A program made the position numbers and the translations under genes. A stretch of 64,000 nucleotides of DNA from Thalassotalea ponticola (GTDB lineage Bacteria > Pseudomonadota > Gammaproteobacteria > Enterobacterales > Alteromonadaceae). Below, in pieces: positions 1 to 64,000 of this stretch. The notes beneath the pieces are model-generated. The model was not told where the DNA came from. It ran no database searches and was given only the letters and a program-made list of their open reading frames with translations. The stretch spans positions 1,240,001 through 1,304,000 of the forward strand of contig NZ_CP166871.1 of assembly GCF_041379045.1 (NCBI RefSeq). Direction: 5' to 3'. Every line of letters starts with the position of its first letter. Positions within the stretch are counted from its first letter, which is position 1.

Positions 1-207
1 GCTGGTGAAGGGGCAACGTGTCGCAGCTGTGCCCATTGTCCTTGGATGGCAATGAACGGCTTAAAGGCCATTCACGATGCACTAATTGACCCTACCGGTC
101 GCGAAGTGTTTGTCGATATGGACTTGCGCGATGGCGCGTTAAAGTCACTTAATCGCATGTTGGACTTTTCTGCAAAGCTCAAGTTATCTCAAACGAATAA
201 CACCTAA
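1..207 (+). CDS. nadA: Quinolinate synthase NadA, C-terminal fragment
   Basis: The reading frame is open from the first base and ends at TAA 205-207, giving the last 68 residues; the start lies outside the window. NadA condenses iminoaspartate with dihydroxyacetone phosphate to make quinolinate for NAD synthesis in the cytoplasm, using a 4Fe-4S cluster. The fragment has the family's C-terminal cysteine motif [15 protein letters not shown], including a cluster-ligand Cys. The tail ends in a short polar stretch (KLSQTNNT). A hairpin lies 33 bases after the stop. Identification rests on the very distinctive CxxCAHCPWM motif. Confidence 0.93.
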
Positions 208-239
208 TGATGTCAACAACTCGATAGTTGATTAAAAAC

Positions 240-273
240 AGTACAAACGGTGAATAGTTTTGCCGTTTGTACT
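240..273 (+). terminator. Hairpin after nadA, possible terminator
   Basis: A perfect 11-bp inverted repeat (AGTACAAACGG at 240-250, CCGTTTGTACT at 263-273) with a 12-base loop lies just after nadA. There is no good T-run behind it, so intrinsic termination is only plausible. It could also be a processing or stability element between nadA and the tRNA. Confidence 0.45.
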
Positions 274-380
274 TGCACCATAACCAAATATTCCCTAACA
301 TACCGACAACTTATTCGATATCAGCGAATAGGTTGATAATACGTGAAGACAACACGGAATAAAATTACACGACAATTCTA

Positions 381-386
381 TATAAT
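381..386 (+). promoter_or_regulatory. Candidate -10 box for tRNA-Ser
   Basis: A perfect TATAAT lies 73 bases before the tRNA in an A+T-rich stretch. I see no good -35 hexamer at 16-18 bases, so this is a weak prediction based on the -10 alone and its position. Confidence 0.35.
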
Positions 387-458
387 GTGAGTTGTTTGAG
401 TTGCTGCTAAGTGGAAATACCACGCCCGGCGTGCTCAGCCAAATCACTAATCAAATTA

Positions 459-546
459 GGTGACGTGTCCGAGTGGCTGAAGGAGCACGCCTGGAAAGTG
501 TGTATACGGCAACGTATCGAGAGTTCGAATCTCTCCGTCACCGCCA
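459..546 (+). tRNA. tRNA-Ser (anticodon GGA)
   Basis: The sequence folds as a class II tRNA. The acceptor arms GGTGACG (459-465) and CGTCACC (536-542) pair fully and are followed by discriminator G543 and an encoded CCA (544-546). The anticodon stem CACGC/GTGTG (486-490/498-502) closes a 7-base loop with anticodon GGA at 493-495. A long variable arm (TACGGCAACGTA) and the T-loop GTTCGAATC follow. The length of 88 and long variable arm are typical of serine tRNAs. It would read UCC and UCU codons. Confidence 0.97.
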
Positions 547-899
547 TTTTTAATTTAACAGATCTCCGTCAGTTATAATTCATTGTTTTGTATATCGACC
601 AAGTCTGTTTGCAAACATTTGGTCACTCTCCTTATTAAATCTTTTGCTTACCACAATATCCTTTTACTTGCGCAGGTAACTGGTTGATTACTATCGATAG
701 CTAGCCGTTATCGAACTCTTCATTTTTATGCATACGTATGCATTCGCTTATTTTTTGCTCTGTTTATTTTCCTGTGTTAACAATGTATTAACATTATTCT
801 GAGGTTTAACTTCGGGTTGATGTTGCTCACTACAAAAAACAATAAAAGCTTGGAAGCGTCGTAAAAATGACTGAAGGGATAATTTTTTGGGGATAGAAT
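547..899. other. Intergenic region upstream of the first TBDR
   Basis: No gene is visible in these 353 bases. The stretch holds the 16-bp palindrome at 728-743 and is otherwise A+T-rich. It is the likely promoter and leader region for the TBDR at 900. I could not pick a convincing -35/-10 pair. Confidence 0.6.
728..743. promoter_or_regulatory. 16-bp perfect palindrome, probable operator
   Basis: ATGCATACGTATGCAT is its own reverse complement and lies 157 bases before the TBDR start. The size, even symmetry and central CG step fit a LacI-family operator, as expected for a regulated maltodextrin/alpha-glucan TBDR. It is different from the AAGCGCTT operators of the beta-glucan locus, so a different regulator is expected; none is encoded next to it. 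Confidence 0.6.
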
Positions 900-3773
900 A
901 TGTTTAAGCTAAACGCAGTTTCTCGTGTGCTGCTGGCCTGTGGTTCGTTGGCGTGTTCGGGGCAATTACTTGCCGAACAAGTAGAGCCGATAGACGATGA
1001 AAGCCAACAAGATGAGATAGAAATCATTGAAGTTACCGGCTTCAAAAGTTCTTTAATTCAATCGATTAATCAAAAACGTTGGGCCGATACGGTCTCTGAA
1101 CAAATAACCGCGGATGACTTAGGGGGACTGCCAGACGTGTCTATGGCCGATGCGTTAACGCGTTTACCTGGGATTGCAGCGGTTCGTACCGGTGGTCAAG
1201 CTGCAGAAATAAACATTCGTGGCCTCGGTGGCGGTTTTGTCTCATCCACGCTTAATGGTCGAGAGCAGGTCTCCACTTCAGGAAGCCGGTCTATCGAATA
1301 CGATCAATACCCCTCCGAGCTTATTTCATCGGCGGCGGTGTATAAATCGTCAAAAGCATCGCTTATTGAGGGCGGCGTCGCGGGTACCGTTGAACTTAAA
1401 ACCGCAAGTCCATTAGCCAATGAAGAGCAACATACCTTTAACGTAAATCTGCGCGGTATGTACAACGATCGCGCCAAGGAAGTTGCTGATGCCGAGGAGT
1501 ATGGGCATCGTTTCAGTTTCTCATACCAAGGCAAATTTCTCGATGAAACCCTAGGCGTATCGATGGGCTATGCCCGCTTGTACCAACCCGGTGTTGCAAC
1601 CCAGTTTATTGGTTTTGCATATAATGCAGATCAAGACATTGACTTTCTCGCCAACGATACAGACGGGCCAGTCGATTCCCCTGAAAATGAATACTTGAGT
1701 GAAGGCTTCGAGTTACAACATCTAGGTGGTGAGGAAACTCGTAATGGTTATGTAGGAGCCATAGAATGGGCACCTAATGACACCTTCATAGTGCGAGCTG
1801 ATGCATTTGTGTCGAAATTCGATAGCGAGTCATTTGCCCGAGGTTTTAGGGTGAAATTTGACGGTGAAACGGCGGCCATCGCCAATCCAGTAATCGTCGA
1901 TAACTCTATGATAGGCGGTACCATTAACCGTAAAAGCAAAGGTAATAATACCCGAGTTGAATTGGTTAATGATGACAATCAAGACTTCGATGAAGTTCAA
2001 AGTTATGGACTCAACCTAGACTGGCAAATTACCGACCGACTGAACGCTAACATGGACATCAGTTACTCGAGCGCCGAAAGCGAGTTTCGCAATGGTTTAC
2101 TCTGGTCTTTGGTTGCCGAAGACGCTACCGTTGATAACCCGGTGCTGGATCAGAATGTCTCCATTTCCTACATGTTAAATGGGCTGGATTTACCTGACGT
2201 CGGCTTTAACCAAGAAGACGCCTTCACTGATATTAATCGAGTCATGGTGAGTAAATACGGTATTTATCCATACGAAAATACAGACGAGTTAAAAGCCTAT
2301 CGTCTCGATTTTAACTACGCGTTAGACAACGACTTTATCTCTTCGATTGAATTTGGCGTTCGTTATTCGGATCGAGATTACAGCAGTGATCGTTCGGTAT
2401 ATGAGTACGGTGCTGACAATAACTTCTCAAGCAGTGAACCACCTCTGCGTTTAACCGAAGACATGGTTGAAGTGGTAAATTGGGAGGGTGAGTTTGGCTA
2501 TTTTCCAAGTTATTTAGCGATTGACTTAGACAAAGCTTTAACGGCTTGGTTTGGTAACGATATTCCTCAACCTGTGCAGACGTGGGGGGCGGATGAGAAT
2601 GGGGTAATCAATAATTCTACCTCGTGGTCTGTGCTACAAAGTGGTGAAGTCTATGAAAAAGTATTCTCGGCTTATGTGATGGCTAACCTTGATTTTGAGC
2701 TATTCGACACCCCGATCACCGGTAACATTGGCATTCGCATGGTAGACACAGATCAAAGTGCGACCGCATTAGACAATGTTGGTGGTGTGATAGCCGCGGG
2801 CGCCCAAAATGTTATGGATGAAGTCGGGCTGGTTAACTCTAACTATGCACCCAGAGTGATTGGAATCGAGTATACCGACTACTTGCCGTCCATTAACTTA
2901 AACGCGAAACTGACCGACGATTCGCAATTGCGTTTTGCCGCGGCAAAAGTGATGTCTCGTCCGCCGATCAATCGTCTCGCAGCCGATCGCAGCGCCACCG
3001 TCGCTGATGATGGTAAAGTATCGGGGTCAAGTAATAACAGTCCGTTCCTAAAACCGTTTTATGCGACTCAGTATGATCTGTCCTACGAATACTATTTTAG
3101 TGAAACTGATGGCGCCGTTGCCGTCGCTGTGTTCTACAAAGATATTGAATCCTTTATTCAAAACCTGACGGTCAGTAACTTTGACTTTAAAGAGGCCGGT
3201 TTTTACGTTCCAGACACTATTGAAAATGAAACCACCGGTGTTGTTAGCGAAGTCGATCCGATAGGAATATACAGTACCGCCATCAATAACGAAGAGGGTG
3301 GTAACATCAAGGGGCTTGAGATTTCCTATACCCAAGTATTCTCATTTTTACCCGAATTGTGGTCCGGTTTAGGGGTTAGTATGAGCTACTCACATACCAA
3401 GAGTGATGTTGAACTTGTCACCGATCTTGCCGGTGGTTCTGTAGAGCAGTCATTACCTGGCCTATCAGAGAATTTGTTAACCTCAACCCTATTTTGGGAA
3501 TACAAAGATTTCGAAACCCGCGTCAGCGTTCGCTATCGCGATAAGTTCGTCTCTGAGCAATGGGGAGTAAACCAGCAAATCGCTAATTTCGACGAGGAAG
3601 TGGTGATTGATTACCAAGCGTCCTACGACATTACCGATAACTTTGGTGCCATCTTTCAGGTTAATAACCTAACCGACGAGCCAACGCAAAGTTACTTTGG
3701 TAGTAAACAGTTTTCCGGTACGACCCAGTTTTTTGGTCGCCAATTTTACTTAGGTGTTACTTACTCGTTTTAG
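900..3773 (+). CDS. TonB-dependent receptor, alpha-glucan uptake (inferred)
   Basis: This 957-residue outer-membrane receptor has a signal peptide (cleavage probably after QLLA, about residue 25) and then an acidic linker with a TonB-box-like stretch (IEIIEVTGF, residues 41-49). The plug domain follows (about 55-170: LPDVSMADALTRLPGI, INIRGLGGG). A long beta-barrel ends in the aromatic YLGVTYSF, the usual C-terminal signature. Such receptors import oligosaccharides using energy from TonB-ExbBD. Only 52 bases separate it from the pullulanase gene, so the two are probably co-transcribed. That pairing, with the palindromic operator upstream, suggests branched alpha-glucans (starch, glycogen or pullulan oligomers) as ligand. 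The substrate is inferred from context only. Confidence 0.92.
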   Translation: MFKLNAVSRVLLACGSLACSGQLLAEQVEPIDDESQQDEIEIIEVTGFKSSLIQSINQKRWADTVSEQITADDLGGLPDVSMADALTRLPGIAAVRTGGQAAEINIRGLGGGFVSSTLNGREQVSTSGSRSIEYDQYPSELISSAAVYKSSKASLIEGGVAGTVELKTASPLANEEQHTFNVNLRGMYNDRAKEVADAEEYGHRFSFSYQGKFLDETLGVSMGYARLYQPGVATQFIGFAYNADQDIDFLANDTDGPVDSPENEYLSEGFELQHLGGEETRNGYVGAIEWAPNDTFIVRADAFVSKFDSESFARGFRVKFDGETAAIANPVIVDNSMIGGTINRKSKGNNTRVELVNDDNQDFDEVQSYGLNLDWQITDRLNANMDISYSSAESEFRNGLLWSLVAEDATVDNPVLDQNVSISYMLNGLDLPDVGFNQEDAFTDINRVMVSKYGIYPYENTDELKAYRLDFNYALDNDFISSIEFGVRYSDRDYSSDRSVYEYGADNNFSSSEPPLRLTEDMVEVVNWEGEFGYFPSYLAIDLDKALTAWFGNDIPQPVQTWGADENGVINNSTSWSVLQSGEVYEKVFSAYVMANLDFELFDTPITGNIGIRMVDTDQSATALDNVGGVIAAGAQNVMDEVGLVNSNYAPRVIGIEYTDYLPSINLNAKLTDDSQLRFAAAKVMSRPPINRLAADRSATVADDGKVSGSSNNSPFLKPFYATQYDLSYEYYFSETDGAVAVAVFYKDIESFIQNLTVSNFDFKEAGFYVPDTIENETTGVVSEVDPIGIYSTAINNEEGGNIKGLEISYTQVFSFLPELWSGLGVSMSYSHTKSDVELVTDLAGGSVEQSLPGLSENLLTSTLFWEYKDFETRVSVRYRDKFVSEQWGVNQQIANFDEEVVIDYQASYDITDNFGAIFQVNNLTDEPTQSYFGSKQFSGTTQFFGRQFYLGVTYSF

Positions 3774-3825
3774 TCCGAGACTAATCCGCTAAACCTAAGT
3801 AACGATTGAATAAGGAATAATAATA

Positions 3826-6800
3826 ATGAAAACGACAAATAATCTAGCCAATTTGCTGATTGTCGCCTTAATATCGCTATTTCTAACCGCATGTGGCGGT
3901 GAGAGCGATATCAAGTCTGGAGAAGTTCTTCTCACCTGTGATGTGCCTTTGGTTCCTGACGAGACAGGAACATCGTGCGTTGAACCTGAGCCAATTCAAT
4001 GTCCACCGCCAACGGTGCCCGATGCGCTCAATGAAAGTTGTGTGGTTGGTGTTGACCCTAATGCACCAGCGCCTGTGTATTTTCCAGCTGAAAATGAAGC
4101 CGTATTGTATTTTAACCTGGGTACGGACAATCCAGATGATTATATAGGGTACCGTCTGCATACGTGGAACTCTGATCAATGCGATGCCTACGCTCCGCCG
4201 CACGATGAGTCGGACTGGGCAAATGGCCATGAGTATGCTGGGATTGACCCCACCTATGGCGCTTACTACATTGTTAATCTAAAAGAAAGTTACTCCGACT
4301 GCGGTAACTTTATTGTCCACATTGGTACTGACGATGCCGGAAAAGCATTGGGAAGCGGTGATTTCCAAATGCCACTGCGTCAGGACGATCCAACCTATGC
4401 GCGGATGAACTTCACCTTTAATGGCGAGCCATCTGTATTTGAGTACCCAGTCGTATCGTTGGGCAAACAACCGGTAAAAGCGGCGGATTTCGCAGCTCAC
4501 TGGATTGATGCCAATACGTTGGTTTGGAATTCTGATGCTGATGTTGCCAGTGTCAAGCTACACTATTCTGCTAGCGCGGGCATTGAGGCTGACGAAAACG
4601 ACGTATTTAATGGTTCTACGTTGGAATTAAGCGCTGTTGATCTAACTGATGAGCAAAAATCGTTTGCCCCCAAAGTCGCCGACTGGCCAGCTTATCAAGG
4701 CGATTGGACTGCAGAAGAGGCCAAAGCTGTGTTGAAAGGTCAGTTAGTACTGGTTGGCTACAACAGCGATGGTGAGACGGTTGCGGCGAGCAACGTTCAA
4801 GCCGATAAGGTATTGGATTTCCTTTATACGATGGGAGACATGGATGCCGATGAAGCACAGCTAGGCGTCAACTATGACAACGGCATGATTGATGTTGCGC
4901 TTTGGGCACCGACTGCGCAAAGCGTCGTGTTAAAAGTCTATGACAGCAGTAAAATCGAGATTGGCAGCTACCCTATGGTAGAAGACACCATGACGGGGAT
5001 CTGGCACCACACGGCGGATTTATCTATTGATCGGGCTTTTTATCGGTATGAAGTAAGGGTTTATCATCCGCAAAACAAGATGATAGAAACATTATTGGTA
5101 ACCGACCCTTATTCAGTTAGCTTGTCGACCAATGGTGAGTATTCGCAATTTGTTAACTTAGAGGACTCTGAACTGTATCCTGACGGGTGGATGGAACACA
5201 CAGTGCCTACCATCGCAGATGTTGAAGATGCAGTTATTTACGAAGCTCACATCCGTGACTTCAGCGCTTTAGATCAGAGCGTTAGCGAACAAAACCGCGG
5301 TAAATACTTAGCGTTCTCTGAAATGGATAGCGCGCCAGTAAAGCACCTAAAAAAGCTGGCGGATAGCGGTTTAACTCACTTTCATATATTGCCCGCTAAC
5401 GACATAGCATCGATAAACGAAGATCCACAGCGTATCATCGATTTAACCAATACGGTTGCTGATCTTTGTGCATTAAAGGCTGATGCGCCTGTATGCGGGG
5501 TTGAAGATGCCAATGCAACGCTTCAGTCTGTGTTAGAAAACTACAGCCCTTACAGTAATGACGCCACCGATTTAATGGATGTGTTGCGTGAATTTGATAG
5601 TTTTAATTGGGGCTATGATCCTAAACACTTTAACGTCCCAGATGGTATTTATGCTTCGGATGCTGACGGTGTAGCCCGTATTAAAGAAATGCGCGCTATG
5701 ATTCAGTCGTTGCATAGCATCGGATTGCGTGTCGTGCTAGATGTTGTCTATAACCATACCAATTCAGCGGGTCTATGGGATAATTCAGTTTTTGATAAAA
5801 TTGTTCCCGGTTATTACCACAGTCGCGATGTTATTTCTGGGGCCGTAATTCAGTCTACCTGTTGTAATGATACTGCACTTGAGCATCGAATGATGGACAA
5901 GTTCATGGTGGATTCATTACTGCTTTGGACTGAGCAATACAAGTACGATGGTTTCCGATTTGACATCATGAGCCACGGTTCTAAGCAACAAATGCTCGCC
6001 GCCCGCGATGCGGTTCGTGCAATTGATGAAGATAATTACTTCTACGGTGAAGGCTGGACCCGCGATGATCGCGGCTTTGAACAGGCCAATCAGTTCAATA
6101 TGGCGGGAACCGAAATATCAACATTTAATGACCGTATTCGCGAAGGGATCCGCACGGGAGAAATATTCTCCAATAAAGATTATGAAGATGGTCCGTTTAT
6201 CAAACAGGATATTGTTAAGCTTGGTATGGCCGGTTCGTTAGCCGACTATGTACTGAAAAGCTATAACGGCGTTGATGCAACGGGGAGTGCATACAACCCA
6301 GGTATGTACGCCAAAGATCCAGCAGACGTGATCAATTATGTTTCCAAGCATGATAATGAATCGCTGTGGGATCAGTTGCAGTTTGTTCTGCCATTTTCGA
6401 TGAGCATGGACGAGCGCGTGCGAGCACAAAACGTCTCTCAATCGATCATTTTGTTGTCGCAAGGAATTCCGTTCTTGCAAATGGGCGGCGATTTCTTACG
6501 CTCTAAATCATTAGACCGCAACACCTATGATGCAGGCGATTGGTATAATAAGGTCGATTTTGAGTTTTCGAGTAATAACTACAACGTGGGCTTACCACTC
6601 GATAAAGGGGGGCGCGATGACGATACTTTAGTTGCCTTAGCCTCTAATCCTATGGCTCAAGTTGGTATCAATGAAATCAGCTTTGCGAGCAATGTGTTTA
6701 ATGAATTTTTGCAAATTCGCCAGTCGAGTAAGCTGTTTCGTTTGACCACGGCTGATGACATTATCAATCGCGTGGGTTTCCACAACATTGGTAAGCGTCA

Positions 6801-8115
6801 AATTCAGGGGTTAATCGTGATGAGTATTGACGATGGTATTGGCCTTACTGATCTCGATCCCATGCATGATGCGATCGTTGTTGTCGTTAACACCAGCAAT
6901 ATGGAACATTCGCACACAGTTGCCAGCGCATCTGGCTTTACCTTGCATGGCACACAGCAGACTTCTATTGATGGCGATGTCGCCGGCGCTAGTTTTAGTC
7001 AAGGCGATGGCGATGGCACTTTCACTGTACCTGCGTTAACGACCGCGGTATTTGTTAAGCCGCAGGGCGAAGCACAAGGTGAAGGCTTGTCGGCGTTTGC
7101 AACGGCAGGGGCACCTGATGTCGTACCTTACGGCGATACCACTGTACTAGTGCGCGGAGATATGAACGGTTGGGGTGAAATAGATGCCATGACGTATCAA
7201 GGCGGCGGCATTTACTCAGTCGATATCGACTTAGCTGCTGGTGAGTATTACTTCAAAGTCGCTTCAGCTGACTGGTCTACGGTTAACCTCGGCGCGCCAA
7301 ATGGCGATGCGGTTAGCTTGAACAATCCGGTTGAGCTGGTGCCTGGTAGCAATGACAACCTGAGAATCGTTATCAGCGAAGAGACTCGCTACACCTTCTC
7401 CATTGATGCGAGCAATACCTCGACACCCGTGCTGACGGTAAGCTACGAAGAGCCATTTTATGGTACCACTGTGTTTTTGCGCGGTGATATGAATGGTTGG
7501 GGGGAAACTAACCCATTCACTTATATTGGTGATGGCAAATATTCACTCACCACTAACATTGAAGCCGGCGATAAGTACTTTAAAGTCGCATCAGCCGATT
7601 GGGCGACGGTTAATATGGGCGCACCGTTTGACGATACGTTAGTGCTAGAGCGAGAAGAGCAGCTTCTAGTTCCCGGTTCAAACGATAACTTGCATATGGA
7701 GTTTGCTGGCGGTGAATATACCTTTATCTTCGATGCTTCAAATCCACAGCAACCAACGTTGTCGGTATATAGTGCGAAAATGTTTGGGGAAACCACCGTT
7801 TATGTGAAAGGTGAGATGAACGGCTGGTCTGAGAACGACGCGATGACCTATGTTGGCAATAGTACCTATACGTTAACGTTGATGTTGGAGGCGAAGAGCT
7901 ATCAGTTTAAAGTTGCCTCTCAAGATTGGGCAACGGTTAACTTAGGTGCTACCTCTGCTGATGATGCCGATGTTTATCTCGATACAGCAGAAGCTTTGGT
8001 GCAGGACTCGCAGACCAACTTTAGCATTGATATCAGCGAAGCGGGCGAGTATCTATTCACTGTTGTCGGGCCCGATCCGTTAAACTCAACGCTGACGGTG
8101 ACTAAAGTTATGTAA
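3826..8115 (+). CDS. Pullulanase-type GH13 alpha-1,6-glucosidase, lipoprotein, with triplicated C-terminal modules
   Basis: A 1429-residue enzyme that should cleave alpha-1,6 branch links in pullulan, starch or glycogen at the cell surface. The N-terminus has a lipoprotein signal ending LTAC (Cys about residue 24). A CBM41/PUD-like starch-binding region (about 85-200) is followed by an N-terminal beta-sandwich (VNYDNGMIDVALWAPTAQ, about 345-450). The GH13 barrel has conserved region I VVLDVVYNHT (636-645), region II DGFRFD with nucleophile D713, region III YGEGWT with acid/base E742, and region IV SKHDN with H842-D843. The tail holds three tandem copies of a roughly 109-residue module (GDMNGWGE at about 1112 and 1221, GEMNGWSE at about 1330; each with FKVAS-DW-TVN). 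These look like starch-binding immunoglobulin-like modules. The protein is long for a pullulanase because of them. Confidence 0.93.
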   Translation: MKTTNNLANLLIVALISLFLTACGGESDIKSGEVLLTCDVPLVPDETGTSCVEPEPIQCPPPTVPDALNESCVVGVDPNAPAPVYFPAENEAVLYFNLGTDNPDDYIGYRLHTWNSDQCDAYAPPHDESDWANGHEYAGIDPTYGAYYIVNLKESYSDCGNFIVHIGTDDAGKALGSGDFQMPLRQDDPTYARMNFTFNGEPSVFEYPVVSLGKQPVKAADFAAHWIDANTLVWNSDADVASVKLHYSASAGIEADENDVFNGSTLELSAVDLTDEQKSFAPKVADWPAYQGDWTAEEAKAVLKGQLVLVGYNSDGETVAASNVQADKVLDFLYTMGDMDADEAQLGVNYDNGMIDVALWAPTAQSVVLKVYDSSKIEIGSYPMVEDTMTGIWHHTADLSIDRAFYRYEVRVYHPQNKMIETLLVTDPYSVSLSTNGEYSQFVNLEDSELYPDGWMEHTVPTIADVEDAVIYEAHIRDFSALDQSVSEQNRGKYLAFSEMDSAPVKHLKKLADSGLTHFHILPANDIASINEDPQRIIDLTNTVADLCALKADAPVCGVEDANATLQSVLENYSPYSNDATDLMDVLREFDSFNWGYDPKHFNVPDGIYASDADGVARIKEMRAMIQSLHSIGLRVVLDVVYNHTNSAGLWDNSVFDKIVPGYYHSRDVISGAVIQSTCCNDTALEHRMMDKFMVDSLLLWTEQYKYDGFRFDIMSHGSKQQMLAARDAVRAIDEDNYFYGEGWTRDDRGFEQANQFNMAGTEISTFNDRIREGIRTGEIFSNKDYEDGPFIKQDIVKLGMAGSLADYVLKSYNGVDATGSAYNPGMYAKDPADVINYVSKHDNESLWDQLQFVLPFSMSMDERVRAQNVSQSIILLSQGIPFLQMGGDFLRSKSLDRNTYDAGDWYNKVDFEFSSNNYNVGLPLDKGGRDDDTLVALASNPMAQVGINEISFASNVFNEFLQIRQSSKLFRLTTADDIINRVGFHNIGKRQIQGLIVMSIDDGIGLTDLDPMHDAIVVVVNTSNMEHSHTVASASGFTLHGTQQTSIDGDVAGASFSQGDGDGTFTVPALTTAVFVKPQGEAQGEGLSAFATAGAPDVVPYGDTTVLVRGDMNGWGEIDAMTYQGGGIYSVDIDLAAGEYYFKVASADWSTVNLGAPNGDAVSLNNPVELVPGSNDNLRIVISEETRYTFSIDASNTSTPVLTVSYEEPFYGTTVFLRGDMNGWGETNPFTYIGDGKYSLTTNIEAGDKYFKVASADWATVNMGAPFDDTLVLEREEQLLVPGSNDNLHMEFAGGEYTFIFDASNPQQPTLSVYSAKMFGETTVYVKGEMNGWSENDAMTYVGNSTYTLTLMLEAKSYQFKVASQDWATVNLGATSADDADVYLDTAEALVQDSQTNFSIDISEAGEYLFTVVGPDPLNSTLTVTKVM

Positions 8116-8171
8116 GTCGTTAGCAGCAAATCGACTTAATTACGCCCGATCATCGCAGGGCTAAAAATTTA

Positions 8172-8207
8172 AAAGGGCATTGAATCGTCAATGCCCTTTG
8201 TCTTTTC
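8172..8207. terminator. Bidirectional intrinsic terminator
   Basis: The 12-bp stem AAAGGGCATTGA/TCAATGCCCTTT (8172-8183/8188-8199) has a 4-base loop and is flanked by A-rich and T-rich sequence. It sits between the convergent pullulanase gene (+) and the Gcw_chp gene (-) and could serve both. Confidence 0.8.
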
Positions 8208-8237
8208 GTTAATGATTGTTTAGGTGCACCGCTAGGC

Positions 8238-8942
8238 TTACAAGTCGAAGGTGCGTGATACGCTAACGACCACTCGCTCGTCTGCCGTATCCCAATCTAA
8301 GTTGGTGTTTTCGGCAGCAAGTTCAAGGTTAAAGCCTGCGTAGCTAGTTTGATACGCAAGGCGGTAGTGGTGATATGAACTGTCGTTGCCATTCCAGCTC
8401 CACTGGTCACCGTCTAACGAGTTTGACACGTCAAAACTTGCGCGCAGGGCGTGGTTTGGTGCGATTTCTACCGTATGGGCAACCATGCTAACGATATGGC
8501 CAGCACCGGTACCAAAGTAGTCCCAGCTGTACCAAAAGTTTAATTCGGTGTTACCAAAGGCATTGGCAAAGCCAAAGTTAGCATACACTTCAGGATAGTT
8601 ACCCTCGCTCGATTCGCTCGCACCGTGATAGGTGTAATAAGCAATACCGTAGTCAAAGCTAATGTTATCGCTTAGTTGCAGGTACTGTCCAAGGTAGAAG
8701 TCCCACTCGGTATTGGTGGCACCACCAAAATCGACATTTGATGCCCAAGTACCCGCGTAGATGCCATTGTCCAAAGCCTTGTCTAGGCTCGCTTGAATCG
8801 CTGGCGAGTTTTGCGTTTGGCTGACACCGTTAAAGGTATAGTCAGATGTCGCGGTTACGGTTGTGCTCCAATCGGCTTGCGCAGACTGAGATGCGATCAT
8901 TAATGGTAAAGATACAATAAATGTTTTAGTTAAAGACTTCAT
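8238..8942 (-). CDS. Gcw_chp/TorF-family putative outer-membrane beta-barrel protein
   Basis: This 234-residue protein has a clear signal peptide (cleavage after SAQA, about residue 23) and then alternating aromatic/polar strands typical of a small barrel. The opening WSTTVTATSDYTFNGVSQT is the hallmark of the Gcw_chp family (TIGR02001), whose members are annotated as uncharacterised porin-like proteins. It ends in VVSVSRTFDL with a penultimate aromatic strand. It starts 4 bases after the BCCT transporter gene and shares its operon. A role as an outer-membrane channel for choline or betaine-type solutes is suggested by that position and is not established for the family. Confidence 0.82.
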   Translation of the reverse strand: MKSLTKTFIVSLPLMIASQSAQADWSTTVTATSDYTFNGVSQTQNSPAIQASLDKALDNGIYAGTWASNVDFGGATNTEWDFYLGQYLQLSDNISFDYGIAYYTYHGASESSEGNYPEVYANFGFANAFGNTELNFWYSWDYFGTGAGHIVSMVAHTVEIAPNHALRASFDVSNSLDGDQWSWNGNDSSYHHYRLAYQTSYAGFNLELAAENTNLDWDTADERVVVSVSRTFDL

Positions 8943-8946
8943 AACG

Positions 8947-10164
8947 TTAACTCATACTCTCAATTTTACTATAGTCGACTGTATTCTCTTTGGGTGAACC
9001 ACTGATCTTGGTCACCGTGTGGAACTGCTGGTATAGGATGTAGCCAAAACACGCGAAGAATATGGCGATAACCAGTGCACCTACCCATTGAATTTGCAAG
9101 AAGTTCAATTTGAACAACAAAGTCAACAACGACAACGCCGCGATGTTTACAACCATGTATTTAGTCTTACCTAAACGCTCTACCGTTAAGTTCAAGTTGT
9201 CGGTATACAAGCGGATAAGCGAGTCGAGTGAATTAATGACAAACACCACCCCGACAAACACCATGGCAACGTTCAATATCCCTTCGGTGGCAATACCGGC
9301 ATCGTGATAGTGATACAGCACGGCTAACCATGTAGCGATTGGAATTGAAGGGAAGACAAGCATCGCCAACAATACTTGATAGGTTTTTAAGCCACCAACA
9401 AAGCGCGAAGTGAACTGTCCAATCATAATGCTCCATGCAAACCACCAAAACAGGTAGAACGCGTGGTAATCGTTCATCGGTAATACAAAGTGATGCATAT
9501 TGGGGAAATAGTCACCAAGCATGGCCAAGTTATTGACATAGCTTGATAGCTCGCTGTCACCAAATGCGAATGCCGATGTGCCCATAAAAGCGATCAAAGC
9601 GATAAACAACCAGCTGGTCGCCAAACTCAGCAGACGTACATATTTAATGTTGGTGCTTGAATACACCGCAAACGCGATCGCCGCAAAAACAATTAAATAA
9701 AATATCGGTAAAATTGACTCACCATCGCCAAGTGACGGCAAATACCATGGTAAGTTCGACAGCAACAAGTAGGCCGTAAAGGCACAGGTACCTATGATGA
9801 CCACGTTGTTGATGATTTTCACCAGCGGTTTTTCAAAAAACTGGACCTTCGGCTCTATTACGCAGAAATAAAAACAAGTTAAAAAGTAAAAACCCCAGAT
9901 TAAAAAGCCCCAAAAACCAAATTCGATGGCCAAGGGATTGGTAAATCCATATTCTGGGCTTGCTTTTATGTCTGCATAACCCGCAAATTCGGTAAGCGGA
10001 AACATAATTAAGCCAACGTCTAATCCAGATGTGAACAAGATCGCGATAAAGGTAAAGGTACGAACCGGTGTCACACCTACTACGGGTACGTTGCCCCACT
10101 TGTAAATAAAGAAGGCGACTGATAATAGGGTGAACAAAATACCTGCACTAAGCCATAAGGTCAT
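8947..10164 (-). CDS. BCCT-type choline/betaine transporter, short divergent form
   Basis: A 405-residue polytopic inner-membrane protein with about 10-12 hydrophobic segments. It resembles betaine/carnitine/choline transporters in the motif FYLFWWFAWSIMIGQFTSRF, which matches the FYWAWWISWSPFVG region (transmembrane helix 8), and in the early segment FTSGLDVGL, which matches the FSAGMGIGL sodium-site loop. BCCT proteins are usually at least 500 residues, so this is a short version. The second glycine of the GxGxG loop is Asp here. It sits in the bet cluster downstream of betA, and choline uptake is the natural role. The transporter family is fairly sure, the substrate less so. Confidence 0.78.
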   Translation of the reverse strand: MTLWLSAGILFTLLSVAFFIYKWGNVPVVGVTPVRTFTFIAILFTSGLDVGLIMFPLTEFAGYADIKASPEYGFTNPLAIEFGFWGFLIWGFYFLTCFYFCVIEPKVQFFEKPLVKIINNVVIIGTCAFTAYLLLSNLPWYLPSLGDGESILPIFYLIVFAAIAFAVYSSTNIKYVRLLSLATSWLFIALIAFMGTSAFAFGDSELSSYVNNLAMLGDYFPNMHHFVLPMNDYHAFYLFWWFAWSIMIGQFTSRFVGGLKTYQVLLAMLVFPSIPIATWLAVLYHYHDAGIATEGILNVAMVFVGVVFVINSLDSLIRLYTDNLNLTVERLGKTKYMVVNIAALSLLTLLFKLNFLQIQWVGALVIAIFFACFGYILYQQFHTVTKISGSPKENTVDYSKIESMS

Positions 10165-10279
10165 TGTCGCCCTCCCAATAGAGATAAAAATAATTCATCA
10201 TTACTCCAATTACTACTACTACTGTGTGTTTCTTCTGTGCGCCGAACCCGATGCGACAGATGTGTTTAACTACTCCCGG

Positions 10280-10319
10280 CCCCAACCGAGGTTGGGGAGG
10301 AGACCAAAAAGTTTGTCTC
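10280..10319 (-). repeat. Two adjacent hairpins between betA and the transporter gene
   Basis: CCCCAAC-CGAG-GTTGGGG (10280-10297) is followed by GAGAC/GTCTC arms (10300-10304 and about 10315-10319) enclosing an A-rich loop. Read on the minus strand they come after the betA stop and before the transporter gene. No T-run follows, so they more likely stabilise or process the mRNA, or attenuate transcription, than end it. Confidence 0.4.
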
Positions 10320-10324
10320 AACGC

Positions 10325-11977
10325 TTAGCGTTGTGCTGTTTGCCAGTCCTGACTTGACGCTACCGCAACGGGGTGTGCGGTTGGCGCTGACTTGCCGAGG
10401 ATCATATCTGCGGCTTTTTCCGCGACCATAATGGTCGGCGCGTTCAGGTTGCCATTTGGAATGGTCGGAAAGATGGATGAATCCACCACCCGCAATCCGT
10501 CAATGCCGTGTACCTGAGTTTTTGAATTAACGACAGCAAGCTCGTCTTCACCCATCTTACAAGAGCATGAAGGGTGGTAAGCGCTCTCTACCGCTTGACG
10601 AACAAATGCATCGATTTCTTCGTCGCTTTGAATGTGTTCACCTGGCTGTATTTCACCGTCTCTAAACTGATCAAATGCTGGCTGTGAAATGATTTCACGC
10701 GTTAGGCGTACACAGGCTCGAAAACCTTCAATATCATCTGCGTGTTGCAGATAATTAAATTGAATTTTCGGCGGTACACTCGGATCGCTTGATTGCAACG
10801 TCACAGCACCTCGGCTTTTCGGCTTGTTGTGACCAACGTGCACTTGAAAACCGTGTCCTGAAAAGGCCTTTTTACCGTCGTAGCGGATCGCTGCAGGCAA
10901 AAAATGATATTGAATATCAGGCCATTCCACCCCAGCTTTTGAGCGAATAAATGCACAAGACTCAAAGTGATTGGTACTGCCAAGACCAGAGCGATTCAAC
11001 AACCATTGGCTACCAATTTTTGCTTTTGACAACAAGTCCAACTCGCCGTTTAAGGTAATGGGCTGTTGACACTTGTACTGAAAGTAAAACTCCAAGTGAT
11101 CTTGTAGATTCTTACCAACACCCGGGAGTTCGTGCTTTAGTTCAACACCGGCATTTTTTAATACCTCGGCATCACCGATTCCCGATAGCTGCAAAATATG
11201 TGGTGAGCCAATCGGTCCTGCACTTAGAATCACTTCCTTGCGACAATGCGCTTCACTGTTTTTGTTACCAATGCGGTAGGCAACGCCGGTTGCTTTTTTA
11301 TCTTTAAGCAGTACCTGAGTTACCAAAGCGCCGGTGACAATGGTTAAATTAGCGCGACTCTTAATGGGATCTAAGTACTCGCGACTGGTGGAGCTACGCA
11401 CACCGTCTTTAACGGTCATGTGCATCGGGCCAAAGCCCTCTTGTTGCTCGCCGTTGTAATCATCAGTCACCGGGTAGCCCGCTTGCTCGCCGGCCTTGAT
11501 AAACGCGCGGTAAAGCGGGTTTTTCATCTCATTGCCGTTGTTTACGCCAAGCTCGCCTTGACTGCCGCGGTATGAGTTGTCACCTTTGTACCAAGTTTCA
11601 GCCTTTTTGAAATAAGGTAAACAGGCCTGATAGTCCCAACCTTCGGCGCCGTGTTCTTGCCACTCGTCAAAATCTTTGGCGTGACCGCGCACATAAACCA
11701 TTCCGTTGATCGATGACGAGCCACCCAATACTTTGCCACGAGGACAGTGCATTTCACGATTGTCCAAAAACGGCTCTGGCTCAGAATGAAATTGCCACGC
11801 GTACTTTTTGGTGTTCATTGGAATCGACAAGGCTGTTGGCATTTTGATGAAAATACTCTTGTCCGAGCCACCTGTCTCTAGTAGCAACACCTTGTTGCTC
11901 GGATCGGCAGACAAGCGATTAGCTAGTACACAGCCAGCTGAACCTGCACCGACAATAATGTAATCAAACTCGCTCAT
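10325..11977 (-). CDS. betA: Choline dehydrogenase BetA
   Basis: A 550-residue GMC-family flavoenzyme that oxidises choline to betaine aldehyde at the inner membrane. The FAD dinucleotide-binding motif [15 protein letters not shown] is near residue 10. The GMC signature [18 protein letters not shown] is near residue 83. The C-terminal catalytic-site segment [10 protein letters not shown] and the final [17 protein letters not shown] are also typical. Length matches the family (about 550-560). It starts 9 bases after betB and is part of the betI-betB-betA operon. An A+G-rich ribosome site (GGAGG) lies just before the ATG. Confidence 0.95.
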
Positions 11978-11986
11978 ACAACCTCC

Positions 11987-13450
11987 TTAAAATGGACTCT
12001 CTATCTGACTCATACCCACGTACACCGATTTGGTTTGGGTATAACTGTTTAATGTTTCAACGCCGTTTTCTCGGCCAACTCCCGACTGTTTGTAACCGCC
12101 AACAGGCATCTCAGCAGGTGAGTTACCGTAGGCATTTATCCAGCAGATACCGGCCTGTAATTGATGAATGACACGGTGCGCGCGCTGAATATCGCGACTG
12201 AACACACCTGCTGCCAGACCTAATTCGGTATTGTTAGCGCGCTTTATCACCTCATCTTCATTGTCAAAGACCAACACACTCATTACCGGACCAAAGATTT
12301 CTTCTTTGACGATGCTCATGTCGTCTGTACAGTCGATAAAGACAGTGGGCGCAACAAAATAACCATTCGGCGCAGACTCAGGTGATAAGGCGTGACCGCC
12401 AGTTAGTACATTGGCACCTTCAAGTTTGCCTTTCTCGATATACTCGAGAACCAACTGTTGGTGCTTTTTCGAAATTAATGCCCCTAAATTCACTTTCGGA
12501 TCGAGTGGATCGCCGGCGATAACATTGTTCTCAGTACGTGTTTTTAGCTCATCTAAGAAGGCGACGTAAACGTCGCGATGCACGTACACTCGGGTGCAGT
12601 TGGTACAAATTTCACCTTGGGTATAAAAGTTACCTAGCATAGCTGCACTGACCGCTTGCGAGACATCGGCGTCGTCGAAAACGATCAACGGCGATTTACC
12701 ACCGAGCTCCATTGTCACCTCTTTGAGGTTGGTGCTGGCGCTTTGCATGACTTTTTTACCGGTGCCGACTTCGCCAGTAAAAGACACTTTTTCTATGTCG
12801 TTGTGGGTGGTGAGCCATTGGCCAACACGCGCAGCTCCGTGAACGACATTAAACACCCCTTTGGGCATCCCAGCTTCGATAAAAATCTGAGCCAATTTAA
12901 TCGCACCCATCGGTGTTTCTTCCGATGGCTTAAAAATCATCGCGTTACCTGCCGCTAGAGCGGGTCCAGATTTCCAACAGGCGATTTGCAGTGGATAGTT
13001 CCAAGCGCCAATACCGGCGCAAATACCCAGCGGCTCGCGACGTGTATAAAAGAAGTCTTCACCCACCGCTTGCTGGCTACCTAGTTGCGCAGGCGCTAAA
13101 CCGGCAAAGTATTCAATCACATCAGCGCCGGTTTCGATATCGACACAATCGGCTTCTTGAATCGGTTTGCCGGTGTCTTGCACTTCGATGCGAGCGAGCT
13201 CGTCGTTGCGCTCACGCAACAGAGCAACGGCTTTTAACAAAATGCGGCTGCGCTCAATTGGCGTCATCTTCGACCATTGGGCAAAACCTTGCTTGGCGCT
13301 TTCAATTGCTTGCTGCAATAGCGCGTCGTCGGCTTCTTCCACCAAGTAGATGTCTTCATCACTGGCTGGGTTTTTCACCGCGAAGCTGTTGCCACTTTGA
13401 CTTGCAACGAACTTGCCGTGAATAAAATTTTGTAAAACTGGTAGTGACAT
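11987..13450 (-). CDS. betB: Betaine-aldehyde dehydrogenase BetB
   Basis: This 487-residue NAD(P)-dependent aldehyde dehydrogenase turns betaine aldehyde into glycine betaine in the cytoplasm. The substrate/cofactor motif [30 protein letters not shown] has its first part near residue 150, [11 protein letters not shown] holds the general-base Glu near residue 250, and [11 protein letters not shown] holds the catalytic Cys near residue 286. Length and motifs are those of BetB. The start is 1 base past the betI stop, so the genes are tightly coupled. Confidence 0.95.
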
Positions 13451-13451
13451 A

Positions 13452-14042
13452 CTAGTCTCCGCTTGCTGAAATTAGGTTGTCGATAAACTGTTTCGCCAGG
13501 TGCTCGGCCTCTTTAAAGCCAGCTTCATCTGCTTGGCTTAATACGGCTCGAAGCCAGAGGCCGTCAATCATACCCGCACTAAGTTTGGCGGCTTGCCGAG
13601 CGTCCTCTTTAGGCATTAAGGTCTTAAGCGAGTACAACAGGTTACTGTACAAGCGTTGCGAATTAATGCGCTGTAATCGGCCCAGTTGCTGGTTGTGCAT
13701 CGATTGAGCCCAAAAACTTAACCACGTTTTGGTTGAGCTGGCACTTTGTTGTACCACCGAAAAATTCGCTTCAACGATGTACATTAAGCGCTCGGCGGCG
13801 CTGCATCCACCCTGCGATTTTGCTAATAAAGTGGTGCGCAAATTATTTAATAAATACCGTACCGTGGCCTCTAACAAGCCGTCTTTACCACCAAAATAGT
13901 GGCTGATGATGCCAGACGATAATCCGGCGCGTTTGCTAATACTGTTAATGGTCGTGGCGTGTAAACCAAGCTCAGCGACCGACTCCAATGTCGCGTCTAT
14001 CAGTTGTTGGCGACGTATGGGTTCCATTCCTACTTTTGGCAT
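13452..14042 (-). CDS. betI: Transcriptional repressor BetI (TetR family)
   Basis: A 196-residue TetR-type regulator beginning [20 protein letters not shown], as BetI proteins do. The helix-turn-helix is at about residues 25-50 ([21 protein letters not shown], shortened here) and is followed by [15 protein letters not shown]. BetI represses the bet genes until choline binds. It is the first gene of betI-betB-betA, and an inverted repeat suited to it lies 10 bases upstream, which suggests autoregulation. Confidence 0.93.
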
Positions 14043-14652
14043 AAACTCTTTATTGATTGACTGTTCAATTAAAATAAATTCTAAAGAGTACGAACTATTG
14101 TCTCAAGGTTTTAAGCCGCGTTTTTTGTTAAACATTGTTAACTAAAATATTTTAACGTTTTATATCAAGGGGTTATCATTTCGATCTTGGCATTATGTGT
14201 ACTGTTGAAATGATTCGTATAGAACGATATTTTTTAAAGGGTAACAACAAAGTGCCCTAATTTAGGGCGAGTAAACTGATCGAAAATGATCAGTGTGCTG
14301 AGCAAAATAAGCACCATTTAGTGGCTTGTTTAGAGAGGGAATAAACATAAATGAATTGGCTCAATAACAGCTTTTTTCGTTGTGGTATTTGATACAAGCG
14401 CTATCGCTATGAAGCAGTAAATCCTTAGCCGATAGGCAAGAGTTATCGACCTCAACCTTTGCCTTTCTCACCAAGTAAATGCTTATACGCTTATCTGTAA
14501 TTCGCAATCTTAGTAATTTCGGCTAGCCTTATATTTCATATTTAACCTGTCGCTAGGTTGTGCATGGCAGTTAATCTACTCGGCGGGTGTACGAAGCGGT
14601 GCTTAACTATGTGTTCGGGCGCTGATATTATGGCTAATTCGAGGTGTTAACG
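14043..14652. other. 610-base noncoding gap with two adjacent dyads
   Basis: No convincing gene is visible. The left edge is the bet promoter region. Near the middle are GCCCTAA-T-TTAGGGC (14254-14268) and ACTGATC-GAAAAT-GATCAGT (14275-14294), two perfect hairpins 6 bases apart. They could be an operator pair, a terminator-like structure or part of a small RNA. The right edge should hold the promoter for the gene at 14653. Confidence 0.5.
14052..14069. promoter_or_regulatory. Candidate BetI operator
   Basis: ATTGATTGACTGTTCAAT is an inverted repeat with arms ATTGA and TCAAT separated by 8 bases, located 10 bases before the betI start. TetR-type BetI proteins bind operators with TTGA/TCAA half-sites, so position and sequence both fit. 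The inner bases are not symmetric. Confidence 0.5.
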
Positions 14653-15207
14653 GTGCGATCTACCATATCAACAGTCGTTATAACCACCGCAGCTTTATCT
14701 ATTATGCTCGCGTTATTTTTTACCAATGTGGCGTCACTTGCCGGGTTTACTGTGGTGCCAACTGAGAAATTTGACCAATTGACTGCATCGCATGATGCGA
14801 TTGAAAAATTAAAGCTCAACCACGCCAAGCAAAAAACGCTTACCACAGAGCACTTTTTTAATCGCACCAGTCAAAAAGTCGGTCAAACTGCGTTGTCTGC
14901 ACTGACCATTGGCGCGCAAGCAGTTGTCGGGACATTAACCTATATGGAGCTAAATGAGTACTGTGAGGAGAAGCAACGTTTGTCCGAGCAAGAAAATTTA
15001 CTGTTTAACATCAACAACGGCTTTGACTTTGATACCTGTCTTCGCTTTGCCAAAAAGGATTCTATAGACATCAAAGAGCAAGCGTGGAATATGGTTAAGA
15101 AAACCGCAAATGTTGATGTAGTAGCTGCTGGTGAAGACATAAAAACAAGTCAAAAAGAACTCGCCAAGCAGTTAAAACAAATAGAGTCGCTATATAAACA
15201 GCCCTAA
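14653..15207 (+). CDS. Hypothetical membrane-anchored protein
   Basis: I do not recognise this 184-residue protein. I chose the GTG start at 14653 because GAGG (14641-14644) is spaced 8 bases from it; a GTG at 14644 would add three residues but overlaps that site. The N-terminus has one hydrophobic helix (ISTVVITTAALSIMLALFF, about residues 5-23), so it is probably anchored in the inner membrane with the rest in the periplasm. A second weakly hydrophobic stretch (about 80-97) contains TIGAQAVVGTLTYMELNEYC. The remainder is charged and helical, with two Cys and a Lys-rich C-terminus that could form a coiled coil. It stands alone, with a long gap upstream and the convergent cyanophycinase gene downstream. 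Confidence 0.6.
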   Translation: MRSTISTVVITTAALSIMLALFFTNVASLAGFTVVPTEKFDQLTASHDAIEKLKLNHAKQKTLTTEHFFNRTSQKVGQTALSALTIGAQAVVGTLTYMELNEYCEEKQRLSEQENLLFNINNGFDFDTCLRFAKKDSIDIKEQAWNMVKKTANVDVVAAGEDIKTSQKELAKQLKQIESLYKQP

Positions 15208-15304
15208 TTCGAAACAGGTATATTGACCTTTCAGACTGAGCAGAGCAAGACACTAAAATATATCAGCGCTGCTCTGCTACCTATGTAGTGGCTAATGGGT
15301 GTGT

Positions 15305-17122
15305 TTATCGATAAGTAAACAACACGTTTGAATAACTGCAGTATTGATAAGATTCACCCAAATAGCGGACCTCACCAAGGTGCGTTTTACTGTTTTGGCT
15401 AAGGGCTAAAGCGACCTTTTTGGTATTGCCTTGCCAAGTGTACTGGGCCTGTAATGGCTGCTCGGGCTGACGACACAGCTGCGTTGCCCAGCGTTTAAAG
15501 TTATCGGCGTCGAACACATCGTTTGCACGTTCAAATGTTTTGTCCGCTGACGGCTTACTGGGCGAAGGGTTGTTAAATTCAACCGTGATCTCAGATTGGC
15601 GTATTTGCGCACTGTCATTGCGATTTATGTAGTGAATGAGCGCTTGGTTTTCGTTTTTTGGTTGCAATACGAATACGCCATGCGCACCAACAACGCGAAG
15701 ATTAATGGGTGCGCTAGTATCGACCGACCAATCGATAACCGCCGCCGTGGCCTCATCCACCCCCAACACAAATGGCACTTGGGTGTGTTCAGCAAGTACG
15801 GCAACACGTCCTTGGCGACCGCGCTCTGAAAAATGCGTATCCATAATGGCAAAATTGACTAAACCGATGCCGCCATCAGAGCGATACGTTAGGTCGGTAT
15901 TGATTAAATCATCTTTGCATTGGTTGGTTTTTTGGCAACCTTCAATGGGTAGAACATCGGCTTTGGCGCCTCGCTGTAGTGCGGTTTCACTTGTGCCGTT
16001 GCTGATCATTACGGTGTTGTTATTAAGGTATTCACCGCCAGACATAACGGCGGTTCCGGCACTGGTGCCACCAACGATAAAACCGCCGCGATTAAGTTTG
16101 TGCTTAATCAACGCTAATACCGCATTGTCAGAGCCATCCTCATTAACAAAGGCTTTTCGGGTGAGTGATTGATCGCCGCCGTTGATAAACAGGCCATCGG
16201 CGTTGGCGATGATGTCGATTAGCTGTTGCGGCGACTGGCAAAATTGCTGTTGTTTGGCGAACAGATCAGGGTAAACGGCCTGCCTATTTGTTGAGCCATT
16301 TTGACCAAGCCTTAAGCGGTCTAGCGTTGCGCAAACCGCACGATCTTTAGCTTTTAGTTGCCAGGCTTTATTTAAGGTAGCATCGAGTGGCAGCCATTGG
16401 CTATTAGCACCCGCTTGGCTAAATACTTGTTGATAAAAATCGGCCGCTTCAAACGGGTCTCGAGCTGATGCAGTAAGCACAACCACATTGGGTTGTGCTT
16501 TGTTACTTAGCGTTTTAGCGTAATCAACAAACTGTCGATACAGCTCCTTGCTAAACACATCGTTACTATGACTAAGATTAACGCGCTCGTGCAGACGTTT
16601 GCCATCTTTGTTCACCGCTACTTCGAGTAAATCGTGTAACAAGTAGTATTTAAAATCATTTAAGGCGTTTATGGCAGGGTAATAGGGCGACTGTTTTAAG
16701 TAACGAGAAAATTCGGCTTTGGTCACGAGTTTGTCTTCAACGGTGTTACGCATCTGAGTGAAAAAACTTTCAATGGCCCGGTATTCTTGCGTGCTGAAAT
16801 GCGCTTTATGCTGGTGTAATAAAGTCTGCTGAAGGTCACTAAATTGATAATAACTGGTCGTTTTTGAATCAGAATCTGTTGACCAAGGTGTTGAGTCATT
16901 GCATTGGCTTTTACTCAACGACGAACAGGTTTTTAACCCACCGCCAACTAAAAAAAGCTTACTACGGGCGACAGATTGTGTGTTGGTCGTGGGCGTCGTT
17001 TTTGAAACATGCTGTGCAACCGAATTGCGCTCGCTGCTATCACCTGTTGTTGCATTAGCAATCAGTGGCGTAGAGGCAAGTGCTGCGGTATATAAAAACG
17101 TAGAAAAAGCATGGCGTAACAT
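15305..17122 (-). CDS. Exported cyanophycinase (peptidase family S51)
   Basis: A 605-residue protein with a signal peptide (cleavage about residue 25, after IANA). Cyanophycinase cuts the storage polymer cyanophycin (poly-Asp with Arg side chains) into beta-Asp-Arg dipeptides. The S51 hallmarks are KLFLVGGGL, LFINGGDQSLTRK, the nucleophile elbow GGTSAGTAVMSG with Ser354, and IMDTHFSERGRQGR with the conserved His. The signal peptide and extra N- and C-terminal regions (family members often have 270-420 residues) suggest an extracellular or periplasmic enzyme that attacks cyanophycin from other cells. It is divergent from a TBDR, YfcC-type transporter and IadA homologue, a consistent set for using the dipeptide product. 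Confidence 0.88.
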   Translation of the reverse strand: MLRHAFSTFLYTAALASTPLIANATTGDSSERNSVAQHVSKTTPTTNTQSVARSKLFLVGGGLKTCSSLSKSQCNDSTPWSTDSDSKTTSYYQFSDLQQTLLHQHKAHFSTQEYRAIESFFTQMRNTVEDKLVTKAEFSRYLKQSPYYPAINALNDFKYYLLHDLLEVAVNKDGKRLHERVNLSHSNDVFSKELYRQFVDYAKTLSNKAQPNVVVLTASARDPFEAADFYQQVFSQAGANSQWLPLDATLNKAWQLKAKDRAVCATLDRLRLGQNGSTNRQAVYPDLFAKQQQFCQSPQQLIDIIANADGLFINGGDQSLTRKAFVNEDGSDNAVLALIKHKLNRGGFIVGGTSAGTAVMSGGEYLNNNTVMISNGTSETALQRGAKADVLPIEGCQKTNQCKDDLINTDLTYRSDGGIGLVNFAIMDTHFSERGRQGRVAVLAEHTQVPFVLGVDEATAAVIDWSVDTSAPINLRVVGAHGVFVLQPKNENQALIHYINRNDSAQIRQSEITVEFNNPSPSKPSADKTFERANDVFDADNFKRWATQLCRQPEQPLQAQYTWQGNTKKVALALSQNSKTHLGEVRYLGESYQYCSYSNVLFTYR

Positions 17123-17498
17123 AATAAATACTCGTAATGATGTGAAAAGAAGGCTTGACTTACAAGCTGTTTACAATTACAAAATAAATGTTACGTAGAA
17201 AAAATTAGCAAAAATATACTAACGAAGAAAACGCATATGTACAAGAAAGCAATGAAGCTCAGCACATATCGCTACTCACAATATTACTTATCTGAGTGGT
17301 TTGACGAATAAACCACGGACCCCATCAAGGCAGTCCGTGGGTTGTTGTGTCTACTCATCACTAAATCATCATCTCACTTGTTTGCAATGACTGCTGTGCT
17401 CATTTTTTGTGCCTGTCACAGCCTATGTTGGCATGCCCAAATTAAAATAAAAACCATAAAAATCATAAATCTAGTCATTAAACTTTAGGGATGTAACT
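17123..17498. other. Divergent promoter region, cyanophycinase/TBDR, with hairpin
   Basis: No gene is seen in 376 bases. The region must hold promoters for both divergent genes. A perfect 8-bp stem CCACGGAC/GTCCGTGG (17313-17320/17333-17340) with a 12-base loop lies about 160 bases before the TBDR start. It could be a leader structure or an operator. An A-rich tract (17450-17475) precedes the TBDR ribosome site. Confidence 0.5.
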
Positions 17499-20423
17499 AT
17501 GAGAATATTTACCAAGTCGCTAGTCGCCGGTGCGATCAGTTTAGCAATGGTACAAGCCCAAGCGGCCGATAACGAAACCACTAGCGAACAAAATATTGAA
17601 CGCATAGCGGTAACTGGTTCACAAATCAAGGGCGTTGACTTAGAAGGCACGCAGCCACTAAGTGTGTTTAGTGCTAAAGATATCGCTCGCTCCGGTGCAA
17701 GCAATATTTCTGAGTTCATGCGTCAAGTCGGCCAAACTCGCGGCGGTACAGGTTCGTTTTCAACCTCAGAATCAGGCGCAACCTCTACCTCAACACCTGC
17801 TGGTCAAGCGGCGGCATCTCTTAGAGGTATGGGCCCATCATCAACACTTACTTTAGTTAACGGTCGTCGTATTGCTGCCAGCTCCTTTGCTTCTGGTACC
17901 GAAAACTTTGTTGATATCAACAGCATTCCTCTTGCCGCGATTGAACGCATTGAAGTGCTTGCCACAGGGGCTTCAGCGATTTACGGTGCCGATGCGGTAG
18001 CCGGTGTTATTAACTACATTTTGAAAAAAGACTACCAAGGCGCTGAGTTTAATGTCTCATATGGCAACAGCTTTGCCAGCAGCGATGAAGGTCAGTACAA
18101 TCTTAACTTTGTCGCAGGTACCGACTTTGTTGGTGGTCAGCTCACCGTTTATGCAGATTATTTTGACCGCAATAAGTTTACTGCACAAGACCGAAGCTAT
18201 ACCCGCGATCCACTGTTAGAAAGTTCGTATTCATACCTACCGAAAGACACGCCAAATATTTATTATTGGTCGGCGGTTGACGGCAATGAAATAGGCGCGC
18301 CAAATTGTAAAACTGAATTTGTTACCACCGAGTTCGGTGAAGATATCTGTGCCTACTACCGCAATGAAGACGATGTCTTAGAGACGCCAATGGAATCGGC
18401 ATCAGTTGGTTTTAACTACAGCAAAGATTTTGGCGACGTAAACTGGAACACCGACTTTTTCTTTTCAAATACCAAGTCAACCAGTCAATCAGCTCCTGCA
18501 CCTATCGACCAAATTGATGACAGTGAAGGCCCTTGGGCGAACGAAACCGCGTTAGAAATTTTTGACCAAGCAACCCAAGACGCATTATTTGATGCGATCT
18601 ATATCGACCCATATGATACGCCGGCAGGACAAGAGCTGTGGGGCTTTCGTTACGATGCCCGTTTTGGTACACCGCGCACCGTAGATGTTGAAACCGATGC
18701 ATTTCGTTTAGTAACCGGTCTGTCGGGTGAGATGAGTGGCTGGGATTGGGAAACCGCCGTTACCGTATCAAAATCAGAATCAGAGCAAGTGGCAGTTGCC
18801 GGTATTTATAACCGCTATAAGTATCATGCGGTATCAAATGGCGAGCTTTGTAGCGATGGCTCAATCGCCAACTTTGACGGTGCTAGCTTATCGTGTAGTT
18901 CGGGTGAATTACTGGGCATGTACAATCCGTTTTTAGCCGGTGATGCCAACAACGATGCGCTATTAGCGATGGCACAAGAAATGCCAACGCGCGACGGTGA
19001 AAGTACCGTTTATGCCTGGGATGCAAAAATTAGCGGCGAGCTATTTGAATTAAATAACAATCCGGTTAGCGCTGCATTTGGTGTTGATGTTCGCCGAGAA
19101 GAGATCACCGACACGCCGTCACTAAACTCGCAAGCGCGCCCTGAAAACGGTTATTTAGTCGATGTGTTTGGTTTTGGTTCGAGTTTATCTGAAGCCGACC
19201 GTACTCAATACGGCGCCTTTGCTGAATTTTATGTGCCGTTAAGTGATACCTTAGAAGTACAGTTGGCGGGTCGTTTCGATGATTACGACGATTTTGGCAG
19301 TACATTTAATCCAAAGCTTGGCTTAACCTATCGTCCTATTGATGAGTTAGTGTAGCGCGCGTCTTGGTCAACCGCGTTTAGAGCGCCATCGCTAACCCAA
19401 GCAGGGGTTAAACTGCGCACCACCACCGCAAGTTTTGACTGTGGTTCAAATCAAGCGGTTGCCGATCTTTATTGTGAAGGCTTTGGTTTAGAGCGCAGTG
19501 AAAACGTGCTTGAACTGGGGAACTCAGCGTTAAAACCAGAAGAGTCTGAGTCAGTGAGTATCGGTTTTGGTTTTAGTCCAACCGAAGATATCACCCTTAC
19601 CGTTGACTATTGGTCGTTTGATCATGAAAAACTAATCGACACCGATATGACAGGGGTATTAGATCGTGCCATTAGCGATGCAAGTTTGCGTCATTGTGGT
19701 CTAGTACCTGAAGGCGAAATGGGTATCTCTTATGATCCCGATTTATGTTTGGTTACGGATGGTGACGGCGTTAACGGTTTGACCATTGAACAAGACGGCG
19801 CAAACTTGACTGAAATTCTTGATAACTGGATTGCATTCGATGACCCTCGCTACTACGAGTTACCATTGTACCGCGACCATGTTATACAACTAGAAAACAC
19901 AGGTAAGCAAACGCTAAGTGGTGTGGATGTGGCTTATACCCAAAATATCGATTTGGCGACAGGCCGTTTAACCTTAGACGCTGATTGGACTCATTACGTT
20001 GAGTTTGAGCGCAATAAGCCTGGTTCAGATACAATCGAAGACTTAGCCGGTACGTGGCGCTACCCAGAAAATGTTGCCAGTATTCGCATCGGTTACGAAT
20101 TGGACAACTTCTACTCGAGCGTTACCGCCTTGTACACCGACAGTTATGCCGATGATGTCGAGGGGCTTCGCGGTCGTCAAATAGACGAATTAGAAGCACT
20201 GGGTGAACTTGATGAAAATGGTTTAAGAGACGTTGACTCTTGGACTACGGTTAATGTGAACGCCGGTTATGACTTTGATAACATCAACATTAACTTATCA
20301 ATCAACAACCTGTTTGATGAAGAGCCGCCAACAGCTTATGGCTCAAGCCGTGGCTTTGATTCAATCAATCACAATGCGCTTGGCGCAAACTACCGTTTAT
20401 CGTTTACGTACTTTATGAAGTAA
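17499..20423 (+). pseudogene. TonB-dependent receptor interrupted by one in-frame amber codon
   Basis: Read through, this is a 974-residue TBDR. It has a signal peptide (cleavage after AQAA), a TonB box (IERIAVTGSQI), a plug (ISEFMRQVG, ASLRGMG, ATGASAIYGADAVAGVINYIL) and a barrel ending YRLSFTYFMK. A single TAG at 19353-19355 (codon 619) breaks it; the frame is otherwise open on both sides and no frameshift is needed. The following codons read RASWSTAFRAPSL, and homologous receptors usually have LRASWSTAFRAPSL, so Leu TTG to TAG by one base is the simplest explanation. The truncated product would lack about a third of the barrel. Context suggests uptake of cyanophycin-derived peptides. It may be a recent nonsense mutation, a sequencing error or, less likely, a recoded stop. 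Confidence 0.85.
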
Positions 20424-20433
20424 GCGATAACGG

Positions 20434-20511
20434 CTGTTGAACTTTGCAAAAGCAATGAGCAAAGTTCAACAGACCCTAACGAAAACACTGCGGCCGTAAA
20501 GTCGCAGTGTT
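20434..20511 (+). repeat. Two tandem strong hairpins between TBDR and YfcC genes
   Basis: The first is a perfect 14-bp stem (CTGTTGAACTTTGC 20434-20447, GCAAAGTTCAACAG 20459-20472). The second is a 9-bp stem (AACACTGCG about 20484-20492, CGCAGTGTT 20503-20511). Neither has a T-run. They may set different expression of the receptor and the downstream transporter, or end transcription with help from Rho. Confidence 0.5.
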
Positions 20512-20579
20512 AATTCGTCTCTTCCGCACTATTATTAAGCCGTGCCCTATAGATTAAGTTTTTATAACTGGATAGCTCC

Positions 20580-22028
20580 ATGCAAGCAAATAGCAAAGTC
20601 GCACCGAGCGCGACAAGGCAGATGCCTGACGCCTTTATTATTCTATTTTTCGTAGTGGTGATCGCCGCTGTTGTTACCCATATTGTGCCAGCCGGTACCT
20701 TTGCCACCCAAGCCTCAGAAGACGGCAGCCGCCAGTTGCTGGTGGCGGGTACTTATCAACAAGTCGAACAAGACATGGGCGTGCCATTATTTGCTGCCGG
20801 TGGAGGAAATGGCTTTTTTAATTTTGCTTTTGAAGGATTAGTCTCCGGTGATAAATGGGGGAGCGCGATTGGCGTTATCATGTTCATTCTGATCACTGGT
20901 GGCGCGTTTGGCATTGTTATGCAAACGGGCGCGATTACCAATGCCATCCACGCGCTGATACGGCGTGCAAGCCATGCCGAAAAGCTATTTATTCCAGTGT
21001 TATTTGTACTATTCTCCCTCGGCGGGGCGGTATTTGGCATGGGTGAAGAAGCCATTGCCTTTTGTATCGTCCTGCTCCCTTTAATGAAAGCGCTTGGCTA
21101 CAATGGCATGATCACCGTGATGGTCACCTACGTAGCCACCCAAATCGGATTTGCGACCTCTTGGATGAATCCGTTTAGTGTCGCCATAGCCCAAGGCATT
21201 GCGCAAGTACCGCTATTATCAGGCGCTGGTTTTAGGGTGTTACTGTGGTCGGTGTTCACCCTTGTTGGCTTAGCCTTTACCATGCGCTATGCGGCGTTAA
21301 CAAAACGAACAGACGTCGACATTAACAGCCAAACACTCTCCACTGACCCGTCCGTTAAATTTACCGCTGTTGATGCCGCCATTTTGTTAATTTTTACCGC
21401 GGTTATTGTTTGGATCATCTGGGGGGTGGTCAACCAAGGTTATTATATTCCAGAAATCGCCAGCCAATTTTTTACCATGGGCTGTGTCATAGGTGCGGTA
21501 GCGATTATTGGCAAGCGTTTGTCTATCAACCAGGTCTCAGAAGCCTTTCAACAGGGAGCTAAAGACTTGCTACCCGCGGCGTTGATTGTTGGCTTAGCCA
21601 AAGGCATTGTCATATTACTAGGTGGCGATGATCCATCAAGCCCGTCGGTGCTCAATACCATTTTGCACAATGCCTCGAGTTTGGCTTCAGGCTGGTCGGC
21701 GCATGTGAGTGCGGTATTTATGCTGATATTTCAGTCGGTATTTAACTTTTTTATCTCTTCAGGTTCGGGGCAAGCGGCGTTAACCATGCCACTAATGGCA
21801 CCCTTAGCCGACTTAGTGGGTGTCAGTCGACAAGTCGCGGTGCTGGCATTTCAGCTCGGTGATGGTTTTACCAATATCATTATTCCCACCTCGGCATCAT
21901 TAATTGGCTGTTTGGGGGTGGCGAAAATCGATTGGCTGGACTGGGTGAAGTTTATTTATCGCTTTTTATTGATGTTAATGGCATTATCCGTCGCCACCAT
22001 GATAACTGCCGTCGCCATTGGTTTTTAG
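20580..22028 (+). CDS. YfcC-family (ArcD/DcuC-like) inner-membrane transporter
   Basis: A 482-residue carrier with about 12 membrane segments. The start PDAFIILFFVVVIAAVVTHIVPAGTF is typical of YfcC proteins, as are the segments GGAFGIVMQTGAI, GMGEEAIAF and the C-terminal FISSGSGQAALTMPLMAPLADLVG. The family (annotated as basic amino-acid antiporter or C4-dicarboxylate-type carrier) is thought to move amino acids or small peptides, but few members are characterised. It lies 10 bases before the isoaspartyl dipeptidase gene and is clearly in its operon. Uptake of beta-Asp-Arg or arginine is the likely role, by context. Confidence 0.85.
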   Translation: MQANSKVAPSATRQMPDAFIILFFVVVIAAVVTHIVPAGTFATQASEDGSRQLLVAGTYQQVEQDMGVPLFAAGGGNGFFNFAFEGLVSGDKWGSAIGVIMFILITGGAFGIVMQTGAITNAIHALIRRASHAEKLFIPVLFVLFSLGGAVFGMGEEAIAFCIVLLPLMKALGYNGMITVMVTYVATQIGFATSWMNPFSVAIAQGIAQVPLLSGAGFRVLLWSVFTLVGLAFTMRYAALTKRTDVDINSQTLSTDPSVKFTAVDAAILLIFTAVIVWIIWGVVNQGYYIPEIASQFFTMGCVIGAVAIIGKRLSINQVSEAFQQGAKDLLPAALIVGLAKGIVILLGGDDPSSPSVLNTILHNASSLASGWSAHVSAVFMLIFQSVFNFFISSGSGQAALTMPLMAPLADLVGVSRQVAVLAFQLGDGFTNIIIPTSASLIGCLGVAKIDWLDWVKFIYRFLLMLMALSVATMITAVAIGF

Positions 22029-22038
22029 TGAGGACACC

Positions 22039-23208
22039 ATGAAATTATTTAAACAAGCACACGTACTGACCCCCGAATCCATTGGCATAAAAGATGTGTT
22101 GGTTAGTGGTAGCCGAATCGTTGCAATCGACGATAATATTGATATTAAAGCCACCCATGGTCTAGAGGTGGTTGATTGCACGGGGAAATACTTGGTGCCA
22201 GGCTTTGTCGACTCGTTGGTTCATATCAGTGGTGGTGGCGGAGAGGGCGGTTTTACCACTCGTACTCCACAAATGCCTTTTGCCGATGCCGTTAAAGGCG
22301 GCGTCACCAGCCTCATTGGCGTACTGGGTACAGATGCCATCACCCGCTCACTCGAAGATCTCCTAGCCAAAGCGAAAGCGCTTAAAAGCAACGGTTTATC
22401 TGTTTATTGTCACACCGGAAATTATCACTACCCTGTGGTGACCATCACCGGTAGTGTTGAAAAAGACATTATGCTTATTGATGAGTTTATTGGTGTTGGT
22501 GAAATTGCTATTGCCGATCATCGCGGCTCGCAGTTGAGCTGGCAAGAGCTGGCGCGCATCGCCGCCCAAGCACGAGTGGGGGGCATGCTAGCAGGCAAGG
22601 GTGGGAAAGTGAGTATTCACGTTGGCGATGGTAAGGATGGTTTAAACATATTGCACCAGGTTGCCAAGTACAGTGATATTGCTCTTGCTCAATTTTATCC
22701 TACCCACATAAATCGTACAGAATCGGTTTTAAAGCAAGGCTTCGCGTTGGCTAAAGCGGGCGGATTTATTGATTTTACTACCAGCACCACAGAGCAGATT
22801 CTTGCCGATGGTGAAGTGGCTGCTCCACTGGCGTTAAAGCAAGCGCTAGATCATGGCGTTGCAGTTGGGCAAATTACCATGAGCTCAGATGGCAATGCCA
22901 GTTTGCCGGTGTTTGATAAACAGGGAAAACTAATTGATTTGCAAATAGGGCAAGTTACAAGTTTACATCAGGCATTTGTTGATGCGGTGAAAGAACATGA
23001 CGTGGAGATCAGTTCAGCTTTAAAGACCATAACCTTAAATCCAGCAAGAATCTTAGGTTTAGCGCACAAGGGACAGCTAGCCAAGGGCTGTGATGCTGAT
23101 ATAGCAATATTGGATTGCAAGACGCTTGCTGTTGAGCAAGTATACGCCATGGGGCAGTGCTTAATGAATGGTGAGGACGATATAAAGCCAACTTACTTTA
23201 ACGTATAG
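22039..23208 (+). CDS. iadA: Isoaspartyl dipeptidase homologue (IadA, peptidase M38) lacking one metal His
   Basis: A 389-residue amidohydrolase. I chose ATG 22039 because GTGAGGA sits just before it. IadA hydrolyses beta-aspartyl dipeptides, including beta-Asp-Arg from cyanophycin, in the cytoplasm. Conserved features are GGGGEGGFTTRTP (substrate-binding Glu), HTGNYHYP (catalytic Tyr), the possible bridging Glu in VGEIAIADHR, the metal His of SIHVGDG and YPTHINR, and catalytic Asp in SSDGNAS. The first metal motif, HVH in the E. coli enzyme (His68, His70), reads LVH here (Leu60, His62). Loss of that ligand could abolish activity or mark a variant subgroup. The gene follows the YfcC-type transporter and ends before a terminator. 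Confidence 0.87.
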   Translation: MKLFKQAHVLTPESIGIKDVLVSGSRIVAIDDNIDIKATHGLEVVDCTGKYLVPGFVDSLVHISGGGGEGGFTTRTPQMPFADAVKGGVTSLIGVLGTDAITRSLEDLLAKAKALKSNGLSVYCHTGNYHYPVVTITGSVEKDIMLIDEFIGVGEIAIADHRGSQLSWQELARIAAQARVGGMLAGKGGKVSIHVGDGKDGLNILHQVAKYSDIALAQFYPTHINRTESVLKQGFALAKAGGFIDFTTSTTEQILADGEVAAPLALKQALDHGVAVGQITMSSDGNASLPVFDKQGKLIDLQIGQVTSLHQAFVDAVKEHDVEISSALKTITLNPARILGLAHKGQLAKGCDADIAILDCKTLAVEQVYAMGQCLMNGEDDIKPTYFNV

Positions 23209-23283
23209 CGAAAATGCGCTCTAGTGGTATTCAAGCTCCACAATCTGTCGATTACCGCTAACCTATGTATACCGACGAAATGT

Positions 23284-23311
23284 AAAAAACGCCACATGAG
23301 TGGCGTTTTTT
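23284..23311 (+). terminator. Intrinsic terminator after iadA
   Basis: The 12-bp stem AAAAAACGCCAC/GTGGCGTTTTTT has a 4-base loop and ends in a T-run. It lies 75 bases after iadA and before the convergent LacI gene, so it could act in both directions. Confidence 0.87.
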
Positions 23312-23341
23312 GATTGCTAACAGTGTCCCTGTATTCGCGCT

Positions 23342-24373
23342 TTAGCTAGAAGCCTTTCTGGCACTACTGGAAGTCGCATAAGGCGCCAGTGAATCTCGAG
23401 GCACATAGCTCGGGGTGAACAGTCGCTGAATAGACTTGGTTTTACATTGATACACATCTTTGAGCACCATACGTGCCACCATGTGACCCATGTCGTCAAC
23501 GGGGTTGTTAATCGTTGAAAGGCGAGGGTAGAGATAACTGGTAAAGAATACGTTATCAAAGCCAATGATAGACAAATCGTCGGGTAGCGAAAAACCGTGT
23601 TCTCGGGCTAGTTTCATCGCACCTGACGCCATCTCATCATTACCACAAGCTAGTGCGGTAAAGTGTTGCTTGCTATCAATAAAGTATTTTAAGCCATCGG
23701 CACCGCCGGTTTCTTGGAAGTCGCCATAATAGACTAAATCCTGATCAAACGCGATGTTGTACTCGGCCAGAGCGCGTTTATGCCCCTCTAGGCGCTGATT
23801 GGCGTCGCTTTTAAACAAAGGCCCACTAATGTAGGCGATGTCTCGATGACCTTGGTCGATCAGCGCTTTGGTCGCTATATAGCCACCGTGTTCATTATCG
23901 AGGCTAATGCACCTATCAGCCAATTCACTGATGTGACGACTGATCAAAAAAATCGGCGTGTTTCCCTTACTTAATTTACGTAAATAGGCGTCAGATAACG
24001 CTTCACTGTGGACGATAAGGGCATCACAGTTTCGGCTAATTAAAAAATCGATACCTTCTTTTTCACGTTGTTCGTTACTGTGCCCGGTGGTAAAGATAAC
24101 GTGTTTGCCTAAGGCGCGAAACTCGGATTCTATACCCGACATCATGGCGCCAAAAAAAGGACCGTGAATTTCAGCCACTAATACACCAACACTATTGGTG
24201 CGATTGGAGGCAAGTGATTGCGCGATAGAGTTAGGTCGGTAACCTAACTCCTGCATCGCTTTTTCAACTTTTTCACGTGTGCGGTCACTTACTTTAGCGT
24301 TGTTGTTAAGCACCCGTGATACGGTCGCAACCGAGACACCCGCTAGCTCTGATACTTGGTAAATCGTCGCCAT
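23342..24373 (-). CDS. LacI-family transcriptional regulator of the beta-glucan locus
   Basis: A 343-residue regulator. The N-terminal helix-turn-helix is ATIYQVSELAGVSVATVSRVL (shortened: VSELAGVSVATVSRVLN, residues 7-23), with the hinge helix RPNSIAQSLAS near 46-56. The periplasmic-binding-like effector domain follows (GFDNVFFTSYLYPRLSTI near the end). It is the last gene of a GH1, GPH symporter, LacI operon on the minus strand. TGTAAGCGCTTACA-type operators near the GH1/MFS, GH16 and TBDR promoters are the natural targets. The effector is probably glucose or a short beta-glucoside, inferred from the genes it sits with. Confidence 0.9.
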   Translation of the reverse strand: MATIYQVSELAGVSVATVSRVLNNNAKVSDRTREKVEKAMQELGYRPNSIAQSLASNRTNSVGVLVAEIHGPFFGAMMSGIESEFRALGKHVIFTTGHSNEQREKEGIDFLISRNCDALIVHSEALSDAYLRKLSKGNTPIFLISRHISELADRCISLDNEHGGYIATKALIDQGHRDIAYISGPLFKSDANQRLEGHKRALAEYNIAFDQDLVYYGDFQETGGADGLKYFIDSKQHFTALACGNDEMASGAMKLAREHGFSLPDDLSIIGFDNVFFTSYLYPRLSTINNPVDDMGHMVARMVLKDVYQCKTKSIQRLFTPSYVPRDSLAPYATSSSARKASS

Positions 24374-24391
24374 AGTCCGCTCCCAAATCGC

Positions 24392-25723
24392 CTAGGATGA
24401 ATGCGTACTAGGCAGTTGACTTTGAATTTCAATGACTCGATCGGTAGTCAAGGTATACTTGCGCATCACCCAGGCAACCACAAATGAACCAATGGCTGGA
24501 AAAACCGTAAACGACAGCAACAAACCTTGCTTAGTCGCTTCTGTTTGCACGGTATCGGCTTGGTAGTCGTAAAAGGCCAATAACCAACCGGCAATAGCGC
24601 CACCCAATGCGACCCCAATTTTAATAAAAAAGATCACACCTGAGTAAACCAAGCCCGTTATGCGAACCCCAGTTTTCTTGTGGCCGTAGTCAATGGTGTC
24701 CGCCATTTTGGACCACAATAGTGGGGTGCCCATATCGAGGAAAAACTTCCATAAAATAAAGGCGACAAAGGCAAGTACAATCTGATCAGATTGAATGAAA
24801 AAGCTCAATACACAAATTGAGGCCGCAATGGCTTGTAATGTGATATAGGCCTTTATTTTACACACGCGCTTAGCCAGTGGCTGAGCCACGGCGCAGCCGA
24901 CCATACTGGCCACAACGCCCAAAGTCATAAACGAAGTGATTAAGTCTTCTCTGCCTAAAAAGTACTTAACATAGTAAGCGGCAAGAGTTAAGCGGATAAC
25001 TTGGCCGCCCAATAAGAACATGGCTGCTACACAAAGCAGGCGCCATTGGTCATTTTGCCAGATTGACTGTAAGCTATTGCCGAAGGTGATATTTGACTGT
25101 TGTGGTTGTTCGACGCGCTCTTTGGTGCCGGCAAAGCACAGCAAAAACATCACTAAGCCCATGATGCTCATTAACGTCATCGCATATTGGTAACCTTTGG
25201 CGTTATCACCCTGACCAAAATACTCCACCAGCGGCATGGTACACGCGGCAACAATAACCCCGCCGAGCATACCAAATACGAAGCGATACGACTGCACCGA
25301 AACACGCTCTTTGGGATCGTCGGTTAGTGCCCCGCCTAACGCACAGTAGGGAATGTTGATTGCGGTGTAAGCAACCATTAACAGCACGTACGTACTGAAT
25401 GCGTAGACAATTTTAGCCGTGCCTTGCAAGTCAGGTACGGTGAAAGTAATGATGCTGATCAGCGCAAAGGGCAGTGCTAACCAAAGCAGGTAAGGGCGAA
25501 AATGTCCCCAACGACTGTTTGTTTTGTCGGCGAGTGTACCCATCAGAGGATCGGTTACGGCGTCAAATATGCGCACCGCCAAAAACATGGTACCTACGGT
25601 TGCAGGATCTAAACCGACGACGTCGGTGTAGTACAACATGAGGAACATCATCACCGTTTGGAAGATGATGTTACTTGCGGTATCGCCTAGTCCATAGGCA
25701 ATTTTTTCTTTTACACTGAGCAT
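24392..25723 (-). CDS. GPH-family (MFS) glycoside:cation symporter
   Basis: A 443-residue inner-membrane carrier with about 12 helices. It starts LSVKEKIAYGLGDTASNIIFQ, the signature of glycoside-pentoside-hexuronide symporters (MelB/LacS group), with the conserved DAVTDPLMGTLADKTNSRWGHFRPYLLW loop, shortened here to DPLMGTLADKT and RWGHFRPYLLW (about residues 55-80). It probably imports laminaribiose, gentiobiose or related beta-glucosides for the cytoplasmic GH1 encoded just upstream. A hairpin lies in the gap between the two genes, and the LacI gene follows 18 bases downstream. Confidence 0.9.
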   Translation of the reverse strand: MLSVKEKIAYGLGDTASNIIFQTVMMFLMLYYTDVVGLDPATVGTMFLAVRIFDAVTDPLMGTLADKTNSRWGHFRPYLLWLALPFALISIITFTVPDLQGTAKIVYAFSTYVLLMVAYTAINIPYCALGGALTDDPKERVSVQSYRFVFGMLGGVIVAACTMPLVEYFGQGDNAKGYQYAMTLMSIMGLVMFLLCFAGTKERVEQPQQSNITFGNSLQSIWQNDQWRLLCVAAMFLLGGQVIRLTLAAYYVKYFLGREDLITSFMTLGVVASMVGCAVAQPLAKRVCKIKAYITLQAIAASICVLSFFIQSDQIVLAFVAFILWKFFLDMGTPLLWSKMADTIDYGHKKTGVRITGLVYSGVIFFIKIGVALGGAIAGWLLAFYDYQADTVQTEATKQGLLLSFTVFPAIGSFVVAWVMRKYTLTTDRVIEIQSQLPSTHSS

Positions 25724-25773
25724 GGTGACATCTCTATTAATCGTTGTTTTTAACTTGCTCGTCGATAGTAAAC

Positions 25774-25792
25774 TAGCGGGCGTTGCCCGCTA
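25774..25792 (-). repeat. Intercistronic hairpin between GH1 and GPH symporter genes
   Basis: A perfect 8-bp G+C-rich stem TAGCGGGC/GCCCGCTA with a 3-base loop. On the minus strand it lies between the GH1 stop and the symporter start and has no T-run. Likely roles are mRNA stability or differential expression of the two genes. Confidence 0.5.
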
Positions 25793-25844
25793 TTATATCG
25801 GTGTTCGAGTGTTGGTCATAGCACAAGAGTTGAGCATACCCTTG

Positions 25845-27173
25845 CTAGCGGTTGCTAATCAACTGTTTGTAGGCATGACCACTCTTTTTAATGGTGCGTT
25901 GTTGAGTTTGGTAGTCGACGTAAACAATACCAAAGCGCTTGCGATAACCTTCCGCCCATTCAAAGTTGTCCATCAAGCTCCAAGCGAAGTAGCCTTGAAT
26001 ATCGACACCTTGCTCGATCGCATTGTGTACAGCATTTAAGTGTTGTTGGTAGTAACCAAGGCGGTCGTCATCGTTAACGACACCATTTTCAATAGTGTCA
26101 GGCATGGCGGCACCGTTTTCAGTGATAAACACCGGTGGCAGGTCATAGCGTTCATTAAGAGACACTAATAACTCAGTAAACGCTTTGGGATAAATTTCCC
26201 AGCCCATATCGGTGCGGGGTGCTGGCGCTGGTAATTCTCGATAGATATTTTCTGCGTCGGCTTGGTAAATCGCGCGGGTGTAAAAGTTGATGCCGAGAAA
26301 ATCGATACTCCCGCCAATAATTTCCATATCGCCTTGTTCAATGTCAGGGCGACTCGATGCAGGAAGTTGCTCGATAATGTCAGGGTATGATTTGTTTAAT
26401 ATCGGCTTGATATACCACTGGTTAAAATACTGGTCGGCATAATCGGCTGCTTGTTTGTCGGCCTCACTATCGGTAGCTGGGTAGCCAGGGGTGAAGTTTA
26501 ACACGATGCCATTTTGAGTTTGTGGCGTATTGCGCTTTAACACCTGCATTGCTAACCCATGAGCGAGTAACAAGTGATGAGCGCTCTTGCGACCGAGGTC
26601 TTGACCGGTTAGGCCCGGGGCATGAATACCAATTTCATAGCCTAAATACGACGAGCAAAATGGTTCGTTCAATGTAGCATAGGAGTACACCTTACCGTCG
26701 AATGCTTTAGTGATCAGATCAACGTAGTGGGCAAATTCATACGCCGTTTGTCGGTTTAGCCAGCCACCGTTATCTTCTAAATGCTGTGGTAAATCCCAGT
26801 GATAAAGTGTTACGTAGGCTTTTATATTGCGCTTTGCAAGCTCGTTTAAAATATTGAGATAAAAGTCAACGCCATCTTGGTTAAGTTGACCATTTTTGGT
26901 CATCACGCGAGGCCATGAAATTGACAGGCGATAGGCATCGACCCCCAAGGACTCAATCAGGTTGATGTCGTCTAACCAACGGTGATAGTGATCACACGCT
27001 TCGTGGCCATCTGAGCCATCGGCAATTTTCCCTTCGGTCGCACAAAACGTATCCCAAATGCAGTCTAGACGATGATCTTTACCACCTTCAATTTGAAATG
27101 AAGCTGTTGCCACGCCATAGGTGAACGATTTGTCGAGCATTTTTGACTTGCTTGGTAATTGCAATGTAGCCAT
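25845..27173 (-). CDS. GH1 beta-glucosidase
   Basis: A 442-residue cytoplasmic enzyme (no signal peptide) that splits beta-glucosides to glucose. GH1 signatures are FTYGVATASFQIEG (17-30), YRLSISWPR (81-89), TLYHWDLPQ (122-130), TLNEP with acid/base E170, and ITENG with nucleophile E351. Length is normal for GH1. It is the first gene of the GH1, GPH symporter, LacI operon. The operator at 27278 lies about 105 bases upstream. Likely substrates are laminaribiose and short beta-1,3/1,6-glucosides brought in by the neighbouring symporter. Confidence 0.94.
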   Translation of the reverse strand: MATLQLPSKSKMLDKSFTYGVATASFQIEGGKDHRLDCIWDTFCATEGKIADGSDGHEACDHYHRWLDDINLIESLGVDAYRLSISWPRVMTKNGQLNQDGVDFYLNILNELAKRNIKAYVTLYHWDLPQHLEDNGGWLNRQTAYEFAHYVDLITKAFDGKVYSYATLNEPFCSSYLGYEIGIHAPGLTGQDLGRKSAHHLLLAHGLAMQVLKRNTPQTQNGIVLNFTPGYPATDSEADKQAADYADQYFNQWYIKPILNKSYPDIIEQLPASSRPDIEQGDMEIIGGSIDFLGINFYTRAIYQADAENIYRELPAPAPRTDMGWEIYPKAFTELLVSLNERYDLPPVFITENGAAMPDTIENGVVNDDDRLGYYQQHLNAVHNAIEQGVDIQGYFAWSLMDNFEWAEGYRKRFGIVYVDYQTQQRTIKKSGHAYKQLISNR

Positions 27174-27277
27174 GGTCAGAAGTACCTTTTTTCCTAATTT
27201 ATAGTGGGAATGTTTAACTTTTTATAACGCGCCTTGAAAATTGGTTGATTAACGCAACAAAATTTATTCTAATATGG

Positions 27278-27291
27278 TGAAAGCGCTTACA
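27278..27291. promoter_or_regulatory. LacI-type operator shared by divergent GH1 and MFS operons
   Basis: TGAAAGCGCTTACA is a near-perfect palindrome centred on GC. It matches the TGTAAGCGCTTACA site before the TBDR at 13 of 14 positions. It sits between the GH1 gene (-) and the hexose transporter (+) and could control both, probably through the LacI protein at 23342. Confidence 0.8.
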
Positions 27292-27426
27292 TCCGTATAG
27301 GCGTAAGATTATTGTTTCTTGAATTGTAAATCAACTAAATTGTATCGATTAGTCACACAAACGGTGCGATGACGTAAACGAAACAGTGCAAAAATAATAA
27401 TGAAGCATATTACAATAGGAGATATT

Positions 27427-28683
27427 ATGGCTTCGTCGCTCCCTTCAGGTTCCGTGCAAACCTCAAACGCCTCAAATTCAGGGTATGGTTTTGCGTTAAC
27501 ATCATTAACCTCATTGTTTTTTATGTGGGGTTTTATTACGTGTCTAAACGACATCTTAATTCCACATTTAAAAGGCATCTTCGACCTGTCATACGCGCAA
27601 GCGATGCTAGTTCAATTTTGCTTTTTCGGCGCATATTTTATCGTCTCTATTCCAGCTGGTATGTTGGTTAAAAAAGTCGGCTACCAACGCGGTATTGTCG
27701 CCGGTTTAATCGTTGCGGCTTTGGGCTGTTTGTTGTTCTATCCAGCGGCTTCAATGCACAGCTACCCAGTGTTTTTATTTGCGTTATTTGTATTGGCATC
27801 TGGTGTGACCATTTTACAAGTATCTGCAAACCCGTATGTTAGCTGTTTAGGCCGACCAGAAACGGCATCGTCACGCCTTACGTTAACCCAGGCGTTTAAC
27901 TCATTAGGAACCACCGTTGCACCATTTTTTGGCGCCTGGTTTATTCTAAACGAGGCGGTGTTGGCGACGGCATCGGCACAAGAGAAAGCTGCGTCAGTGC
28001 AAATGCCATACGTTGGCTTAGCCGCTGCGTTTTTGGTTTTGGCTGCTATTTTTGCATGGTTAAAACTTCCTCACATTGAAGACGAACAAGAACACGATAC
28101 CACGTCAAACGCTGTTGGTAGCGCGTGGGGTTACTCTCACCTTGTACTTGGTGCTGTGGGTATTTTTGTCTACGTAGGTGCTGAAGTTGCCATTGGTAGT
28201 TTCTTAGTTAACTATTTCCACGAGTTAGACATCAAAGGTCTTGAAACCGAATCTCAAGCGGCTAAGTACATCGCTTACTACTGGGGCGGTGCCATGGTAG
28301 GTCGCTTTATAGGTGGTGTTGCGATGCAAAAAATCGCCGGTGGTAAAGCGTTGGCGTTTAACGCTGTTGCAGCCATTGTGTTATTGGCCATTACTATCAC
28401 CCAAGATGGCGAAGTAGCTATGTGGTCGATTCTATTGGTTGGTTTGTGTAACTCAATTATGTTCCCAACCATTTTCTCTTTAGCGGTAACCGGCCTAGGT
28501 CGTCACACATCGCAAGGCTCTGGTATTCTTTGTCTTGCAATCGTTGGTGGTGCAATTATACCAGTAGTACAAGGTCTATTAGCTGACTCAATTGGTGTGC
28601 AGCTATCATTCGTACTACCTATTTTCTGTTACGCGTTTATTGCTTACTACGGCCTAAAAGGCTCTGTACCGAAGCACGCTTAA
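27427..28683 (+). CDS. MFS hexose transporter (GluP/FucP type)
   Basis: A 418-residue, 12-helix inner-membrane carrier. ATG 27427 is chosen because AGGAG (27417-27421) precedes it; an upstream ATG at 27400 would swallow that site. Family motifs are [23 protein letters not shown] (shortened: [14 protein letters not shown]), [21 protein letters not shown] (QVSANPY) and [18 protein letters not shown] ([10 protein letters not shown]). These belong to the glucose/galactose/fucose:H+ symporters. It is 29 bases before a GH3 beta-glucosidase gene and would import the glucose that enzyme releases in the periplasm. Confidence 0.92.
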
Positions 28684-28712
28684 GCTAGATTGATAATTTT
28701 AGGAAAGAAAAT

Positions 28713-31325
28713 ATGAACGTTAAATTAACAAAACTGGCCATTTGCACCACGCTTGCGCTTGGTGTTATTGGTTGCGGCGAAAAAGCCGAAAAAGCCAATA
28801 GCGAGCCAGGTCAGGTTGCTGACGTCGCAGAGGTTGAGGCGGTTCAAGCAGACGTTTCGACCAAAGTTGACCCAACCAAGGGCAACCTAGATATCTGGCC
28901 AACGCTGGATATCGCGGTAAAAACTGATGCCGACGTAGAAAAACGCGTACAAGACATCATGTCTACTATGACGTTAGAGCAAAAAGTTGCGCAAATGATC
29001 CAGCCTGAAATTCGCGATATTACGGTTGAAGATATGCGCAAGTACGGCTTTGGCTCCTACTTAAACGGCGGTGGTGCGTTTCCAAATAACGATAAGCACG
29101 CAACGCCTCAAGATTGGATTAAACTGGCTGAAGATTTATACCAAGCGTCAATTGACGACAGTCTAGACGGGTCAACCATTCCAACTATGTGGGGTACCGA
29201 TGCGGTACACGGTCACAACAACGTGATTGGCGCAACATTATTTCCGCACAATATTGGTTTAGGTGCCGCGAATAACCCTGAATTAATTGAAAAAATCGCA
29301 GCGGTTACCGCAACCGAAGTGATGGTAACCGGTATTGACTGGGTATTTGCACCAACCGTTGCGGTAGTTCGCGATGATCGCTGGGGTCGCACTTATGAAG
29401 GTTATTCTGAAGACCCAGATATCGTGCGCGAGTATTCGGCATCGATCGTAAAGGGTTTACAAGGTCATGCGGATGGCGACTTTTTAAGTGATAAGCGCGT
29501 TATCTCAACGGTTAAACACTTTATCGGTGACGGTGGTACGGTTAAAGGTGATGACCAAGGCGATAACATTGCCAGTGAGCAAGAGCTGTTTGACATCCAC
29601 GCTCAAGGTTACGTCGGCGGTTTAACCGTTGGAGCGCAATCGGTGATGGCGTCTTTTAACAGCTGGCACGGTAAAAAGAACCACGGTAACAAATACCTGT
29701 TAACCGACGTGTTAAAAGACAAAATGGGCTTTGACGGTTTTGTTGTGGGTGATTGGAATGGTCACGGTCAAATTAAGGGCTGTTCAAATGAAAGCTGTCC
29801 ACAGGCGATTAACGCTGGCTTAGACATTTTCATGGTGCCAACCGGCGCGTGGAAGCCTCTGCTTGAAAACACCATCGCTCAAGTTAAATCAGGTGACATT
29901 GCAATGAGCCGTGTCGATGATGCTGTGGCGCGTATTTTACGCGTTAAAGTTCGCGCAGGCTTGTTTGAAAAACCAAGTCCGGCTAAGCGTCCGTTTTCGG
30001 GTAAAACCGAATTGATTGGTGCTAAAGAACACCGAGATGTTGCGCGTCAAGCGGTTCGTGAGTCGTTGGTATTGTTGAAAAACAAAAATAACATTCTGCC
30101 GCTATCACCGACGCAAAATATTCTTGTTGCCGGTGACGGTGCCGATAACATCGGCAAACAATCAGGTGGCTGGACAATCACTTGGCAAGGTACCAACAAT
30201 ACCAATGATGACTTCCCTGGTGGTACGTCAATCTATGATGGTATTGCTGCACAAGTTGCTGCGGCTGGTGGTAAAGCAACCTTAAGTGTTGATGGTAGCT
30301 TTGAAGAAAAGCCTGACGTTGCCATTGTTGTTTTCGGTGAAGAGCCATACGCTGAAGGTCACGGCGATCGCGATAATTTAGATTATCAGCGCGGTGAAAA
30401 ATCCGATTTAGCTTTGTTGAAATCATTGAAACAACAAGGTATCCCGGTGGTATCGGTATTCATCAGTGGACGTCCTATGTGGGTTAATGCGGAATTAAAT
30501 GCCTCAGATGCCTTTGTTGCGGCTTGGTTGCCTGGTTCTGAGGGTAATGGTGTTGCCGAAGTTCTACTGGCCAATAGCGATGGCTCAATGCAGTACGACT
30601 TCACCGGTAAACTTTCATTTTCATGGCCTAAAACGCCTGATCAAGCAACCGTTAATCGCCATGACGACGATTATGCACCACTGTTGCCATACGGTTTTGG
30701 TTTGAGCTATGGCGATGGCAATGTATTGGCTGACGATCTGGATGAAACAATTAACATTGACTTTGATAACGCAGAAAACTTGAAGCTGTTTACTGGCCAA
30801 ATGCAAAAACCATGGATTATGACGTTAGTCTCTGGCTCTGACAGCTTAGCAGTGAACTCAAATACTCACACGCTAGGCGCGCTTAACTACCGCACCATTG
30901 ATAAAGTGGTACAAGAAGATGCGCGTAAGGTTACCCTAGACGGTAGCGCATTAGCGGGTCTGCGCATTAATAGCTTTGGTCACTTCCGCGAAGATTTGCG
31001 TTCACAATTACAACTTCAATCAGCGCTTCGCTTTAACTTAAATGTTATGGCCAAACCAAGCGACAAAGTGTTCTTGGTTATGCGTTGTGAAGGCGAAGGT
31101 GAGTGTGCGGGTAAAATTGATATTACCGATAAAGTAAACGAGCTTGCCGAAAACACTTGGAACGATGTAAGCATTGACTTAGCGTGCTTTAAAGACGCTG
31201 GTATGAGCTTTGCCGATGCCAACGTCGTGTTTGAATTGGTAACTGCGGGTACATTTGAATTTGGCGTAAGCATGATTGAAATGGTGCCAGTGACAGCCAA
31301 AGACGCGACAGTGAGTTGTCAGTAA
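28713..31325 (+). CDS. GH3 beta-glucosidase/exo-beta-glucanase lipoprotein (ExoP-like)
   Basis: An 870-residue enzyme that removes glucose from the ends of beta-glucan oligomers. The lipoprotein signal is MNVKLTKLAICTTLALGVIGC, lipidated Cys about 21, so it is membrane-anchored in the periplasm or on the surface. The GH3 N-domain has TMWGTDAVHGHNN and the nucleophile motif GFVVGDWNGHG with D347. The second GH3 domain includes RESLVLLKN and EEPYAEGHGD. The C-terminal 160 residues form an ExoP-type galactose-binding-like sandwich (LRINSFGHFREDLRSQL), as in marine exo-glucanases. The same kind of module occurs three times in the GH16 lipoprotein at 32975. It is in one operon with the hexose transporter. 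Confidence 0.93.
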   Translation: MNVKLTKLAICTTLALGVIGCGEKAEKANSEPGQVADVAEVEAVQADVSTKVDPTKGNLDIWPTLDIAVKTDADVEKRVQDIMSTMTLEQKVAQMIQPEIRDITVEDMRKYGFGSYLNGGGAFPNNDKHATPQDWIKLAEDLYQASIDDSLDGSTIPTMWGTDAVHGHNNVIGATLFPHNIGLGAANNPELIEKIAAVTATEVMVTGIDWVFAPTVAVVRDDRWGRTYEGYSEDPDIVREYSASIVKGLQGHADGDFLSDKRVISTVKHFIGDGGTVKGDDQGDNIASEQELFDIHAQGYVGGLTVGAQSVMASFNSWHGKKNHGNKYLLTDVLKDKMGFDGFVVGDWNGHGQIKGCSNESCPQAINAGLDIFMVPTGAWKPLLENTIAQVKSGDIAMSRVDDAVARILRVKVRAGLFEKPSPAKRPFSGKTELIGAKEHRDVARQAVRESLVLLKNKNNILPLSPTQNILVAGDGADNIGKQSGGWTITWQGTNNTNDDFPGGTSIYDGIAAQVAAAGGKATLSVDGSFEEKPDVAIVVFGEEPYAEGHGDRDNLDYQRGEKSDLALLKSLKQQGIPVVSVFISGRPMWVNAELNASDAFVAAWLPGSEGNGVAEVLLANSDGSMQYDFTGKLSFSWPKTPDQATVNRHDDDYAPLLPYGFGLSYGDGNVLADDLDETINIDFDNAENLKLFTGQMQKPWIMTLVSGSDSLAVNSNTHTLGALNYRTIDKVVQEDARKVTLDGSALAGLRINSFGHFREDLRSQLQLQSALRFNLNVMAKPSDKVFLVMRCEGEGECAGKIDITDKVNELAENTWNDVSIDLACFKDAGMSFADANVVFELVTAGTFEFGVSMIEMVPVTAKDATVSCQ

Positions 31326-31366
31326 CTCTTTGCTTGAGTGACAATACATTGCCCAGATAGACAATT

Positions 31367-31395
31367 AAAAAACCCAGCATCTCGCTGGGTTTTTT
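31367..31395 (+). terminator. Intrinsic terminator after GH3
   Basis: The 12-bp stem AAAAAACCCAGC/GCTGGGTTTTTT has a 5-base loop and ends in T6. It closes the MFS-GH3 operon. Confidence 0.88.
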
Positions 31396-31597
31396 GTCGT
31401 CTGTCAGCGGATAAACGGCTAGTCGAGACAACGTATTTATCGATTTGTGACGCGCACTTTGCAAACCCAGATTGAATATATAACCAAGTTTATGGCGCTA
31501 GTAGAAGACAAAATGGCAGACACTTTCTATGCTAATTAGCAAAATACAATACACAATACACGTAGAACACCAAGCACAACACGTATAAGGATTTATT

Positions 31598-32650
31598 ATG
31601 AAACGATTTTCGTCACTGTTTTTGTTGAGCAGTGTGACTTTAGTCTCAGCACACGCGGCTGATTTCGATGAGGCATCGGCAAAGCAAGTCTACATACTCA
31701 ACGCTGAAGATGCACAAGAGAAACACGACGCTTGGCAATTGGTTTGGCAAGATGAGTTTAATAACGCGCAAATTGATGATTCAAAGTGGTCGTTTGAAGT
31801 TAATTGTTTTGGCGGTGGTAACAACGAACAGCAGTGCTATACCGACCGCAAAGTGAATGCCTATATCGACAATGGCCAGTTAGTGATTAATGCGCAACAA
31901 GAAACGTACAGTGGTCCCGCCTTGCACGATGACCATCCATCGTACGCACCCACGACACTACGAGAGCTTCCCTTTACCTCGGCGAGGTTACGCAGTAAAG
32001 GTAAGGGCGATTGGCGATATGGGCGCTTCGAGATTCGCGCAAAATTGCCGTTTGGTCAAGGTAGCTGGCCGGCAATTTGGATGTTGCCAACCGATTGGGT
32101 GTACGGCTCATGGGCGAGTTCAGGTGAAATCGATATTATGGAAGCGGTCAACTTAAAAGCGCCTTCAGATGCGCCAGGAGAAGAGCCAAATACACCGGAA
32201 AGTCGCATTCACGGGACCTTACACTACGGTGGCGTAGCCCCTGATAATGTGTACACAGGTGTTGGCGTCAAACTACCAAACCTCGCCAATCCTGCCGATG
32301 GTTTTCACACCTATGCTGTTGAGTGGGAGCAGGGCGAAATTCGCTGGTATGTCGACGATATTCACTTTGCGACTCAGACCGCTGAACATTGGTATAGCAA
32401 AACCAAAGACGCGTTAGGTGATTGGCAAATGCGCGATAAAGATGCGCCATTTGATCAACGTTTTCACCTGCTGCTTAATTTAGCCGTTGGCGGGGCGTGG
32501 CCTGAGAACGTCAATAACAAAGGTATCGACAACAGCGTATTTCCACAGCAAATGCGCGTTGATTACGTGCGCGTTTACCAGTGCAGTATAGACCCTGAAA
32601 CAGGAAAAGGCTGTGCTCAAATTAACCCTCACGCCAAGCTTGTCAAATAA
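31598..32650 (+). CDS. Secreted GH16 endo-beta-1,3-glucanase (laminarinase)
   Basis: A 350-residue enzyme with a signal peptide (cleavage after AHAA, about residue 21) and a single GH16 domain. The catalytic motif GEIDIME has nucleophile E177, D179 and acid/base E182. Also present are WQLVWQDEFN at the start of the fold, SWPAIWMLP, and DYVRVYQC at its end, all typical of laminarinases. It should cut internal beta-1,3 links in laminarin. The AAGGA ribosome site is 7 bases before ATG. It is flanked by a terminator upstream and a LacI operator downstream. I find only a degenerate GCGCTA core before its own start, so its control is less clear than its neighbours'. Confidence 0.94.
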   Translation: MKRFSSLFLLSSVTLVSAHAADFDEASAKQVYILNAEDAQEKHDAWQLVWQDEFNNAQIDDSKWSFEVNCFGGGNNEQQCYTDRKVNAYIDNGQLVINAQQETYSGPALHDDHPSYAPTTLRELPFTSARLRSKGKGDWRYGRFEIRAKLPFGQGSWPAIWMLPTDWVYGSWASSGEIDIMEAVNLKAPSDAPGEEPNTPESRIHGTLHYGGVAPDNVYTGVGVKLPNLANPADGFHTYAVEWEQGEIRWYVDDIHFATQTAEHWYSKTKDALGDWQMRDKDAPFDQRFHLLLNLAVGGAWPENVNNKGIDNSVFPQQMRVDYVRVYQCSIDPETGKGCAQINPHAKLVK

Positions 32651-32974
32651 GTTGGATAATTTTGTGAAAAGTATGGAAATGTAAATTAAAATATGTCATT
32701 TTAATTCGTGGTAAGCATGCTGTTAATACATTGTTGTATGGGCGATTCAGCAGAGAAACTGATCTGTTGTGAGACATGCTAAGTAATGTTTTGGTTGCAA
32801 CACTATGACAATAAATGTAAGCGCTTTCATGTCGATTTGGCATATGATTGTTACGATTCAAATACGAATTGTATGCAAGGCCTGTGATCAGGTCATGTTG
32901 AATGCGCTGAGCTTTTGTTGAAAGGTTGCTTCACAACATGGATGTTTTATAACCAATATAAGAAGAGAGAGACA
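32651..32974. other. Intergenic region before the GH16 lipoprotein
   Basis: No gene is seen in 324 bases. The operator at 32816-32829 lies about 145 bases before the start at 32975, so promoter and a fairly long leader should be here. I see no clear terminator after the preceding GH16 gene. Confidence 0.5.
32816..32829. promoter_or_regulatory. LacI-type operator before GH16 lipoprotein
   Basis: TGTAAGCGCTTTCA differs from the perfect palindrome TGTAAGCGCTTACA at one position. It is the reverse complement of the site at 27278, which supports a common regulator. Confidence 0.78.
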
Positions 32975-35860
32975 ATGAGAAGAACAAAACTCACAATGAT
33001 GTCTGCCGTAATGGGGGCGAGCTTTATTGGCTTGACCGGCTGCGTTGGCGATTCCTTAGATGCTGATGTCGATAGCGTCTTGGGAAAAGAGCCACCGTAT
33101 TTTACCAGCCAAGCAATGGTGGAAGCAAAAGAAGGCCAGGAATATGTTTATACAATCGGTGTCGACGATGAGGATAGTGTTGATTTAACCATATCTGCAG
33201 ATACGTTACCGAGTTGGTTAACGTTTGACAGTTCAACCAATACACTACGCGGTACACCGTCAGTTGATGATATTGGCGAACACGTGGTTGTTATTTCAGT
33301 TACAGACGGTGAAAGTACGCGTAAACAAGAATTTGTTATCATAGTCGTCGAAGGTGCTGGTGACTGGGTCATGGTCTGGAGTGATGAATTTGACGGAACC
33401 AGCTTAAACGCGGACAACTGGAACGTTGAAACGGGCGATGGGTCGCAATACGGCCTAGTTGGCTGGGGTAACAATGAATTGCAGTGGTATCAAAACGAAA
33501 ACATTACCGTTGAAAACGGCAATCTAGTGATAACCGCGAAACAAGAAGCATCAAACAATTATAATTACACTTCTGGTCGGATGCGCTCAGATGGCAAAGT
33601 TGATATTCAATATGGACGTATTGAAGCACGCATTAAAGTGCCAGGAGGTCAAGGTTTGTGGCCAGCATTTTGGATGTTACCAACAAACAGCCAGTACGGC
33701 GGATGGGCAAGTGGTGGTGAGATCGACATCATGGAAGTGTTTAGTGCCACACAAGATAATAATAATGATGCTCAAGGAACTCTGCATTACGGTATGGCTT
33801 GGCCACTGAATGTTTATTCTTTTGCCAAAGCTGGACAGCCGGTCTTGGGCGATTATCACCTTTTTGCAATTGAGTGGGAAGAAGATGAAATTCGTTGGTA
33901 CTTAGACGATTTACATTATGGTACCATTACCTCTGAAACTTGGTGGAGCTACTACTATAAAGACCAAGAAACAGGGTATGTGGGCGACAGTGCTGCACCG
34001 TTTAATCAGCCCTTTCACTTATTGCTAAATGTTGCCGTTGGTGGCAACTTGCCTGGCTCACCTAATGCCGACACCGAATTTCCAGCGCAAATGATGGTAG
34101 ACTACGTGCGAGTCTATGAGTGTGAAACCGATCCGGTTACTGGCAAGGGGTGCGCGGCCAACGTTAACCCAGAGGTAGAACTACCGGCAGCAGACAATTT
34201 TTATGTTGCTGAATACCCATTATTTATTGATGGTGACGATAAATTGTCATGGCAAGTTCAATCGGCATCAGTTGAGCGAGCGCTACAAGCCGTAGTTGGC
34301 TGGGACAACAATGGTGCGATATCATTAACACAACCAGATCTTGGCAACGAGCGTGGTACTGTTCTTGAAATAAATACCGGTGACAAAGGCAATGTGTTGA
34401 TCAACGCGGTCGACGGTGACACCTTGTCATTGTTTGGTATGGGCAACTCGGCTCGTCCATGGGAGTTACATGCTGGAGAGTTGAAGTTTGACTTATTTAT
34501 CGACAGCACCGTAACACCAGATGAGAGTCAAATCTTTATTAAAATGGATTCAGGCTACCCTAAACTTGGTGTGGTAACCCTCAATGTTGCGGACCTTAAA
34601 AAAGATATGTGGCAAAGTGTATCAGTGAAAGTGAATGACATTATCGCTACGCCAGGTGAGCAACCGTTAAACACCAATGACGTGTTAAATCCGTTCATTA
34701 TTGAATTTAGCGGCGCAGCAAGGGTTATGGTCGACAACGTGACTCTAAAATGTGGTCACAAGGATGATAACGGATGTGGTATTGCTCCACCGCCAATCAA
34801 TGTAGATACCGAGACGCTCGATGTTTTTGTTGACGAAGTGAACAGCGATATTTGGACTAACGGTATTGGCGCATGGGATACGGCATCAGGTCAAGATTAT
34901 TTTGATGGCGCGAATGGCTTTGTTCAATGGCAAACTGTTGCTGAACAAGACCGAGGTGATGTGTTACAGGTAACTTTTGGCGGTGCAGACGCAGATGGCC
35001 TGTTATATATTCAGTCAGGGCAACCAGTTGACTTGAGTGCGTTCAGTGATGGCAGTTTGGTGTTTGACTTGAAAGTGCTCGATTACGCCGACACCGCCAG
35101 TGGCATGAGCTTTAAAGTTGATTGTGTATACCCATGTACAACGGGTGATCAAGTTTTAGGCGTTGTTGCAGATGGCGTCTGGGAAACCATTCGCGTTCCG
35201 GTAAGTACGTTAGTCAGCCAAGGGTTAGATATAACCTCTGTGAATACAGGCTTGGTTATTTATCCTACCTGGGGAGATCAAAATAACGTCACGTTCATGA
35301 TCGATAATATCCGCTGGGAACGTACTGCTAGCGTAGGTGTTGAACCACCCGTTGAGCCGCCTGTCGTAGAAGGTGATGTGGTGATTTTCTCTGAAGAAGT
35401 TGACCCGAATTGGTCGTTTTGGGATTGCTGTGGTGGAGCGACCATATCTCAGCAAGTGGACAGTGATTACGGCAATGTATATCAAGTTGATTTTGCTGGC
35501 CCACCGACTGTCGCAGGCGTAACCGCGGAATCAGCAATTGATGTGTCATCGCTTGTCAATGGTACACTTGAGTTTGATTTGAAAATGTTATCGGCACCAA
35601 CAGATGACAGTGCACAGTGGCTACTGAAAGTAGAAAGTAGCAGTGCGGATCTGTTTACCGAAATTGCTTTATCAGATAGTAACGAAGGTGTTGATCCTAC
35701 CCTAGGGGAATGGCAACACTATACTTTCTCGTTTGCAACACTTGAATCGGGTGCTTTGAATTTGTCAGATGTCAAAATCATTCTTGTATTCCCGAGCTGG
35801 AGCAAAGCAAATGGTGCGAGTTATCAAATTGACAATATTGTCTTCAAGGCGAACGAATAG
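32975..35860 (+). CDS. Multidomain GH16 laminarinase lipoprotein with three C-terminal binding-like modules
   Basis: A 961-residue protein. ATG 32975 is chosen because an A/G-rich AGAGAGA precedes it and a lipoprotein signal (FIGLTGC, Cys about 23) follows at once; an ATG 60 bases upstream gives a non-signal N-terminus. A cadherin/He_PIG-like domain (about 30-112: LPSWLTFD, LRGTPS) leads into GH16 (about 115-395) with catalytic GEIDIME, E249, D251 and E254, and DYVRVYEC at its end. Three ExoP/galactose-binding-like beta-sandwiches follow (about 405-590, 610-770, 785-960), each ending in a MIDNI- or VDNV-type strand. These probably bind glucan. It is likely the surface-held endo-laminarinase. 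Confidence 0.93.
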   Translation: MRRTKLTMMSAVMGASFIGLTGCVGDSLDADVDSVLGKEPPYFTSQAMVEAKEGQEYVYTIGVDDEDSVDLTISADTLPSWLTFDSSTNTLRGTPSVDDIGEHVVVISVTDGESTRKQEFVIIVVEGAGDWVMVWSDEFDGTSLNADNWNVETGDGSQYGLVGWGNNELQWYQNENITVENGNLVITAKQEASNNYNYTSGRMRSDGKVDIQYGRIEARIKVPGGQGLWPAFWMLPTNSQYGGWASGGEIDIMEVFSATQDNNNDAQGTLHYGMAWPLNVYSFAKAGQPVLGDYHLFAIEWEEDEIRWYLDDLHYGTITSETWWSYYYKDQETGYVGDSAAPFNQPFHLLLNVAVGGNLPGSPNADTEFPAQMMVDYVRVYECETDPVTGKGCAANVNPEVELPAADNFYVAEYPLFIDGDDKLSWQVQSASVERALQAVVGWDNNGAISLTQPDLGNERGTVLEINTGDKGNVLINAVDGDTLSLFGMGNSARPWELHAGELKFDLFIDSTVTPDESQIFIKMDSGYPKLGVVTLNVADLKKDMWQSVSVKVNDIIATPGEQPLNTNDVLNPFIIEFSGAARVMVDNVTLKCGHKDDNGCGIAPPPINVDTETLDVFVDEVNSDIWTNGIGAWDTASGQDYFDGANGFVQWQTVAEQDRGDVLQVTFGGADADGLLYIQSGQPVDLSAFSDGSLVFDLKVLDYADTASGMSFKVDCVYPCTTGDQVLGVVADGVWETIRVPVSTLVSQGLDITSVNTGLVIYPTWGDQNNVTFMIDNIRWERTASVGVEPPVEPPVVEGDVVIFSEEVDPNWSFWDCCGGATISQQVDSDYGNVYQVDFAGPPTVAGVTAESAIDVSSLVNGTLEFDLKMLSAPTDDSAQWLLKVESSSADLFTEIALSDSNEGVDPTLGEWQHYTFSFATLESGALNLSDVKIILVFPSWSKANGASYQIDNIVFKANE

Positions 35861-35899
35861 CGAATAAGGTCAGTCGCCAATAGAATGACTAAAATATTA

Positions 35900-35928
35900 A
35901 AAGGAGCGTTCATCGCTCCTTTTTTTTT
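35900..35928 (+). terminator. Intrinsic terminator after GH16 lipoprotein
   Basis: AAAGGAGCG/CGCTCCTTT stem with a 5-base loop and a run of more than eight T. It ends the plus-strand block of the glucan locus. The next 215 bases hold no visible gene. Confidence 0.87.
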
Positions 35929-36145
35929 ACTTTCAACTCGATAGCCTATCAGTAAGTACGCATATAACCGAGCACTGTCCTAGCAATGACTTCAGGCTAT
36001 CGCCGTGTTTTCTAAGGTCGACAATTGTTCTCACGCCATTGGCAGTGACCAAACATCGATAATAGTCCTCTCAAAAGCGGTGAAGTCCGCCAGCGTTTAG
36101 CTAAAGCTTAGACGCCGACTATGCCCGAACAAGCTCCCGAACAAG

Positions 36146-36850
36146 TTATTGGAACTGAATAAATAGATTGGCAGTCAATCGCCCCGTATTGACATCTGCT
36201 GTTATGTCATGCTGTTCAGATACCAGGGTAGAGTGAAGAATATGACCAGGGTAAATTACAAGTCGGTTAACTTTGTAGTCAATGCGATGGTACAAATCGA
36301 ATATACCATGACTTTGGGTGTAATAGCCTGAAAGAGATTGGTTGTTTTGATCTATGTCGTGTTGTAACGATGTAAAGTATCGATCTTTGCGCGTTGGATT
36401 GATCCGTTCGTAACCCGTATTGCGGTGTCGAAATAAACCGGTTGCCCCATGAGGCCCGTCGTTTAAATAATGTAAGATGGCAAAAAAATTAGGGTTGGGA
36501 GTGTCAAAGTGCGGAATGCACTGCATCGGGCTTAGTTCGTTACCGTGTTTGGTGATAAGAGAGAAATGACAGCCTTTATTAATCACCGCGCGTTGAGGTG
36601 AAATTTTATAAACTTTGCGTATACCTGAAATGACTGCACTAAGGGTTTCTTTAATGTAACTGTCAGGTAACGGGCTACGCAAACCTGGGTAAAATGCCGT
36701 GTCCAGATCACTGAACACAGCTTGGTTAGCTTGTTGCTTAATATCCTCTAAGCTAAGGGCAAAATTATCAATGACAATCAACGGGATTTGTTCATTACCG
36801 ACACTGCTCACTTGTACGTGACATTGGGAATTGACTTGATACTGCCCCAT
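36146..36850 (-). CDS. DUF6445-family protein, 2OG-Fe(II) oxygenase-like
   Basis: A 234-residue protein with no signal peptide. It resembles the DUF6445 family found next to tryptophan-halogenase genes in TBDR loci. It has the metal-site pattern of 2-oxoglutarate/Fe(II) oxygenases: PHFD (H114, D116), a late His in YPGHILHS (H203 or H206) and a downstream Arg (R224). The function is unknown; hydroxylation of a protein or peptide is possible. It starts 6 bases after the halogenase gene and ends the cassette. Confidence 0.75.
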   Translation of the reverse strand: MGQYQVNSQCHVQVSSVGNEQIPLIVIDNFALSLEDIKQQANQAVFSDLDTAFYPGLRSPLPDSYIKETLSAVISGIRKVYKISPQRAVINKGCHFSLITKHGNELSPMQCIPHFDTPNPNFFAILHYLNDGPHGATGLFRHRNTGYERINPTRKDRYFTSLQHDIDQNNQSLSGYYTQSHGIFDLYHRIDYKVNRLVIYPGHILHSTLVSEQHDITADVNTGRLTANLFIQFQ

Positions 36851-36856
36851 AACGGT

Positions 36857-38377
36857 TTAGGCCTGCATTTTTTGTTGTTCGCGAGTGTCTTTGTCATTTG
36901 CTGGGCAATAATGATTTATAAAATCAGTATGCTTTGGCCAGCTCGCAACTTTTTTCGCCACATGACTTTTTATTTTCTCTAAAAATGCCCGTAATTCGTC
37001 ATCGCTCATCTTATCCACTATGGGGTGATATTGCTCCGGTATTAACCCCTGACCCAACATAACTTGCACCCAAGATGTTTCGCCGAACAATTCCTCAGCT
37101 TTCTTAAAAATGCGACCTGAAGCTTTAAATAACGCCATCCGATGTGTTAACGAGTCAGGTATCTCCATTGTTGCACAGTAGCGCCAGAAATCAGAATCAC
37201 GGCGCTCTGTTAGGTGATAATGCAAAACAATAAAGTCACGGATATTGAGCATTTCCTCCTCAGTTTGCTTGTTGAATTCTTGTATGTCTGAATCGTTTAT
37301 TCCTGTGTGAGGGAACATCTGCAACAAGCGTACAATTCCGCGTTGGAATAAGTGAATACCGGTTGATTCCAGTGGTTCAATAAAACCGGCGGACAACCCT
37401 ATCGCAATACAGTTCTTGTTCCAATGCTTGCGGCGAGTACCTGTTTTGTACTTTATCACACGTGGCTCGTTAATCGGTTCCCCCTCAATGTTATCAAGTA
37501 GGGTCTGTATCGCTTCCTCATCCGTCATATATTTTGAACAGAAGACCAAGCCATTGCCCGTGCGGTTTTGTAATGGTATGCGCCATTGCCAGCCGGATTC
37601 GCGAGCAATTGAACGGGTGTATGCAACTGGCTCACCAACGGTTTTAGTTTGAACCGCTATTGCACTATCGCACGGCAGCATATGACTCCAGTCGTCATAG
37701 CCTGTATGTAGCGCTTCTTCAATAAGTAGACCTTTAAAGCCGGTACAGTCAATGAATAAATCACCTTCAATACGCTTTGAGTTATCTAAATCTAGGGACG
37801 TAATATGACCACCTTCAGGGCACAAGTTTACCTTGTTGATCTTCCCTTCAACCCGCTGACAGCCATGTTGATAAGCCAAAGATTGTAAAAATTTTGCATA
37901 AAGCCCTGCGTCTAGGTGATAAGCGTGATTTCTGTCTTGGTTTGGCATTACCGCGAATCGCCCTTGGCGACAAGCTAGGTGCTCACTGCAATAGTCTCCA
38001 ATTTCACTGACCCAACCTTTTTGCAGACCTTTTAGCCAGAAGTGCTGAAAACCACATGCCCAGCAATCGCGACCGAGATAGCCAAACGAGTGAATATAGT
38101 CTTTATCTACGTCTCGCCAGTTTTCAAAAGATATACCCAGTTTAAATGTCGCATTGGTGGCAGCCATAAATTCGGCTTCATTGATACCAAGTAAGTCGTG
38201 TAGGAGGTGCAGGGTAGGAATTGTTGCCTCGCCAACGCCAACGGTAGCAATGTGATCTGATTCAACAAGAGTGACATTAATCGCATTGCCTAATAGCTTG
38301 GACAATGACGCTGCGGTCATCCATCCAGCAGTACCGCCACCGGCAATGACGATATTTTTAACGGGGTTGTTATTCAT
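36857..38377 (-). CDS. Flavin-dependent tryptophan halogenase-family protein A
   Basis: A 506-residue protein of the Trp_halogenase family. The FAD motif is GGGTAGW (13-19). The catalytic Lys is at K79 (TFKLGISFENW), the halogenase signature WQWRIP at 263-268, and the conserved active-site Glu in EPLESTG is E337. All residues known to matter in PrnA-type halogenases are present, so it is probably active. The family halogenates tryptophan or other indoles using FADH2 from a separate reductase; none is encoded here. The substrate in TBDR-linked members is unknown. It overlaps the cupin gene by 4 bases. Confidence 0.9.
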   Translation of the reverse strand: MNNNPVKNIVIAGGGTAGWMTAASLSKLLGNAINVTLVESDHIATVGVGEATIPTLHLLHDLLGINEAEFMAATNATFKLGISFENWRDVDKDYIHSFGYLGRDCWACGFQHFWLKGLQKGWVSEIGDYCSEHLACRQGRFAVMPNQDRNHAYHLDAGLYAKFLQSLAYQHGCQRVEGKINKVNLCPEGGHITSLDLDNSKRIEGDLFIDCTGFKGLLIEEALHTGYDDWSHMLPCDSAIAVQTKTVGEPVAYTRSIARESGWQWRIPLQNRTGNGLVFCSKYMTDEEAIQTLLDNIEGEPINEPRVIKYKTGTRRKHWNKNCIAIGLSAGFIEPLESTGIHLFQRGIVRLLQMFPHTGINDSDIQEFNKQTEEEMLNIRDFIVLHYHLTERRDSDFWRYCATMEIPDSLTHRMALFKASGRIFKKAEELFGETSWVQVMLGQGLIPEQYHPIVDKMSDDELRAFLEKIKSHVAKKVASWPKHTDFINHYCPANDKDTREQQKMQA

Positions 38378-39390
38378 CGTTTCAGCTTCTCAAGTAATTG
38401 TGCACGAATTTTTCGTGCGGTTAATTCGTCCATCGGTGTTTTTAACATCCCTTGAGCATCTTCAGGCAGGTGGGCAGAGTCTTGCTCTTGATGGTCGAAA
38501 ATGTAGTGTTCAAATATACTCTTCCACGCTTGTCGTTGTGCATAGGGAAGGTTGCGTAAATTGAGCATTGCTAACAATAACGCGTTGTGAGGTCGGCCCA
38601 TATAAGCAGGGGTATCTCGCCACCAGTGGGTTACTAAAATATTTAGCCCTGACAGACCTTCGACATGGTGCCACCACATGCTCGGTAAGAAAAGGGCATC
38701 ACCGGGATCAAGCTCGGCAACTTGCGCGTGCGCTAATGCTGTTTCAAATTTTGGGAACTTGGCAAAATCGGGATTATCAAAATCGACCATTGAAATATCT
38801 TGCCCTCCCGGAGCAAACTCCATCGGTCCGGTATATAAGTTTTTGACCTGCTCTGGAGGAAACAAGGTAAAACGGCGCTTCCCCACGACATTACAAGCAA
38901 TATTGAGAGGGAAATCGTAATGTGCAGCAATTTTGCTTTGGTTACCAATCCAGATACTCGTCAACGGTTTATGACAGTCAATACTTATCGGATGTTGCTC
39001 TTTAAATCCCGGTAGGAAATGGCTAACTTCGGTAGACCCGACATACATGGTTGGTGGTGACGGATCGTCAATGTGCTGAAGTAACTTAGCAAGAACGGGT
39101 TTCAAGTCGACTTTAGCCGCTCGATAATTAAAGCCATCCAAAGAGTCATTGTAAAACACTCGGCCTTTTGTCGAGACATCACCATAACACGCATTAACGG
39201 CTTTTCCCTGATAAAATTGTTCAATATAGGCGCAGGCAGCAGACGCTGATTTAAGTCCTTCTTTTACAATGGGCCAGTCGTCTGCAAAGCCTTTTAACAA
39301 TAGGGGTTGATCGGACTCAATCACAAATTGTGGTATGTTTTTAGCGGTCACACCCGTTATTTGTTTTACTTGCGTATCGATATTCAACAT
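38374..39390 (-). CDS. Cupin-like (JmjC/Cupin_8) domain protein
   Basis: A 338-residue cytoplasmic protein with the Cupin_8/JmjC double-stranded beta-helix. The iron-site motif is HYD (H157, D159) in IAAHYDFPLNIACNVVG, and the second His is in MWWHHVEG (H241 or H242). GKRRFTLFPPEQ is also typical. The relatives are 2OG-dependent protein hydroxylases and related proteins found beside halogenase and SapC genes. It probably hydroxylates a protein or peptide side chain, but the target is unknown. Coding overlap with halogenase A implies translational coupling. Confidence 0.86.
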   Translation of the reverse strand: MLNIDTQVKQITGVTAKNIPQFVIESDQPLLLKGFADDWPIVKEGLKSASAACAYIEQFYQGKAVNACYGDVSTKGRVFYNDSLDGFNYRAAKVDLKPVLAKLLQHIDDPSPPTMYVGSTEVSHFLPGFKEQHPISIDCHKPLTSIWIGNQSKIAAHYDFPLNIACNVVGKRRFTLFPPEQVKNLYTGPMEFAPGGQDISMVDFDNPDFAKFPKFETALAHAQVAELDPGDALFLPSMWWHHVEGLSGLNILVTHWWRDTPAYMGRPHNALLLAMLNLRNLPYAQRQAWKSIFEHYIFDHQEQDSAHLPEDAQGMLKTPMDELTARKIRAQLLEKLKR

Positions 39391-39425
39391 ATGCTAAACC
39401 TTGTGTTACTGCTGTCGACGTTACT

Positions 39426-40160
39426 TTAGGTCGACGAGTTAATCAGCGAGTTTTTCTTATCAAGCAGGCTGTTAATATTACCTTGTGACGCGATTTGCAT
39501 GTAAATCGCTTGTAGATAACCTTTCTCTTTTAGTTCCTGCAATGTTTCGATAGCAAGCTCGTTAAGTCGCTCTTCATTGATGGTGTAAAAACCCAACATT
39601 TGATGCTGACTTTGATCGTTTAGCGTGACATCTAAACTGAACGGCTCAAGTAGGTTTAATTCGACTAAGCGTTCACAAAAGGTTAAGCCATCTAAAGCGC
39701 CAAAGTGCAATGCTTCTAACATACTAGCAGTGCGGTCCAAAAACTCACTGTTGCCACCGAACTCAAGAAATAATGGTTCGCCTTGTTCGGTATTGACTCG
39801 AGGATTGTCCAAATCAATACTCAACATTCTATTTTCTTGTTCTTGTCCGTCGACTTCAATGGTTTGGCGAGCAATTAAAAATGGGTGTCTAAGTACTGAC
39901 ATAGGAATGTAACGGGCATGCCAACCACTGTCATCGAGGAATAAGTTTTCATTTTCGGCAAAACCAAATAGCGCTGTGCAAATAAATTTACCCGTGCCTG
40001 GGTCTTTAGTGAAAAAGATAGGGTAGTAAGCTTGTGCACTGCGAAACTCCTGAGGAAAAGTCATCGCATACCACATATTGTCGCCATATTCGGCCCCACG
40101 CTTGGTAATGATTTTTAAATTTTTGTGATCAACGCTATTTAGCAGGGCATGATTTGCCAT
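39426..40160 (-). CDS. SapC-family protein
   Basis: A 244-residue protein with no signal peptide. I chose ATG 40160, which has GGGAG 7 bases upstream; a TTG five codons earlier overlaps that site. Family features are MWYAMTFPQEFRSAQAYYPIFF (shortened: FPQEFRSAQAYYPIFF) near residue 30 and the LFLDDSGWHARYIPMSVLRHPF core (GWHARYIPMSVLRHPF). SapC proteins are named after a Campylobacter S-layer gene, but the family's function is not known in this setting. Its constant pairing with halogenases and cupins suggests a partner or substrate-presenting role. Confidence 0.87.
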   Translation of the reverse strand: MANHALLNSVDHKNLKIITKRGAEYGDNMWYAMTFPQEFRSAQAYYPIFFTKDPGTGKFICTALFGFAENENLFLDDSGWHARYIPMSVLRHPFLIARQTIEVDGQEQENRMLSIDLDNPRVNTEQGEPLFLEFGGNSEFLDRTASMLEALHFGALDGLTFCERLVELNLLEPFSLDVTLNDQSQHQMLGFYTINEERLNELAIETLQELKEKGYLQAIYMQIASQGNINSLLDKKNSLINSST

Positions 40161-40192
40161 GTTTTTTACTCCCAATAACCAGCTGTGCGCAA

Positions 40193-41746
40193 CTAAATCT
40201 TTGCAAAGCCGTACATTTTTATCTTGTTAATTAGCACTCGATTACTCTCTAAAGTTCGCATCAAGTGTTGTGTTTGTTGTATGTTGTCGTTAAAAAAACG
40301 ATTGGCCATCGTCGATTTGTCTCGACGTTTTTGCCGTATAGGTAATTGTGTTTCAAACCCCATTCCATACAAAATATATTGGAAACTGGCTGCGGGAAAC
40401 AGTTCATCAGTGTGATGACTGTCATAACCAAATGGCGTCTGAAACTGCCATAATTGCAATAGTTCTTGTAAGGGCTGAGGGATTGAGCTCGAGTCTCTGT
40501 TATCCCGCCAATAGGCGCTATCGTCTCGTTGAGACAGTACATAGTGTAATTTCAAAAACTCGATGACTCGTTGCCAACGGTGGGTAAACTTGTCATTAAA
40601 GCGCTTGGCCGTTATGTCCATAACAACACGATTGGCAGGTAATTGTTCAGCGATCATTTTCGCAGATAACTCAATAAGCGCTAAGGCAGAAGCTTCTAAC
40701 GGTTCGATAAAACCGGCAGCCATACCCACGGCAACGCAGTTTTTATGCCAAAATTTAGCACGGTAACCAGGGTTAATTCTTATCGATCGAAGTTCGACTT
40801 CATCGGCGCTTTGACCAAGAGAAGGGCGTATGTAGTTTCGCAAATCCTTTGCGGCCTCTTCATCACTAATATGAGCACTGGAATATACGTGACCGACACC
40901 ACGGCGAGAGGGCAAGCCGATATCCCAAATCCAACCACAGCGCTGTGCTGTTGAGATTGTATGGGAGGCAATATCCTCATTTTCATCGCGATACGGTACG
41001 TGAACTGCCAAAGCGCGGTCGTTGAATAACACATGCTTTTGCTCAATAAAATCAACTCCGTAATGCTCACCGAGTAATAGGGATTTCAGTCCGGTACAAT
41101 CAATAAATAAGTCACCTTCAACGTCTTTCCCCGAAGCCGTTGTTACTGACTTTATATCCCCGTTAGGGTGATTGTTAATGCGAGTCACATGGTCGAGAAT
41201 GTGTGCAACGCCTAAATTATGGCAACAATGACGTTGGAGTAGCTGAGCAAATTTTGCAGCATCTAGATGATATCCGTAATTTAGATTGAACGAATATTCA
41301 GGCGTAGAAATTTGCTTAGGCGCTTTGCCGTGTCGGCAAATGTGACTTTGGCTAGTCGTAGCATCAGCAAAACTAACTTGCTGTTTATGGGGCTGCCAAT
41401 ATTCGGCTATATTGGTTTCATGAAACCCTGCAGGCATGGTGAACGGGTGAAAGTAGCTATCACCATTACCGTGTTGCCAATTGCGAAATTCTGAAGCCTG
41501 TTTGAAACTGGCGTCGCACTCAAGGATAAACTCACTCTCGCTGATCCCCATATTCTTGAGCGTATGGCGCATAGATGGCCAAGTTCCCTCACCGACGCCA
41601 ATGGTTGGCACATCGGGTGATTCAATTAACGTGACGGCAATGCTGGTTTGCTTATTTGTTTGGTATTCACTGGCGAGTATACCGGCAGTTAACCACCCAG
41701 CACTACCGCCACCCACAATGACAATGTTTCTTACTTCTTGCTTCAT
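40193..41746 (-). CDS. Flavin-dependent tryptophan halogenase-family protein B
   Basis: A 517-residue Trp_halogenase-family protein, diverged from protein A. The FAD motif is GGGSAGW (12-18). The catalytic Lys is K82 (SFKQASEFRNW) and the active-site Glu is E351 (EPLEASA). The signature WxWxIP reads WIWDIG at 272-277, with Gly in place of Pro. That may alter the halide/substrate tunnel. It is the first gene of the cassette; the promoter should lie in the 170 bases upstream, where a weak LacI-like half-site occurs. Confidence 0.88.
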   Translation of the reverse strand: MKQEVRNIVIVGGGSAGWLTAGILASEYQTNKQTSIAVTLIESPDVPTIGVGEGTWPSMRHTLKNMGISESEFILECDASFKQASEFRNWQHGNGDSYFHPFTMPAGFHETNIAEYWQPHKQQVSFADATTSQSHICRHGKAPKQISTPEYSFNLNYGYHLDAAKFAQLLQRHCCHNLGVAHILDHVTRINNHPNGDIKSVTTASGKDVEGDLFIDCTGLKSLLLGEHYGVDFIEQKHVLFNDRALAVHVPYRDENEDIASHTISTAQRCGWIWDIGLPSRRGVGHVYSSAHISDEEAAKDLRNYIRPSLGQSADEVELRSIRINPGYRAKFWHKNCVAVGMAAGFIEPLEASALALIELSAKMIAEQLPANRVVMDITAKRFNDKFTHRWQRVIEFLKLHYVLSQRDDSAYWRDNRDSSSIPQPLQELLQLWQFQTPFGYDSHHTDELFPAASFQYILYGMGFETQLPIRQKRRDKSTMANRFFNDNIQQTQHLMRTLESNRVLINKIKMYGFAKI

Positions 41747-41835
41747 ACTGCTTATTTTGTGTAAAACCTTATTAAAGCACTCGCTAACTAGCTCACTATA
41801 TCGTTATTAGAGCAGGCAATCTAGTCTATTGGCCA

Positions 41836-41849
41836 TTTAAGCGCTGTTG
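41836..41849. promoter_or_regulatory. Weak LacI-like site before the halogenase cassette
   Basis: TTTAAGCGCTGTTG matches TGTAAGCGCTTACA at 9 of 14 positions, with a good left half. It is about 90 bases before halogenase B, after the TBDR terminator. If real, it would put the cassette in the glucan regulon. Confidence 0.35.
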
Positions 41850-41919
41850 TTAGACCCAGATCAATATTTAAATGCTTTAGTAAAGTTTCAAGGCTTGAAT
41901 TTAATCTTAAGTTAAAGAT

Positions 41920-41955
41920 AAAAGCCGCAAGACAATGGATGCTTGCGGCTTTTTT
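41920..41955 (-). terminator. Terminator after the glucan TBDR
   Basis: The 12-bp stem AAAAGCCGCAAG/CTTGCGGCTTTT has a 10-base loop and is flanked by A/T-rich ends. On the minus strand it follows the TBDR and ends in TTTTAT. It separates the receptor from the halogenase cassette, so read-through would be partial. Confidence 0.8.
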
Positions 41956-41977
41956 GTCATGGTACTAAATCATACAC

Positions 41978-44900
41978 TTAGAAAGTGTAACGAGCACCTA
42001 AGCTGTAACGCGCACCTTGTTGGGCTACGTTAAGAACTTGGTATTTAGTACGACCGTGCTTGCGACGGTATTCATTAGTAATGTTGATACCTTCGAAGAA
42101 GACAGATAGACCTTCGACGTCAGCAAAGTCATAGCTGATGTTAAAGTCTAACTGCTCGTATTCCTCAACAAACGTTGGGTTGGCACCTGTGTCATCACCT
42201 TTACGCTCTAAGTAAGCGTCACGCCAGTTGTATGCAAGACGAGCAGCAATACCATACTTCTCATAGAAAACAACTAAGTTAGCTGTGTCTGAGATACCTT
42301 CTTGTGCACCGTCATTTGAACCGTACGTCGCAGTATTGTCGTAAGCGCCACCAGTGATAACCATGTTGTTGTAGTCGTCACCAGCATCAACTAAGGTGTA
42401 GTTGGCAAATAAACCAAAGCCTGATTCACCAAATACGTGCTGCGCTGCAAATTCAAAGCCATCGAAGTTATTTTCAATGTCATCATTTACAGGTACGTTA
42501 ATTAAGAATTCAACCAATTCGTCATCAGCAGCGCCTTCAATGATTAGCTTACCAGTTTCATCAAAGTAAACTTCTTCGTTACCAATGAAATTCTCAGCAA
42601 TGTAATCACGTTGCGCATCTGCGTCACCACCAACTGCTGCAACCGCTTCGTCGTACTTAGGACCATCAACAGGGTTGTTGATGTTAAATAGCGTTTCAGC
42701 GATTTGGCCATTCGTAATCCAGTTTGTTACGTCTTTCTTGAAGTAACCAACTGCCGCGTAGCTTGATTCACCGTAGTAGTATTCTAGTGATAAGTCGAAG
42801 TTTTTAGACTCAAGAGGTAACAAGTCAGGGTTACCTGAGTTACCGCTCGCACCACCGCGGTTGAATTGTGTCCCAACCGTTGTACCACCTTGTAGTGAAC
42901 CGTAGCCGGCACGACCAATGGTTTCACTGTACGCTGCGCGCGCAATGATGTCATCGGTTAGCTCTAGGTTAAAATTGATGTTAGGCAATAAGTGATCGTA
43001 AGAACCCGATTTTGACAAGCCAGCTTGACCGTCGCGAATTAGAACGATTTCGGTAGCACCTTCCCATCGTGCACCGTTATAAGTTGGTACAATCGAAGTA
43101 GAATCAACTTCAGTTTCTTCGTAACGAAGACCGATGTGAATATCAAATGGCATTACACCAATTTCACCTTCGTAATTCCACTGCGCGTAAACAGCGGTCA
43201 CTTCTTCTTCAACATAGCGGTCTGTGTCAGCTGCATAATTCGTTGAAGCACAGAAATTTGAACCACAGTCACCTGCACCACCAGTTGGTCCGTAATTTGC
43301 TTCGGCAAAATCACGTAACTGGTTGAAATCCCATGCGAAGAAGTAGTCTACAATTTCAAAGCCGTCAGGACCTTCAGGGTGATCTTCAAAATAGCCACCG
43401 TCTACATCATCAAAGCGATCGTGAATGCTTACCTTGTCACCAGCGATGTCTGCTAAGTCACCAGCTGCACCTACACCGCCCCAGTCGTTACGTTGCACTT
43501 GAACTGCACGGTTATGCTTGCTCGCTGTCATCATGCTAGCACCAAAGTCGATGCTACCAAATTCGTCAAGGTCTAACTTACCGTTGATCTGTGTTTGGTC
43601 AATTTCAGAGCGGTTGTCGTCGTTGCGGAAGAACGACCCCGTTACTAAGTAATCAGCTTTGCTAACGGTGCTCGAACCTTGTACAGCCAATACTGGTAAA
43701 TCACCAGTGAAATCGGTAGCTGCTTGTGAGCGAACAAAGGCTGCAGTCGACAACACGTTAGAACTACCGTAAGGGCTATTTGGAGTTTCTTCGGCATCTG
43801 ATGAGTGATGATCGATTTCTAGCCATAAGCGGTCGTTTACTTGCCATTCGAAGTTAAAGCCAATTGAGTCAGCTTTAGCTTTGGTAGCAGAGCTTGATAC
43901 AGCCATTGATAAATCTTGGTTACCAATACCATTAGCTGCGTAATCTTCTTCATAGAACAGCGGAGAAGAAATCGGACCGTCTGTCCACACGTTCTCTGAA
44001 GGAGCAAAGGTATACCATGCTGATACTTCGTTGAATTGACGGTCAACTTCGTTGTTCATGTGGGTGTAATCAACAGTGAACGTCATGTTGTCATTTGGTG
44101 CGTATTGTAATACCAATTGACCATTCAAACGTTTGCGTTGTTGCTCACCGAATTGATAGATGGTTGTTTGTGGAACAGAATAAATTTCATCTTGAGTTGG
44201 GTCAGGACGGTTAACTTGGTTTTCGTATGGAACACCACCCCAATCGGCGTTAGACGCTGACCAATCTTGGTTTACACGAGATGGGAAAGTACGCCAGCCT
44301 GTTCCAACATTAGCTTGTTGGTTACCACTGTCACGCTCTGCGTAGCTTGCTGCAAGTGAAATACCAAAACTGTCGTCTAAGAATGTGTTTGAGTATAAAC
44401 CTGAGATTTCAGGTGTTACGCTACCTTCGTCTGTTGATGTGTCATCTAAACCTTTTACACCAATACTGCCACTCATGCCCGGCTTGTTTAGGGGACGATG
44501 GGTAAGAATATTGATGGTTGCACCAATACCACCTGTTGCAATGCTTGCATCACTGGTTTTGTATACTTCAGCACCTGACACAAGTTCTGATGCGATGTTA
44601 TCAAAGTCAAACGAGCGATCACCAGTACTTGTTGGCATTTGACGGCCGTTTAATAGTACTAAGTTACGGTCTGGACCAAAACCACGAACCGTTACACGGC
44701 TACCTTCACCGTTGTCGCGGTCAATAGCAACACCAGATATACGTTGTAGTGATTCTGCAAGGTTTGTATCTGGGAACTTACCGATATCTTCGGCATTGAT
44801 TGCTTCAACGATACCAGAACTCGAACGCTTGATATCCATTGCTTTTGTTAATGAACCACGGATACCCGTTACTTCAATAACTTCTACGTCTTCTTCTAAG

Positions 44901-45001
44901 GCAGCTCCGTCTTCCCCGTGTGCAGGAAGAACAACAGAGGCACCCAAAATCAAAGAAAGGCTCGAAGCCAACTTTGTTTTGTTGAACTTGTAAGACTTCA
45001 T
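41978..45001 (-). CDS. TonB-dependent receptor, laminarin/beta-glucan uptake (inferred)
   Basis: A 1007-residue outer-membrane receptor. The signal peptide cleaves after PAHG (about residue 29). The TonB box IEVTGIRGSL is at about 43-52, the plug includes FPDTNLAESLQRISGVAI and VTVRGFGPDRNLVLLNGRQ (shortened: VRGFGPDRN), and the barrel ends RYSLGARYTF. A perfect LacI-type operator lies 40 bases before the start. The surrounding GH16, GH3 and GH1 genes point to laminari-oligosaccharides as ligand. The halogenase cassette follows on the same strand after a terminator. Confidence 0.92.
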   Translation of the reverse strand: MKSYKFNKTKLASSLSLILGASVVLPAHGEDGAALEEDVEVIEVTGIRGSLTKAMDIKRSSSGIVEAINAEDIGKFPDTNLAESLQRISGVAIDRDNGEGSRVTVRGFGPDRNLVLLNGRQMPTSTGDRSFDFDNIASELVSGAEVYKTSDASIATGGIGATINILTHRPLNKPGMSGSIGVKGLDDTSTDEGSVTPEISGLYSNTFLDDSFGISLAASYAERDSGNQQANVGTGWRTFPSRVNQDWSASNADWGGVPYENQVNRPDPTQDEIYSVPQTTIYQFGEQQRKRLNGQLVLQYAPNDNMTFTVDYTHMNNEVDRQFNEVSAWYTFAPSENVWTDGPISSPLFYEEDYAANGIGNQDLSMAVSSSATKAKADSIGFNFEWQVNDRLWLEIDHHSSDAEETPNSPYGSSNVLSTAAFVRSQAATDFTGDLPVLAVQGSSTVSKADYLVTGSFFRNDDNRSEIDQTQINGKLDLDEFGSIDFGASMMTASKHNRAVQVQRNDWGGVGAAGDLADIAGDKVSIHDRFDDVDGGYFEDHPEGPDGFEIVDYFFAWDFNQLRDFAEANYGPTGGAGDCGSNFCASTNYAADTDRYVEEEVTAVYAQWNYEGEIGVMPFDIHIGLRYEETEVDSTSIVPTYNGARWEGATEIVLIRDGQAGLSKSGSYDHLLPNINFNLELTDDIIARAAYSETIGRAGYGSLQGGTTVGTQFNRGGASGNSGNPDLLPLESKNFDLSLEYYYGESSYAAVGYFKKDVTNWITNGQIAETLFNINNPVDGPKYDEAVAAVGGDADAQRDYIAENFIGNEEVYFDETGKLIIEGAADDELVEFLINVPVNDDIENNFDGFEFAAQHVFGESGFGLFANYTLVDAGDDYNNMVITGGAYDNTATYGSNDGAQEGISDTANLVVFYEKYGIAARLAYNWRDAYLERKGDDTGANPTFVEEYEQLDFNISYDFADVEGLSVFFEGINITNEYRRKHGRTKYQVLNVAQQGARYSLGARYTF

Positions 45002-45041
45002 TAATATTTCCCTCGGTTATTATCATTAATGTAATAATTTT

Positions 45042-45055
45042 TGTAAGCGCTTACA
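45042..45055. promoter_or_regulatory. LacI-type operator, perfect palindrome
   Basis: TGTAAGCGCTTACA is a perfect 14-bp palindrome 40 bases before the TBDR start, close enough to block the promoter or initiation. It is the best copy of the motif found in this locus. Confidence 0.85.
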
Positions 45056-45094
45056 TTTACCGTTACTGAACGTAAGCTTCAGGTGTGTTATTTT

Positions 45095-45108
45095 TTAAAG
45101 CGCTAATG
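45095..45108. promoter_or_regulatory. Second, weaker LacI-like site before the TBDR
   Basis: TTAAAGCGCTAATG shares the AAGCGCT core. It is 53 bases from the perfect site, about five helical turns, so cooperative binding or looping is possible. Confidence 0.4.
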
Positions 45109-45496
45109 CTAAAGTAGAGTAAATAAAGATTCAATTCAACCTTTTTTTACGCTTTGATTGCATTTAGAAACGCGTTTTCATATTAATGAAACAAGTTTTT
45201 AGGAAAAAATTATAATATTAAACAGTTGGTTAGTTTCTTGTTGGTGTTTTTATGTACGTTTAGGCGGTTTTTAACCTTAAAGCAGTATTTGTAGGTACCG
45301 ATATGAATGGAAACCTCGTTTTTGTCGGTTTTATCGTCGATTTGTTTGGTGTTCGATTTATAATCTTTGTGTAATAAAAACGCTATTATCTAGAGTCTAA
45401 CAACAGGTTATGGCTGTGTGCTTGACACTCACGCGCTTGTTTATGTTTAATGTATCTTCTGTGCGTGTAATGCCCATACTCAATCTAGGAAAACGA

Positions 45497-46384
45497 ATGA
45501 ATAAAACTTGCTCAGGTAAACGGTTAGGCAAACTCTGTCGAAGACCCATTGTAACCGTCTCGAAAACGCAGTTTGATGTGTTAATAAATACTGTATTAGC
45601 AAGGTTAAAATTGGTTTCAACTGTTTGTCTTTCTATGACTGTGCTGTCTTTGGTAAGTACGCAAGCAATAGCTAAATCCGCAGAGGGGTTTGTTGCCCTT
45701 TATAGCGAACAAACGATACAAATTGATGGCAATGCCAGCGAAGTTATTTGGCAAAGTAGCCAGTGGTACCAATTGAACCATGATATGTTAGCTAATTATC
45801 CGGCAACCGACGATTTTTCCGGTCGCTTTAAAGTCGCTTGGGATGAAAACTATTTGTATTTGTGGGTGGAAATGAGCGATGACGTGCTGTTTGATCAACA
45901 TGCAAATCCGTTGTTTAAATATTGGGACGATGACGCGTTGGAAGTGTTTATTGATGAGGATAGGTCAGGCGGGACGCACCAGTATGATCACAATGCTTTT
46001 GCTTATCATATTGCACTTGATCATCAAGCAATCGACATAGCCGGTAAAAAAGACGACGGTACGCCAAACTTTGTGGCGTTAAATGAGCACGTTAAAAGTG
46101 TGTGGCGTCGAACCGATGTGCGCGCTAATGGTATTGTTTGGGAAGTGGCATTAGAGATTCACAATGATTCGTTTGATCACCGAGTCACAGCGAACCGACA
46201 GGCTTCTAGAGTCGCATTAACTGCAGGCAAAGTATTAGGCTTTATGTTGGCCTATTGTGATAACGATGGCAGTAAGCAGCGCGAACACTTTTTAGGGTCC
46301 ACTTATATTACGCCCGTCAACGGCGACCAAAACTTGGGCTATAAAACAGCGGACGTATTTTCAACATTGTTGTTAAAAAAATAA
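45497..46384 (+). CDS. Exported CBM9-like carbohydrate-binding protein
   Basis: A 295-residue protein. ATG 45497 is chosen for the TAGGA site 7 bases upstream. The hydrophobic segment LVSTVCLSMTVLSLVSTQAIA (about 39-59) is an unusually late signal or anchor after a long basic N-terminus. The mature part is a CBM9/DOMON-type sandwich (IDGNASEVIWQSSQW, FKVAWDENYLYLWVEMSD, WDDDALEVFIDEDRSGG). Such domains bind sugars or are stand-alone lipid-linked binding proteins. No catalytic domain is present. It is 140 bases before a GH3 gene and probably starts the GH3/ADP-ribosylglycohydrolase operon. Confidence 0.82.
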   Translation: MNKTCSGKRLGKLCRRPIVTVSKTQFDVLINTVLARLKLVSTVCLSMTVLSLVSTQAIAKSAEGFVALYSEQTIQIDGNASEVIWQSSQWYQLNHDMLANYPATDDFSGRFKVAWDENYLYLWVEMSDDVLFDQHANPLFKYWDDDALEVFIDEDRSGGTHQYDHNAFAYHIALDHQAIDIAGKKDDGTPNFVALNEHVKSVWRRTDVRANGIVWEVALEIHNDSFDHRVTANRQASRVALTAGKVLGFMLAYCDNDGSKQREHFLGSTYITPVNGDQNLGYKTADVFSTLLLKK

Positions 46385-46524
46385 GCAGGTTTTAAATCGG
46401 CTTCAGGTCGCCATAGGATGTGGTGCGAATGAAAATACGACCAGTACAGGACTTGAAAGGTAGCTAGTTTAGCCATAGCAGCATCTATCTATATAACAAT
46501 AAAGACAACAGAGGGATACTCACT

Positions 46525-49164
46525 ATGCGAGTAGAAACTAATGAATACGTCGAGACAACGATTGGAAAGCTGGGGCGCCGAGTATACATGAAAGCATGCT
46601 CTAGCGCGTTGATGTTTGTGCTGGGGCTATGCATAGCGAACAGTGCAAAGGCCAATGACGCGCAACCGCTGAGTAATAGCGCGCACTATCAGATTCAACA
46701 ACAGCGCATCGCCGATGCCGAACAGTTCGTATCTGTATTGTTGAATAAATTAACCTTGAGTGAAAAAATCTCACTGGTGCATGCCAGTGGAAAGTTTCAC
46801 GTCAATGCGATCCCACGATTAGGTATTCCTGAGCTGTGGTTGTCGGATGGTCCTCACGGTGTCCGCTATCAGCATCAACGTGATTCTTGGCAAAGTGCAG
46901 GGTGGACAGATGATGCATCAACTTACCTTCCTCCTTTAACCTCAGTCGCAGCGAGTTTTGACCCTCAAATTGCTTATTTACACGGACGTGTGCTGGGCGC
47001 AGAAGCAAGACATCGCGGTAAAGATATTATTTTAGGACCTGGCGTTAATCTTGCTCGTTTGCCGCTATATGGGCGTAATTTTGAATACATGGGGGAGGAC
47101 CCATTTCTCGCTGCTAGCTTAGTTGTACCTGTGGTTCAAGGTATCCAATCGCAAGATGTTGCCGCCAATGTGAAGCATTTTGCGTTAAACAATCAAGAAT
47201 TAAATCGCAATGCAGTCAATGCGAAACCCGATGAAAGAACTTTACGAGAAGTTTATTTGCCTGCGTTTGAAGCCGCGGTAAAGCAAGGTGACGTATTCTC
47301 TGTAATGGGCGCATACAATCAGTATTATGGTACCAATGCTAACCAATCGGCTCATTTAGTAAAGCAGATATTGAAAGGCGAGTGGGGGTTTGACGGTGTG
47401 TTACTGACCGATTGGAATGTCGATATTAATACTTTTGATGCGGCGGTCAATGGCCTAGATCTTGAAATGGGCACCAATGTCGACTCATACGATGACTATT
47501 TCTTTGCCAAGCCGCTTATGAAGATGATAAACGAAGGTAAAATTGATGAGGCGATTTTAGATGACAAAGTAAAACGTATCTTGCGTTTGATGTATCGCAT
47601 TGGCGTGTGGGATGACCATCGTTTGCCGGGAGAGCGAAATACCGTTGAACATCAACAAGCAGCTAAACACATAGCCAGTTCAGGTGTGGTTTTATTAAAA
47701 AATGACAACTCATTGCTACCACTAACAAAGAAAATAAAAAATATTGTTGTCATGGGGCCCAACGCAGATAGAAAACACGCATTAGGTGGGGGCTCTTCTG
47801 AGGTGAAAGCGCTATACGAGATAACGCCTTTACAGGGCTTGAAAAACTATTTAGATAGCGATGTGAAGGTTCAATTTATGCGCGCTAAGTCGGCTGAATT
47901 AACTCCTATTGCTGCAGATTATATCGTATCTAAGCACTGGACAGGTACACCGGCATGGCATGTAAAATATTATCAAGATGAATCGAAGCAGACAGTCACA
48001 AAGGAAGATTGGCAGGCTAATTCAGCATATGCCCGTGATACAGATGTCGCTGTGAGCAAGGTGCAAATGAGCGCGACAATAAAGCCATTTCAATCTGGGA
48101 CGCACACAGTGAACATCAAATATCGCGGCAATTTGGCGATTTATATCAATGATAAATTGCTTTTTGAACAACCGACAACCACGTTCACAGAAACGTCAGT
48201 TGATATCGATTTAGACCACTCACAGAGCTATAACATTGTGATTGAGCACGATAGCCAAAGTGACTTTGTTATCGGTTTAGACGACCCATCAGATCGCTTT
48301 GTTGATAAGAATACGTACATGCAAGCAGCAGCATCGGCGGATGCGGTGATTTATTTTGGTGGACTCAGTCATGGTGATGATAGAGAGGCCTTTGATCGCA
48401 CCTCAATGTCCTTACCGGGCGAACAGAATAAAGTCATAGACAACTTGTTGCAAGCCAACCCCAATACGGTGGTATTCATGGTGGCAGGCTCTGCAGTTGA
48501 AATGCCTTGGGTAGAACGCGCTAAAGCTATTGTTTGGGGATGGTATGCTGGGATGGAGGCTGGTAATGCTTATGCAGAGCTATTATTTGGCGATGTAAAT
48601 CCCAGTGGTAAACTGCCAATCACACTGCCTGTTAGCTTAGAAGATTCGCCAGCAATTGCATTAGATGATTATAATGCACAGGAGACACTCTACAAAGAAG
48701 GGGTGTTTATGGGGCACCGCTGGTTTGAACAACAAGATATCACTCCGTTATTTTGGTTTGGCCACGGACTTTCATACAGCACCTTTGAGCTGTCGAATAT
48801 GACCATCGAATCTGGTAACTATGTGTCAGATGACGGTACACAAGGGCTTTATAAAATAAATGTTGATGTTACCAACACCAGTAACGTTGCCGGTAGTGAA
48901 GTGGTGCAACTCTATTTGCAAGATCATAAAGCATCAGTTCCTCGTCCTAAAAAAGAGTTTAAAGGCTTTCAAAAAGTGTTTTTACAAGGACAAGAAACGC
49001 GCAGCGTGTCGATGATATTGAGTAAACGAGATCTGTCATTTTGGTCTATTGACGATAACGATTGGCGAGCGGAGCCGGGGCTGTTTACTGTTCACCTTGG
49101 GGTTTCGGCAAATGACATTCGTACACAAAAAACACTGAAATACACAGCGGCAACAACGCACTAA
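46525..49164 (+). CDS. GH3 beta-glucosidase with PA14 insert
   Basis: An 879-residue exported enzyme. A start at 46525 has GAGGG upstream; a later ATG at 46588 would give a cleaner signal peptide (MKACSSALMFVLGLCIANSA) and is a real alternative. The GH3 N-domain has WLSDGPHGVRYQ and nucleophile D296 in VLLTDWNVD. A PA14-like insert (about 480-590: TGTPAWHVKYY, IYINDKLLFEQ) interrupts the second GH3 domain, and a fibronectin-III-like domain ends the protein (VTNTSNVAGSEVVQLYL). PA14-containing GH3 enzymes often favour short beta-glucosides. This is a different GH3 type from the lipoprotein at 28713 and probably acts in the periplasm. Confidence 0.93.
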   Translation: MRVETNEYVETTIGKLGRRVYMKACSSALMFVLGLCIANSAKANDAQPLSNSAHYQIQQQRIADAEQFVSVLLNKLTLSEKISLVHASGKFHVNAIPRLGIPELWLSDGPHGVRYQHQRDSWQSAGWTDDASTYLPPLTSVAASFDPQIAYLHGRVLGAEARHRGKDIILGPGVNLARLPLYGRNFEYMGEDPFLAASLVVPVVQGIQSQDVAANVKHFALNNQELNRNAVNAKPDERTLREVYLPAFEAAVKQGDVFSVMGAYNQYYGTNANQSAHLVKQILKGEWGFDGVLLTDWNVDINTFDAAVNGLDLEMGTNVDSYDDYFFAKPLMKMINEGKIDEAILDDKVKRILRLMYRIGVWDDHRLPGERNTVEHQQAAKHIASSGVVLLKNDNSLLPLTKKIKNIVVMGPNADRKHALGGGSSEVKALYEITPLQGLKNYLDSDVKVQFMRAKSAELTPIAADYIVSKHWTGTPAWHVKYYQDESKQTVTKEDWQANSAYARDTDVAVSKVQMSATIKPFQSGTHTVNIKYRGNLAIYINDKLLFEQPTTTFTETSVDIDLDHSQSYNIVIEHDSQSDFVIGLDDPSDRFVDKNTYMQAAASADAVIYFGGLSHGDDREAFDRTSMSLPGEQNKVIDNLLQANPNTVVFMVAGSAVEMPWVERAKAIVWGWYAGMEAGNAYAELLFGDVNPSGKLPITLPVSLEDSPAIALDDYNAQETLYKEGVFMGHRWFEQQDITPLFWFGHGLSYSTFELSNMTIESGNYVSDDGTQGLYKINVDVTNTSNVAGSEVVQLYLQDHKASVPRPKKEFKGFQKVFLQGQETRSVSMILSKRDLSFWSIDDNDWRAEPGLFTVHLGVSANDIRTQKTLKYTAATTH

Positions 49165-49262
49165 ATACAATAACCGTTAAAAATTTGCAAAACAAAATGG
49201 CAATGTGCGTTCTTTTGATGTTTGGTAAAGACCGCGCATCGCCATATTTAGGAATATAAATC

Positions 49263-50705
49263 ATGCTCTATCGTCGTTCAACTTGTATCAAGGTTGCTCT
49301 GCTACCTGTTGTTTTATTGGCCGCTAAACCTGCTTTGGCTAAGCCTATGACGTCAGCGTTGTTGGATAATGGGAACGCGATGTCTTCTTTGCAAACCAGT
49401 GATGCCGAGTTACAGGCCAGATCGAAAAACACGACGTCACTGAGGATTAGTAGATCGAGTTATTTGCACAAACTGCGCGGATTTTGGCTCGGGCAAAATA
49501 TTGCTAACTGGACTGGTTTAATAACCGAAATGGACAAAGTTGGAACACCACAAACCTTGCCGTTTTATACCGATGATGATTGGGGCAGTAAAGATTTGCC
49601 CGCGATGTGGGGCGAGGGGGTACCGCACAGCGATCGAATAGATTTTTATATTGAAAAAGTTGATGGTGTATGGGGAGCCGATGACGATACAGACATTGAA
49701 TACATGTACTTACATTTACACCATCTGCATCAAACATCGAAATTGACACCAGCACAAATTCAGCAAGGCTGGTTGGCACATACTTATGCTGACAACGAGG
49801 CCCCTTTATTTAAAAAGTTTGTCGATTCGAAGCCAGTCAGAGAAAATTTTTTGTGGGAATCGAATCAAACAGCCAGAGACTTAATGGCAAAAGGTGTACT
49901 ACCACCTCAGACCAGTGAAGAAAGCGTAAATAAAAAGTCGATGATGATTGACGCACAGCTTACTACTGAAATATTTGGTTTGCTAGCACCTGCTAATGTT
50001 GACGTTGCTCTAGATATCGCTCGATTACCCATACGTGTTGCGGGCAATAACGAAGCTGCTGAAATCGCCTCGTTTTATGTCGTTATGCATTCGTTAGCGA
50101 GTGTCGTTGATACAAAACAGCCGATGTCGCAACAAACTATGTGGCTCGCTAATCGCGCACGAGAGTATTTAACAGATGGCTCTTACCCAGCGGCTATGTA
50201 TGACTTTGTGTTACAGCATTATTTGGAAAATCCCGATAAAAGTAATTGGGAGGCAACTCGCGATGCCATTTATCAGCGGTATCAATTGGAGCAACGCGAC
50301 GGATATCAGCAACAAGATCCATTTGCTGCAGGGATCAATTTTGCCGCAAGTCTAGTCAGTTGGTTTTATGGTCAAGGTGATTTTAAACGCACCATCCAAA
50401 TTGGCACCTTAACTGGGTGGGACTCTGATAACCCAACCGCAACTTGGGGAGGTTTACTCGGTTTCATGCTTTCGGTTGACGGGGTAAAAGCCGCGTTCGC
50501 AGAAGATAACATGTCCGAGCGATATTGGATTCATAGAACTCGGCGAAACTTTGTCGACTACACCAAAGACGAAGATGGCGACGACAATTTTGCTTTAATG
50601 TCACAACGGATGTTGGATGTCATTGATCGTGTAGTTAAGGAACAAATGCAAGGGCATGTGGATGAATCGTCTTGGCAGATAACTTGGTCGAAGAATCAAC
50701 CCTAA
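49263..50705 (+). CDS. Exported ADP-ribosylglycohydrolase-fold protein
   Basis: A 480-residue protein with a signal peptide (cleavage after ALA, about residue 26) and the all-helical ADP-ribosylglycohydrolase fold. The metal-site clusters are WGADDDTDIEYM (D140-D144) and GWDSDNPTATWGG (D387, D389). These enzymes normally cleave ADP-ribose links inside the cell using Mg2+. An exported copy in a glucan operon, 98 bases after GH3, suggests a glycoside hydrolase acting on a sugar. Substrate unknown. The AGGA site precedes ATG. Confidence 0.85.
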   Translation: MLYRRSTCIKVALLPVVLLAAKPALAKPMTSALLDNGNAMSSLQTSDAELQARSKNTTSLRISRSSYLHKLRGFWLGQNIANWTGLITEMDKVGTPQTLPFYTDDDWGSKDLPAMWGEGVPHSDRIDFYIEKVDGVWGADDDTDIEYMYLHLHHLHQTSKLTPAQIQQGWLAHTYADNEAPLFKKFVDSKPVRENFLWESNQTARDLMAKGVLPPQTSEESVNKKSMMIDAQLTTEIFGLLAPANVDVALDIARLPIRVAGNNEAAEIASFYVVMHSLASVVDTKQPMSQQTMWLANRAREYLTDGSYPAAMYDFVLQHYLENPDKSNWEATRDAIYQRYQLEQRDGYQQQDPFAAGINFAASLVSWFYGQGDFKRTIQIGTLTGWDSDNPTATWGGLLGFMLSVDGVKAAFAEDNMSERYWIHRTRRNFVDYTKDEDGDDNFALMSQRMLDVIDRVVKEQMQGHVDESSWQITWSKNQP

Positions 50706-50865
50706 TCATTGTCGAGTGTGTGGGGGGAAGTTACCACATTACCTCCATTTAGAGGTGGGCTAACGAACTTGTGTTGCAACAAGTTACAAGAACTCAACGT
50801 TGATTGGTAATTGTCGTCTAAACTTATTAGAATCTATACACTTTCCTTACACTAGTACAATCGCA

Positions 50866-51465
50866 ATGAATGCAGAATTATTTTTTATTTACGATAGCCA
50901 CAATCCATGGTGCTACGCTACCTCGGCCTTAGTTGAACAAATCCACCAAGCGTTTGCTGATATGCCCATTAACTTGTGGCATATGGCTTACTACGACGGT
51001 GACACCAAAGTTAGCAAGCAACAAGTAAAACAAGTTGCAGAGCAAAGTGCGGCGCAATTTGGTGGTGATTACCTCGATCACAGTAACGAATTTCAGGACT
51101 CGCTAATGGCGGCCAATTTTATGGCGTGGGTCAATAGCAAACAGCCCGAACAAGCGGTGAGCATTTTACGAGGATTGCAACGTCAACACTTTGTTGACAA
51201 CAATCCGTTTACCGATAAATACGATTTTCAAGCGCTGTGTCAACGCTTTAAATTGTCACCGCCTGGCAAAGTGTTTAAAGCGCAATTAAGTAAAGACGCT
51301 GAGTGGGCTTTAGCACAAATAGAAGAGGTGCAAGAGGTGATTAATACCCATGCGTTTCCCGCCTTATTACTCGCCGTTGACGACAACTTAGTGTTGCTCA
51401 ACCACAACCTGTATTTAACCAAGCCTGAGGCTATCGTTGAAGCCGTGTCGTTAGAAATGTCGTAA
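50866..51465 (+). CDS. DsbA-family thioredoxin-fold protein, single active-site Cys
   Basis: A 199-residue cytoplasmic protein related to the DsbA/FrnE group (DsbA family protein). ATG 50866 is preferred over one 66 bases upstream because homologues begin just before the strand FFIYD. The usual active site CxxC reads NPWC (N13, C16), so only one thiol remains, which suggests a glutathione-transferase-like or monothiol role instead of dithiol exchange. No signal peptide. The ends of the fold (FPALLLAVDDNLVLL) are well kept. Confidence 0.75.
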   Translation: MNAELFFIYDSHNPWCYATSALVEQIHQAFADMPINLWHMAYYDGDTKVSKQQVKQVAEQSAAQFGGDYLDHSNEFQDSLMAANFMAWVNSKQPEQAVSILRGLQRQHFVDNNPFTDKYDFQALCQRFKLSPPGKVFKAQLSKDAEWALAQIEEVQEVINTHAFPALLLAVDDNLVLLNHNLYLTKPEAIVEAVSLEMS

Positions 51466-51516
51466 CTCTCATCTCTATGCCGTCATCGACCGTATCATCA
51501 AGTAAAGGAGTGAGAT

Positions 51517-51726
51517 ATGGTCGCTGCAAAAAAATTGCTAAACAGTAAATGGACTAAGCAACAAGTTGTTAATAAGCAAAGACACTTTGTTGTGGTTGAG
51601 GTGGAGTACGACGATGATGGTCACGTTGTCGAGTGTGTTATTGAAGCGGTGATTAATCGTCAGCGCTATGCCATTGATTGGCGTCAGCTCAACGATGACA
51701 GCGTCTGGCGAGCCGGTTGGCACTAA
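51517..51726 (+). CDS. Small Trp-containing conserved protein (TIGR02450/DUF2389)
   Basis: A 69-residue protein starting KKLLNSKWT and including VNKQRHFVVVEVEYD, CVIEAVINRQRYAIDWRQL and a terminal WRAGW. These are the marks of the TIGR02450 family of small Trp-rich proteins of unknown function. GGAG precedes ATG by 6-7 bases. It lies between two thiol-protein genes. Confidence 0.85.
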   Translation: MVAAKKLLNSKWTKQQVVNKQRHFVVVEVEYDDDGHVVECVIEAVINRQRYAIDWRQLNDDSVWRAGWH

Positions 51727-51774
51727 CAACACCTTTGCGCTTAGCGTCTATATATAATGTTGGAATGTTAAAAC

Positions 51775-52002
51775 GTGAAACGAGTCACTCTGTACACTAT
51801 GAATAAGTGCCCACACTGCGATACGGCAAAGCAATATCTTGACGGTCAAGGTATTAAGTATCGATTGTGTAATGTATCAACCCCAAATGGCAAAAAAGAG
51901 TTTAACCAATTGGGGTTTCGCGGCGTACCGGTATTAAAAATTGGCGATCAATTTTTAAATGGATTTTCAATAAAGCAGTTTAATCGCTTGTACAAAGGTT
52001 AA
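51775..52002 (+). CDS. Glutaredoxin-like protein
   Basis: A 75-residue glutaredoxin/NrdH-type protein with redox motif CPHC (C12, C15), the cis-Pro loop GVPVLKIGDQ and a C-terminal GF-I/K helix. It should reduce disulfides or glutathione adducts in the cytoplasm. Short length matches bacterial stand-alone glutaredoxins. The next gene is convergent. Confidence 0.88.
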   Translation: MKRVTLYTMNKCPHCDTAKQYLDGQGIKYRLCNVSTPNGKKEFNQLGFRGVPVLKIGDQFLNGFSIKQFNRLYKG

Positions 52003-52059
52003 ACTGTCCAGCCTGTTCAGGGCGAGATAAGCCACAGCCTGTAAAGGTGCAAACGAGAT

Positions 52060-53061
52060 TTACCCTTCAGCCCCGATACTCACTAAATAGCGCCCGGTTA
52101 CTTGGCCGTTAAAAAACTTAGGCAACACCTCAATGACTTGGTCGAGGGAAATCGTAGTGGCTAACATGTGGATGTCAGCCAATGCGTATTTATCGGCCAC
52201 AAGCTCCCACATGCGGGCTTTCTCGGTCAATGGGATGTTGACCGAATCAACTCCCAAAATTGACACCCCGCGAGTAATAAACGGAAACACATTTAAGCTA
52301 AACGAGGCCGAAGCAGCCAGTCCGCAGGCTGCAACGCCGCCATTTGGCTTAAGTTGCTTGACCAAATTGGCGAGGTAGTCGCCTCCTAGTGTGTCAATAG
52401 CGTGTCCGTAAAGTCCTTTGCCCAGTGGTTTGTCGCCGATGTCGTTGATTCTATCGCGATGTAAAACCTCGTTTGCACCGAGCTTTAGCAGCAAGCTGGT
52501 ATCGTCTTTACCACTAAAGGCAATGACCTCAAAGCCAAGTTTGTGCAATAGGGCGACGCTGATACTGCCCACACCGCCTGTAGCCCCTGTTACTGCAACT
52601 GGGCCATCGCTTGGTTTGGCTCCCATGGTTAATAGTTTTTCAATGCAAAGGGCAGCGGTGAGTCCGCCGGTACCGTATATCATCGCATCACTTAAGCTTA
52701 CGTTAGTTGGGCATGGCACCACCCAATTGGCCGGTACACAAATATACTCCGCTAACCCACCGGGGGTATTCATACCTAAGTCGTAACCAAACACCAATAC
52801 TTTGTTGTGTTCGGTAAAGTTGCCTGAACGATCACTTATCACAACGCCGGCTGCATCAATTCCCGGAGTATGAGGGTATTGGCGAGTGACCCCCTTGTTG
52901 CCAAAGGCAGACATGGCGTCTTTGTAGTTTAATGATGAGTAGTGAACTTTAATCAGCACGTCATTATCGGGTAAGTTGTCAAAGGGCAGATCGCTTACGG
53001 TCTGCTTAAATTGGCCGCTGTCATCTTCGGTGACTACTAAGGCGCGATAACTGGTTGTCAT
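52060..53061 (-). CDS. acuI: AcuI/YhdH-family NADPH-dependent acryloyl-CoA reductase (quinone oxidoreductase)
   Basis: A 333-residue medium-chain reductase. ATG 53061 is chosen because AGAGAG lies just before it; a longer upstream reading gives a Cys/Lys-rich leader that does not look like the family. Motifs are SSLNYKDAMSAFGNKGVTRQYPHTPGIDAAG (shortened: NYKDAMSAFG and PHTPGIDAAG) and the NADP-binding VTGATGGVGSI. YhdH/AcuI enzymes reduce acryloyl-CoA to propionyl-CoA, a detoxification step in DMSP and acrylate use by marine bacteria. No Zn ligands are seen, as expected for this subgroup. Confidence 0.88.
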   Translation of the reverse strand: MTTSYRALVVTEDDSGQFKQTVSDLPFDNLPDNDVLIKVHYSSLNYKDAMSAFGNKGVTRQYPHTPGIDAAGVVISDRSGNFTEHNKVLVFGYDLGMNTPGGLAEYICVPANWVVPCPTNVSLSDAMIYGTGGLTAALCIEKLLTMGAKPSDGPVAVTGATGGVGSISVALLHKLGFEVIAFSGKDDTSLLLKLGANEVLHRDRINDIGDKPLGKGLYGHAIDTLGGDYLANLVKQLKPNGGVAACGLAASASFSLNVFPFITRGVSILGVDSVNIPLTEKARMWELVADKYALADIHMLATTISLDQVIEVLPKFFNGQVTGRYLVSIGAEG

Positions 53062-53248
53062 AATACTCTCTCTGAAGTTGTCAATTTTTTTGTGACGACA
53101 CACATAGCATAGGCTGTTTTTTGTTATTTGCACTGCTTGAACAGGGGCACAAGTGGTCAGTTACAAAGCTAATCGAGGTGCAAAAAGTTTGCCTTTCCTC
53201 AGCTTGCAAGCCATTCTATAACTATTCATATCAATGGGTTAGGTAAGT

Positions 53249-53689
53249 ATGTTGGTTTTTACTTTGGTTACTGTTTTTGTAGTAGCATTGTGTGTTGTGT
53301 TGCATTATGAGGTACTGCGTGCACTATCTCACCGCCTTCCGTATTTGCACTACAAGAACAAATATCAAATTTTAGTTGGCGTGGTTGGTGCGTTGATCGC
53401 ACATTGTATTCAAGTCGGTATTTTTGCTCTGGGTTTTTATTACCTGACTCATCAGCAGCGCTTTGGTGAGCTCAAAGGAAACTTTGACGGTAGCTTGGTC
53501 GATTGCGCCTATTTTTCATTTACGACATTTACTACGGTGGGGTTTGGTGATATCGAACCGCACGGCGCGGTGCGCTTTTATACGGGTATTGAATCACTAA
53601 CTGGCTTAGTGTTGATCACGTGGACCGCGTCGTTCTTGTTTATTGAAATGCAGCGCTTTTGGGAAAAGCCGAGAACAAATAGAGGCTAA
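53249..53689 (+). CDS. Two-helix potassium channel-like protein
   Basis: A 146-residue membrane protein with an N-terminal helix, a second helix, the pore loop FTTFTTVGFGDIEPHG and a last helix. The selectivity filter is TVGFGD, typical of K+ channels (Ion_trans_2 type). No cytoplasmic regulatory domain. Its end lies 5 bases before the UbiA-family gene (if that starts at 53694), so the two are coupled. Confidence 0.85.
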   Translation: MLVFTLVTVFVVALCVVLHYEVLRALSHRLPYLHYKNKYQILVGVVGALIAHCIQVGIFALGFYYLTHQQRFGELKGNFDGSLVDCAYFSFTTFTTVGFGDIEPHGAVRFYTGIESLTGLVLITWTASFLFIEMQRFWEKPRTNRG

Positions 53690-53693
53690 ACTG

Positions 53694-54614
53694 TTGTCAC
53701 CATTTCGCGCTCTTTGCAAAGCACTGCGTTTACCATTTCTCACCCTGACACTGAGTTGCTTGGCGCTTGTCTATGCGCTGTTGGTATGGCATCAGGTGAA
53801 TTTTGTGGCGGTGCATTTTGCCCTGGTGTGCTTGGCGGCGATAGCGGCGCACATCGGGGTTAATGCGTTAAACGAATATCAAGACTTTCAATCTGGCCTT
53901 GACTTACACACTCAGCGCACCCCGTTTAGTGGTGGTAGCGGCGCCTTACCGGCACAACCCGAAGCTGCCAAAAATGTGGTGCTAGTCGCTTATTGTTGCT
54001 TGCTGCTGGTGGCGCTGATCGGCGTCTATTTTGTCTGGCTTAGCGGCCCTGGCTTAGCACTTGTCGGTGCGCTTGGACTGGTGATTATTATTACCTATAC
54101 TCCGTATATCAATCGCTGGCCTGTGGCTTGTTTACTGGCACCGGGCATAGGCTTTGGTGGCCTGATTGTCGGTGCGTCATTTTGGTTGCTGAGTAAACAG
54201 CTAACTGAGGCGGCGATGATAGCGATGCTAGTCACCGCAGTGGTGACCTCAAACTTGTTGCTGCTCAATCAAATTCCTGACCGTGTGGTAGACAAGCAGT
54301 TTGGCCGCAACCACTTTGTCATCGCCTATGGCGTGTCAGCGACCTTAGTATCCTATAGTGTCTTAATGTTAATGGCGATGGCCAGCTTGTGTATTGGTTA
54401 TTACGCCCTGGTACTGCCCAAGGCGGCCTTGTGGGCATTGGCACCGTTGTTTTTACACTTTGTTTGTTTAGATTTTGTAAGGCGCTCAATGCGGGGTAAA
54501 AACTCTGCTCATTTACACACCGCGCTGCTGATCAATGTGCTGGTGGCAAATAGTTTGCCATTGGTATTAGCCTTGGCACTGCTCAATGCTTCACACTCGC
54601 CTTATGTCAGCTGA
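53694..54614 (+). CDS. UbiA-family prenyltransferase
   Basis: A membrane prenyltransferase, 306 residues from TTG 53694, which has AGAGG (53681-53685) before it. An ATG at 53643 would add 17 residues and overlap the channel gene by 47 bases, with no ribosome site. Both Asp-rich motifs are present, NEYQDFQSGLD and NQIPDRVVD, for Mg2+-prenyl diphosphate. The first is close to MenA-type enzymes, but the true acceptor cannot be told. About 8-9 helices. Its 3' end overlaps the convergent gene by 13 bases. Confidence 0.82.
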   Translation: MSPFRALCKALRLPFLTLTLSCLALVYALLVWHQVNFVAVHFALVCLAAIAAHIGVNALNEYQDFQSGLDLHTQRTPFSGGSGALPAQPEAAKNVVLVAYCCLLLVALIGVYFVWLSGPGLALVGALGLVIIITYTPYINRWPVACLLAPGIGFGGLIVGASFWLLSKQLTEAAMIAMLVTAVVTSNLLLLNQIPDRVVDKQFGRNHFVIAYGVSATLVSYSVLMLMAMASLCIGYYALVLPKAALWALAPLFLHFVCLDFVRRSMRGKNSAHLHTALLINVLVANSLPLVLALALLNASHSPYVS

Positions 54615-55648
54615 TTTTTGTGGCTGACCAGATAAAACAGGCAATCGCTTTTGGCTATTTGACTGTTTTTTGTTGCCATAAAAACATGTATGGCTTGTTT
54701 TGGAACCAGTTGATTACCTCTTAATTGAAAGTAATCGTTAACCACATTAACGCCACTGGCATCAAGTAGCTGCAGATTGTTTAAACCGTGAGTATCGACC
54801 CAGCCCAACATTTGCTCGGGGTAGATTTGACCAAAATTATACTGCTCAATATTGTCACATAAGGTCACTCCTGCTAAACCGAAATCTTGCTTGGCAAAGT
54901 GCAGTGCAGTGCGATCAGCCAATTGCAGGCGCAATGGGTTGAGGTAAGTGGTTACGGTTTGGTTGATATGCTGTGCACTGAGATCATCCAATGTGGCCAG
55001 TTTGACTAACCCGAGATAAGCCACTTCGTGTGCTTGGCTATCTGTATTTCCACCGCATTCTATGGTAATGGCTTCACAGCCAAAATCTTGCTCCATCAAA
55101 GCCCCTAGGCGAATGTGAGATAACACCAAAGCACGGCAAAACACAGCGGCTAACGACAACGCCATTTCGTTTTTCATCACCGACACGGCAAATGCTGGGC
55201 TGTAACCAGAGGTGTTGTGTAAGTCTACCACCACTTCCGGACGCGCTTGTTCGATAATGTGCTCGATTTGCCGAGCGCGCAAATAATAGCCTGCTGGTTG
55301 CTTGTGATAGCCAAAACAACGGTTTAAATCGAGGCCATCGGGTAAGTAGCGATGACTAAACCTCGGCGAAGCTGACGCCGCCTCAATACTGCAAATGATA
55401 AAGCGCAAATTGGTTATTGGTCGTTGGTCGGCGTGAAGTTGAGTTAAGTAGCGGTGCATGGCAATAAGCCCTGAAGGCTCATTGCCGTGAATCAAGGTGG
55501 TGACAACCCGAGTGCGACTTTGATCTCGACCCGATATATCTATGACCGTTGGCGCGTACAAGCTCAATAAAAACTGCTCGTAATCGGATTTTAAACTGTC
55601 AAAGCCGGGGTCTTTGAGAAAGCAAACATCACTAAAATCTACTGCCAT
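54602..55648 (-). CDS. Succinylglutamate desuccinylase/aspartoacylase-family zinc hydrolase
   Basis: A 348-residue M14-like metallohydrolase. ATG 55648 is preferred (GGGAG 5 bases upstream) over a TTG six codons earlier. The zinc site HGNEPSG, with a downstream VVDLHNTSGYSP, and a Glu in ITIECGGN are the family's hallmarks. Family members deacylate N-acyl amino acids or trim glutamate tails. It overlaps the GCS2-type ligase gene by 10 bases, which suggests that the two act on one gamma-glutamyl-like product. The substrate is not known. Confidence 0.85.
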   Translation of the reverse strand: MAVDFSDVCFLKDPGFDSLKSDYEQFLLSLYAPTVIDISGRDQSRTRVVTTLIHGNEPSGLIAMHRYLTQLHADQRPITNLRFIICSIEAASASPRFSHRYLPDGLDLNRCFGYHKQPAGYYLRARQIEHIIEQARPEVVVDLHNTSGYSPAFAVSVMKNEMALSLAAVFCRALVLSHIRLGALMEQDFGCEAITIECGGNTDSQAHEVAYLGLVKLATLDDLSAQHINQTVTTYLNPLRLQLADRTALHFAKQDFGLAGVTLCDNIEQYNFGQIYPEQMLGWVDTHGLNNLQLLDASGVNVVNDYFQLRGNQLVPKQAIHVFMATKNSQIAKSDCLFYLVSHKNQLT

Positions 55649-57120
55649 GGACGCTCCCACTGGCAAAGGTGTTTACCACTTTGATAGTTGTGTTGATAGG
55701 CTTTGACAGTTGATTGCAGAGCTTCGCTTTTGGTTTGTGTCTTTAAAAAGTGATCAAGTGTATGTCGTTGCCATCTAGCACCGGTTAAACCGATCTCTAA
55801 GCGCAGCTCGATTATCCCCAAAAATTCATTGATTTCCTGCTCGGAAATGCCAATTTGGCGCAGTCCGCGTCTAGCGATGGGTAATAGTTTGGTGATCACA
55901 TCAGTAATAGCGACCATTTGAGGTTGATATTTTTGCTCTAACGGCCAAAGAATTTGCGCATCTAAGCCGTATTGCGCAGCTCGATAAAAATTGTATTCGG
56001 CGTATTTAAACGGCAGTACACTAATGATTTCATCGACCTCATCAGCAATACCCTCGGCTAGGCCAATGGCAAAGGCGGCATTTGCTATCATGTCGTCAAC
56101 ACTTGGCCCAGAGGCAATGGCTCTGAATTCAATGCGCATATGACCGTTGCCGTGGTGATCATAGACTGGGCGATGCCACGGCCATAGCGTCCCCATGTGC
56201 AAACACAGTTCACTGAGTTTAGGTAGTTGCTCTGATGAGCTAGTGTCAGCGTGATCGCGAAGCGGAATAATAGGGGGGTATAGGGCAACCGACTCGGCAA
56301 ATAACTCCCACACACTGTGACGCAACCAGCCGTAGCCGTAACTCACACGTGCTGGCTTGTTGGGGATCAGCGGCTTGTTGTGGCGCACGTCAATCGATTG
56401 TTTGAACAAGGCCACGCGGGTTTCATCCCAAAGTTGGTTACCGAGAAAAATCGGCGAATTTGCGCTAATCGCGGTAACCAAAGGGAGGGTTAGCTGGGCG
56501 GCGTTAAACACCCGACAAAATCGCTGTTTATCGGTCATTAAATGAATTTGTAGCGATGTATTGGCTCCCTCAGCACAAATATTCGACAAGTGCATGTCGA
56601 GTGGGTCTTTGCCATTTATTTTAATGTGGAAGTCACTGCCGCGCTGGTTTATCAACTGACGAGAAAGGCAGTGATAACGACCGAGTGGTGTCATCAAATC
56701 GGCACTGAGGTTGTTGTGATTTAAGGTCGGTAAAATACCAATCGGCAAGGCTTCAACACCGAGTGGTTTAGCGGCATCAGCAAGTGCGGTTAACTTCTGT
56801 TGCAGTTCGCCCTTTAACTTGTGCAGTGGCTGATCATCAATGGCGAAGGCACTCAGATTTATCTCGACGTTGTATTGATTTAATTCGTATTGAAATTGGG
56901 CATCGTCAACCGCCTTGAGCACTTGTTGATTGCTGGCACTCATGTTGGCATCTTTATCGATCAAGTAAAGTTCAAGCTCAGCACCTATTTTGTGAGTTTG
57001 TTGACCGAACTCAGCCGATGACAAGATCGCTTTTAATTGATCCAGTTGCTGATATAACGTTTGCTGAAACTCGTCGTAATCACTGTCGCTAAACGAGATG
57101 TTTGGAACGTTCTGACCCAT
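55639..57120 (-). CDS. Glutamate-cysteine ligase (GCS2)-family protein
   Basis: A 493-residue ATP-dependent carboxylate-amine ligase. The family core is KIGAELELYLID (about 43-54), followed by YNVEINLSAF and CAEGANTSLQIHL, which carry the metal/substrate-binding Glu residues. It is not the classical gammaproteobacterial GshA by sequence feel, and is more like the GCS2 group that makes gamma-glutamyl amides. It is the first gene of a two-gene operon with the aspartoacylase-like hydrolase. Confidence 0.83.
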   Translation of the reverse strand: MGQNVPNISFSDSDYDEFQQTLYQQLDQLKAILSSAEFGQQTHKIGAELELYLIDKDANMSASNQQVLKAVDDAQFQYELNQYNVEINLSAFAIDDQPLHKLKGELQQKLTALADAAKPLGVEALPIGILPTLNHNNLSADLMTPLGRYHCLSRQLINQRGSDFHIKINGKDPLDMHLSNICAEGANTSLQIHLMTDKQRFCRVFNAAQLTLPLVTAISANSPIFLGNQLWDETRVALFKQSIDVRHNKPLIPNKPARVSYGYGWLRHSVWELFAESVALYPPIIPLRDHADTSSSEQLPKLSELCLHMGTLWPWHRPVYDHHGNGHMRIEFRAIASGPSVDDMIANAAFAIGLAEGIADEVDEIISVLPFKYAEYNFYRAAQYGLDAQILWPLEQKYQPQMVAITDVITKLLPIARRGLRQIGISEQEINEFLGIIELRLEIGLTGARWQRHTLDHFLKTQTKSEALQSTVKAYQHNYQSGKHLCQWERPWQ

Positions 57121-57295
57121 GCTATTTCCTCATTGTTTTTTATGAGTATAGCTTGCCAATATTTTACTGAACACATGTTGATTAACATCAAATTAACGCA
57201 ACACCGATGAGGGTTTATTGGTTGGCTCAGAGTTAAAGCGAGTTAACCCCAGATAAGCTGAGTAAACCTCTGGGGATGGACAGGTTTATCAATCG

Positions 57296-57601
57296 TTAGA
57301 CTTTATATGGCGGTAGTGAAATGTCGATACACGTTTTGCCGTGCATCGTTAACGTACCACAATAGGCACTGGTGCCATCACCGCTAAATTCGAATTGGTA
57401 GGTTATATCCAGGTACACACCGCGACGTTTACTAAATGCGAGGCGACTTTTTTGACGGGCGATACTGATTAATTGCAACTCGTTTTTATCGCAATAGCGC
57501 TGACACAATTTACGGGCAATTTCAGCGAGCTCTCGAATACTCCAAATATACCAAATGAGCAAGCCCAAACCGATAAGAACATATATGTCAGCTAATACCA
57601 T
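57296..57601 (-). CDS. DUF3301-family protein
   Basis: A 101-residue protein with an N-terminal membrane helix (IYVLIGLGLLIWYIW, about 6-20) and a C-terminal sandwich-like part (LAFSKRRGVYLDITYQFEFSGDG). It matches the gammaproteobacterial DUF3301 family, function unknown. It is downstream of the DUF3549 gene, an arrangement kept near truC in related orders. Confidence 0.85.
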   Translation of the reverse strand: MVLADIYVLIGLGLLIWYIWSIRELAEIARKLCQRYCDKNELQLISIARQKSRLAFSKRRGVYLDITYQFEFSGDGTSAYCGTLTMHGKTCIDISLPPYKV

Positions 57602-57759
57602 GGTGTAAAAATTTTTATAAGTGATTGGTTGTTAGAGCACATTACCACAAGGCCGCAACCTTGACTATTGTCTATTGCCATTAGGCAATTGGTGTACCGC
57701 AACATCACACGGGCATAATAAATGCCTCGCGTGAAGCTTATTTGGCGTCATGTATCGAA

Positions 57760-58857
57760 TTATTGTGTTTTTTGCGCCGGTGCTAACAGAGCGCCAATGG
57801 CGTTAATTAACTCATCGCTGCGCTGTGGTGAACGCAAACACTGTAATACGTGTATACGCGTTAACGGGATAGCAACCAAATCTTGAAACACCGCATTAAA
57901 CACCGCTTGTGTGTGATGTGCACAAACGGCTTCTAAATAGGTCAACAAGCGTTGCTCATCTGCCAATAGAGGCCACGCTTTGGCGGTGAAGAGCAATAAT
58001 GTGTTTAAGTCTTTGACACAATTACTCATCAACACCTGATCAGCCAATGCTACAACATGGGGATGATCCGCGTGTTGGCTGACCGCGCGCAGTAAATCGC
58101 CTAAGCGTTGATAGGCGCCAGGCTCACCGTCTTTTGCCGCTGCTATCGCTGTTAACTGTTGTTCTGCAAGGGAGACAATGCGCTGTAACAGCGCAAATGG
58201 CAGGCGCTGATTTTCAAGTGCTGAACACAGTGGCGATAATACCTGTGGTGGTAAATGCGCTAGCGCGGTACTTAATGTTTGGCTGTTATTGCCATCATCA
58301 ATGCGCGCTGCAAAGTCACACAATCCTTGTACGGCCACACTTTGCCACGCATCCCAGCCTTGATCGCCCGACAAATACCATTGACATTGCTCGTAATACT
58401 GTGAACTCGGTTGCTTGAGATCGCGTTTTACTAACGCATTTAGTGAGGCCAGCTTGTATTGACTTGGGGTGAAGTTATAGGGGTTTGCCTTAAGCAACTC
58501 TTCTTGTTTTTCACTTGGGTCTTGGCTTAAGTCGCCGCCTAAGGCTTCAATAATAATAGCTAAGTAATGGTTGCGAGCTGCTTGATTTAACAAGCCTCGT
58601 TCATCAAGTGGCAGCTTAACAAACCAAATATACGGCGCTGTTGGCGACTGTTGCCAGAACACCAAGGCAAACATCGCATGTCCGCTAATTGGATACGGGT
58701 ACGGCTGCATCGCCTGTTCAATATTGTTGAACTCTTGCTTACTTATTTTGGTTACTTTGCGACCGATGTCATATACCCGATATTGTGCGTTACTCAGTTT
58801 TAGCAACTCGGAAATCGTATCTATGGTGTCTTTGTTTTCGGGGGTAGAGTCAGTCAT
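57760..58857 (-). CDS. DUF3549-family protein
   Basis: A 365-residue cytoplasmic protein starting with a polar tail, then ISELLKLSNAQYRVYDIGRKV, the family's mark. The second half is helical and repetitive (LLRAVSQHADHPHVVALADQV, ICL-type repeats), HEAT-like. Function unknown. It is divergent from truC, from which it is separated by 93 bases that must hold both promoters. Confidence 0.85.
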   Translation of the reverse strand: MTDSTPENKDTIDTISELLKLSNAQYRVYDIGRKVTKISKQEFNNIEQAMQPYPYPISGHAMFALVFWQQSPTAPYIWFVKLPLDERGLLNQAARNHYLAIIIEALGGDLSQDPSEKQEELLKANPYNFTPSQYKLASLNALVKRDLKQPSSQYYEQCQWYLSGDQGWDAWQSVAVQGLCDFAARIDDGNNSQTLSTALAHLPPQVLSPLCSALENQRLPFALLQRIVSLAEQQLTAIAAAKDGEPGAYQRLGDLLRAVSQHADHPHVVALADQVLMSNCVKDLNTLLLFTAKAWPLLADEQRLLTYLEAVCAHHTQAVFNAVFQDLVAIPLTRIHVLQCLRSPQRSDELINAIGALLAPAQKTQ

Positions 58858-58950
58858 ACAAGCCTTCGTGTTTAATCGAGTTTGCGGTGTTAATTTACCA
58901 ATCGACGCATTATAATAAATGCCCTAGCCAATGAACAGTCAAAGCCGTAA

Positions 58951-59811
58951 ATGAGTGTTGATAATAATGGACAAAACAGCGAATTGGAGTTCAGTCGAGG
59001 AACTGATGCTGTAAGTTGTCCCGAAGACGCAGAAAAACCTGAATTATATATTCTTTATCAAGATGAATATTTGATTGCAGTGAACAAACCAAGTGGCTTG
59101 TTTGTGCATCGCTCTTATCTCGATCGCGATCAAAAATACTTCGCCTTACAATTGGTCCGCGACATGGTGGGGAAGTACGTGTATCCGTTGCATCGGTTAG
59201 ACAGGCCAACCTCTGGTGTGTTGTTGTTTGCCTTTGATCAACAAACAGCGCGAATTATGGGGCAAATGTTCACTGATAAAACGATTGCCAAGCGCTATTT
59301 GGCAATCTGTCGCGGTCACTTGCCAGAGCATGGTCGTGTGGAACATCCGCTCAAAGAAAAATTAGATAAAATTGGTGACAAGTACGCCTCAGATAACACC
59401 CTTGCCAAACAGGCCGTTACCGATTTTACACGTTTAGCAACGGCGACGTTGCCCATTGCATTAGGTAAGTATCCAACGATTCGTTACTCCTTAGTCGCGC
59501 TTGTGCCTCATACCGGTAGGCGTCATCAAATTCGCCGTCATCTCGCCCATTTGAGACACCCTATTATCGGCGATATCAACTATGGCGATAACAAACAAAA
59601 TCCGTTTTTTCGCAACCACTTTGGTGTTAATCGACTGATGCTCCACGCGCAGCAACTGTCGTTTAACCATCCAGTGACCCAAACAGAGGTGATTATCGAT
59701 GCGCCCCTTGATCAGCAATGGCTGGACATTATCAGTAAGCTCGGCTGGCATCAAGCTGTGCAAACCCATACAGAGGGTGGTCACAAAACGAGTGCAACTG
59801 ATAGCATTTAG
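58951..59811 (+). CDS. truC: tRNA pseudouridine(65) synthase TruC
   Basis: A 286-residue RluA-type synthase that makes pseudouridine at position 65 of tRNAs. Motifs are LIAVNKPSGLFVH, the catalytic HRLDRPTSGVLLFA with the Asp, and PHTGRRHQIRRHLAHLRHPIIGD (shortened: GRRHQIRRHLAHL). The first 30 residues are a variable acidic tail, so a later start is possible (no good ribosome site seen at 58951). The DUF3549/DUF3301/truC neighbourhood is conserved. Confidence 0.92.
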   Translation: MSVDNNGQNSELEFSRGTDAVSCPEDAEKPELYILYQDEYLIAVNKPSGLFVHRSYLDRDQKYFALQLVRDMVGKYVYPLHRLDRPTSGVLLFAFDQQTARIMGQMFTDKTIAKRYLAICRGHLPEHGRVEHPLKEKLDKIGDKYASDNTLAKQAVTDFTRLATATLPIALGKYPTIRYSLVALVPHTGRRHQIRRHLAHLRHPIIGDINYGDNKQNPFFRNHFGVNRLMLHAQQLSFNHPVTQTEVIIDAPLDQQWLDIISKLGWHQAVQTHTEGGHKTSATDSI

Positions 59812-60052
59812 TTCTACATCTACCGTTATGCGATGAGGTACAGTCTGTGCATTAACAAGACCGCCGCTGGGTTAACTCAACGGCCCGTAGTGCGACTTTT
59901 TACAAAACTGAAAAGCGCGTATTTCGCCGACGTTACACACACAATGACCTCAAAAATGTCTAAAAAGCCGATATATCTATACATCAAGGGGTTGTTAATG
60001 CGCTTTTTTTCCATATACTGAGTGCATTAACACCAAGAATTAAAAAAACATT

Positions 60053-61702
60053 ATGCAATATCAAACGCCATTACAACATTTTCTGCGTCATGCACAGCAG
60101 CGTCCTGAGCAAACCTTTTTACATCAGCCAATTGCCGGGGAATATCGCCAATTCACTTTTTCTGAGACCGAACGTCAAGCTCGCATTATTGCCAATTTCT
60201 TATTAAGTCAGGGTTATCAACCTGGCGATCGCATTGGTATTATTGCCAAAAATTGCGCCCATTGGTTGATTGCCGATTTGGCGATTATGATGGCCGGTAT
60301 GGTCAGTGTACCAATTTATGGTACCGCAGGTCAGAGCACCATCAGTTATGTCGTCGAGCACTCGGATATGCGCGCCTTGTTTGTAGGACCTTTGGATAAC
60401 TACGACGCGTTGACGAATACCCAAGCCGAAAATTGTCAGACCATATCACTTGGCAATGATTACGCCATATCACACCCATGTGACTTTAGCTTAGATGATA
60501 TTTTACAGTCGCATCAGCCTCTCGAACAGGTTCATCAGGCTGACATTGATGATACGATGTCAATCGTTTACACATCAGGTACCACTGGTGCGCCCAAAGG
60601 CGCAGTGATAAGTTATAAAAACTTGGCAAGCGCTGGGCATGCAACCATGGAGGCGATATCGGCAAATCAACACGATCGAGTTGTTTCGTATTTACCGTTG
60701 GCTCATATCACTGAGCGATGCGTGATCGAAATGACTGCATTTGAAGCCGGTTTTCAAGTGTATTTTGTGCAAGGGCTCGATACCTTTATCGATAATGTAA
60801 AGTACTGCCAACCGACGTTTTTCATCTCAGTGCCTCGCCTGTGGACTAAATTCCAAGCGCAAATTTTAGCTAGGATATCGCAAGCCAAATTGAGCTTCTT
60901 GTTGGCATTGCCGGTTGTTGGTGGTTTAGTGGCGAAAAAAATCCGCACCCAGCTTGGCTTGGATCAGTCTCGGGTTTTTGCCAGTGGCTCAGCGCCAATT
61001 TCGGTTTCGGTACTCGAGTGGTTTTACAAGTTAGGTATTCCGATCAGCGAGGGGTGGGGGATGACCGAAACTTCTGGTTTTTCGTGTGGCAACTTGCCGT
61101 TTGAACGCAAATTACTGGGCACTATTGGCCGCCCGGCACAATGCGTTGAAATGAAGCTGTCAGAACAAGGAGAGGTTTTGATCAAAGGTGATGCGATCAC
61201 CAAAGCGTATTATAAAAACAGTAAAGCCACCGCCGAAGCATTTGATGGCGAATGGTTTAAAACCGGTGACAAAGGCAAACAAGACGACAATGGTGCGTAT
61301 CAAATAATCGGCCGTATTAAAGAGCAATTTAAAACGGCGAAAGGCAAATATGTGGTGCCGGTACCGATTGAGCGGATGTTGGCGAAAAATGTGCAAATTG
61401 AACAAGTGTGCGTGATTGGTTACGGTCGTCCTCAGCCGGTAGCCCTAGTGGTGTTGTCTGAAGGTATTGATGTTAACCACGGCAATGTCAAACAGTCGTT
61501 ACAACAAACCTTAGCTGAAGTTAACAGCGAGCTAGAGTCACATCAACGCCTTGATTATCTGTACGTGTGTAAAGAGGGGTGGACGGTAGAGAATGAGTTA
61601 CTGACGCCAACGTTGAAGCTTAAACGCAACCAAATTGAAGAGGCGTATACGGCCAAATTGCCAGAGAAAAGCGCTGATAAAGTAGTGGTTGAAGCGCAAT
61701 AG
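60053..61702 (+). CDS. AMP-binding long-chain fatty acid-CoA ligase-like protein
   Basis: A 549-residue acyl-adenylating enzyme. The ATP/AMP motif is YTSGTTGAPKGAV (about 175-187), the adenylate motif GWGMTETSGF and the hinge GDKGKQDDNGAYQIIGRIKEQFKTAKGKYV (shortened: GRIKEQFKTAKGKYV). These match the long-chain acyl-CoA ligase group in which the C-terminal Lys lies in a K-x-x-x-GKYV loop. It would activate fatty acids with CoA in the cytoplasm. It stands alone and has a terminator 28 bases after it. No clear ribosome site precedes the ATG. Confidence 0.9.
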   Translation: MQYQTPLQHFLRHAQQRPEQTFLHQPIAGEYRQFTFSETERQARIIANFLLSQGYQPGDRIGIIAKNCAHWLIADLAIMMAGMVSVPIYGTAGQSTISYVVEHSDMRALFVGPLDNYDALTNTQAENCQTISLGNDYAISHPCDFSLDDILQSHQPLEQVHQADIDDTMSIVYTSGTTGAPKGAVISYKNLASAGHATMEAISANQHDRVVSYLPLAHITERCVIEMTAFEAGFQVYFVQGLDTFIDNVKYCQPTFFISVPRLWTKFQAQILARISQAKLSFLLALPVVGGLVAKKIRTQLGLDQSRVFASGSAPISVSVLEWFYKLGIPISEGWGMTETSGFSCGNLPFERKLLGTIGRPAQCVEMKLSEQGEVLIKGDAITKAYYKNSKATAEAFDGEWFKTGDKGKQDDNGAYQIIGRIKEQFKTAKGKYVVPVPIERMLAKNVQIEQVCVIGYGRPQPVALVVLSEGIDVNHGNVKQSLQQTLAEVNSELESHQRLDYLYVCKEGWTVENELLTPTLKLKRNQIEEAYTAKLPEKSADKVVVEAQ

Positions 61703-61729
61703 TACCAAGCCAAGAGCTCAGTCGATAGA

Positions 61730-61764
61730 AACGGCGATTAACCTTGAGTTAATCGCCGTTTTTT
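61730..61764 (+). terminator. Intrinsic terminator after acyl-CoA ligase
   Basis: A perfect 13-bp stem AACGGCGATTAAC/GTTAATCGCCGTT, 5-base loop, T-run of six. Confidence 0.9.
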
Positions 61765-62223
61765 GTATCGATTTGTTATCGCAGCCGTGACAAGTTAAAC
61801 ACCGTGGAGGTTGGCAACGCGCTCGATGTTCGATTGGTTTTTGTGAATTGAATCAAGCACTAGTACTGGCGAGAGCGGTGAAAAGCTCAATTCGCGTTAG
61901 CTGCGATTGACGACGATTTGTTAAGCGACTTGATAAATTACTAAAATAGCTGAAAAAAACACTTGTATTGAACGGCCATTGGCGTATAGTTATAAAAGAG
62001 TTTTGCAAATGCTTCACCATTATTTCGAAAGTAAATAATTTAAATGATGCAGTAGTAAGCAAACCGCAGTATTAGTTTTAGATAACTATCTGCCACTTGC
62101 TTCCATTTAAGTTTAGTACACGCGTACCACCATCTCGACATATGACTGTAACATCTTCAAAGCTACAACCGGGAAAGCTGCGTTAGCGAACCCCACTTTT
62201 ATTATATTTTTAGGAACAAGATT
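61765..62223. other. Long leader/promoter region of the cold-shock gene
   Basis: No gene is visible in 459 bases. A candidate promoter sits near 61963-61990, which would give a 5' leader of about 230 bases, as is usual for cspA-type mRNAs that fold differently with temperature. I cannot assign secondary structures with confidence. Confidence 0.55.
61963..61990 (+). promoter_or_regulatory. Candidate promoter for cold-shock gene
   Basis: TTGTAT (61963-61968), 16-base spacer and TATAGT (61985-61990), in an A+T-rich area, 234 bases before the start codon. It fits the distance seen in cspA genes but is only one possible pair. Confidence 0.4.
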
Positions 62224-62436
62224 ATGTCAGATAATTTAAAAACTGGTACTGTAAAATGGTTTAACGATGAGAAAGGTTTCGGTTTCATCACTCAAGAAAG
62301 CGGTCCAGACGTTTTCGTTCACTTCCGTGCTATCCAAGGTACTGGTCGTCGTACATTAACTGATGGTCAACCGGTAGAGTTCGAAGTAGTTCAAGGCCAA
62401 AAAGGTCCTCAAGCTGAGAACGTAAAAGCGTTATAA
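62224..62436 (+). CDS. CspA-family cold-shock protein
   Basis: A 70-residue single OB-fold protein that binds RNA/ssDNA and melts mRNA structures. RNP1 is KGFGFIT and RNP2 is DVFVHF, with WFNDEKGFG before them and a VEFEV strand. Length matches CspA. AGGAA lies 8 bases before the ATG. Codon use is strongly biased (GGT, CGT, GTA), as expected for a highly expressed gene. The long leader and strong terminator suggest a monocistronic mRNA. Confidence 0.95.
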
Positions 62437-62455
62437 TCGCTGACTAAAGATTTCT

Positions 62456-62488
62456 AAAACGGGTGGCTTTTGCCACCCGTTTTTTTTT
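62456..62488 (+). terminator. Intrinsic terminator after cold-shock gene
   Basis: The G+C-rich stem ACGGGTGGC/GCCACCCGT with a 4-base T-rich loop is followed by nine T. Very strong. Confidence 0.93.
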
Positions 62489-62988
62489 ACCTCTGTTTTT
62501 TTACCTCTAGTACCTAGAGGCTATTCAACCCTGCTGCTCGTTGGCTCGTTAATATGTATGCAAGGACCACACATTTTTCACTGCGCCTCGATTAAATCCC
62601 TGTTAATTCGAACAACATCGATAGCACAAAGCACACAGGCCCTAAGTTGTTTTGGCGGTAGTGTGTTTAACTGACCAGTAAATCTAGTGCTACTTGAACG
62701 GCAAACCCTACCAACAAAGCGTCACCAAATCCCATACCCCATACCAACACTGCATCCTCGTGCAAGTACCTAGTTATCAGAGCTGCTGGTCTTGTTGTCA
62801 TCAAGAATATGTTAATAGGCCAGTTCGCTCACTCTTGTACTGTGCGTAAAAATCACCGATACCGTAATTTTGTAGCAACGGCTAAGCATGTCGCTAGCAG
62901 GCGTTAATTTTTAAGCAGAATGATAAATATTCGTTATATTTAAAGGTGAATTTTCTCGTATTTGACGTGCTAATGTTTTGGAGGCCGA
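62489..62988. other. 500-base gap before adhE
   Basis: I see no gene or strong repeat. The right end should hold the adhE promoter and leader; the GGAGG site at 62980-62984 is close before the ATG. The remainder has many stops in all frames. Confidence 0.5.
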
Positions 62989-64000
62989 ATGCCAGTATCA
63001 AATTTAGATGAACTCAACGCTATGGTTGCTCGTGTTAAAGCGGCGCAAAAAGAGTTTTCAAGCTTTAGTCAACAACAGGTCGATGCAATTTTTCGCGCCG
63101 CATCACTGGCTGCTAATAATGCACGTATTTCGCTAGCGCAGAAGGCGGTTGAAGAATCGGGTATGGGGATTGTTGAAGATAAAGTGATTAAAAACCACTT
63201 CGCCTCCGAATTTATCTATAACAAGTACAAAGACGAAAAAACCTGTGGTGTGTTGAGTGAAAATGAAGAATTTGGCACCATTGAAATTGCCGAGCCCGTC
63301 GGTCTCATTTGCGGTATTGTGCCGACCACAAACCCTACGTCAACGGCAATTTTCAAAGCCTTAATTTCCCTCAAAACCCGCAACGGTATTATTTTTTCAC
63401 CGCATCCTCGAGCAAAGTTTGCCACCAATGATGCGGCCAAAATAGTCCTTGATGCCGCGGTTGCCGCAGGCGCACCTAAAGATATTATCGGTTGGATTGA
63501 TGTGCCATCAGTGGAGTTGTCAAATGCCCTAATGACCCATCCTGATATCAACCTGATTTTGGCAACCGGTGGCCCTGGTATGGTTAAAGCGGCGTATTCC
63601 TCAGGTAAACCAGCCATTGGCGTTGGCGCGGGTAATGTGCCGGTGGTGATCGATGAAACCGCCGATATAAAGCGCGCTGTTGCATCGATTTTGATGTCAA
63701 AAACCTTCGACAATGGCGTGGTCTGTGCGTCCGAGCAAGCGGTAATAGTTGTTGATCAGGTTTACGAGCAAGTCAAAGAGCGGTTTGCTACCCACAATGG
63801 ATATATTCTCACCAAGTCTGAAGCGGATAAAGTACGAGACATCATCTTAATAGACGGTAATTTAAACGCGGCTATTGTCGGCCAGCCGGCAACCAAAATT
63901 GCCGAGCTCGCTGGCATCAAAGTACCTAAAAATACCAAGATCTTGATTGGTGAAGGCAAAGAAGTCAGTATCGAGGATCCGTTTGCCCACGAAAAGCTAT
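62989..64000 (+). CDS. adhE: Bifunctional aldehyde-alcohol dehydrogenase AdhE, N-terminal part
   Basis: The frame is open from ATG 62989 (GGAGG before it) to the window edge, 337 codons, so only the acetaldehyde-dehydrogenase half is visible. AdhE reduces acetyl-CoA to ethanol with NADH during fermentation. The start NLDELNAMVARVKAAQKEFS, the segment GIVPTTNPTSTAIFKALI and FDNGVVCASEQ with catalytic Cys246 match the family in place and number. The iron-dependent alcohol-dehydrogenase half should follow outside. Confidence 0.94.
   Translation, partial: MPVSNLDELNAMVARVKAAQKEFSSFSQQQVDAIFRAASLAANNARISLAQKAVEESGMGIVEDKVIKNHFASEFIYNKYKDEKTCGVLSENEEFGTIEIAEPVGLICGIVPTTNPTSTAIFKALISLKTRNGIIFSPHPRAKFATNDAAKIVLDAAVAAGAPKDIIGWIDVPSVELSNALMTHPDINLILATGGPGMVKAAYSSGKPAIGVGAGNVPVVIDETADIKRAVASILMSKTFDNGVVCASEQAVIVVDQVYEQVKERFATHNGYILTKSEADKVRDIILIDGNLNAAIVGQPATKIAELAGIKVPKNTKILIGEGKEVSIEDPFAHEKL

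Follow-up and report, generated by a model that had tools for sequence, protein, structure and literature searches.

A TBDR-headed cassette of two halogenase-family proteins, SapC and two oxygenase-like proteins in Thalassotalea ponticola may modify exported proteins

A 64,000-nucleotide stretch of the Thalassotalea ponticola genome (contig NZ_CP166871.1, positions 1,240,001 to 1,304,000; hereafter the window) carries a TBDR gene followed by genes for two proteins of the flavin-dependent halogenase family (HalA and HalB), SapC, an FIH-like cupin and a DUF6445 protein. We propose, with somewhat less than even confidence, that this cassette serves to modify, in the cytoplasm, a protein destined for export, most likely the TBDR whose gene heads the cassette. 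More tentatively still, the halogenation and hydroxylation of outer-membrane transporters may be general in bacteria, with SapC-family proteins recruiting exported chains in the cytoplasm and the glycan-importing TBDR being decorated before it passes through Sec; this might also be the natural role of BrvH, Xcc4156 and 2pyx.

An earlier note had described five genes on one strand in the order HalB, SapC, cupin, HalA and DUF6445, with overlaps or short gaps, downstream of a TBDR, and this layout is borne out (Table 1): the cupin and HalA genes overlap by 4 bp, and 6 bp separate HalA from DUF6445. The note had also seen no signal peptides, and when the N-termini of the five cassette enzymes were read by eye none was recognised. 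SapC probably starts near 40160, since a database copy (P0121) has 244 aa; the call in the window begins at a TTG at 40175. The neighbouring genes (two GH16, two GH3, GH1 and CBM9) suggest that the TBDR is a beta-glucan receptor.

Table 1 The TBDR-headed cassette and its surroundings (positions in the window)
Feature	Position	Strand	Evidence
GH1	25845-27173	(-)	
MFS transporter	27400-28683	(+)	
GH3	28713-31325	(+)	
Two GH16 glucanase genes, convergent neighbours	31598-32650, 32915-35860	(+)	
DUF6445, 234 aa	36146..36850	(-)	PF20043, 230 bits
HalA, flavin-dependent halogenase family, 506 aa	36857..38377	(-)	PF04820, 614 bits (cut-off 21)
Cupin, Cupin_8 / FIH-like 2OG oxygenase, 338 aa	38374..39390	(-)	PF13621, 221 bits
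SapC, ~244 aa, starting at either 40160 or 40175	39426..40160	(-)	PF07277, 237 bits (cut-off 28.9)
HalB, flavin-dependent halogenase family, 517 aa	40193..41746	(-)	PF04820, 413 bits (cut-off 21)
Terminator-like hairpin in the TBDR-HalB gap, 12-bp stem, 10-nt loop	41920..41953	(-)	Intrinsic-terminator-like
TBDR, TonB-Xanth-Caul class, 1007 aa, cassette head	41978..45001	(-)	Plug and barrel Pfam matches; TIGR01782, 622 bits (curated cut-off 310)
CBM9 protein, divergent from TBDR	45410-46384	(+)	
GH3, divergent from TBDR	46525-49164	(+)	

The link between halogenases and TBDRs is strong both locally and genome-wide. A TBDR lies within 5 kb of 36 of the 40 sampled A-type halogenases (35 found by profile, plus one in locus L096 that was recognised later); none was seen near the remaining four, one of which is cut by a contig end. 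The next commonest neighbour family occurs at 15/40 loci and resembles the GH3 of the window, a likeness drawn from the start of the sequence and not from a Pfam scan. As the most constant partner, the TBDR is thus the candidate target. The sample comprises about every third row, counted by eye, of a score-ordered list reaching down to about 537 bits, and HalB types are missing from it; 40 of about 50 rows were fetched, the others lying in part at contig ends or in stretches already taken and in part being omitted. By eye, sugar-locus-like families recur around the sampled halogenases. Across 199 genomes of the phylum, a TIGR01782 TBDR was present in 21 of 23 with a halogenase and in 11 of 176 without, a comparison uncorrected for kinship; TIGR01782 copies were scored up to about 13 per genome in the family search and up to about 4 in the phylum search. 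The earlier note had made its reading depend on co-occurrence with TBDRs beyond chance, and these counts support such a linkage. TBDR and halogenase sequences also diverge together, for HalA with a Mantel rho of 0.47 (n=39; 0/500 permutations as high) and for HalB with 0.40 (n=21; 2/500), both values including species relatedness.

The cassette order itself recurs across genomes. Among loci fetched with SapC (the best 80 of 117 confirmed, a set biased to close SapC orthologues) a TBDR stands in front in 79/80, and the six-gene order TBDR-HalB-SapC-cupin-HalA-DUF6445 (TBSCAD) is intact in 50/80, which argues for conservation beyond chance. Some cassettes (L109, L118) also carry a methyltransferase-like gene. 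The separate modules TBDR-HalA, TBDR-HalB-SapC, TBDR-cupin and TBDR-cupin-SapC also exist, and the same genome holds a minimal TBDR and HalA pair in a locus, L007, of amylase/pullulanase type (enzyme type judged by eye). Judging by such minimal pairs, SapC, cupin, DUF6445 and HalB can be dispensed with, unlike the TBDR. Terminator-like hairpins were found in 64 of 129 TBDR-cassette gaps, against a mean of 0.3 and a maximum of 2 in dinucleotide shuffles; a hairpin in this place would suit a plentiful substrate that is transcribed from the same promoter as enzymes needed in catalytic amounts. The same 129 gaps hold 162 ORFs of at least 15 aa, 16 of them with a Shine-Dalgarno-like site, and no short peptide is co-conserved beyond close relatives in the 60 of 162 ORF rows inspected.

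HalA and HalB belong by sequence to the flavin-dependent halogenase family, and halogenation is their predicted activity. GxGxxG is the flavin-binding motif of these enzymes and WxWxIP a further halogenase motif. HalA has GGGTAGW and WQWRIP at these positions; HalB has GGGSAGW and WIWDIG, the latter differing in the last residue. The catalytic Lys and Glu that the earlier note had assigned (K79 and E337 in HalA, K82 and E351 in HalB) are all present, and among the relatives collected here the Lys is kept in 140/141 A-type and 91/91 B-type proteins and the Glu in 139/141 and 91/91, respectively. The PDB entry nearest to HalA is 6y1w (Xcc4156), followed by 9luq and 6frl (BrvH), and that nearest to HalB is 2pyx. 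Over 523 aa, 2pyx shares 97.5% identity with HalB of a Shewanella frigidimarina TBSCAD cassette (L058). Xcc4156 shares 63% with HalA of a further TBSCAD cassette (L093), and BrvH 57% with HalA both of L120, in whose stretch no TBDR was seen, and of the TBDR-HalA locus L123.

The Fe(II)/2OG-type His/Asp sites noted earlier in the cupin and DUF6445 are likewise present and conserved. In the cupin, the HxD...H residues (H157, D159, H241) are kept in 99-100% of 97 relatives; its closest solved relatives are the protein hydroxylases FIH and JMJD5, and the alignment with FIH (E 2e-22) matches HYD and WWHH, that is, the HxD and the second His. DUF6445 is modelled with a 2OG-Fe(II) oxygenase fold and a conserved HxD..H..R, its H114, D116, H206 and R224 being kept, after rounding, in 81/81 relatives. 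Its AF2 model (pLDDT 95.7) gave 16 PDB matches at E <= 0.001 in Foldseek, including HygX, OGFOD1 and PHD2; 14 are named 2OG oxygenases and two are uncharacterised, with TM-scores to the query of 0.22-0.52.

SapC, for which no match to any solved structure was found, occurs in 67/199 genomes of the phylum. Outside TBDR cassettes, export-type neighbours (SecA-like, HlyD, outer-membrane efflux, ShlB, TPS-adhesin, RTX and PPIC-rotamase) accompany it in 13/33 loci and none were seen in 20/33, with 0/10 at distant control genes. For this comparison 36 loci were fetched, hand-chosen to spread over families, and neighbours picked by eye for size and orientation were scanned in 33, leaving out L232, L239 and L243. 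SapC is not TBDR-specific, since the TBDR profile built here, which overlooked the L096 TBDR, a member of a different class, had no match at 36/36 of these loci.

We infer the following route, in which the TBDR as substrate, SapC as adaptor, the residues changed and the benefit are all conjectural. SapC would bind the unexported TBDR chain, or help it towards Sec, and pass it on to the four enzymes, namely the two halogenases HalA and HalB, the FIH-like cupin, and DUF6445. Aromatic side chains would be halogenated and others hydroxylated. After export, the modified receptor would fold in the outer membrane, and there the modifications may tune its glycan binding or its stability.

A Trp motif co-conserved in the TBDR, which the earlier note had suggested looking for, did not emerge: none of the 24 columns tested (Trp in 10-95% of 71 receptors) follows halogenase linkage on the TBDR tree. 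Over 10 independent pairs, the best column changes the same way as halogenase gain or loss in 3.0 and the other way in 0.8; the corresponding values are 2.3 and 0.5 for W926, 1.0 and 0.6 for W507, and 0 and 0 for W646. W507 was considered as specific to HalA-linked receptors (weighted 0.74 vs 0.15) and rejected, because its position falls within gappy loops and it does not pass the test over independent pairs. In 91 TBDRs of SapC+cupin cassettes, which are largely orthologues, neither W507 nor W646 varies, and W329, W339, W386 and W926 (numbered as in the window's receptor) are close to invariant. Cassette-linked receptors have no consistent Trp surplus over sister TBDRs, the signs being mixed, and the receptor groups are alike in Trp content. 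Tyr is lower in receptors with halogenase and SapC (38.7 vs 45.1 per 1000; p 0.003, uncorrected, also for phylogeny). In one sister pair (L204 vs L172), Trp/Tyr are scarcer and Phe is more frequent in the linked receptor, the opposite of what was expected. The 60 TBDR loci come from the top of a separate list, favouring receptors without a listed halogenase nearby, and are therefore not a random sample; the label 'unlinked' is debatable for the L113 receptor (12862-15648), behind which lie another TBDR and then HalA. The earlier proposal of a protein-modifying system thus keeps the TBDR linkage, the FIH/JMJD5-like cupin, the DUF6445 fold and the proximity of HalA to Xcc4156 on its side, and loses the co-conserved Trp.

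It is unlikely, in our judgement, that the halogenase substrate is a small aromatic molecule arriving with the glycan (an indole, a phenol or an algal aromatic), the TBDR linkage then reflecting shared regulation in glycan loci. Such a substrate would suit the cassette's place in a glycan locus and the sugar-locus-like surroundings of other halogenases, and Xcc4156 and BrvH do use free indole in vitro while Trp is not accepted, according to the parts of their reports consulted. The low activity on indole, however, led the BrvH authors, in the same material, to doubt it as the natural substrate. TBDR and HalA are moreover paired in loci with differing glycan enzymes, of beta-glucan type in the window and amylase/pullulanase type in L007, and with families other than the TBDR reaching at most 15/40 halogenase loci no common small-molecule pathway is seen.

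A protein target other than the TBDR, either an exported protein of the locus (a glucanase or lipoprotein) or some shared partner, for example TonB, seems similarly improbable. It would accommodate the variety of exported proteins and of export machines beside which SapC is found, and the failure of any single TBDR Trp to fit; however, no other family recurs like the TBDR, and a shared partner leaves the co-divergence with the adjacent TBDR unexplained, though co-inheritance of the operon would account for it. We regard as quite improbable a division of targets, with SapC and the 2OG oxygenases working in TBDR export while the halogenases produce a compound for signalling or defence: the modules do occur separately, but all are headed by a TBDR, and the full order in 50/80 related loci suggests one process.

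If the TBDR is indeed modified, glycan importers of marine bacteria would be chemically edited with halide from seawater, and the widespread SapC family would gain a role in handling exported proteins. Halogenation is, to our knowledge, not known for membrane transporters, and this would be the first halogenated one. BrvH and Xcc4156 are described, in the text accessible to us, as orphan halogenases without a known natural substrate; with relatives of 2pyx and Xcc4156 sitting in TBDR cassettes, orphan halogenases gain a testable candidate in the adjacent receptor. The portions of full text searched, including PMC5945002, PMC8269204, PMC7336383, PMC12615548, PMC4943207 and PMC6374484, with subscription papers mostly outside the scope, contain no description of the cassette, and a term look-up found neither 'halogenase' nor 'SapC' in PMC1790865 and PMC2996990.

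Each component has known counterparts. The cupin aligns with FIH and JMJD5 across the metal-binding core, but is bacterial and lies in a TBDR operon. PF07277 is named after the SapC of Campylobacter fetus. There, sapCDEF belongs to an S-layer locus, as far as the available text of PMC4943207 goes; cassette SapC shares the family name and, at the 13 other loci above, the family also lies near export genes, whereas cassette SapC travels with halogenases and a TBDR. Xcc4156 and BrvH, of the same halogenase subfamily as HalA, were published as single enzymes and are here placed beside TBDR cassette enzymes; the word TonB is absent from the main texts of the papers checked on halogenases of this type. 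For Xcc4156, the sections of PMC7336383 consulted report an open active site that does not take or stabilise free Trp, and its authors propose larger or peptide substrates. 2pyx, labelled only 'Tryptophan halogenase' in the PDB, acquires a cassette context. The RiPP halogenases MibH, SrpI and MppI are likewise flavin-dependent and act on peptides, in the case of MibH and SrpI on Trp (PMC12615548, consulted in part). Their systems have a short precursor peptide, whereas none is shared beyond close relatives among the inspected ORFs of the TBDR-cassette gaps. The flavoprotein maturases QhpG, LodB and GoxB modify Trp in a partner protein; HalA and HalB match the QhpG and LodB profiles weakly, and HalB that of GoxB too, all far below the cut-off (20-37 bits vs 240-400).

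Behind a TonB-dependent receptor (TBDR), the T. ponticola genome (3.35 Mb, one contig, with the window at 1240001-1304000) carries on the minus strand the genes of a B-type halogenase (HalB), SapC, a Cupin_8 protein, an A-type halogenase (HalA) and DUF6445, closely spaced or slightly overlapping. GH16, GH3, GH1, CBM9 and MFS transporter genes surround this cassette, from which a beta-glucan locus may fairly be inferred. The nearest relatives of its SapC are Thalassotalea proteins (81% and 76%). The genome encodes three PF04820 halogenases, two SapC copies and one DUF6445. Its third halogenase lies directly behind a second TBDR, at a locus (L007) with amylase- and pullulanase-like genes (by eye) and no match to SapC, cupin or DUF6445; a halogenase stands behind two of the three TBDRs passing the TIGR01782 cut-off.

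The five-gene cassette behind a TBDR, described in the earlier note, is real: among 80 loci found with a SapC alignment (the best 80 of 117 confirmed), 50 have the full six-gene order TBDR-HalB-SapC-cupin-HalA-DUF6445 (49 plain, one with an extra TBDR), HalB is absent in 14 and DUF6445 in nine, and the remaining seven are variants, split genes or contig-end cuts. The TBDR is in front in 79/80, the exception (L012) ending near HalB. Median gaps are 274 bp (TBDR-HalB), 51 (HalB-SapC), 12 (SapC-cupin), 38 (cupin-HalA) and 6 (HalA-DUF6445). The cassette enzymes belong to known families, and the unit they form is recurrent and strongly conserved. DUF6445 is the rare member (5/140 genomes of the class), and the module types seen are TBDR-A, TBDR-A-A, TBDR-B-A, TBDR-SapC-A, TBDR-B-SapC, TBDR-cupin and the full set. 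Degenerate halogenase-family proteins found behind a TBDR at four loci are possibly non-catalytic partner subunits, and a methyltransferase-like gene at two others is a possible further modifying enzyme.

Features of the window and of the compared loci (L-numbers, own coordinates)
Feature	Location	Strand	Remarks
TBDR, 1007 aa	window 41978-45001	minus	head of cassette
Third TIGR01782 TBDR, then pullulanase-type protein	window 900-8115		no halogenase behind
ADP-ribosylglycohydrolase-family gene	window 49263-50705		directly downstream of glucan-locus GH3
Second SapC of genome	L008:9611-10342		between TetR regulator and BadF-type kinase
Degenerate halogenase-family protein	L089:9392-10753	minus	between two HalA genes; only part of profile matched
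Degenerate halogenase-family protein	L091:9391-10653	minus	between two HalA genes; only part of profile matched
Degenerate halogenase-family protein	L092:9403-10905	minus	between two HalA genes; catalytic Lys and Glu replaced
Degenerate halogenase-family protein	L101:6264-7829	minus	between two HalA genes; Glu replaced
Methyltransferase-like gene	L109:9501-10190	minus	between HalA and SapC
Methyltransferase-like gene	L118:9488-10219	minus	between HalA and SapC
Two HalA genes	L120:6319-12814		no TBDR match within stretch covered
HalB-type gene	L227:8941-10626		genome (G303) without TIGR01782 match at 1e-60 or SapC match
SapC neighbour, SecA-like	L206, L215
SapC neighbour, HlyD	L213
SapC neighbour, outer-membrane efflux protein	L211, L220
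SapC neighbour, PPIC rotamase	L216, L217, L221, L241
SapC neighbour, RTX protein	L222
SapC neighbour, TPS adhesin	L224
SapC neighbour, ShlB	L234, L236

The TBDR linkage of the halogenases was borne out. A TBDR was found by profile within 5 kb in 35 of 40 sampled halogenase loci, 33 of which share a same-strand run with it, and the L096 receptor, missed by the profile, raises the linked loci to 36/40; no TBDR was seen at L110, L116 (contig end), L120 and L121. The L120 HalA pair adjoins a 284-aa protein that matches no Pfam family, and is divergently oriented to the genes for DUF6445 and a TPR-methyltransferase. Among 59 genomes of the family, PF04820 occurs in 55, SapC in 53 and TIGR01782 in 59, and halogenase numbers correlate with those of TBDRs (Spearman 0.63, TBDR numbers being at-least values) and SapC (0.78), kinship uncorrected. 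Of the 199 phylum genomes compared, a halogenase (1e-50) was found in 23, a TIGR01782 TBDR (1e-60) in 32 and both in 21 (Fisher p 2e-18, kinship uncorrected). A tree of 71 TBDRs requires at least 11 changes of halogenase linkage, therefore linkage has been gained or lost repeatedly by receptors.

By eye, neither the cassette enzymes nor SapC show a signal peptide, whereas the TBDR, which accompanies them most constantly, is an exported protein. In the simplest model, the TBDR chain would be modified in the cytoplasm, ahead of Sec, with SapC as its putative client-binding factor. A terminator-like hairpin 3' of the TBDR (64/129 TBDR-cassette gaps) would hold enzyme amounts under that of the receptor. 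TBDR and halogenase sequences co-diverge, but this could also be obtained from operon co-inheritance alone. The weak point of the TBDR-modification model is the target residue. Six TBDR Trp are near-invariant among 91 receptors of SapC- and cupin-containing cassettes (W507 and W646, window receptor numbering, in 91/91). The co-conserved Trp motif for which the earlier note proposed to look did not emerge: none of 24 Trp columns follows halogenase presence across the receptor tree, and Trp is not consistently enriched in comparisons of sister receptors. Either the site varies with receptor class, or another kind of residue is the target, or the substrate is something other than the TBDR. We tentatively retain the TBDR as the best-supported substrate candidate, at somewhat less than even confidence.

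SapC is more widespread, occurring in 67/199 phylum genomes, 25 of them with TIGR01782 (kinship uncorrected). The TBDR profile built here had no match in any of 36 SapC loci outside halogenase cassettes, and neither TBDR nor halogenase was matched in the 20 kb around the second T. ponticola SapC (L008). At one of the 36, L219 (with L225-L226, G324), SapC adjoins an open frame of >6600 aa, and a distant 939-aa PF04820 protein, seemingly without the catalytic Lys (by eye), lies ~3.5 kb off. Neighbours, picked by eye and not blind, were scanned at 33 of the 36 loci: in 13 an export-type gene adjoins SapC or lies one gene further, and in 20 none was seen; among 10 more distant genes in ten such loci, none was export-type. 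The frequent company of protein export genes is a lead.

The most useful new points are this export company of SapC and the kinship of orphan halogenases to the cassette enzymes. The former agrees with the Campylobacter fetus sapCDEF genes, which belong to the S-layer locus of that species. As to the latter, characterised orphan halogenases neighbour the cassette enzymes in sequence space, and one of them, 2pyx, is nearly identical to a cassette member (97.5% to HalB of L058).
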